A DNA stretch of 22,698 nucleotides, taken from IMG/VR virus record IMGVR_UViG_3300032722_000132, positions 1 to 22,698 of that record; one strand, written 5' to 3'. Position numbers and translations under genes: made by a program. The stretch is from a virus. Of the stretch, positions 1-22,698 are shown piece after piece. A model generated the notes under the pieces. It ran no database searches and was not told where the DNA came from. It saw nothing but the letters and a program-made list of their open reading frames with translations. Within the stretch, counting starts at the first letter, position 1, and each line of letters starts with the position of its first letter.

Positions 1-208
1 TTCTTAGTTCTGTAAATCCGCCTACATACACATCATCCAAGAAGATCTGTGGTAATGTACGTGCAGTTGGTACTGCTTCTAATAACTGTTCTTTAGTCCA
101 CTCGTGCATTACGTTACGTTCTTCGTAATCAATGCCCTTTGAATCTAATAATGCTTTTGCCTGAACACAAAAAGGACAGGCATCCTTACTCCATACTATT
201 GCTTTCAT
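1..208 (-). CDS. Glutaredoxin, 3' end beyond the window
   Basis: Translating the minus strand from an ATG at 206-208 gives 69 residues before the window ends. The CPFC redox motif is at residues 11-14, followed by a TLPQIF stretch holding the cis-proline and by a late GG pair, which together define the glutaredoxin fold. Glutaredoxins use a dithiol to reduce the C-terminal cysteine pair of ribonucleotide reductase, drawing electrons from glutathione. An AAGGAAAG ribosome site lies just upstream of the ATG. The gene follows nrdB by 13 bases, so it is the last visible gene of the nrdA-HNH-nrdB-grx operon and probably serves that reductase. The C-terminal part is not visible. The family call is firm; the exact partner is inferred from position. 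Confidence 0.93.
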   Translation of the reverse strand, partial: MKAIVWSKDACPFCVQAKALLDSKGIDYEERNVMHEWTKEQLLEAVPTARTLPQIFLDDVYVGGFTELR

Positions 209-221
209 ATCTCTTTCCTTC

Positions 222-1325
222 TTATAAACTCGGTAACTCGTTGTAGTCAATTGCGTCACTCATAACACCAATGACGTAGGACGTACTCTCTGATTCTTGT
301 AGAGCTGTTTGCTTTTTACTTGTATCTGTATGCTTGTTGAACCATGGAATAGGCGTGGTCTTAGGTGCTGATGCCTGATACTTGATACCGATGTCTTTTA
401 GTGCACCAACTGCGGTATAATCAACGAAATCCTTAAGGATATTGGCATTTAAACCAATCACAGGACCCATCTTGAACAAGTAGGTAGCCCATTCTTTCTC
501 CTCACGGATAACATCCATGTATAACTGATAAACTTCTGCTTCACATTCGCCTTTGATAGCGGCAAAACGTGCGTCATCTTTGATTACCTGATTGATCAAG
601 TAAGCTGTCCAACCTTTGTGCAACAACTCGTCTTGTAGGATTAGGCTAATAATATTACCATTGCCCATAAAGATACGATTCTCAACCATGGCCAAACTTG
701 TAGCAAACGATACCATAAAGCGGAATGCTTCTAATGCGTAACTGGCATGTAAGGCCATCCAAATTGCTTTGATGTGATGTGTTTCTGAGACATTGGTATC
801 CCCTAGTTCTTTAGCACAGTTAATTTTATGTAGTTGATCATAGTAGTTGCCTACACTACTCGCCATGTCTACAATTTCTTTAGTATCGTGGATAGTGTTA
901 AACACATCCTTTGGCACGTTGTAGATATTACGAATAATATGACTGTATGATTTACTATGAATGTTTGTTTCGAAGAATCCCCAGTTATACATTAAGGCTT
1001 CAACTTCCGGCAATGAACACACAGGTGTAAACACTTGTGTAGGTCCACGTCCTTGTAAACTGTCTAAGGCTGTTTGGCGTAGCAAGTTACTTGTGAAGAT
1101 ATGCTTAACTGCATCAGACGCATCTTTAAAGTCGTTGCTGTCTTTAGTTAGACTAATCTCTTCTGGTTGCCAAAAGAAGCCACGTGCTGTAGCTTCAAAG
1201 TCTGCAATTTTAGGATAACGTACTTCTTCAAAACGTTGAATAGTTACTGGCCCGGCTGGATCTAAAAACATTGTTCGTTTTAAATAGTTGGTTGGTTTGC
1301 TTAAATCATATTGTTGTTTTGACAT
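222..1325 (-). CDS. nrdB: Class Ia ribonucleotide reductase, small subunit (R2)
   Basis: This 367-residue protein is the radical-generating R2 subunit, which holds a di-iron centre and a tyrosyl radical for deoxynucleotide synthesis. By alignment from memory with E. coli NrdB, the ligands appear as D88, E119, H123, E199, E233 and H236, with the radical tyrosine at Y127 in HSKSYSHI. The C-terminal tail, which docks R2 on R1, follows a SSYVIG segment. One oddity is that E119 and H123 are four apart (ETNIH), where E. coli has three (ETIH); the spacing from D88 to E119 and from H123 to Y127 is unchanged. The start overlaps the last 20 bases of the upstream HNH gene, so the nrdB ribosome site (AGAGAAA) lies inside that gene. 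NrdB is transcribed after nrdA and the endonuclease. Confidence 0.97.
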   Translation of the reverse strand: MSKQQYDLSKPTNYLKRTMFLDPAGPVTIQRFEEVRYPKIADFEATARGFFWQPEEISLTKDSNDFKDASDAVKHIFTSNLLRQTALDSLQGRGPTQVFTPVCSLPEVEALMYNWGFFETNIHSKSYSHIIRNIYNVPKDVFNTIHDTKEIVDMASSVGNYYDQLHKINCAKELGDTNVSETHHIKAIWMALHASYALEAFRFMVSFATSLAMVENRIFMGNGNIISLILQDELLHKGWTAYLINQVIKDDARFAAIKGECEAEVYQLYMDVIREEKEWATYLFKMGPVIGLNANILKDFVDYTAVGALKDIGIKYQASAPKTTPIPWFNKHTDTSKKQTALQESESTSYVIGVMSDAIDYNELPSL

Positions 1326-2073
1326 TATTTTTTTCTCTGTGATATGCTTTCATTTTCAAACTATGGTTGGCATTTTGTTCTACTGTTCTTTTTCTGCCCT
1401 TCATTGCTTTACTCTGATTTTGCTTATGTTCTTCTGTTTTCTTCTTACCCTTTAACGGCGATAGTTTAACGTACGGACTAATACTATCAGTGAACTCGTA
1501 TCTGAGTTGTTTTTGTTTGCAATGACCAAATTTGCCTTCTGCTGTATATTTTACATTAGATGCATTAGTTTGTAAATCTTTTGCACACTCTATTAGCGAC
1601 TCGTATTTTTTATGGAATGATCCATCAAGATTATACGAATATACTTCTACTCTTTTTTCAACAGCCGTTTTCTTTAGTCCCGACGTAATTCGATCAAGAT
1701 CTTCTATATTATGCTTTTTACCAAGAAACCCCTTAGGGTGTCCGTTTATTGCTTGCCAATTCTTTGTTTGTGTAGACATTGCTAATGCACATTGTTTTCT
1801 TAACCATCCAAATAGTTTATTGTTTATTCTTGCTTCTGTATGATGTGTTGTCATCAATTGAGTTGCATAAACTAAATCTCTGTTCCCCGGATGTATCTTA
1901 ATTAACAGTTGGTGTGCTAAAAAGTGTTCTTCCGGGGTTAGGATAGCAATATTATTTCTATCGTCTGTTCCGCCTAAACATCTTGGAGTAATATGGTGTT
2001 TTTCAACATACCCATCTAATATTCTATCACGGCTACGCTCAATTAATAAATTGTAATGTTTTTTATAATCCAT
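1306..2073 (-). CDS. Free-standing HNH homing endonuclease with NUMOD DNA-binding modules
   Basis: This 255-residue protein has an N-terminal HNH nuclease: VEKHHITPRCLGG at about 23-35, a central NN at 40-41 and the EEHFLAH histidines at 48-54. A Y-x-x-DGSFHKKYESLIECA segment in the middle resembles the NUMOD1/IENR helix-turn-helix, and basic K/T-rich repeats near the C-terminus (KGKKKTEEH, KGRKRTVEQ) resemble NUMOD3. Such proteins cut a cognate allele lacking the gene and so spread by recombination. It sits between nrdA and nrdB, the same site used by mobE in T4-like phages. It has no clear ribosome site, its start codon lies inside an 11-bp inverted repeat, and a late-promoter box ends five bases before the ATG. 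The last 20 bases overlap nrdB. Confidence 0.92.
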   Translation of the reverse strand: MDYKKHYNLLIERSRDRILDGYVEKHHITPRCLGGTDDRNNIAILTPEEHFLAHQLLIKIHPGNRDLVYATQLMTTHHTEARINNKLFGWLRKQCALAMSTQTKNWQAINGHPKGFLGKKHNIEDLDRITSGLKKTAVEKRVEVYSYNLDGSFHKKYESLIECAKDLQTNASNVKYTAEGKFGHCKQKQLRYEFTDSISPYVKLSPLKGKKKTEEHKQNQSKAMKGRKRTVEQNANHSLKMKAYHREKNNVKTTI

Positions 2074-2108
2074 AGTATTATTTATCTAATAGACAATAAT
2101 AATACTAT
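2072..2108 (-). promoter_or_regulatory. Inverted repeat hiding the HNH start codon
   Basis: Two perfect 11-bp arms (2072-2082 and 2098-2108) are separated by a 15-base loop. In the nrdA read-through mRNA they would fold so that two bases of the endonuclease ATG are in the stem. A similar hairpin is known to block translation of mobE between nrdA and nrdB in T4. The stem is almost all A-T, so its strength is uncertain. Confidence 0.55.
2079..2086 (-). promoter_or_regulatory. T4-type late promoter box (GATAAATA) for the HNH gene
   Basis: GATAAATA differs by one base from the T4 late consensus TATAAATA. It ends five bases before the HNH ATG. A transcript from here would lack the left arm of the inverted repeat and would start at or next to the ATG. 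Confidence 0.5.
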
Positions 2109-2116
2109 TGTTTACT

Positions 2117-4438
2117 CTAAAGTTTACAAGATTCGCAATCGGCTTCATCATCAAAATCAACAGCTTCTAACATAGCGGGTGCCTCTTCGGCATCCGCTTT
2201 AGCACCCTGTTTATTCACGAGGCTATAATAGAAGGTTTTCAGACCCCAAACGTGCGCTTGCATTAAATTCTTTGCAATTAATGTAGTTGGTACTTTACGA
2301 TCTGCCCAGTGTGCTGGATTGTAGAAAGTATTTGTACTAATACTTTGATCAACATAGGCCGCAATAACTGCCGCTGTCTTTAAGTATGCGTCACAGTCTT
2401 TCTGTTCCCACATCAATTGATATTTGTTTTTCAACTTAGCATATTCAGGAACAACCTGTGTAAGTGAACCTGCTTTTGATTCTTTGGTACTAATTAAACT
2501 CATTGGCATTTCAATACCGTTGGTAGAATTAATAACAACACTACTGGACTCAACTGGGGCAACTGCCATCTGGGTGGCATTACGCACACCATATTGTTTC
2601 ATGTTGGTTCTTAGTGTTTCCCAATCTAGCTCAGGAGTAAAGTCTGTTAATTGATTTACACCCTCGGCACGTAACTCCCACGGGAAGACGCCTTGGCCAT
2701 AACGTGTTCGAGCAGAATCTACACAAGCGCCACGTTCCTTGGCTAACTCAACACTTGCTTCAGTTAAGTAGTAGGCTTGATGTTCCATCCACGACTTAAC
2801 ATCATGTAGGGCATCTTTCTCGCCATACTTATAACTGCGTTTAGCATGCCAATAAGCCAAGTTAGTAATACCAATGCCTAACGGACGAATTTCATCGTTG
2901 CTTAGTTTACTTTGAATACTCAAGAAATCTTGATAGTCCAAAATATTGTTAAGACTGCGATGTAAGATGCGACACGCACGGCGCATATCTTCTGGATTAC
3001 GGAAAGCACCCCAGTTAATACTACCTAGTGTACATAATGCAATACGGCCTTCTTCGTCATCTAAGCGTTTAAAGGATTTAGTTGGTAATAGAATTTCACA
3101 GCACAAGTTCGATTGATAGATAGTATGATACTCTGGATCAAACGGTCCTTGCTTTTGTACGTTATCAATAAACACAAGATAGATACGCCCTGTGTCTGTA
3201 CGTTCTTTTAAGATGCCGCCTTTGAATACTTCTTCAGCTGACATTGTTTTCTTACGTAGGTCGGTACGCTTTTCGTACTTGACATATAAGTCTTCAAATA
3301 GTTCAATATTGCTATAGAATGCTTGATATAAATCAGGAACTTCATTTGGATCAAAGAAGGTAATGTTTTCTTTGTTCTTGAAACGACGCCAGAACAGGGC
3401 ACTTAGTACAACACCATAGTCCATAAAACGTACACGTGTTTCGTCTGTGCCTTGATTGTTCTTTAATACAATTAGGTCATCAAATTGATGATGCCAAATA
3501 GGATAAAATACTGTTGCACTTGCGTTACGAATGCCACCTTGTGAACATGAACGTAAGTCCCCAAACCACTTCTTTAAGAATGGAATCATTCCAGTATGCA
3601 TAATTTCGCCGCCACGTATAGGCGATCCTAATGGACGTAAGCGACCAATTTCTAAACCAATGCCTGCACGTTTGCTGGCATACTTGGCCATCATCTCTCC
3701 AGAAGCAAAGATAGAATCAAGATCGTCATCAGAGCGGATAAGTACACAGGACGAAAATTGTTTTGTAGGAGTACCCAGACCAGCGAGTACAGGAGTAGCA
3801 AGAGTAAAAAGGCCGTCACTCGCCGCATTGTAGTATTCTTTGATGTAGCGCAAACGGGCACTACTAGGTTCTTCTTTGTGGAAGACAGTAGCGGCTGCAA
3901 CCATGTAACGAATTTGTGGAGTTTCATATGTTTCCTTTGTAGCGCGATTACGTACTAGATATTTTTCAATTAGCTGTTCAATAGCGGCATAACTGTATAG
4001 TTCATCTTTGCTGTGATCTAACATAGCATCCATCTTGTCCCACTCTTCTTCGGTGTACCAAGATAATAATTCATCTGTGTAAAGACCTGTTGCTACATTT
4101 GTCTTTACAATGTCATACAGGCGAGGAGGCTCGTAGTCGCCATAAACATCCTTGCGTAACATCGACAAACGCTGTTTGCCTGCTACGTATTGATAGTTAA
4201 CGTGCCCAACATCGGGATTTGCTTCTACGTCGATTAAGTCTACAATCGCTCGTAATGTAATTTCATCTATTTCTTTTGTTGTAATGCCATCATAAAAGTG
4301 TGGTTGACTTTTGATTTCAATCATACTTTGACTTACGTCCGCTATGCCTGCACAAACCTTAGTAATCTGGGCTTGCCACTTCTCTACTGCGAGCGGTTCT
4401 TTTTGTCCACTTCTTTTTGTGACTTGAATTGTCGTCAT
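2117..4438 (-). CDS. nrdA: Class Ia ribonucleotide reductase, large catalytic subunit (R1)
   Basis: This 773-residue protein is close to the usual R1 length (E. coli 761). An N-terminal ATP-cone (about 1-95; VTKRSGQKEPLAVEKW) suggests allosteric activity control. The catalytic residues are all visible: C231 (SSCVL) and C469 (IALCT) form the substrate-reducing pair, C446 in NLCCE is the thiyl-radical cysteine with N444 and E448, and Y737-Y738 continue the radical path. The C-terminal CESC (C768 and C771) is the pair that glutaredoxin re-reduces. It reduces ribonucleoside diphosphates for phage DNA synthesis, working with NrdB and the glutaredoxin downstream. The start has an AAGAGAT ribosome site and lies 9 bases after the preceding gene. 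No intron or intein is seen. Confidence 0.97.
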   Translation of the reverse strand: MTTIQVTKRSGQKEPLAVEKWQAQITKVCAGIADVSQSMIEIKSQPHFYDGITTKEIDEITLRAIVDLIDVEANPDVGHVNYQYVAGKQRLSMLRKDVYGDYEPPRLYDIVKTNVATGLYTDELLSWYTEEEWDKMDAMLDHSKDELYSYAAIEQLIEKYLVRNRATKETYETPQIRYMVAAATVFHKEEPSSARLRYIKEYYNAASDGLFTLATPVLAGLGTPTKQFSSCVLIRSDDDLDSIFASGEMMAKYASKRAGIGLEIGRLRPLGSPIRGGEIMHTGMIPFLKKWFGDLRSCSQGGIRNASATVFYPIWHHQFDDLIVLKNNQGTDETRVRFMDYGVVLSALFWRRFKNKENITFFDPNEVPDLYQAFYSNIELFEDLYVKYEKRTDLRKKTMSAEEVFKGGILKERTDTGRIYLVFIDNVQKQGPFDPEYHTIYQSNLCCEILLPTKSFKRLDDEEGRIALCTLGSINWGAFRNPEDMRRACRILHRSLNNILDYQDFLSIQSKLSNDEIRPLGIGITNLAYWHAKRSYKYGEKDALHDVKSWMEHQAYYLTEASVELAKERGACVDSARTRYGQGVFPWELRAEGVNQLTDFTPELDWETLRTNMKQYGVRNATQMAVAPVESSSVVINSTNGIEMPMSLISTKESKAGSLTQVVPEYAKLKNKYQLMWEQKDCDAYLKTAAVIAAYVDQSISTNTFYNPAHWADRKVPTTLIAKNLMQAHVWGLKTFYYSLVNKQGAKADAEEAPAMLEAVDFDDEADCESCKL

Positions 4439-4447
4439 TGATATCTC

Positions 4448-4903
4448 TTAATTGTTATAGTAATCTATTTTTAAATCTACTGCTGTGTACTTGTGTTTTA
4501 ACTTCAGCGTTTTATTGAACTGTTTGTTATTTACGATCTCTCCGTCGACCATATTAAGTATATATTTCCCCCGGTTGATCCAAGCTAAATTATACTCGTA
4601 TCCAGAATCTGGATCTTTATAAACACGAAATTCTATATCCAAGTCTTTTCTATGCTTACTTAATGTAATAGTATAAACTATCCCGAGACATTTTGCAATA
4701 TCACAATAACTATTTTCATCAATTAATGTCCAGGGATCTGGCCAATTTTCTTGATTGCGATAGTCTAGATTATAAGGAACGAATGGTGCACGGGCCCAAA
4801 ACTCCACGGTTTGGGCAAGTGCTTGTTCTAACGGTAGTTGATCTAACACAGATCGAAACTCACGCCAGGATCTCAGACGGTCCTCTGGCTTTTTTTGAAA
4901 CAT
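4448..4903 (-). CDS. Phage protein of unknown function, 151 aa
   Basis: I cannot assign this protein to a named family. It starts with a charged segment (MFQKKPEDRLRSWREF) and has a Trp/Pro-rich middle (QALAQTVEFWARAPFVPYN, then NWPDPWTLI) followed by CDIAKCLGIVYT. The C-terminal half looks beta-rich. There is no signal peptide or membrane helix. It begins 6 bases after the stop of the fibre-like gene and ends 9 bases before nrdA, so it belongs to this late or middle transcript. The gene upstream is structural in character, so a virion or assembly role is possible, but that is inference from position only. Confidence 0.8.
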   Translation of the reverse strand: MFQKKPEDRLRSWREFRSVLDQLPLEQALAQTVEFWARAPFVPYNLDYRNQENWPDPWTLIDENSYCDIAKCLGIVYTITLSKHRKDLDIEFRVYKDPDSGYEYNLAWINRGKYILNMVDGEIVNNKQFNKTLKLKHKYTAVDLKIDYYNN

Positions 4904-4909
4904 AAATGG

Positions 4910-5497
4910 TTATTGTGATTTAATAATATATTCTAAAGATGTTGCTGTAGTTGTAATATAGTTTAGTGATGCCATTGAGCTGTTTGCGGTCATGCTAAAT
5001 GTTAAATCTGTTGTTGACGTTTCTGTATAATCTTCGTAGTACGAAACTGTAGATCCTGCGGCATTGTAAGCAACAACAATATCGCCTGTGCGATGTTTTG
5101 TACCTTGGGTTAATGTATAAGTAATCACTGCATTGTTAGCAGAGATGCCTGCAATATTACCGGATGTACTTGCATTGAGAGCAACACCAGTGCTAGTTAC
5201 ACCCGATTGCAATGCAGAAATTTGCGAGTTGATAGTAGTAATGTTTCCCTGTAAAACTGTAACATTACTCTGTAAGGCTGTTACGTTGGCAGTAAGGGTA
5301 TTAGTAAAATTAATAATACTAAACTGAGTTAAAATTTCAGTTGAGCCTACTGCGGGTGCTCCTTCAGCCAGTGTGCCGTTACCAATGTATAATTGTCTTG
5401 TATCATTGCTCCAAGCTAATTCACCGGATGCTAACTGTGGTAAGTCCTGTTTTAAACCACGTCGAACTTGTATTTGTGAAATTTGTAAAATTGCCAT
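4910..5497 (-). CDS. Tail-fibre-like protein with Mtd-type N-terminal domain
   Basis: The 195-residue protein opens with QIQVRRG, followed by LASGELAWSNDTRQLYIGNG (about 7-42), the signature of the short N-terminal module of phage fibre and tropism proteins (Mtd_N-like). Residues about 58-110 (NFTNTLTANVTALQSNVTV and onward) form a heptad-like Leu/Val/Ile pattern typical of a trimeric coiled coil. A Ser/Thr/Gly-rich beta segment follows. Short length and no chaperone domain suggest a small fibre, hub or baseplate accessory. The ATG has an AGGAT ribosome site, and a GCTAAATA late box lies about 25 bases upstream, fitting late expression. No reverse transcriptase or variable-repeat signature is present, so a diversity-generating cassette is not supported. 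Confidence 0.72.
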   Translation of the reverse strand: MAILQISQIQVRRGLKQDLPQLASGELAWSNDTRQLYIGNGTLAEGAPAVGSTEILTQFSIINFTNTLTANVTALQSNVTVLQGNITTINSQISALQSGVTSTGVALNASTSGNIAGISANNAVITYTLTQGTKHRTGDIVVAYNAAGSTVSYYEDYTETSTTDLTFSMTANSSMASLNYITTTATSLEYIIKSQ

Positions 5498-5522
5498 TTA
5501 ACTCGAATCCTAATTTATACTG

Positions 5523-5530
5523 TATTTAGC
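5523..5530 (-). promoter_or_regulatory. Late promoter box (GCTAAATA) before the fibre-like gene
   Basis: GCTAAATA shares the TAAATA core with the other late boxes of this window. It lies directly after the stop codon of the radical SAM gene and about 25 bases before the fibre-like ATG; a second near match, TATAAATT, is at 5512-5519. Confidence 0.5.
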
Positions 5531-5533
5531 ATT

Positions 5534-6520
5534 TTACAAAGTGTATTTCCAGTAATTTTTCAAAATGTGACTGCGATCCTCGCCGGTAATTGATCCGCCG
5601 TTGGGCCCGTTAAATCCACACATATTGCACACTTTTTCAGGAGTTAGTGTTCTAGCAAACCAGGACTGTATTTCTTCATCGGTACTGTCAGGACCCACTG
5701 TTTTATATTCGTTAAGATATGGTGCCCAGTCTGCGCGATCCTGTATGTTAAACGTATTCAGTGTATGCTCTAATACTCCCATTGGAGGACACTTCCACAT
5801 TTTTCCACGGTACAAAGTGATAAAATCATTGGTCTGGCAACTTTTAAAATTGCTTTCATACCACGTGTCATTATAATCATATACAGGATGCATTTCTTCG
5901 GCGTATCCTTCGTAATGCTTGCACCAGTGTAGTTTATGCTGTTCGCAAGTAGTAAATCCAATACGTGTGCTACGTCCATTAACTACTAAGTTAAACCATT
6001 GCTTGGTGTTTATATCTTTTTCATCTAGCCATAGGTTCCATACCGCAGAAGTTACACCCGGTAAACTTAAATGATATTCTAACACTTTCTGTTTAAGATT
6101 TTCAAAGCTGTTTATAACTTTACTTAGGTATGGCTCAGTTGCTGTTTGATAACTAACTACCATGCTCATTGCAATGTCATTGGGATTACTGTCAGAAAAT
6201 AACAAAGGAATATGATCAAGTAGCGTGTCTAGGTAATAGCCATTGGTATTTAAACTAACCGGAACAGTAGGTCCCCATATACGGCGAATTGCCTGTGCCC
6301 ATTCTGTAAACTCGGGATGCAGTAGCGGTTCACCGCCAAACAAAGTAATTGCATTAGGTTGTAATTTTGTAGACCAAAACTCTAGCCAGTCTATACTTTC
6401 ATCAATCCTAACTATACCCTTGATATTTTTATGATTACTGTGTGTCATACAACCGGCGCAGGCTAAGTTGCAACTTCTAATAATAGGTATATCTAAATGT
6501 TCTATTTTAATTTTGTTCAT
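5534..6520 (-). CDS. Radical SAM enzyme with C-terminal cysteine cluster
   Basis: The 328-residue protein carries the radical SAM cluster motif C17-x3-C21-x2-C24 (CNLACAGC), which binds the [4Fe-4S] cluster, and the SAM-binding GGEP at 62-65. A CNMCG motif near the C-terminus, together with earlier cysteines (KSCQTND, KCPPMG), resembles the auxiliary-cluster (SPASM/twitch) region of peptide-modifying radical SAM enzymes. The substrate cannot be read from the sequence. Its start overlaps the stop of the PD-(D/E)XK nuclease gene as TAATG, so the two are translationally coupled. A QueE-type role is possible, since phages carry these for deazaguanine DNA, but no other que gene is visible. It is one of three radical SAM genes in the window. 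Confidence 0.88.
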   Translation of the reverse strand: MNKIKIEHLDIPIIRSCNLACAGCMTHSNHKNIKGIVRIDESIDWLEFWSTKLQPNAITLFGGEPLLHPEFTEWAQAIRRIWGPTVPVSLNTNGYYLDTLLDHIPLLFSDSNPNDIAMSMVVSYQTATEPYLSKVINSFENLKQKVLEYHLSLPGVTSAVWNLWLDEKDINTKQWFNLVVNGRSTRIGFTTCEQHKLHWCKHYEGYAEEMHPVYDYNDTWYESNFKSCQTNDFITLYRGKMWKCPPMGVLEHTLNTFNIQDRADWAPYLNEYKTVGPDSTDEEIQSWFARTLTPEKVCNMCGFNGPNGGSITGEDRSHILKNYWKYTL

Positions 6521-7230
6521 TAATTGCTCAAATAATATAGTTCTACTTTTTTAGTCCACTCGTCGGTCCAGTACTTAAACTCGTCACCTTCAACAACAAA
6601 TTCTAAGTATTCTGGTGTGGTAAAGGTACCATCTTCTAGTTCCTTGGGTTGTACAGCCATCATAATGACACCGCAATCAATGTCAGTACCGTGTGTAACA
6701 TTGTGTGCTTGAGCGTATGCAGCCAATTGAATAAAGTAGTCACTGATGTATTCACGCTTCTTAACCTTGTTGCTTTGTTTAAAGTCGATGATAGCAGGTT
6801 TGCCTTTCCATACACCAACACAATCTGTTGTGCCAGCATATAACCCACTATAATAAACAGGTACCTCAACTCCCCAGAACTCATCAACATTTACCAGGCC
6901 CTTCATAATAACTTCAGCGGCCATAAACCAACTTGGGTGGGCAAAGGGGTTAGCGGGCAAAGGTTTCATGTCATCGCTAAGTGCGTAAGATTCTAAGTAG
7001 GCATGCATACGTGTTCCACGATTAGCGGCTTCTGTAGTAATCTGCTGTGCTCTAACCTCGCCAACATTCTTACGCCAGTTAGCCAATGCGGCTTTAGATT
7101 CTTCTGATTTGGTTCTGTCTAGGATAGTAGTGACGCTAGGTACTTTGTCTCCGCCGGGTAAAGCATAATGGCGTTTACCTTCGATTGTGGTGCGACTAAT
7201 TGCTGCGTAGTTAAATTTTTGGGTAATCAT
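6520..7230 (-). CDS. PD-(D/E)XK nuclease, RecB/MGME1-like
   Basis: The protein (236 aa from the chosen start) shows the motif order of RecB-family exonucleases: RGTRMH (H76), VEVPVYY (E122), GTTD (D136), IIDFKQ (D149 and K151) and the Q-motif QLAAYAQ (from Q168). These bind Mg2+ and cut DNA, usually single strands or ends, in phage recombination or replication. An upstream ATG at 7266 would add 12 residues, but I chose the ATG at 7230 because a strong sigma70-like promoter (7238-7266) lies between them. No Shine-Dalgarno site is seen before 7230, and the transcript may start at or beside the ATG. Its stop overlaps the radical SAM start (TAATG). Confidence 0.87.
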   Translation of the reverse strand: MITQKFNYAAISRTTIEGKRHYALPGGDKVPSVTTILDRTKSEESKAALANWRKNVGEVRAQQITTEAANRGTRMHAYLESYALSDDMKPLPANPFAHPSWFMAAEVIMKGLVNVDEFWGVEVPVYYSGLYAGTTDCVGVWKGKPAIIDFKQSNKVKKREYISDYFIQLAAYAQAHNVTHGTDIDCGVIMMAVQPKELEDGTFTTPEYLEFVVEGDEFKYWTDEWTKKVELYYLSN

Positions 7231-7237
7231 AGTAGTA

Positions 7238-7266
7238 ATTATAGCATCTCTAATGACAATAATCAA
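7238..7266 (-). promoter_or_regulatory. Sigma70-like promoter for the nuclease gene
   Basis: On the minus strand TTGATT (7261-7266) and TATAAT (7238-7243) are separated by exactly 17 bases. The -10 box ends 7 bases before the ATG at 7230, so the RNA would have almost no leader. It probably gives early, host-polymerase transcription of the nuclease and radical SAM genes. Confidence 0.65.
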
Positions 7267-7272
7267 TAAATA
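7265..7272 (+). promoter_or_regulatory. Late promoter box (AATAAATA) for the SGNH-like gene
   Basis: AATAAATA on the plus strand ends five bases before the ATG at 7278, with no ribosome site between. It overlaps the -35 of the divergent sigma70 promoter, so early minus-strand and late plus-strand firing may exclude each other. Confidence 0.5.
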
Positions 7273-7277
7273 TTTTG

Positions 7278-8015
7278 ATGAAAACTCTAATAAGTGGCTG
7301 TAGCTTTACTCAATGGCCCGAATACCCAGGAGGTCCAAATATATGCTGGCCTGTTTACTTACAAAAACTTTTACCAAATAATCAATTAACTAGCATTGCA
7401 GAAGCAGCCGCAGGTAATCAATATATTTGCGATAGTGTAATAAGAGAAACATTATTAAATCAATATGACCAAGTACTTGTCATGTGGTCTGGTGTAACCC
7501 GGTTAGATTATTTAACTAGCATAGAAGATCCTGCATGGAATAACTTGTTCGATAGTTATGGGTTTTATCGTAGAATCCCCGGAGATAAACTAGGTTGGAT
7601 CTTTAGTGGCGGCCAACTTGGTACTTGGTTCAAGCATCCTGTAGCACATAAGATGTTTTACGAAATGTATAAGGTTAGTAGTGATCTAAGTCTGGCAACT
7701 ATTAATCTAATGGAAATTATAAAACTACAAAACTATCTCAAGGCAAAAGGTATACCATTTAAGTTTATGAGTTATATAAACTACTGGACTGAAGGTAAAC
7801 ATATAAGTCCCAACGGCGACTTTGGTTTGTCGGATATTCCCGAAGTGCAGTATCTTATCAATGAAATAGATTTTGACCAATGGATTTTTGCAGATAATAA
7901 GCGTAAATGTATCTACGATGTTGCTAAAGAACTAAACAGTTTTGAAGCAGATGGATTTCATCCCGGCCCTGCAGCACATCAAGCCTGGGCTGAATTAATT
8001 ACTCGATCAATATGA
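7278..8015 (+). CDS. SGNH/GDSL-like hydrolase
   Basis: This plus-strand protein (245 aa) shows the SGNH blocks: SGCSF at 6-10 (nucleophile S9), AAAGN at 43-47 (block II-III residues), a VMWSGVTRLD strand, and the C-terminal D225-GF-H228 pair in DGFHPGPAAH. These enzymes remove acyl groups from sugars or lipids. A TTG at 7275 could extend it by one residue, but the ATG at 7278 is preferred. There is no Shine-Dalgarno site; a late box ends five bases upstream. The last 37 bases overlap the end of the glycosyltransferase-like gene on the other strand. The pairing suggests a shared glycan theme, for example de-acylating and remodelling surface polysaccharide, but this is inference. Confidence 0.75.
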   Translation: MKTLISGCSFTQWPEYPGGPNICWPVYLQKLLPNNQLTSIAEAAAGNQYICDSVIRETLLNQYDQVLVMWSGVTRLDYLTSIEDPAWNNLFDSYGFYRRIPGDKLGWIFSGGQLGTWFKHPVAHKMFYEMYKVSSDLSLATINLMEIIKLQNYLKAKGIPFKFMSYINYWTEGKHISPNGDFGLSDIPEVQYLINEIDFDQWIFADNKRKCIYDVAKELNSFEADGFHPGPAAHQAWAELITRSI

Positions 8016-9061
8016 CTGGCAGCAAATGCAGTCCAGTCGGTTGTCATAATATGATTGTAGTTGTAATCTAATACCGGTTGTATAGTGTTGTACACTTCAA
8101 GTTGATCCATTGAACATAATTTCTTTACTTGTTCAAATGCTTGTGTGTATCGTTCTACAGCATCCTCGATTAAGTCGTAACTTTCATCAATTACACAATC
8201 AAAAGTTTTAAAGCCTTGTGCTTTTAAATTATATAAGAACTTGTATCCAGTAAATGCAATAAACAATCTGCGGGCAATCATTGGTTTGGCTGTTTTTTCA
8301 CTGTAGAAACTTAATGTATTATCGTGGTCAGTTTCTGCAACAATACTGTACGCTGTATCATTAAAAACACTCACAGGAATCACACGACTCAATCCAGTAT
8401 GCACCCCATAATACTTTACTGGGCCGGCTGTACCGGGTTGTTGTTCACCTATAACTTCAACACCGGGTTCCCAGATAAAATAATCTTTTGCGTAAAACTC
8501 TTCATCGTTCCATTTACCACCGTAGGTTAGTATAAACTTATCTTGCAGGCTGTTTGTTTGTACTGCATCATACACAAAATCCCTATGTGGCTTGGGACTG
8601 CCTAATAGGGCATCAAACATTTTAGGTTTACTAACACCATACGTAATTTCTGCCAATTGCAATGGTAATTGCTTGTACAGTGACGTAGTTGTTTTGAACC
8701 AATCGCCCCAGAATATAAGACGATCATTCATTTCTGTGTTTACTTGCCCGGGTACAATCCAGTAGACGTTATCGTAGTGGCATTTATCCCATATCGTCCA
8801 GTGGAAATTATGTAACTCACTTTCAAAAGAAAAAACAAGATTACTAATATTACTAAGTTTGTTTATTTTATCTTCAAAGCCCTGGTATGCAGCGCAATTG
8901 ATATCGTGGTCGCAATGCAGGCGGTGCATAGTAAATGCAATCTTTGTGTCAGCAGTGGTATCTCTGTATTCTTCAAAACTGTGCGATACAGTATAATCAC
9001 CTAAATTTAATTTAGGCAACCATTCAAGGTCAATGATTGTACTATCGCTGTATACCAACAT
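7979..9061 (-). CDS. Glycosyltransferase-like protein
   Basis: The 360-residue protein has a C-terminal block (about 235-300) with VAETDHDN, then SEKTAKPMIARRLFIAF, then LKAQGFKTF and IDESYD. This E-K-T-x-K-P pattern with a following GF-x-TF and DESYD occurs in exostosin/fucosyltransferase-like nucleotide-sugar enzymes of phages. The N-terminal half has no motif I can name. The start overlaps the IscA stop as TAATG, so it is coupled to the Fe-S genes. The 3' end overlaps the SGNH-like gene on the opposite strand. A role in modifying virion or host glycans is plausible; the donor and acceptor cannot be told. Confidence 0.6.
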   Translation of the reverse strand: MLVYSDSTIIDLEWLPKLNLGDYTVSHSFEEYRDTTADTKIAFTMHRLHCDHDINCAAYQGFEDKINKLSNISNLVFSFESELHNFHWTIWDKCHYDNVYWIVPGQVNTEMNDRLIFWGDWFKTTTSLYKQLPLQLAEITYGVSKPKMFDALLGSPKPHRDFVYDAVQTNSLQDKFILTYGGKWNDEEFYAKDYFIWEPGVEVIGEQQPGTAGPVKYYGVHTGLSRVIPVSVFNDTAYSIVAETDHDNTLSFYSEKTAKPMIARRLFIAFTGYKFLYNLKAQGFKTFDCVIDESYDLIEDAVERYTQAFEQVKKLCSMDQLEVYNTIQPVLDYNYNHIMTTDWTAFAASHIDRVINSAQA

Positions 9062-9381
9062 TATATTCTAAAACTTTCTCCGCAGCCACATCTATCCTTT
9101 TCGTTGGAATTGATAAATTCAAATCCTTCATTGAGTCCCTGTTGAACATAATCTATAGTAATGCCATCAACTATGGGTAGGCTTTTCTTATCCACAATAA
9201 CGGTAGTATTATTATTCAACATAGATACATCGTCTGGCAGTACTGCATCTACATATTCTAACACATAAGCGAGCCCAGAGCAACCGGTTGTTTTAACTCC
9301 CACTCGAATACCTACGCCCGAGCCACGTTTGGTAATATTAGCCGAAATTCTTTTAGCTGCAGATTCAGTTATTATTATCAA
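9061..9381 (-). CDS. iscA: IscA/HesB-type A-type Fe-S carrier protein
   Basis: The 106-residue protein has the three invariant cysteines of A-type carriers: C34 in TGCSGLAY and C98/C100 in CGCGESF. Such proteins receive iron or an Fe-S cluster from the IscU scaffold and pass it to client enzymes. Length and motifs are canonical, so the protein is probably active. It overlaps the upstream Cys-rich gene (9378-9381, ATGA) and is followed at once by the glycosyltransferase-like gene (TAATG). HesB/IscA homologues are known in marine phages. Here likely clients are the radical SAM enzymes of the same phage; that link is inference. Confidence 0.95.
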   Translation of the reverse strand: MIIITESAAKRISANITKRGSGVGIRVGVKTTGCSGLAYVLEYVDAVLPDDVSMLNNNTTVIVDKKSLPIVDGITIDYVQQGLNEGFEFINSNEKDRCGCGESFRI

Positions 9382-9569
9382 TGGCTTCGATTTTCGTTAT
9401 CATACGATTCTAATACTGCTTTAAGCTCCGAGCATTGGTCGGAATGTTTACACGGTTCTGCTGGTCGTTTCCAAATATTATGAAAATCTCCAAGGCAGAA
9501 ACCTTCGTATGGTGTATGTTCCAATGGGCACCACGATTGAACTGCAATATCAACATTGATTTGTGTCAT
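9378..9569 (-). CDS. Small four-cysteine protein between iscU and iscA
   Basis: This 63-residue protein has C14, C25, C40 and C46 plus several histidines (H18, H30, H42), a pattern compatible with metal binding. I do not recognise the family. Expression is well supported: an AGGGGA ribosome site precedes the ATG, it starts 10 bases after the iscU stop, and its stop overlaps the iscA start (ATGA). Its position inside the Fe-S block suggests a role as an accessory or client of cluster assembly, but nothing in the sequence proves it. Confidence 0.7.
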   Translation of the reverse strand: MTQINVDIAVQSWCPLEHTPYEGFCLGDFHNIWKRPAEPCKHSDQCSELKAVLESYDNENRSH

Positions 9570-9579
9570 AATTTATCCC

Positions 9580-9959
9580 CTAGTGTTTACTTCTGTAATC
9601 CGCTACAGCCGCTTTGATTGCATCTTCGGCCAAGATGCTACAGTGGATTTTAACAGGCGGGAGCGCCAACTCTTGTGCAATCTCAGAATTTTTAATTTCC
9701 ATTGCGGAGTCGAGCGTTTTGCCTTTAACCCATTCCGTGACCAGACTCGAGCTGGCAATGGCAGATCCACATCCGTAAGTTTTAAATTTTGCATCTACAA
9801 TAATCCCATCTACTACCTTTATTTGTAACCGCATAACATCTCCGGTCATCCGCAAGCTGGGGCACCAACTACACCGGTCCCAACTTGCGCTGTCTCCTCT
9901 AATTTCCCAACATTTCTGGGATTTTCATAATGGTCAATGACCTTTGCACTATAGGACAT
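9580..9959 (-). pseudogene. iscU: IscU Fe-S scaffold gene, interrupted after the first active-site cysteine
   Basis: From a strong AGGAGA ribosome site the ATG at 9959 gives an IscU N-terminus (VIDHYENPRNVGKLEE) through GAPAC36-G37, then TGA at 9846-9848. The remainder resumes in the -1 frame as TGDVMRLQI and continues to a normal end at 9580, including YGCGSA and KIHCSI, the other two cluster cysteines. Intact IscU reads GAPACGDV, so about 8 bases (GGATGACC) are extra. They create an ATGA stop-start overlap: an ATG at 9847-9849 could restart translation of an 89-residue C-terminal piece. It could therefore be a decayed gene, an assembly or sequencing error, or a two-piece IscU. No slippery heptamer is seen. 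The rest of the sequence looks well conserved, like bacterial and mitochondrial IscU. Confidence 0.85.
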
Positions 9960-10073
9960 ATTTGTCTCCTAATATAGATTTTACTACATCAGTGGGTTGA
10001 TAGCTATCCCACTTCTTACGATTTTCTTCACCTTTAATAAATTGTATATTATTTCTTTGTCTGAATATGCCAT
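9949..10073 (-). pseudogene. Small 41-codon gene before iscU, apparently frameshifted
   Basis: An AAAGGT ribosome site and ATG at 10073 (5 bases from the stop upstream) start a frame MAYSDKE, which as written ends after 29 residues at 9984. If one A is added to the AAA run at 10052-10054, the frame instead reads MAYSDKENNIQFIKGEE, then NRKKWDSYQPTDVVKSILGD and ends at 9949, overlapping the iscU start. The span is 125 bases, one short of 42 codons. The restored version has far more protein-like composition and ends in the usual coupled overlap. I do not recognise the family. A one-base deletion or a homopolymer error are both possible. Confidence 0.45.
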
Positions 10074-10075
10074 AG

Positions 10076-10387
10076 TTACCTTTTACACATTGAATCTGTT
10101 GGACTACAAGTTTTGTTGTTATCTGTGGTAGGGTTATTAGAATTTGTTGGGTTGGTTGTTGTGGGCACGGGTGCAGCAGGCTTGGGTGCTACCGCCGTCG
10201 GTGGTGCAGATTTAGGAGCCAGTATTGGGGTCGGTAACGGCTTAGGTGCCTGTGGTGGCGCACTAAGTGGTCGAGGTTGCGGCGCAGTTGCAGGAGGTTT
10301 TTTAACGCTGTCTATCAACTGTTGTAAACCGGCTGCCATTCCGGTGCCAGCAATCAGCATCATAAGCATAAAAGAAATGCGTCTCAT
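10076..10387 (-). CDS. Secreted proline-rich protein with C-terminal cysteine pair
   Basis: The 103-residue protein begins with a signal peptide (MRRISFMLMMLIAGTGMAA), then has a Pro/Ala-rich region (about 30-75; APQPRP, APPQAP and similar), an Asn/Thr-rich linker and a tail with two cysteines (KTCSPTDSMCKR). It should be exported to the periplasm or cell surface. Its start overlaps the stop of the other secreted gene (ATGA at 10384-10387). Function is unknown; superinfection exclusion, envelope modification or a lysis accessory are possible. It is not a normal Rz1 because no lipobox is seen. Confidence 0.75.
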   Translation of the reverse strand: MRRISFMLMMLIAGTGMAAGLQQLIDSVKKPPATAPQPRPLSAPPQAPKPLPTPILAPKSAPPTAVAPKPAAPVPTTTNPTNSNNPTTDNNKTCSPTDSMCKR

Positions 10388-10689
10388 TGGTTAGGAACCA
10401 ATACAGTTTTGTAACAATTACAATTGGCATCTAATATTGCTTCCCAGTGGTAGCCAGCTGGCTGTGGATATGCCGGTGGTGCTGGCATAGGTTGTTGAAT
10501 ATATACCGGAGTCTGTTGAATAATAACCGGAGGACGAGTTGCTTCATATACAATAGCACCACCAATTAGTGCAGGAACTGCCCAGCCGTATCCGGGGTGG
10601 TAGTAGTAGGCTCCGCCGCCGTGGCGCCGCCGGTCGGCATGCGCTAAGGAACAGATACTTAATAATAAAACAAGTATAATTTTTTTCAT
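10384..10689 (-). CDS. Secreted Gly/Tyr/Pro-rich small protein, host-like
   Basis: The 101-residue protein has a clear signal peptide ending in AHA (about residue 18), a basic and Gly/His/Tyr-rich start, a short hydrophobic PALIGGAIVYEA segment, a proline-rich stretch (QTPVYIQQPMPAPPAYPQP) and a tail ILDANCNCYKTVLVPNQ with two cysteines. Proteins of this build are familiar from proteobacterial genomes, so host origin is plausible. It is first in a block driven by a sigma70-like promoter and has a good AAGGAG ribosome site. SICS is a poor lipobox, so cleavage by signal peptidase I is more likely. The role is unknown. Confidence 0.75.
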   Translation of the reverse strand: MKKIILVLLLSICSLAHADRRRHGGGAYYYHPGYGWAVPALIGGAIVYEATRPPVIIQQTPVYIQQPMPAPPAYPQPAGYHWEAILDANCNCYKTVLVPNQ

Positions 10690-10698
10690 TACGATTCT

Positions 10699-10716
10699 CC
10701 TTATACCATTATAAGG
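10699..10716 (-). promoter_or_regulatory. 7-bp inverted repeat touching the ribosome site of the secreted gene
   Basis: CCTTATA and TATAAGG flank a 4-base loop. In a read-through RNA the right arm would cover part of the AAGGAG ribosome site at about 10698-10703. RNA started from the -10 box inside this repeat would lack the left arm, so only transcripts from the local promoter would be freely translated. Confidence 0.4.
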
Positions 10717-10736
10717 TATTTATTTTAAAAAGTCAA
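10708..10736 (-). promoter_or_regulatory. Sigma70-like promoter for the secreted-protein/isc block
   Basis: TTGACT (10731-10736) and TATAAT (10708-10713) on the minus strand are 17 bases apart, near the ideal sigma70 promoter. An AATAAATA late-like box (10717-10724) lies in the spacer, so the site might also be read late. It likely drives the genes from 10689 down to the glycosyltransferase-like gene. Confidence 0.7.
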
Positions 10737-10747
10737 TTGGTTTTTGG

Positions 10748-11173
10748 TTAAGCGCCGGCAGCTCGTTTAGCCATTGAGCTAACTACTTTAGCTGGGTCGC
10801 CTGGAGCCGCATCTTGTGCGCCTAGTGGATCAGAATCATCAACGGTATTTTCTGGTAAGGCCAAATAGATATACTTGGCTCCAGTTTTTTCATCGTCTTT
10901 GATATCTTTAATTAGACTTTTTACAGTTTCGTTGTGCTCATTTGCAGCTTCAAGAGCAGCAAAATTGAACGCTTCATTGCCTGGGATGGCACGAACACGT
11001 TCAATAACTGTATCAACAGCAACACGTGGTGTTACTGCATTGCTTTGTTGCGCTTCGTGACGTAACCATTCTAGAGTAGTAAGTAAAGCAGAATCTCCAC
11101 GAGTCTCTGCTTCATCTTCAATTGCGCTACCTGGAACTGTGGTATCTTCTAGAATGATTTCGTTTATACGCAT
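10748..11173 (-). CDS. Probable internal head protein with capsid-targeting-like N-terminus, 141 aa
   Basis: The protein begins MRINEIILE|D, matching other late proteins here and ending in I-L-E, the [I/L]-x-E rule of the T4 prohead protease. The rest is helical and acidic, with a Pro/Gly/Asp-rich region near the C-terminus and a final KRAAGA. No enzyme motif is seen. It starts one base after the stop of the acidic protein upstream. Scaffold, internal head protein, or assembly partner are all possible; the N-terminus is the only clue. Confidence 0.65.
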   Translation of the reverse strand: MRINEIILEDTTVPGSAIEDEAETRGDSALLTTLEWLRHEAQQSNAVTPRVAVDTVIERVRAIPGNEAFNFAALEAANEHNETVKSLIKDIKDDEKTGAKYIYLALPENTVDDSDPLGAQDAAPGDPAKVVSSMAKRAAGA

Positions 11174-11174
11174 A

Positions 11175-11888
11175 TTAACGACGCTCGCGGCCTAATTCTT
11201 CTTCGCCACCGGCAGCAGCATCAGTAGCGCCAAATTCGTCGCCATCGAAGTCTGATTCAGGAGGAGCGCCTAAGTCGCCTTCTGGAGCACCACCTAAGTC
11301 TGCACCGAGTTCTTCACCACCAAAGCCGCCTTCGTCACCGCCTAAATTCATATCACCGGCTGGAGCTTCTTCGCCTGCCAATTGACGTACTGCTGTATCG
11401 CTTGATTCACGACCAGACTGTAGTGCTTGATATAAACTAGTCAATACCGGAGCAATAGCACTTTTAAATGCTTCTGCTTCTGTTGCACCAATTTGATCAC
11501 GGATTGTGTCAACAAGTGCAGGGATTTGTTCGTTTTGTACTTTAGATACTTTTTCTAACATGTCTTGTAGACTGTCAACAATATCTTTAGCGGCTAGAAC
11601 TGCTTCGCTCTTGCCCATTGCGCTTTCAAATAAACCTTGTTCGCTTGACATCCAACGATCTAGGCCTTCTTTTACTAACATTAATTCCATGTACTTACTA
11701 TTCTTTTCAGCTGTATGCGAGCCAAAAGATTTCTTAATAGCAGTAATGTTTTCAGCAAGTGCTTGGCTTAAACGTTCGGCTTTAGCATAAGTTAAGTTAT
11801 CATAGTCGACTGTGAAGCCAAAGCGACTTTCCATAACTTTATTAATTTTTTGCGGTGTTACCGCGGTGTGCATTTCAGAGAGTCTCAT
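11175..11888 (-). CDS. Acidic helical protein, possibly prohead core or scaffold-like
   Basis: The 237-residue protein starts MRLSEMHTA, has a long helical body (about 15-170, with AAKDIVDSLQDMLEKVSKV) and an Asp/Glu/Gly-rich tail (about 185-233; GGEELGADLGGAPEG). It ends basic (GRERR). Helical body plus acidic low-complexity tail fits an assembly core or scaffold, but I cannot name a homologue. It follows a CATAAATA late box (11916-11923) with a TAGGA ribosome site and is paired with the 141-residue protein, one base apart. Confidence 0.65.
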   Translation of the reverse strand: MRLSEMHTAVTPQKINKVMESRFGFTVDYDNLTYAKAERLSQALAENITAIKKSFGSHTAEKNSKYMELMLVKEGLDRWMSSEQGLFESAMGKSEAVLAAKDIVDSLQDMLEKVSKVQNEQIPALVDTIRDQIGATEAEAFKSAIAPVLTSLYQALQSGRESSDTAVRQLAGEEAPAGDMNLGGDEGGFGGEELGADLGGAPEGDLGAPPESDFDGDEFGATDAAAGGEEELGRERR

Positions 11889-11915
11889 TTGTTTATATTC
11901 CTAAACTTTATGTAG

Positions 11916-11923
11916 TATTTATG
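11916..11923 (-). promoter_or_regulatory. Late promoter box (CATAAATA)
   Basis: One mismatch to TATAAATA, 27 bases before the ATG at 11888, with a TAGGA ribosome site between. It leads the two-gene unit 10748-11888. Confidence 0.6.
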
Positions 11924-11924
11924 T

Positions 11925-12461
11925 CTAATCCCAGACTTTGGCTAACTTTGCATATAGGTGTATTTGCGATACTTTGTTCCTAGCAATCGTTAACTTAGTC
12001 TCGGCCATTTCCAACCTGGCCACTCGCGAATCTACAAGCAAATAGTCCTTATTTTTACGTGCCGCTTCAATTATGTGTCGTAAAGATAACATATCTGTAT
12101 AGTTTTTATTTATTTCTCTATCAAGGATGATGATTTCATCTGCTGAATGATATCGACGCTTAATAGTATATACAGTATACAACATAGCACTAATTTTGTT
12201 CTCAAATATGTGAACTAATTCGTGGTTATGATTGTATACTTCGCAGGTTTTATTAGGATGTGTAATTAATCTATATTGCCCAATTTTATAGCCGTTGTTG
12301 ACTGGAATACATAGTGGGCTTGTTTGAGCCTGTTGGATTTTACCTAACTCACGTGTGGTCCACTGTTTAATGTAGTCTGTTGCGGCGTTAGATACTGCTC
12401 GGATTTCGTGCTTCGCTGGGTTAGCGTATTTTTTTCGTGTATGTGATTTGACCATTGTCAT
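11925..12461 (-). CDS. Conserved T4-like phage protein of unknown function, 178 aa
   Basis: The protein has a basic N-terminus (KSHTRKKYANPAKHEIRAV), a middle with YRLITHPNKTCEVYNH, and a helical C-terminus (ISAMLYTVYTIKRRYHSADE, then EINKNYTDMLSLRHIIEAA). Similar proteins recur in T4-like marine phages, as far as I recall, without known function. The start is uncertain: ATG at 12461 or the ATG two codons later. It overlaps the upstream small gene by 41 bases, so translation is coupled. Confidence 0.75.
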   Translation of the reverse strand: MTMVKSHTRKKYANPAKHEIRAVSNAATDYIKQWTTRELGKIQQAQTSPLCIPVNNGYKIGQYRLITHPNKTCEVYNHNHELVHIFENKISAMLYTVYTIKRRYHSADEIIILDREINKNYTDMLSLRHIIEAARKNKDYLLVDSRVARLEMAETKLTIARNKVSQIHLYAKLAKVWD

Positions 12462-12630
12462 TTCGACGTAACAGGATGTCCTGCGTCGTTAATTGATTTG
12501 CAATTACTTGCTCTCGTTCATCGAGTTTATTCTTTGTAATACTAGGTTCATGTTGAAAACGTCCTAGTAGATCGGCTTGTTCGTTTGTTATTGCAACTTG
12601 TATGTTGCTGAGTAATTCTACTATTTTCAT
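12421..12630 (-). CDS. Small protein of unknown function, 69 aa
   Basis: It starts MKIVELLSNIQVAITNEQAD and contains DEREQVIANQLTTQDILLRR, probably a helix-turn-helix-like or all-helical fold. I do not recognise the family. Its ATG overlaps the stop of the coiled-coil gene upstream (ATGA at 12627-12630) and its 3' end overlaps the next gene by 41 bases, which supports it as a real gene in a coupled cluster. Confidence 0.7.
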   Translation of the reverse strand: MKIVELLSNIQVAITNEQADLLGRFQHEPSITKNKLDEREQVIANQLTTQDILLRRNDNGQITYTKKIR

Positions 12631-12887
12631 TTTAAAAGGTGTAATACTACACCAATAAGTCCTGTCATTAATGCTACAAGTACCGCAGTACCAATGGTAA
12701 TTAATGTTTTATTGCTTTCACCGCCTACTTTACCTAGGCTGTCTTTGATGTCAATAATATGACCTTCTAAGCTGTCCATCCGTTTATCTAAATTTTCCAG
12801 TTTAAATTCCAAGTTAGAGTATCGTTCGGCACAGAGTTCTACGTGCGCTTCCAGGCTCTTTTTTTCAATATCGGTTGTTGTGGACAT
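12627..12887 (-). CDS. Coiled-coil protein with C-terminal membrane helix, holin/XhlA-like
   Basis: From the chosen start the protein is 86 residues: an N-terminal coiled coil (about 10-52; ERYSNLEFKLENLDKRMDSL) and a C-terminal transmembrane helix (about 61-83; TLITIGTAVLVALMTGLIGV). This resembles XhlA-type small membrane proteins of phages, some linked to holin function. The ATG at 12887 has an AGGAT site just upstream; an ATG at 12905 would add six residues. It starts the cluster with the two following genes and could act in lysis, which is inference. Confidence 0.65.
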   Translation of the reverse strand: MSTTTDIEKKSLEAHVELCAERYSNLEFKLENLDKRMDSLEGHIIDIKDSLGKVGGESNKTLITIGTAVLVALMTGLIGVVLHLLK

Positions 12888-12978
12888 TATCCTATTCGCT
12901 TTCATTTAGCGATGCATTTGTTAATTGAGCCTGTTTGTGCCTTAATAATGAGCCATAATGGTGCCTAAGCATCTATAC

Positions 12979-12986
12979 TATTTAGC
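12979..12986 (-). promoter_or_regulatory. Late promoter box (GCTAAATA)
   Basis: It overlaps the stop codon of the 12982-13410 gene and could drive the coiled-coil gene and the two genes after it. About 75-90 bases of untranslated leader would result. Confidence 0.4.
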
Positions 12987-13410
12987 TAGGAATGATTTGT
13001 TTAAAGTATATGTTTTTGATTGTGCCATATGGATAAAAGATAGGTAGCATAAAACGTGCTGTTTCATTTAATCCTGTAATAATAGGCACTTGCTCAAAGT
13101 CTTGCATCAGCCCGCCCAGGGGTTTATCGGACATATCATATATACCCGACACTTCAACAGCCCATTGCCACATCCAAATTTTTTGTTGTCCAGTGTAAAA
13201 GTCGCCAAACTCTAAATTACTCAATTCAAGTTCGGCAGTTATAGGTTCATGTATGTGCTGTGGCTGTGTTCGTAACCCGATACATTGTAATACTGTTTCC
13301 CAATTACGTTGTTGGTTACGGTCTGTACTGTTGTTGTCCCCGCGAGTCATACCAGTGGCTGTAATATCTATTAGACTGTACCCCTGGAAGAAATATAAGT
13401 TGCTGGACAT
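12982..13410 (-). CDS. T4-like phage protein of unknown function, 142 aa
   Basis: The protein begins MSSNLYFFQGYSLIDITATG and contains a NQQRNWETVLQ segment and QKIWMWQWAVEVSG. I take it as a conserved protein of T4-like aquatic phages but know no function. I chose the ATG at 13410, not 13416, because a late box (13416-13423) covers the upstream ATG. There is no Shine-Dalgarno site before 13410. The preceding gene ends with a strong terminator, so this gene needs its own promoter, which the late box provides. Confidence 0.72.
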   Translation of the reverse strand: MSSNLYFFQGYSLIDITATGMTRGDNNSTDRNQQRNWETVLQCIGLRTQPQHIHEPITAELELSNLEFGDFYTGQQKIWMWQWAVEVSGIYDMSDKPLGGLMQDFEQVPIITGLNETARFMLPIFYPYGTIKNIYFKQIIPS

Positions 13411-13415
13411 AAACA

Positions 13416-13423
13416 TATTTAGT
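13416..13423 (-). promoter_or_regulatory. Late promoter box (ACTAAATA) five bases before an ATG
   Basis: ACTAAATA, then TGTTT, then ATG at 13410. It sits just after the terminator of the gene upstream and would give a leaderless or nearly leaderless RNA. Confidence 0.5.
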
Positions 13424-13429
13424 GGCCAT

Positions 13430-13458
13430 AAAAAAACGCACTATAAAGTGCGTTCTTT
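13430..13458 (-). terminator. Rho-independent terminator of the 133-aa virion-type gene
   Basis: On the minus strand AACGCACT and AGTGCGTT form an 8-bp stem (13435-13442 with 13447-13454) with a 4-base loop, followed by a run of seven T. It lies 20 bases after the stop codon at 13478. Confidence 0.92.
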
Positions 13459-13477
13459 TGTTAGTTTAAAAAAGCTA

Positions 13478-13879
13478 TTAAGCTAATTTGAAACCTGTTG
13501 TACTTGTAACAGTAACAGCGTTAGCCCATACGTTACCTGTACCTAATGTTGCACTAGCGTTAGCCAATGTAGCAATAGCTGTAGTATGAGTTGTATCTGA
13601 ACCGCCTGTAGATTCAACTAAAACGCTTAAACGATCTGTATCAACTTGATACATAACGATTGTTGAATCAATCGCTAGTTCGCGTAAAATTGCTTCTACT
13701 GGACCACCAGTAGCTAAGTCTGTTGAAGCAAAAACTTGACTCTTGCCTAAAACAATTTTAATTGCTGTTGGGTTTTTTGTTAAACCTGTAGCGATTAATG
13801 AACCTAGTGTACCTGTGTAACTTGCGTCAACGTTGTTAACGCCATTTGCATCACCTGCATAACGTGTTTGGATTGCCAT
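13478..13879 (-). CDS. Probable abundant virion protein, 133 aa
   Basis: The protein begins MAIQTRYAGDANGVNNVDAS and is rich in Ala, Thr, Val and Gly in a beta-type pattern, without signal or membrane segment. It has a single-gene unit: a perfect TATAAATA late promoter (13920-13927), a strong AAGGAG ribosome site, and a strong terminator. That arrangement is typical of a highly expressed capsid decoration, tail tube or similar structural protein. I cannot name the family, so the structural role is inferred from composition and regulation. Confidence 0.7.
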   Translation of the reverse strand: MAIQTRYAGDANGVNNVDASYTGTLGSLIATGLTKNPTAIKIVLGKSQVFASTDLATGGPVEAILRELAIDSTIVMYQVDTDRLSVLVESTGGSDTTHTTAIATLANASATLGTGNVWANAVTVTSTTGFKLA

Positions 13880-13919
13880 TTTTAAATCTCCTTAATATAT
13901 GTGCATCTCTGCATACATT

Positions 13920-13927
13920 TATTTATA
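13920..13927 (-). promoter_or_regulatory. Perfect T4-type late promoter TATAAATA
   Basis: An exact match to the T4 late consensus, about 40 bases before the ATG at 13879, leading into an AAGGAG ribosome site. Confidence 0.8.
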
Positions 13928-13958
13928 CTTTTATAAAAAAAATGTTATTTTAGCTACT

Positions 13959-15029
13959 CTATTTGTTAAAGTGTGCTGCGCCAAATACACCGCGATTGAC
14001 CAGCTTGATCATTCCTGCTGTGGGGCTATTGAATACAAAGCCCTCTCCTGCTTTATGACCGCCAGTCCACTGTTCAAAACCCTGTACTTGAGGCTCTAAT
14101 TGAGCCGCTAAATTAGTTTTTAGTGCATAAATGGCGTTCCAAATAGCCTTTAATGCTTCAAACCCTTGTGCGTTGGTATATAGATAGCCATCTTCGTTTT
14201 CGCCAACTAATTTCTTAAATTGCTGTGCAGATATATTATGTTGTAGCCAAGGAACAATTTCTTCATTGGTTTGTGCTGTGATCTTGTGGTTAAAATACTT
14301 TTGTATCGCGGCCTTAGCAACACTTTGCAAGCCAGCTAAAAACTCATCGGACAATTTGCCATACTGTGTAACTGCCTTGGTAGCAGCTCCAACTAACTGC
14401 ACAGGTGTGTTTAATTTAAATTTTATACCAGCAGTAGGACTTAGTATTGCTACGTTGCCTTTGTTGGCTAGGCCAGTTTTGCCATCCCATGGAGTACCAT
14501 TCATTTGGTGTACTGCCAAGATGCCAACTTTACCTGCAATCAATTGACCAATTGCAGATTTAACCGGAACATGATATTCCACTGTAGTTGGGCTGAATAT
14601 AAACATACCGTTCTGTGGCTGTAGTTCGCCGACTGACATTAAATCGCCTTTAAATATCGCTCGTTCTGTTACTGCGGCTTTTAACCCATTCCACACCAAT
14701 GCAATCTTAGGATATAGATCGGGACGTGCTGTACGTGATGACTTCATTGTAGTGTCGTATACTTCCCAGTCCTTTGCACTCTTGGCAAAGAAACCTTCAG
14801 GCATATATTTGTCATTGATAAAGAATTCGCCAGCAGGTGTATAACCAAATATTAATGCAATGCCGCCATCCCACTTAATACTAACGGAGCCGGGATTGGC
14901 AATAACTTCTTGTAGGCCTCGAACATACTTGGCCGCGCTGGCACTACCATCAAATATACTATCTTCTGGGTGCGGAATGCGTGTTGGTGCAGCAGCTTCA
15001 AACAGGTTATCTATAAATTCTAATTTCAT
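13959..15029 (-). CDS. KxDG ligase-like (covalent nucleotidyltransferase) protein
   Basis: The 356-residue protein shows motifs of the DNA/RNA ligase and capping-enzyme superfamily: motif I KWDG (K52, D54, G55), a FKGDL motif III-like segment (126-130), and near the C-terminus EGFVF (329-333) with IKLVNR (K342) as motifs IV and V. This suggests AMP or GMP transfer through K52 and perhaps nucleic-acid ligation, though activity is not shown. The N-terminus MKLEFIDNLFE|AAA is capsid-targeting-like, ending in L-F-E. Its ATG overlaps the stop of the GNAT-nucleotidyltransferase gene (ATGA). I recall similar proteins of unknown function in T4-like cyanophages. Confidence 0.72.
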   Translation of the reverse strand: MKLEFIDNLFEAAAPTRIPHPEDSIFDGSASAAKYVRGLQEVIANPGSVSIKWDGGIALIFGYTPAGEFFINDKYMPEGFFAKSAKDWEVYDTTMKSSRTARPDLYPKIALVWNGLKAAVTERAIFKGDLMSVGELQPQNGMFIFSPTTVEYHVPVKSAIGQLIAGKVGILAVHQMNGTPWDGKTGLANKGNVAILSPTAGIKFKLNTPVQLVGAATKAVTQYGKLSDEFLAGLQSVAKAAIQKYFNHKITAQTNEEIVPWLQHNISAQQFKKLVGENEDGYLYTNAQGFEALKAIWNAIYALKTNLAAQLEPQVQGFEQWTGGHKAGEGFVFNSPTAGMIKLVNRGVFGAAHFNK

Positions 15030-16378
15030 TTAAAATAACCCTTAACCATATCTAAACCTTGTTGTATTTTTTCTCTATCGCTATTAGCACGTGCAATAGC
15101 ATCTGGTGTTGTAGCTTTATCACGTTTTTTACCGGCAATATCTATTTGTGCTTTTTCGTCGTAGCGTTGCAGGAACTTGGTTAAGAAGTCTTGCCCTGAC
15201 AGGAAACCTGCCAAGTCGCCTTGACCGAACATATCATTCATGTCACAACTTTCAGCAAAGCCTTTAATACCCTGTACCAATTTACTAATCTTAACATCAT
15301 TGACGTCATTGCCGGGATTTTGCTTTAATAGTGGACTAACCTTGGGATTCTTAATACCCAGGTTCTTGGCCAGATACATGAATGTATCATAGATAAATGT
15401 TGTTGGGCTAGTTGTAACTGTGACTACCTCTGTGTCTTTTTGTTTACTAAAAGGAACGTGTTGGCCATCTTGTACTTTTAATTGTACGCCAGCATGTTGA
15501 ATACTTAGATCAAGTAGTTCTCCTAGTACGCTAAACATATTGCCATGCAATAAGCCTTTAACTCCGCGTTCGGGAGTAACACGACTCGCACCCCATTGTT
15601 CTAACCGCTCTGGGTGCCACATAAAATCTACTTGTACAAATTGGTTGTTACCCAGGGCAAAGATAGGATGTCCTGCTTTACTTTCGCTTGTATCTACATA
15701 AGGAGCATGGCCTTGTTTAACAAAGTCATCAGCCAGCTTGTTCCAGTATGCTGTAAATTGTCCGTAACTTTGACCCGCTGTTTCTGGACCAATCATTTGT
15801 AAATCAATATCACCATATACTTTGTCAGGATTTTCCTGAGTATCAGCTTCGTGATGTGCGCTGGATCCTGTGGGACGTCCGCGACGTACTGGACCCAATC
15901 CGTGTGGCTTTAAATACGCATTAAAGTCTGCAACAAAACGGTCTACTACTTGCAGGGCTACTGCAACAATCCGAGGGTGTAGAACTGTACCTTGTGTTAA
16001 GGTTGTGTCCCAGCCACCTTCCCATAGTCGACCTTCTTCGCCGCGATTCTTGTCCCAGAAGTATTTGCCAGCATCGGTTTGTTCCGAACTGCGTTCAATT
16101 TTAAAACCTAGGCTTTTTACATAATCATACATGATTGCAGCTATGCCTTGCCCGCGATACTTGTCGTCTACTGCCAAATCATAAGGCACCATAACGTTGC
16201 CATCTCGATCAAACTCTGCGTATCCTAGTCTCCGTCCGTTTGATGATGCATAAACACTTGCATTTTTGCTATTAGTGTTGATACTTACTTGAATACCATC
16301 AACCTCTGCTGTTTTATTAATCAACGCAGGTAGACTTGAATCTGAGTTCCACTCAAGAATAATATCTCTTATTTTCAT
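15026..16378 (-). CDS. GNAT acetyltransferase fused to a Pol-beta-type nucleotidyltransferase
   Basis: The 450-residue protein has three parts. Residues 1-9 (MKIRDIILE) are capsid-targeting-like. Residues about 25-115 look like a GNAT domain, with the acetyl-CoA loop RGQGIA at 75-80 and WDKNR near its end. Residues about 130-300 carry nucleotidyltransferase motifs: GSS (171-173), YGDIDLQM (D190, D192) and a third acidic residue in QVDFMW (D251), which bind Mg2+ and NTP. The rest is helical. The substrate is unknown; tRNA, other RNA or protein are possible. It overlaps neighbours by ATGA at both ends and is flanked by a second nucleotidyltransferase and the ligase-like gene. Confidence 0.72.
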   Translation of the reverse strand: MKIRDIILEWNSDSSLPALINKTAEVDGIQVSINTNSKNASVYASSNGRRLGYAEFDRDGNVMVPYDLAVDDKYRGQGIAAIMYDYVKSLGFKIERSSEQTDAGKYFWDKNRGEEGRLWEGGWDTTLTQGTVLHPRIVAVALQVVDRFVADFNAYLKPHGLGPVRRGRPTGSSAHHEADTQENPDKVYGDIDLQMIGPETAGQSYGQFTAYWNKLADDFVKQGHAPYVDTSESKAGHPIFALGNNQFVQVDFMWHPERLEQWGASRVTPERGVKGLLHGNMFSVLGELLDLSIQHAGVQLKVQDGQHVPFSKQKDTEVVTVTTSPTTFIYDTFMYLAKNLGIKNPKVSPLLKQNPGNDVNDVKISKLVQGIKGFAESCDMNDMFGQGDLAGFLSGQDFLTKFLQRYDEKAQIDIAGKKRDKATTPDAIARANSDREKIQQGLDMVKGYFK

Positions 16379-17142
16379 ATCTGATGGCCTAGCTTTCTAA
16401 ACCATGCAGCTGTTCCCGGTGCTACGTCTTCGGGAAGGGTTAGTAACCCCTTGGCTTGGTCTTGTTTGGCTTGCGCTAACTTGCCTTCGCGGTCGGGGTC
16501 ACTGGCTAATGCTTTTAATACAGAAGCTACTGAGTTTAAATCTGCGGCGTGTGCGCCCGGGTTCAAAAGTACTTTTGCGGCTGCTTCACGGGTGTCTGCG
16601 ACTACGGAGTTGTCGTCCCGGCGCATTACTGTACCACCAAATGCATCTACTTTAAGACCTAAAAATTTACCAATACTGTTTAATAGAATGAACAATTGAT
16701 TGCCTTTGAATGCTGGATCATCGTACATGCCACGTGGGCCATGCTGATGCCAGTCGGCAACTCTTTTAGCATCGGGTATGATCATTAAATCTACTTGTGC
16801 ATATAATGTCTTACCATCTGCTAGTTTGTAAGGAACATCAACGTGTACGTTGCGACCTTTTACTGCTACTGCATAACCTTTAGCTTGGAAGTATTGTGCT
16901 AATGCTTGTTTAGCCTGCTTCTCATCTGCTACACCAAAGTTCTTTACTGTGACAGCTTGATCTAAAAACAAATCAATATCTCCACTTGCTACTTTATAAC
17001 CAGCACTACCAATATCTGCCATGACATGACGCTGTAGTCCACTTGGTAGATCTCGTTTAATTGTGTCTACTACTGCGGCAACATTTTCTTTTGCCACATC
17101 GCTTGTATTATCGAATACATTTCCACCTTCGTATAGGTACAT
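16375..17142 (-). CDS. Pol-beta-type nucleotidyltransferase
   Basis: The 255-residue protein has the superfamily pattern IGSAGYK (G45, S46), SGDIDLFLD (D55, D57) and AQVDLMI (D118), spaced as in MNT/tRNA-NT-type enzymes. It lacks the GNAT domain of its neighbour. Its start MYLYE|GG is shorter than the other N-termini but also gives an L-x-E site. The ATG overlaps the upstream stop (TAATG) and the stop overlaps the next start (ATGA). Antitoxin-type, RNA-modifying or counter-defence roles are possible. Confidence 0.75.
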   Translation of the reverse strand: MYLYEGGNVFDNTSDVAKENVAAVVDTIKRDLPSGLQRHVMADIGSAGYKVASGDIDLFLDQAVTVKNFGVADEKQAKQALAQYFQAKGYAVAVKGRNVHVDVPYKLADGKTLYAQVDLMIIPDAKRVADWHQHGPRGMYDDPAFKGNQLFILLNSIGKFLGLKVDAFGGTVMRRDDNSVVADTREAAAKVLLNPGAHAADLNSVASVLKALASDPDREGKLAQAKQDQAKGLLTLPEDVAPGTAAWFRKLGHQI

Positions 17143-17933
17143 TATTTCTGCATACCTAAACTAATATCATGCTGTTGACTTAAGAACTGTTGTAATGATT
17201 CAGGCTGAACCTTGCCACTTGCTAAATGAATCCATTGTCCTCGATCGTCAAGCCCATATTCTTTACCCTTACCTGTTGTAATGATAATGGGTTCTTGATT
17301 CTTAATTTGTACGCCAGCAGCTTGTGCTTGTTGTACAATATCTTGTGGCTGATCGGGTACAGGTGGTGTTGCCGTTGTTGCCGGTGTTGCCGTTTGTTCA
17401 TCCCCGGGTTGTTGACCAAGTTGGTTGGCCATTTGCCCAAATACTTTCGACCCTTGAGCTGGTGCCGGCGCTTTAGCTGTAGCCTTTTTAACAGCAGGAC
17501 CGTTTTCGATACCAGCTGATACACGGGCAACAATGTTAGTTAAAAATTGACTTACCCCTTTAGGAGACATATCAGTTGGTTTTGGAATAGCAAATAACTG
17601 TGTACCATCGTGTCTTGTTGCTAGTTGTCTAGCATATTTTTGTAGGTTAGCCGGAGTGTTTGATGCTGGATTTGCCTGTACGCCTTGTGTCCATTTATTG
17701 ACCCAAATTTTGGCATCTTCTTGATTTCGCTGTGTGGCTTGTTGCCCGGAAACCTTGGCCTGTCTTTCAGCTGTGCCAGGAACAAAACCTTTTACTTTGT
17801 TCCATAGACTTGCTCTTGCCGGAGTATCCTCAGGTGCTGGCGCCGCCTGTGCTGGTGCTGCCTGTGCTGGCGCCGCCTTGGGGGTTCCTGTGCCTGTGTT
17901 TATTGCTTCGCTAATAACTTCGTTAATCTTCAC
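17142..17933 (-). CDS. Ala/Pro/Gln-rich protein with capsid-targeting-like N-terminus
   Basis: The 263-residue protein begins MKINEVISE|A (I-S-E site) and continues with an Ala/Pro repeat region (17-35), basic segments and low-complexity Gln/Thr/Pro stretches. A C-terminal LDDRGQWIHLASGKVQPES segment may be a small fold. It has no enzyme motif and looks like an internal head protein or a packaged DNA-binding protein. The start is GTG at 17933, chosen because a GGAGA ribosome site lies 8 bases upstream inside the preceding gene, which it overlaps by 11 bases. Confidence 0.68.
   Translation of the reverse strand: MKINEVISEAINTGTGTPKAAPAQAAPAQAAPAPEDTPARASLWNKVKGFVPGTAERQAKVSGQQATQRNQEDAKIWVNKWTQGVQANPASNTPANLQKYARQLATRHDGTQLFAIPKPTDMSPKGVSQFLTNIVARVSAGIENGPAVKKATAKAPAPAQGSKVFGQMANQLGQQPGDEQTATPATTATPPVPDQPQDIVQQAQAAGVQIKNQEPIIITTGKGKEYGLDDRGQWIHLASGKVQPESLQQFLSQQHDISLGMQK
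17836..17880. repeat. Three 15-bp tandem units coding AAPAQ repeats
   Basis: Units at 17836-17850, 17851-17865 and 17866-17880 are near-identical and encode the Ala-Pro-Gln repeats of the Ala/Pro/Gln-rich protein. Confidence 0.75.
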
Positions 17934-18171
17934 TTTTCATTCTCCGTACACCGCGTTTAAATTTCTCTGGTTCCTGGGTACGGATTGAATTGATTAATCG
18001 TCGTTCCAGCTCTCCTGCTTGCTCGGCATCGTAATTTTCACGTATATAATTGATTAGATTGATTGCTCCAGCGATTACGTTGGAGGCACGGCTTTCCACA
18101 AGATTCTCACGATCTTTGTGTACTAGCAACGTGTCTAGTTCGTCTAATATGCTACGGGCCTTCTTTTGCAA
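17923..18171 (-). CDS. Small conserved phage protein, 82 aa
   Basis: An all-helical charged protein (QKKARSILDELDTLLVHKD, VIAGAINLINYIRENYD, GELERRLINSIRT). I recall closely similar proteins in T4-like marine phages but not a function. The start is TTG at 18171, supported by a GGAG ribosome site 7 bases upstream. It is first after the late promoter at 18195-18202, leading into the operon with the packaged-type proteins. Confidence 0.75.
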   Translation of the reverse strand: MQKKARSILDELDTLLVHKDRENLVESRASNVIAGAINLINYIRENYDAEQAGELERRLINSIRTQEPEKFKRGVRRMKSED

Positions 18172-18194
18172 GGTATGCTCCAGTTGTTATGTTG

Positions 18195-18202
18195 TATTTA
18201 TA
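18195..18202 (-). promoter_or_regulatory. Perfect late promoter TATAAATA for the 18171-13959 operon
   Basis: An exact T4-type late box about 25 bases before the TTG start. It drives the five-gene coupled operon with the nucleotidyltransferase and ligase-like genes. Confidence 0.78.
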
Positions 18203-18234
18203 TGTTAATTTATTTAATGATATTTCTCAACGCC

Positions 18235-18242
18235 AGTAAATA
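18235..18242 (+). promoter_or_regulatory. Late promoter box (AGTAAATA) for the plus-strand radical SAM gene
   Basis: AGTAAATA ends six bases before the ATG at 18249, with no ribosome site. It is divergent from the perfect late box 33 bases away. Confidence 0.42.
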
Positions 18243-18248
18243 TGCTAT

Positions 18249-19271
18249 ATGAATAATAATTTTTGTGTAATGCCGTTTTTTGGAGGCGAATACGATAAAT
18301 CTGGGTTTATTACACCTTGCTGTTTAATGAAACCACACAAGATAGACGAAGTAAGATCCCAGATGCTTAACAATATTCGTCCAGAATGCTGTAAATCCTG
18401 TTGGGATCTTGAGGATCAATCCATTAAAAGCGATAGACAATTAAAAAACGAAACCTTTGATTTTTATGAAAATCGAGATATTAATTTTATATTCCAAGAT
18501 TGTTGTCAAGGCAAATATAGTCCAAAAATTATAAAACTATACACTTCAAATCTTTGTAATGCAACATGTATTACATGCGGACCAACCGCTAGCACCAGCT
18601 GGGCAAAATTGAAAAGTATACCAATTAATTTAGTTACTATGGGTGACGATTCCTTAAACAAAATTAATTTTTCCACAATAACGTCTCTGAGTTTATTAGG
18701 GGGCGAGCCCCTGTACGATAAAAACATTCTTATTATTTTACAACAACTATTAGATAAAAACAATACCTCGTGTTTTATAAGTATTGTTACCAATGGAAGT
18801 ACTGAGCTTACTCAAAAACATATAGATATACTTTCCCAATTTAAAAATTTAAGTATCTGTGTTAGCATTGACGGAATTGGCCCGGTTTTTGAATATTTAC
18901 GCTATCCGCTAAAATGGTCAGTTTTAATAAACAACATCAAATTATTTAAAGAATTTGCAACTTATGTGAGTGTTAGTTATACTATAAGCAATTTAAATAT
19001 TTTATATTACCATGACACTATTGGGTGGTTTAATCAAAACAATCTAACATTTAATACTAATATAGTTTCGCATCCTAGTTATTTTAATGTTAATTCATTG
19101 CCTCAGTCTATTAAAGATCAACACCCCGAATTAAATCAATTTTTTAGACCCCACTTACCAATAGATGATCAAAATTTTATGTTAGCAATAAAAGAAATCA
19201 ATGCACAAGATCAACTTAAAGGATTAACCGGTGCCAATTTCATACCTCGATTTACTAACATAATTCTTTAA
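18249..19271 (+). CDS. Twitch-domain radical SAM protein (plus strand)
   Basis: The 340-residue protein has an N-terminal cysteine-rich segment (FCVMPFFGGEYDKSG, C24C25, C47C48xxC51), the twitch-like auxiliary cluster region, then the radical SAM motif C103-x3-C107-x2-C110 (CNATCITC) and GGEP at 151-154, then ICVSIDGIGPVFEYLRYPLK. This matches the N-terminal-twitch radical SAM family, whose substrates are unknown. The gene is AT-richer and on the opposite strand from its neighbours, with its own late box and no ribosome site, as expected for an inserted moron. Its end overlaps the paralogue's end by 17 bases. Confidence 0.88.
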   Translation: MNNNFCVMPFFGGEYDKSGFITPCCLMKPHKIDEVRSQMLNNIRPECCKSCWDLEDQSIKSDRQLKNETFDFYENRDINFIFQDCCQGKYSPKIIKLYTSNLCNATCITCGPTASTSWAKLKSIPINLVTMGDDSLNKINFSTITSLSLLGGEPLYDKNILIILQQLLDKNNTSCFISIVTNGSTELTQKHIDILSQFKNLSICVSIDGIGPVFEYLRYPLKWSVLINNIKLFKEFATYVSVSYTISNLNILYYHDTIGWFNQNNLTFNTNIVSHPSYFNVNSLPQSIKDQHPELNQFFRPHLPIDDQNFMLAIKEINAQDQLKGLTGANFIPRFTNIIL

Positions 19272-20313
19272 AATATTCGACTATGTCCGGAAAGACTTCT
19301 TTCCAACTGTTTTGCCGACGATGTTCCCACGTATTAATAAAATTATCAATATCCGACAGATTACTATTTAATTTGGTGTTGAGCAATAACCTATTAACAA
19401 TTCCGGCGGGCTCTGTTTTATTAATTAAATCCCGCAGAGAACGAGGAGTCTTTTCCAAATCCCAAATACCCCAACAAGGGTGAACATTAATTTCCGTGGG
19501 ATCTCCTAATCTATTAGTAGAAAATGTATTTTTAACCCAGTCTGTTAATCGATTATAATAAAAAACATTAAAAAGGTTTAATGTATGGTTAACCCTGAAC
19601 ATAACATTTACGGGAGCTTCCTTAACCAATCTTAGTAGATTATTTTCTACTTTGTCCCATTTTAATGGCCATCGTATATAATTAAATTGCTCCCCAATTC
19701 CATCAATTGATACTTCAAAAAATACCAATTTAAACTGACTCCATGTATTAAATACTTCGGCAGTGGGATATATACTACCATTGGTGGTATACCAAATTTC
19801 AACTTGAGAGGGATCTGGGATTTTCTTTAACACTTGTAGATGTGTATTTGTAAATAATGGCTCGCCGCCGAAAAACTTTATACGTCTAAGATGACTCAGA
19901 TCAAGGTCGGCTAATACTGTATTAATTGAATTAGGTACTATTGAATAGATTCTCTGGCTTTTTTTAAATTCTTTTTGCCACAATGTGCTTACGTCTGGTC
20001 CGCATGTAATACATGCTGCATTGCAATTAAAGTCCAAACTTATATCTATAGCTACAGGTTTTCCAGGAATCGTATCGGGTATTATATCAAAACTAGCTTG
20101 TCTAAAACTACTAATACCCGAATCTTCTTGTTGCTTACATACTCCACATTGTGGCGTCCAATTGTCAATTTGATGTAAGTGATCCAACGAGTTATTACCG
20201 TTTAACAGAATATCTTCCTTATACCAACAACACGGTTTTACAATGATTCCTTGCTGGTTTTGGAAAATTGACCAACCATTGGTTAAAAATTTACAAAATT
20301 TGTTAGACGTCAT
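19255..20313 (-). CDS. Twitch-domain radical SAM protein, helicase-coupled
   Basis: The 352-residue paralogue of the plus-strand protein keeps the same order: C28C29, C56-x2-C59, then the cluster motif C97-x3-C101-x2-C104 (CNAACITCGPDVST), FFGGEPLF, and EVSIDGIGEQFNYIRWPLKW. Its ATG overlaps the helicase stop (ATGA at 20310-20313), so it should be translated with the replication genes, perhaps earlier than the plus-strand copy. The two could act on different substrates or stages. Function is unknown; peptide or protein modification is typical for the wider group. Confidence 0.88.
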   Translation of the reverse strand: MTSNKFCKFLTNGWSIFQNQQGIIVKPCCWYKEDILLNGNNSLDHLHQIDNWTPQCGVCKQQEDSGISSFRQASFDIIPDTIPGKPVAIDISLDFNCNAACITCGPDVSTLWQKEFKKSQRIYSIVPNSINTVLADLDLSHLRRIKFFGGEPLFTNTHLQVLKKIPDPSQVEIWYTTNGSIYPTAEVFNTWSQFKLVFFEVSIDGIGEQFNYIRWPLKWDKVENNLLRLVKEAPVNVMFRVNHTLNLFNVFYYNRLTDWVKNTFSTNRLGDPTEINVHPCWGIWDLEKTPRSLRDLINKTEPAGIVNRLLLNTKLNSNLSDIDNFINTWEHRRQNSWKEVFPDIVEYFKELC

Positions 20314-21746
20314 TCGGATTTAGCTTTCAGTCCAGCAATCATCTGTTTAAGTTTATTACTTTCCACACTACTTCCGGGAGGAGGTCCTGTATCTTTATCG
20401 AGAGTAAATCCATCTCTTGCCTTAGGCATACCATCATTTACTACTGTAGATGTCTTGATAGAATTTAAAATACTTGCAGATGGTTTACCATATCCGCCGC
20501 TATTACTGTCTCCGCCTTCTTCGCCTGCATCAGTAATACGCATGGTTTCAATATTGTACTCTAAGTCGATCTTTTGTCCTACACCTGTTGAACTACGTGA
20601 CTTCATACATTGTATTTGATACTTGCCACGTTCTTTCATAGCACGACTTGTAAAGATACCAAACACGTTATCCGCAGTATTAATCTTTGAAATACCACCT
20701 GCAATATGACTATGATCAAATTCAATTTCTTCTACTGCACTACGATTCAACTGTGATGCTGTTACAAACAACACACCTAGTTCTTGCGATAAGTTACGCA
20801 ATTCTTCTGCTACATATTTGTCTTTGATAAACTGATCATTTGGATTTACTTTAACACTCACTGGCATTACCAAGTCCAAGTAATCGCACATGATAAAGTC
20901 AACTGCGTTTCCTGTTTGTATTTGATACTCTTTAATAAAGCTACGGATATCGTTTACGTTGCTCTGCGCCGGTAATGACTTAATACGATACTTTCCCGAC
21001 TTCTTACCTACCATTTTAACTTTAAGTTCTGTAGTATCAATATCCTTACGAATTTCTTTAGTACCTGTGCTGGTTAACATGGCATCAGTACGCAGAGCCA
21101 CTAGTTCTTCAGAGAGTTCTAAACTAATGTAAACACCACTTAACCCTGCTTGTAACCAACTCAATGCAATGTTCATCATAACAAGTGATTTACCTGACCC
21201 TGATCCGCCGGCAAAGATGTTAAGCTCACCTCGACTAAATCCGCCATACAAGATCTTATCCATCTGTGGCCAACCTGTTGATACTTGTCCGCCTGAGTTA
21301 AAGTACTTGTCAATACGTGCATGTGGATCTGCAAAGTAATCTGTGCCTAGATCTTTTGTTAGGCCAATCTGTACTGCATCTTTAATTAGTTTTTCTACAG
21401 GATCGTAATCGCCTTCTTCCAACAAGTCTGCTGCCTTAAGAATAGCCCTAGATAGTTCTTCTTTACGACTAAAACTTTCAAACTCCTTCATAAACCATTC
21501 TTGATGCCCGTCCCCGGCTTCGGGAATGGGTCTGAGATCTACACCTGTTACTGCTCGAATCTGTTCAAGTGTAGGTAATGTTTTATATTCAGCAGAGTGA
21601 CTTTGAATAAACTTGGCCGCTTCTCTAACGCTGCCGTGGAAGTTCTCTGGATTGTAGATATTAGCAACACGCACATAACTTTGTGCATCTTGCATCATCA
21701 TTTCTAAAAATAGTTTTTGTAGTTCGGGTGTGTAATCAGTAGCCAT
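20310..21746 (-). CDS. gp41: Replicative DNA helicase, DnaB family (T4 gp41-like)
   Basis: The 478-residue protein has an N-terminal helical domain (1-150) and a RecA-type ATPase: Walker A GGSGSGKS (180-187), Walker B DFIMCDYLD (D288), and VTASQLNRS with IAGGISKINTADNV as further DnaB motifs. A Ser/Gly-rich linker and basic tail follow. It unwinds the lagging-strand template 5' to 3' as a hexamer with the primase encoded just upstream. The start is 2 bases after the primase stop. No intein or truncation is visible. Confidence 0.96.
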   Translation of the reverse strand: MATDYTPELQKLFLEMMMQDAQSYVRVANIYNPENFHGSVREAAKFIQSHSAEYKTLPTLEQIRAVTGVDLRPIPEAGDGHQEWFMKEFESFSRKEELSRAILKAADLLEEGDYDPVEKLIKDAVQIGLTKDLGTDYFADPHARIDKYFNSGGQVSTGWPQMDKILYGGFSRGELNIFAGGSGSGKSLVMMNIALSWLQAGLSGVYISLELSEELVALRTDAMLTSTGTKEIRKDIDTTELKVKMVGKKSGKYRIKSLPAQSNVNDIRSFIKEYQIQTGNAVDFIMCDYLDLVMPVSVKVNPNDQFIKDKYVAEELRNLSQELGVLFVTASQLNRSAVEEIEFDHSHIAGGISKINTADNVFGIFTSRAMKERGKYQIQCMKSRSSTGVGQKIDLEYNIETMRITDAGEEGGDSNSGGYGKPSASILNSIKTSTVVNDGMPKARDGFTLDKDTGPPPGSSVESNKLKQMIAGLKAKSE

Positions 21747-21748
21747 AT

Positions 21749-22698
21749 TTAATTATATACTTTTTTCTTTCTAAGCTCAATTTTTAATCTGTTCGATTGT
21801 CTAGCGTCTATAATACTCTTAATAACAAATAGCTTGCCGTATTCTTGTACTGCACTAGCTACGTCTTTGTGCTTGTCTTGCCATACCGGAAAACTAACAC
21901 TCCACCCGTATTCCAATGCCTTGTCTACTAGATTGGCGCCGGCCTTGTCGGCATCAGGTACAACAATAACTTCACGACCCAAGCTGTCGATAATGTCTGC
22001 TTGTATTTCACTACACTCATTGCCTAAGATAGCAACACCATCTACAGCCATGGCATCAAACGGGCCTTCGACTACAATAACAAATTTACTATCTCGATGT
22101 TGATTGTCTGTGTTGAATACATAGTTACCTTCGTGACTGTTGTGGTACTTGGGCTTTACATCTTCTGCAAAGGTACGAGCTGTATAACCAATAATTTGAT
22201 TTTTCCATGTAAATGGAACAATCACACGTTTATTCATGTTATGTGCCGTATCGGGTGTCCAGTAGAAATGATATTTATTTAAATCTATTTTTCTATCGTT
22301 AACATATACCACAGCAGCCACGAATTCTAGTGGCATGTTTGTAAAGTCTTGGAGCCGATACATTAAACCAAGTTCTTCTAAGTTACTAGCATCTGGCGGC
22401 AAAGGCCTTGCTTTAAACTTTATTTCTTCTTGTTCAATTACTTCTACTAGTTGTTCGGGTGCTATCAAGTCCTTAACACGGATAGCATCAATGACCAAGC
22501 GTTGGACTGTGCCATCATCTGCACCTAACCATGACAATAGTTTGCGAAACTTATATGTTAAATGACGACCCGGGACATAGCTGGCCTTAAATTGGCAATT
22601 GAAGCAATGGTACGAGACACCACCATCTGCGTTCATAACTAGACCGCCACGACCACGTGTGTCTGCCGATTCACCGTTGTGTTGACAGCAAACGCCGT
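21749..22698 (-). CDS. gp61: DNA primase, Toprim type (T4 gp61-like), 5' end beyond the window
   Basis: The open frame runs to the window edge. Its visible N-terminal part is a zinc ribbon: VCCQHNGES upstream of YHCFNCQFK. A Toprim domain follows with VVEGPFDAMA (catalytic Glu) and VVPDADKAG (the DxD metal pair). An internal ATG at 22636 is not the start because it lies inside the zinc-binding module. The enzyme makes RNA primers for lagging-strand synthesis with gp41. It ends 2 bases before the helicase start. Confidence 0.94.
   Translation of the reverse strand, partial: GVCCQHNGESADTRGRGGLVMNADGGVSYHCFNCQFKASYVPGRHLTYKFRKLLSWLGADDGTVQRLVIDAIRVKDLIAPEQLVEVIEQEEIKFKARPLPPDASNLEELGLMYRLQDFTNMPLEFVAAVVYVNDRKIDLNKYHFYWTPDTAHNMNKRVIVPFTWKNQIIGYTARTFAEDVKPKYHNSHEGNYVFNTDNQHRDSKFVIVVEGPFDAMAVDGVAILGNECSEIQADIIDSLGREVIVVPDADKAGANLVDKALEYGWSVSFPVWQDKHKDVASAVQEYGKLFVIKSIIDARQSNRLKIELRKKKVYN

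Follow-up and report, generated by a model that had tools for sequence, protein, structure and literature searches.

Why should proteins with unrelated bodies begin with the same short leader? The question is raised by a 22,698-nt stretch of the virus record IMGVR_UViG_3300032722_000132 (the window), for which a preliminary description had proposed that a set of late proteins share a capsid-targeting-like N-terminus ending in [I/L]-x-E, ride in the capsid and are injected with the DNA. Our results indicate that the leaders of this uncultured T4-like phage are quite probably capsid-targeting propeptides of the T4 type, borne by cargo that the prohead protease would trim.

A short leader on unrelated proteins

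Three N-termini on the minus strand have the [I/L]-x-E triplet ending at residue 9, as first described. MKINEVISE (17907..17933; reading frames, shuffling test) opens, from a GTG start, a 263-aa protein (17142..17933) with a Pro/Ala-rich stretch and no family match in Pfam or PHROGs, MKIRDIILE (16352..16378; alignment, shuffling test) opens a 450-aa protein (15026-16378), and MRINEIILE (11147..11173; sequence, family alignment) opens a 141-aa protein (10748..11173). In all three, hydrophobic residues occupy positions 3 and 6 and [I/L]-x-E closes the leader, and the spacing of the hydrophobic positions to the E is that of T4 IPIII, where they fall at positions 4 and 7. The other reported starts are likewise present on the minus strand: MKLEFIDNLFE (14997..15029; sequence, alignment, pLDDT) on a DUF6267 protein (13959..15029), with one of the two targeting-position hydrophobics and the closing triplet; MRLSE on a 237-aa protein (11175..11888); and MYLYE, followed by GGN, on a 255-aa nucleotidyltransferase-like protein (16375..17142). 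The GTG start of the 263-aa gene overlaps the stop of the gene upstream, which has a TTG start, heads the leader operon and encodes an 82-aa head-and-packaging virion protein (17923..18171, minus strand; phrog_11854). The cluster sits between replication genes and nucleotide-metabolism genes.

When residues 3-25 of the 29 called window genes were shuffled 5000 times, the full leader, present on 3 of the 29, was expected 0.036 times (0/5000 shuffles). The bare triplet [IL]xE, with its E anywhere from residue 5 to 12, was observed 8 times in the window against 2.3 expected (6/5000 shuffles), and behind M[KR], among 1430 genes of four relatives, it marked 30 families against 22.6 (39/1000 shuffles). 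Because this enrichment is weak, the information resides in the whole leader, and we dropped the bare triplet as evidence. The first leader rule was set after the data had been viewed; on four related contigs (G001-G004) it found 13 families against 1.03 expected, and 9 against 0.82 with homologues of window proteins removed (0/1000 shuffles each). Tested unchanged on four further contigs (G005-G008), it found 9 families against 0.45 and, counting new families, 2 against 0.26 (26/1000 shuffles). Shuffling in the window and in both sets of contigs led us to reject a chance origin. Genes were called with a simple script that missed two starts in the cyanophage S-CREM2, so other starts may be wrong.

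Conservation in relatives

Pfam, PHROGs and fold searches support the earlier claim that the leader-bearing bodies are unrelated, and the leader recurs on unrelated proteins across the eight contigs. In G001-G004, the slot of the 263-aa gene holds proteins of 244, 239, 377 and 135 aa behind similar leaders. Alignment across related phages, which had been suggested as a check, revealed that 47 of 55 members of the 141-aa protein's family have E at residue 9 and 44 have I at residue 7, with residue 8 variable and residues 10-18 more variable than either the leader or the remainder. The DUF6267 family, whose members are related to each other, retains the closing [I/L]-x-E in 59 of 61 sequences against 19.7 by shuffling; its homologues in S-SZBM1 (gene 141, judged by eye from its sequence) and MED4-213 start without a leader. 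Among 26 hits to the 450-aa protein, 18 have an M[KR] start and E at residue 9. The eight exceptions comprise five that begin within the body, one whose called N-terminus extends upstream of the leader, and L009 and L010, which lack it.

The shorter starts behaved differently. Of 66 relatives of the MRLSE protein, 57 retain [LI]-x-E at residues 3-5 and the other 9 have D at residue 5; conservation continues unbroken into the body, and whether MRLSE might be a separate leader we leave undecided on this alignment. MYLYE belongs to a family in which [ILV]xE precedes GG (or SS, SL) in 38 of 39 relatives. Searches of isolated phages by tblastn with the 237-aa and 450-aa proteins returned nothing useful.

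Enzyme-like bodies and inner cleavage-type sites

The 450-aa protein appears to be composite. Between leader and body lies a GNAT-like domain (residues 10-120, ending RLWE; 16019..16351, minus strand; Pfam, alignment), matched by Pfam Acetyltransf_1 over residues 39-92 at 21.9 bits (cut-off 20.7). Its end forms a second putative cleavage site, LWE120 followed by GG (16019..16027, minus strand), supported by alignment and pLDDT: E120 G121 G122 are invariant in 16 of 16 aligned sequences, and residues 91-123 have pLDDT below 50. The remaining body (residues 121-450; 15029..16018, minus strand) is predicted from its model to have a DNA-polymerase-beta-like fold (Foldseek E 4.6e-4, probability 1.00; VIA Z 10.2, rmsd 5.9, 195 aligned). 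The polymerase-beta signature is GDxD plus a third Asp, the catalytic aspartates; D190, D192 and D251 are invariant in the 16 sequences.

Leaders such as MKIRDIILE, MRAKEFVIE, MRAHEFLKE and MKIFEILRE abut GG in 11 of the 16 sequences. In the remaining 5 an extra domain or stretch intervenes and itself ends [ILV]xE before GG, and fused ORFs retain LLE/ADASP, LNE/GGA, LTE/ARDASP and INE/GGN at their junctions. MYLYE, previously counted among the leader-like starts, is better read from these alignments as a putative processing site of the same [ILV]xE-then-GG type that also occurs inside fused proteins.

The DUF6267 protein is possibly ligase-like. The nucleotidyltransferase motif of ligases is KxDG, and KWDG is invariant in 26 DUF6267 sequences; the best Foldseek match of the model has E 0.1, and VIA rows are mostly ligases (Z 7.0, rmsd 4.1, 183 aligned). 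Residues 1-16 have pLDDT below 50. We found no mention of DUF6267 in the open-access papers searched. The two nucleotidyltransferase families show a weak resemblance over 58 columns (E 7.7e-6, probability 84), and an amidoligase match occurs in a relative. Profile searches of solved structures with alignments A1, A2 and A3 gave no meaningful match.

Late promoters and prohead protease

The description of these proteins as late drew support from promoter words. T4-type late promoter words lie ahead of three operon heads on the minus strand: TATAAATA before the leader operon (18195..18202) and before 13478-13879 (13920..13927), and CATAAATA before 11175-10748 (11916..11923). The word was found 0 times before the helicase, NrdA, NrdB and exonuclease genes of relatives, and a detected gp55 homologue fits late promoters. 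Across the whole window TATAAATA with at most one mismatch is not enriched (54 vs 60.2). Judged by these words, the leader operons are predicted to be expressed late.

A search for a gp21-like protease succeeded in part. The two longest relatives (G001, G002; the longest relatives span 357-374 kb) encode a gp21-type (S77) protease (PF03420; E about 1e-25) together with a capsid protein (PF07068), whereas no gp21 was found in the window or in the other 12 of 14 related records (31-158 kb), all of which, the window included, are probably fragments. In gp23 of G001, KMLAE/NASGG aligns with the T4 cleavage site SFLTE/AEIGG.

Virion proteins of cultured phages

Published data come from open-access papers (PMC9026906, PMC9958956, PMC3012670, PMC9391042, PMC9602691, PMC9964418, PMC10665884, PMC9146016, PMC5259590, PMC5694885, PMC10052503, PMC7411985, PMC3622015), among which the T4 review PMC9026906 was the sole find treating both capsid targeting and cyanophage. 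In the cultured jumbo phages PA5oct and CBB, syntenic or homologous proteins were detected in virions by mass spectrometry (MS). In the syntenic cluster of PA5oct, gp258, 257, 254, 253 and 252 are annotated ESI-MS/MS, and gp253 is homologous to the 255-aa window protein; no leader was seen on the detected neighbours. CBB_292, 294, 298 and 299 are virion proteins by MS. CBB_292 (1 peptide) and CBB_298 are homologous to window genes, CBB_298 to the 237-aa protein and CBB_292, like PA5oct gp259, to the 82-aa protein; CBB_299 (2 peptides) begins MRFSQITE and holds the position of the 141-aa gene. Counterparts of the ligase-like and polymerase-like bodies did not turn up in PA5oct, Phosso or BF: A2 matched neither PA5oct gp255 nor gp252, A4 did not match gp256, and scanning the genes of all three phages with both profiles gave nothing.

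In S-CREM2, a T4-length leader occurs on 5 of 26 MS-detected non-structural, non-lysis proteins and on 1 of the 166 that were undetected (P 0.00017), with a spacing pattern fixed after those N-termini had been viewed and in CsCl-purified virions that, its authors say, may carry contaminants; with our script's gene calls the counts were 3 of 25 and 0 of 190. These counts use 217 genes, gp85 and gp135 having been dropped beforehand. For S-SZBM1 (205 genes used; 78, 163 and 208 onward dropped; 28 of 30 detected proteins kept), the data gave no statistical support: requiring E at residue 10 picked out none of the 6 detected non-structural proteins and 4 of 177 undetected ones, and allowing E at 9-11 picked out 1 of the 6 and again 4 of 177. 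Genes 191 and 192 of S-SZBM1 have clear leaders and are absent from the detected set. Separately, the Cas9 of S-CREM2 carries the leader core at residues 17-25 of its annotated frame.

Alternative explanations

The leaders could be cleaved propeptides of structural head parts, in which case the proteins would remain part of the shell or neck, with no delivery. T4 gp24 does start MAKINELLRE and lose its first ten residues, and neighbours of the leader genes match PHROGs labelled virion structural protein; but the bodies are enzyme-like (GNAT, polymerase-beta fold, possibly ligase, the amidoligase match in a relative), and PF07068, the gp23/gp24 family, had no match among ten window proteins (Pfam, E 0.01). 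We consider this explanation unlikely. The same spacing in known gp21 substrates of T4 and in MS-detected virion enzymes of S-CREM2, and the MS-detected virion proteins at the same locus in PA5oct and CBB, also argue against another localisation or chaperone-docking tag (for a membrane or replication site), an idea that the location between replication and nucleotide-metabolism genes would suit and that we regard as very improbable.

Still less credible is that M[KR], I and E are ordinary start-codon context of phage genes, without meaning. The weak enrichment of the bare triplet speaks for this view, but the full leader far exceeds shuffled N-termini in all three data sets, the broad pattern is rarer at internal methionines (29/5497) than at starts (28/1430), and the sites are kept at internal junctions that have no start codon.

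A model for leader-guided cargo

If the leaders are capsid-targeting propeptides, as we favour, cargo proteins would be produced late in infection with a 9-11-residue leader of the form hydrophobic-x-x-hydrophobic-[IL]-x-E, whose end at residue 9 comes one position sooner than in the internal proteins of T4. Its hydrophobic face would dock the cargo on the prohead core, and a gp21-type protease would cut after [IL]-x-E and free the bodies within the head. Sites of the [ILV]-x-E type between domains could yield several cargo pieces from one gene, as with E9 and E120 flanking the GNAT domain of the 450-aa protein. For the window phage we infer docking and cutting; that the cargo is ejected into the host is a guess. 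The polymerase-beta-like, second nucleotidyltransferase and ligase-like enzymes would then first act on incoming DNA or host nucleic acid.

More tentatively, and with somewhat less than even confidence, we suggest that one code, hydrophobic-x-x-hydrophobic-[IL]-x-E, predicts virion enzyme cargo throughout the T4 superfamily, in coliphage T4, cyanophages and uncultured jumbo phages alike, and that prohead-cut polyproteins of the jumbo phages deliver a polymerase-beta-like, second nucleotidyltransferase, acetyltransferase and ligase-like kit with the DNA. The T4 leader has so far been known for few proteins. If the code and its length variant mark enzymes in many T4-like phages, virion cargo becomes readable from sequence, uncultured phages included; this would account for the kinase, S-adenosylmethionine hydrolase and cytidylyltransferase in S-CREM2 particles and would offer short, portable tags with which proteins could be packed into phage heads. 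The inner [ILV]xE sites point to phages making polyproteins that are processed in the head.

Comparison with known systems

The likeness to the T4 internal-protein leader, proposed from the outset, holds, but the nearest T4 peptide is equally the gp24 propeptide. IPII, IPIII and Alt, like the window proteins, carry a short N-terminal leader ending [IL]-x-E on varied bodies, with hydrophobics one and four residues ahead of the I/L position, and the T4 system shares the gp21 protease and late genes with the jumbo group. The gp24 propeptide, removed in T4, resembles the window leaders in its KINE-hydrophobic-hydrophobic-x-E run; unlike gp24, the leader-bearing bodies are not capsid proteins. Applied to 289 called T4 genes, the leader rule recovered ipII, ipIII and 61.1 (0.3 expected) and missed ipI, 24 and alt. 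A spacing rule, whose targeting positions derive from published T4 mutants, found ipII, ipIII, gene 24, alt and 61.1 with E at residue 10 (null 0.70), and in the jumbo contigs was enriched only for E at residue 9 (13 vs 2.27; 7 vs 1.04); the IP-type leader rule was written post hoc. The jumbo-group leader is one residue shorter, with E at 9 rather than 10; its bodies are larger and enzyme-like compared with T4 internal proteins, and, unlike those, the group has [ILV]xE between fused domains as well.

The ejection proteins of phiKZ and SPN3US are likewise many processed proteins inside a jumbo head; their protease has diverged and their cleavage-site logos differ, according to a review. Farther afield, African swine fever virus virions carry polymerase X and ligase: an unrelated virus, and an analogy alone, in which a gap-filling polymerase and a ligase likewise travel in the particle.

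Leaders in the window and in related phages

The N-termini named in the preliminary description are all present where it placed them in the window, a 22,698-base virus record that is probably a fragment, including MKINEVISE (17142-17933), MKIRDIILE (15026-16378) and MRINEIILE (10748-11173), all on the minus strand. The full leader pattern, M[KR]-x(1-3)-[DEQN]-hydrophobic-hydrophobic-x-E, occurs in 3 of 29 called genes against 0.036 expected (0/5000 shuffles of residues 3-25). A bare [IL]xE close to the N-terminus carries far less weight, with 8 observed against 2.3 expected in the window and 30 families against 22.6 in relatives, both by shuffling. We also noted a 69-aa protein at 12421-12630 (minus strand) with the leader-like start MKIVELLSN, bearing N instead of E and matching a head-and-packaging PHROG.

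Scanning IMG/VR twice for relatives yielded at least 120 loci (the second list comprising 80 of 92). In four long contigs, G001 (374 kb), G002 (357 kb), G003 (158 kb) and G004 (129 kb), with 1430 called genes in 751 families, 13 families bear the leader against 1.03 expected (0/1000 shuffles), and 9 against 0.82 do so after removal of window homologues (0/1000). This rule was set after viewing a listing from these contigs and was then applied unchanged to the previously unseen contigs G005-G008 (501 genes, 360 families), where 9 families carry the leader against 0.45 expected (0/1000 shuffles); counting only families new to the analysis, 2 do against 0.26 (26/1000). Bearers in relatives include a protein of 944 aa that matches an amidoligase and, below cut-off, a possible metallopeptidase. 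A protein of the GP88 family and one resembling a cytidylyltransferase (below cut-off) have looser versions of the leader, and several other bearers gave no informative match.

Other window genes include 7979-9061, which has no Pfam or PHROG match and at least eight relatives in G001, and three radical-SAM-like genes (5534-6520, 18249-19271 and 19255-20313), likewise with several. On the minus strand lie the iron-sulphur assembly genes 9061-9381 (IscA/HesB-like, PF01521) and 9580-9855 (IscU/NifU-like, PF01592), and 4910-5497, whose product has an N-terminal Mtd_N (major tropism determinant N-terminal) domain.

Spacing relative to T4 leaders

For the T4 IPIII leader, a review of T4 work assigns targeting to residues 4 and 7 and processing to residues 8 and 10 (excerpts of PMC9026906). 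A spacing rule built on these positions, with E at 10, picks out five T4 genes from the 289 called, where the null gives 0.70: ipII, ipIII, gene 24, alt and 61.1. The same review lists the products of the first four, though not that of 61.1, as cleaved (PMC9026906). With E at 9 the rule is enriched in the two jumbo contig sets (13 against 2.27 and 7 against 1.04), and the counts for E at 10 show no enrichment (3 against 2.44 and 1 against 0.93); the jumbo leader therefore looks like a T4 leader shortened by one residue. T4 gp24 begins MAKINELLRE, and ten residues are reported to be removed from it (excerpts of PMC9958956). The product of T4 gene 61.1 (18966-19130, locus L204) begins MKTFKEFIKE, satisfies the leader rule and, from its N-terminus, may be an unrecognised packaged protein.

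Leaders as modules with internal sites

Of 26 hits in the 450-aa protein family (15026-16378), 18 have an M[KR] start and E at residue 9; the family's conserved body begins GG. The leader directly abuts this body in 11 of 16 aligned sequences, including MKIRDIILE/GGWD, MRAKEFVIE/GGWD, MRAHEFLKE/GGWD and MKIFEILRE/GGWD (slashes follow the glutamate). The window protein has a GNAT-like domain between leader and body (Pfam 21.9 bits, cut-off 20.7) and keeps the triplet ahead of GG, as LWE120, while four further members carry other inserts ending LYE, VQE or LGE. E120-G-G is invariant in all 16 sequences; two positions ahead of E120, 13 of these carry I or L and the other 3 carry V, with a variable residue in between. 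Similar internal sites occur in fused ORFs from other contigs: LLE/ADASP in L011 (nucleotidyltransferase plus DUF6267), LNE/GGA and LTE/ARDASP in L029 and its counterpart L031, and INE/GGN in L115.

Of 55 sequences in the 10748-11173 family, 47 have E at residue 9 and 44 have I at residue 7; mean entropy is 1.14 over residues 1-9, 2.28 over 10-18, the highest of five stretches, and 1.03 over 19-29. The DUF6267 family (13959-15029 in the window) has [IL]xE ahead of its HPED motif in 59 of 61 N-terminally complete sequences against 19.7 by shuffling, a test that is not independent since the sequences are related. AlphaFold models the first 16 residues of the DUF6267 protein with pLDDT below 50, and likewise three stretches of the 450-aa protein (residues 1-20, 67-80 and 91-123). 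These stretches may be linkers, a weak reading given how few sequences span the GNAT domain.

Protease, capsid and late promoters

The gp21-like protease that the preliminary description suggested seeking is found in G001 (PF03420, E 6.5e-26) and G002 (3.2e-25), as is gp23 (PF07068, E about 1e-98 in both); both proteins are absent from 12 other records (31-158 kb, probably fragments). The head operons run gp17, gp20, a 77-aa protein (MFVTELFDP or MIISELFDP), gp67-like, gp21, gp22 and gp23, with roles other than gp21 and gp23 assigned from position and our own reading. Aligning G001 and T4 gp23 places KMLAE/NASGG on SFLTE/AEIGG. Separately, small proteins at G002 26280-26465, L240 12707-12904 and L242 2902-3060 have E followed by NASGG, HASGG or NASSG, resembling the presumed mature gp23 N-terminus of relatives (LAE/NASGGAT).

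Counting words 10-59 nt upstream of a start in G001-G004, the T4 late-promoter word is so placed in 26/54 (TATAAATA) and 28/44 (CATAAATA) cases, against 5/94, 3/24, 12/58 and 6/71 for the comparison words TTTAAATA, TATATATA, ATATAATA and TAATATAA; AATAAATA gives 23/75. In the window, two exact TATAAATA and one CATAAATA precede 17923-18171, 13478-13879 and 11175-11888, and the word with up to one mismatch shows no overall enrichment (54 against 60.2). [TC]ATAAATA lies upstream of relatives of these three genes in 17/38, 54/58 and 13/59 distinct stretches, respectively, and upstream of helicase, NrdA, NrdB and exonuclease in relatives in 0/26, 0/25, 0/15 and 0/35. A gp55 relative is present in G001 (E 3.5e-6) and G002 (1.0e-5) and was not found in four shorter records.

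Virion proteins of cultured phages

Window genes 17923-18171, 12421-12630 and 11175-11888 match PHROGs annotated as virion structural protein, head and packaging. Pseudomonas phage PA5oct shares the window's order of primase, helicase and an 82-aa homologue, followed by gp258, gp257, two hypothetical proteins, gp254, gp253 and gp252; all five numbered proteins have ESI-MS/MS noted in the database record. The window nucleotidyltransferase (16375-17142) has a relative in PA5oct gp253 (hmmsearch 1.9e-8; hhalign E 4.3e-6 with probability 86.8), which starts at the point where the window body starts after E5. The nine-residue leader was not seen in these PA5oct neighbours. In phage CBB, where the helicase is CBB_291, reported virion proteins include CBB_292 (1 peptide), 294 (4), 298 (10) and 299 (2) (excerpts of PMC5259590). 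In a ten-sequence search, CBB_292 and CBB_298 are homologues of 17923-18171 (E 4.8e-18) and 11175-11888 (3.4e-17); CBB_299, starting MRFSQITE, matches 10748-11173 in position, with marginal sequence likeness (E 0.0034).

Phages C48C1 and Melnitz-2 have T4-like leaders on DUF6267 and its neighbours (MMLDFKNFITE, MLSFKQFVSE, MQGFKTFLSE). An IP-type rule, written after viewing them, matches 6/220 and 4/219 genes against 0.12 and 0.09, and the jumbo rule matches none in either. In cyanophage S-CREM2 (annotated starts; virion table as excerpted in PMC10665884), the spacing rule, set after we had seen these N-termini, matches six of 217 genes: 5/26 detected by MS outside the structural and lysis set against 1/166 undetected (P 0.00017). 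The five are S-adenosylmethionine hydrolase, kinase, cytidylyltransferase, ORF13 and ORF136. The S-CREM2 authors propose contamination as an alternative (excerpts of PMC10665884), and S-SZBM1 does not repeat the result: with E at 10, the rule matches 0/6 detected non-structural and 4/177 undetected proteins, and with E at 9-11, 1/6 and 4/177, the one being a cytidylyltransferase (MRFRQFIIE). An S-CREM2 Cas9-like protein (7704-10313, L229), also virion-detected, has a leader core at residues 17-25 of the annotated frame.

Candidate cargo and interpretation

The body of the 450-aa protein has a polymerase-beta-like fold in structural models (Foldseek E 4.6e-4, probability 1.00; VIA Z 10.2 with rmsd 5.9 over 195 residues, or Z 10.0 with rmsd 3.6 over 179), with aspartates 190, 192 and 251 invariant in the 16 aligned sequences. 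The DUF6267 protein keeps KWDG and is moderately like nucleic-acid ligases (Z 7.0, rmsd 4.1, 183 residues; Foldseek not significant). Together with the second nucleotidyltransferase, these look like predicted tools acting on nucleic-acid ends or gaps.

We conclude that the finding is real, and that it is best read as targeting leaders predicted to be trimmed by a gp21-type protease. From the capsid-leader proposal in the preliminary description, the leader, its likeness to T4 and the protease in relatives stand, and the bare triplet carries little weight. The leader is of a known kind, that of T4 capsid targeting, which it broadens by a different leader length, by the enzymes that it would carry and by the sites inside proteins.
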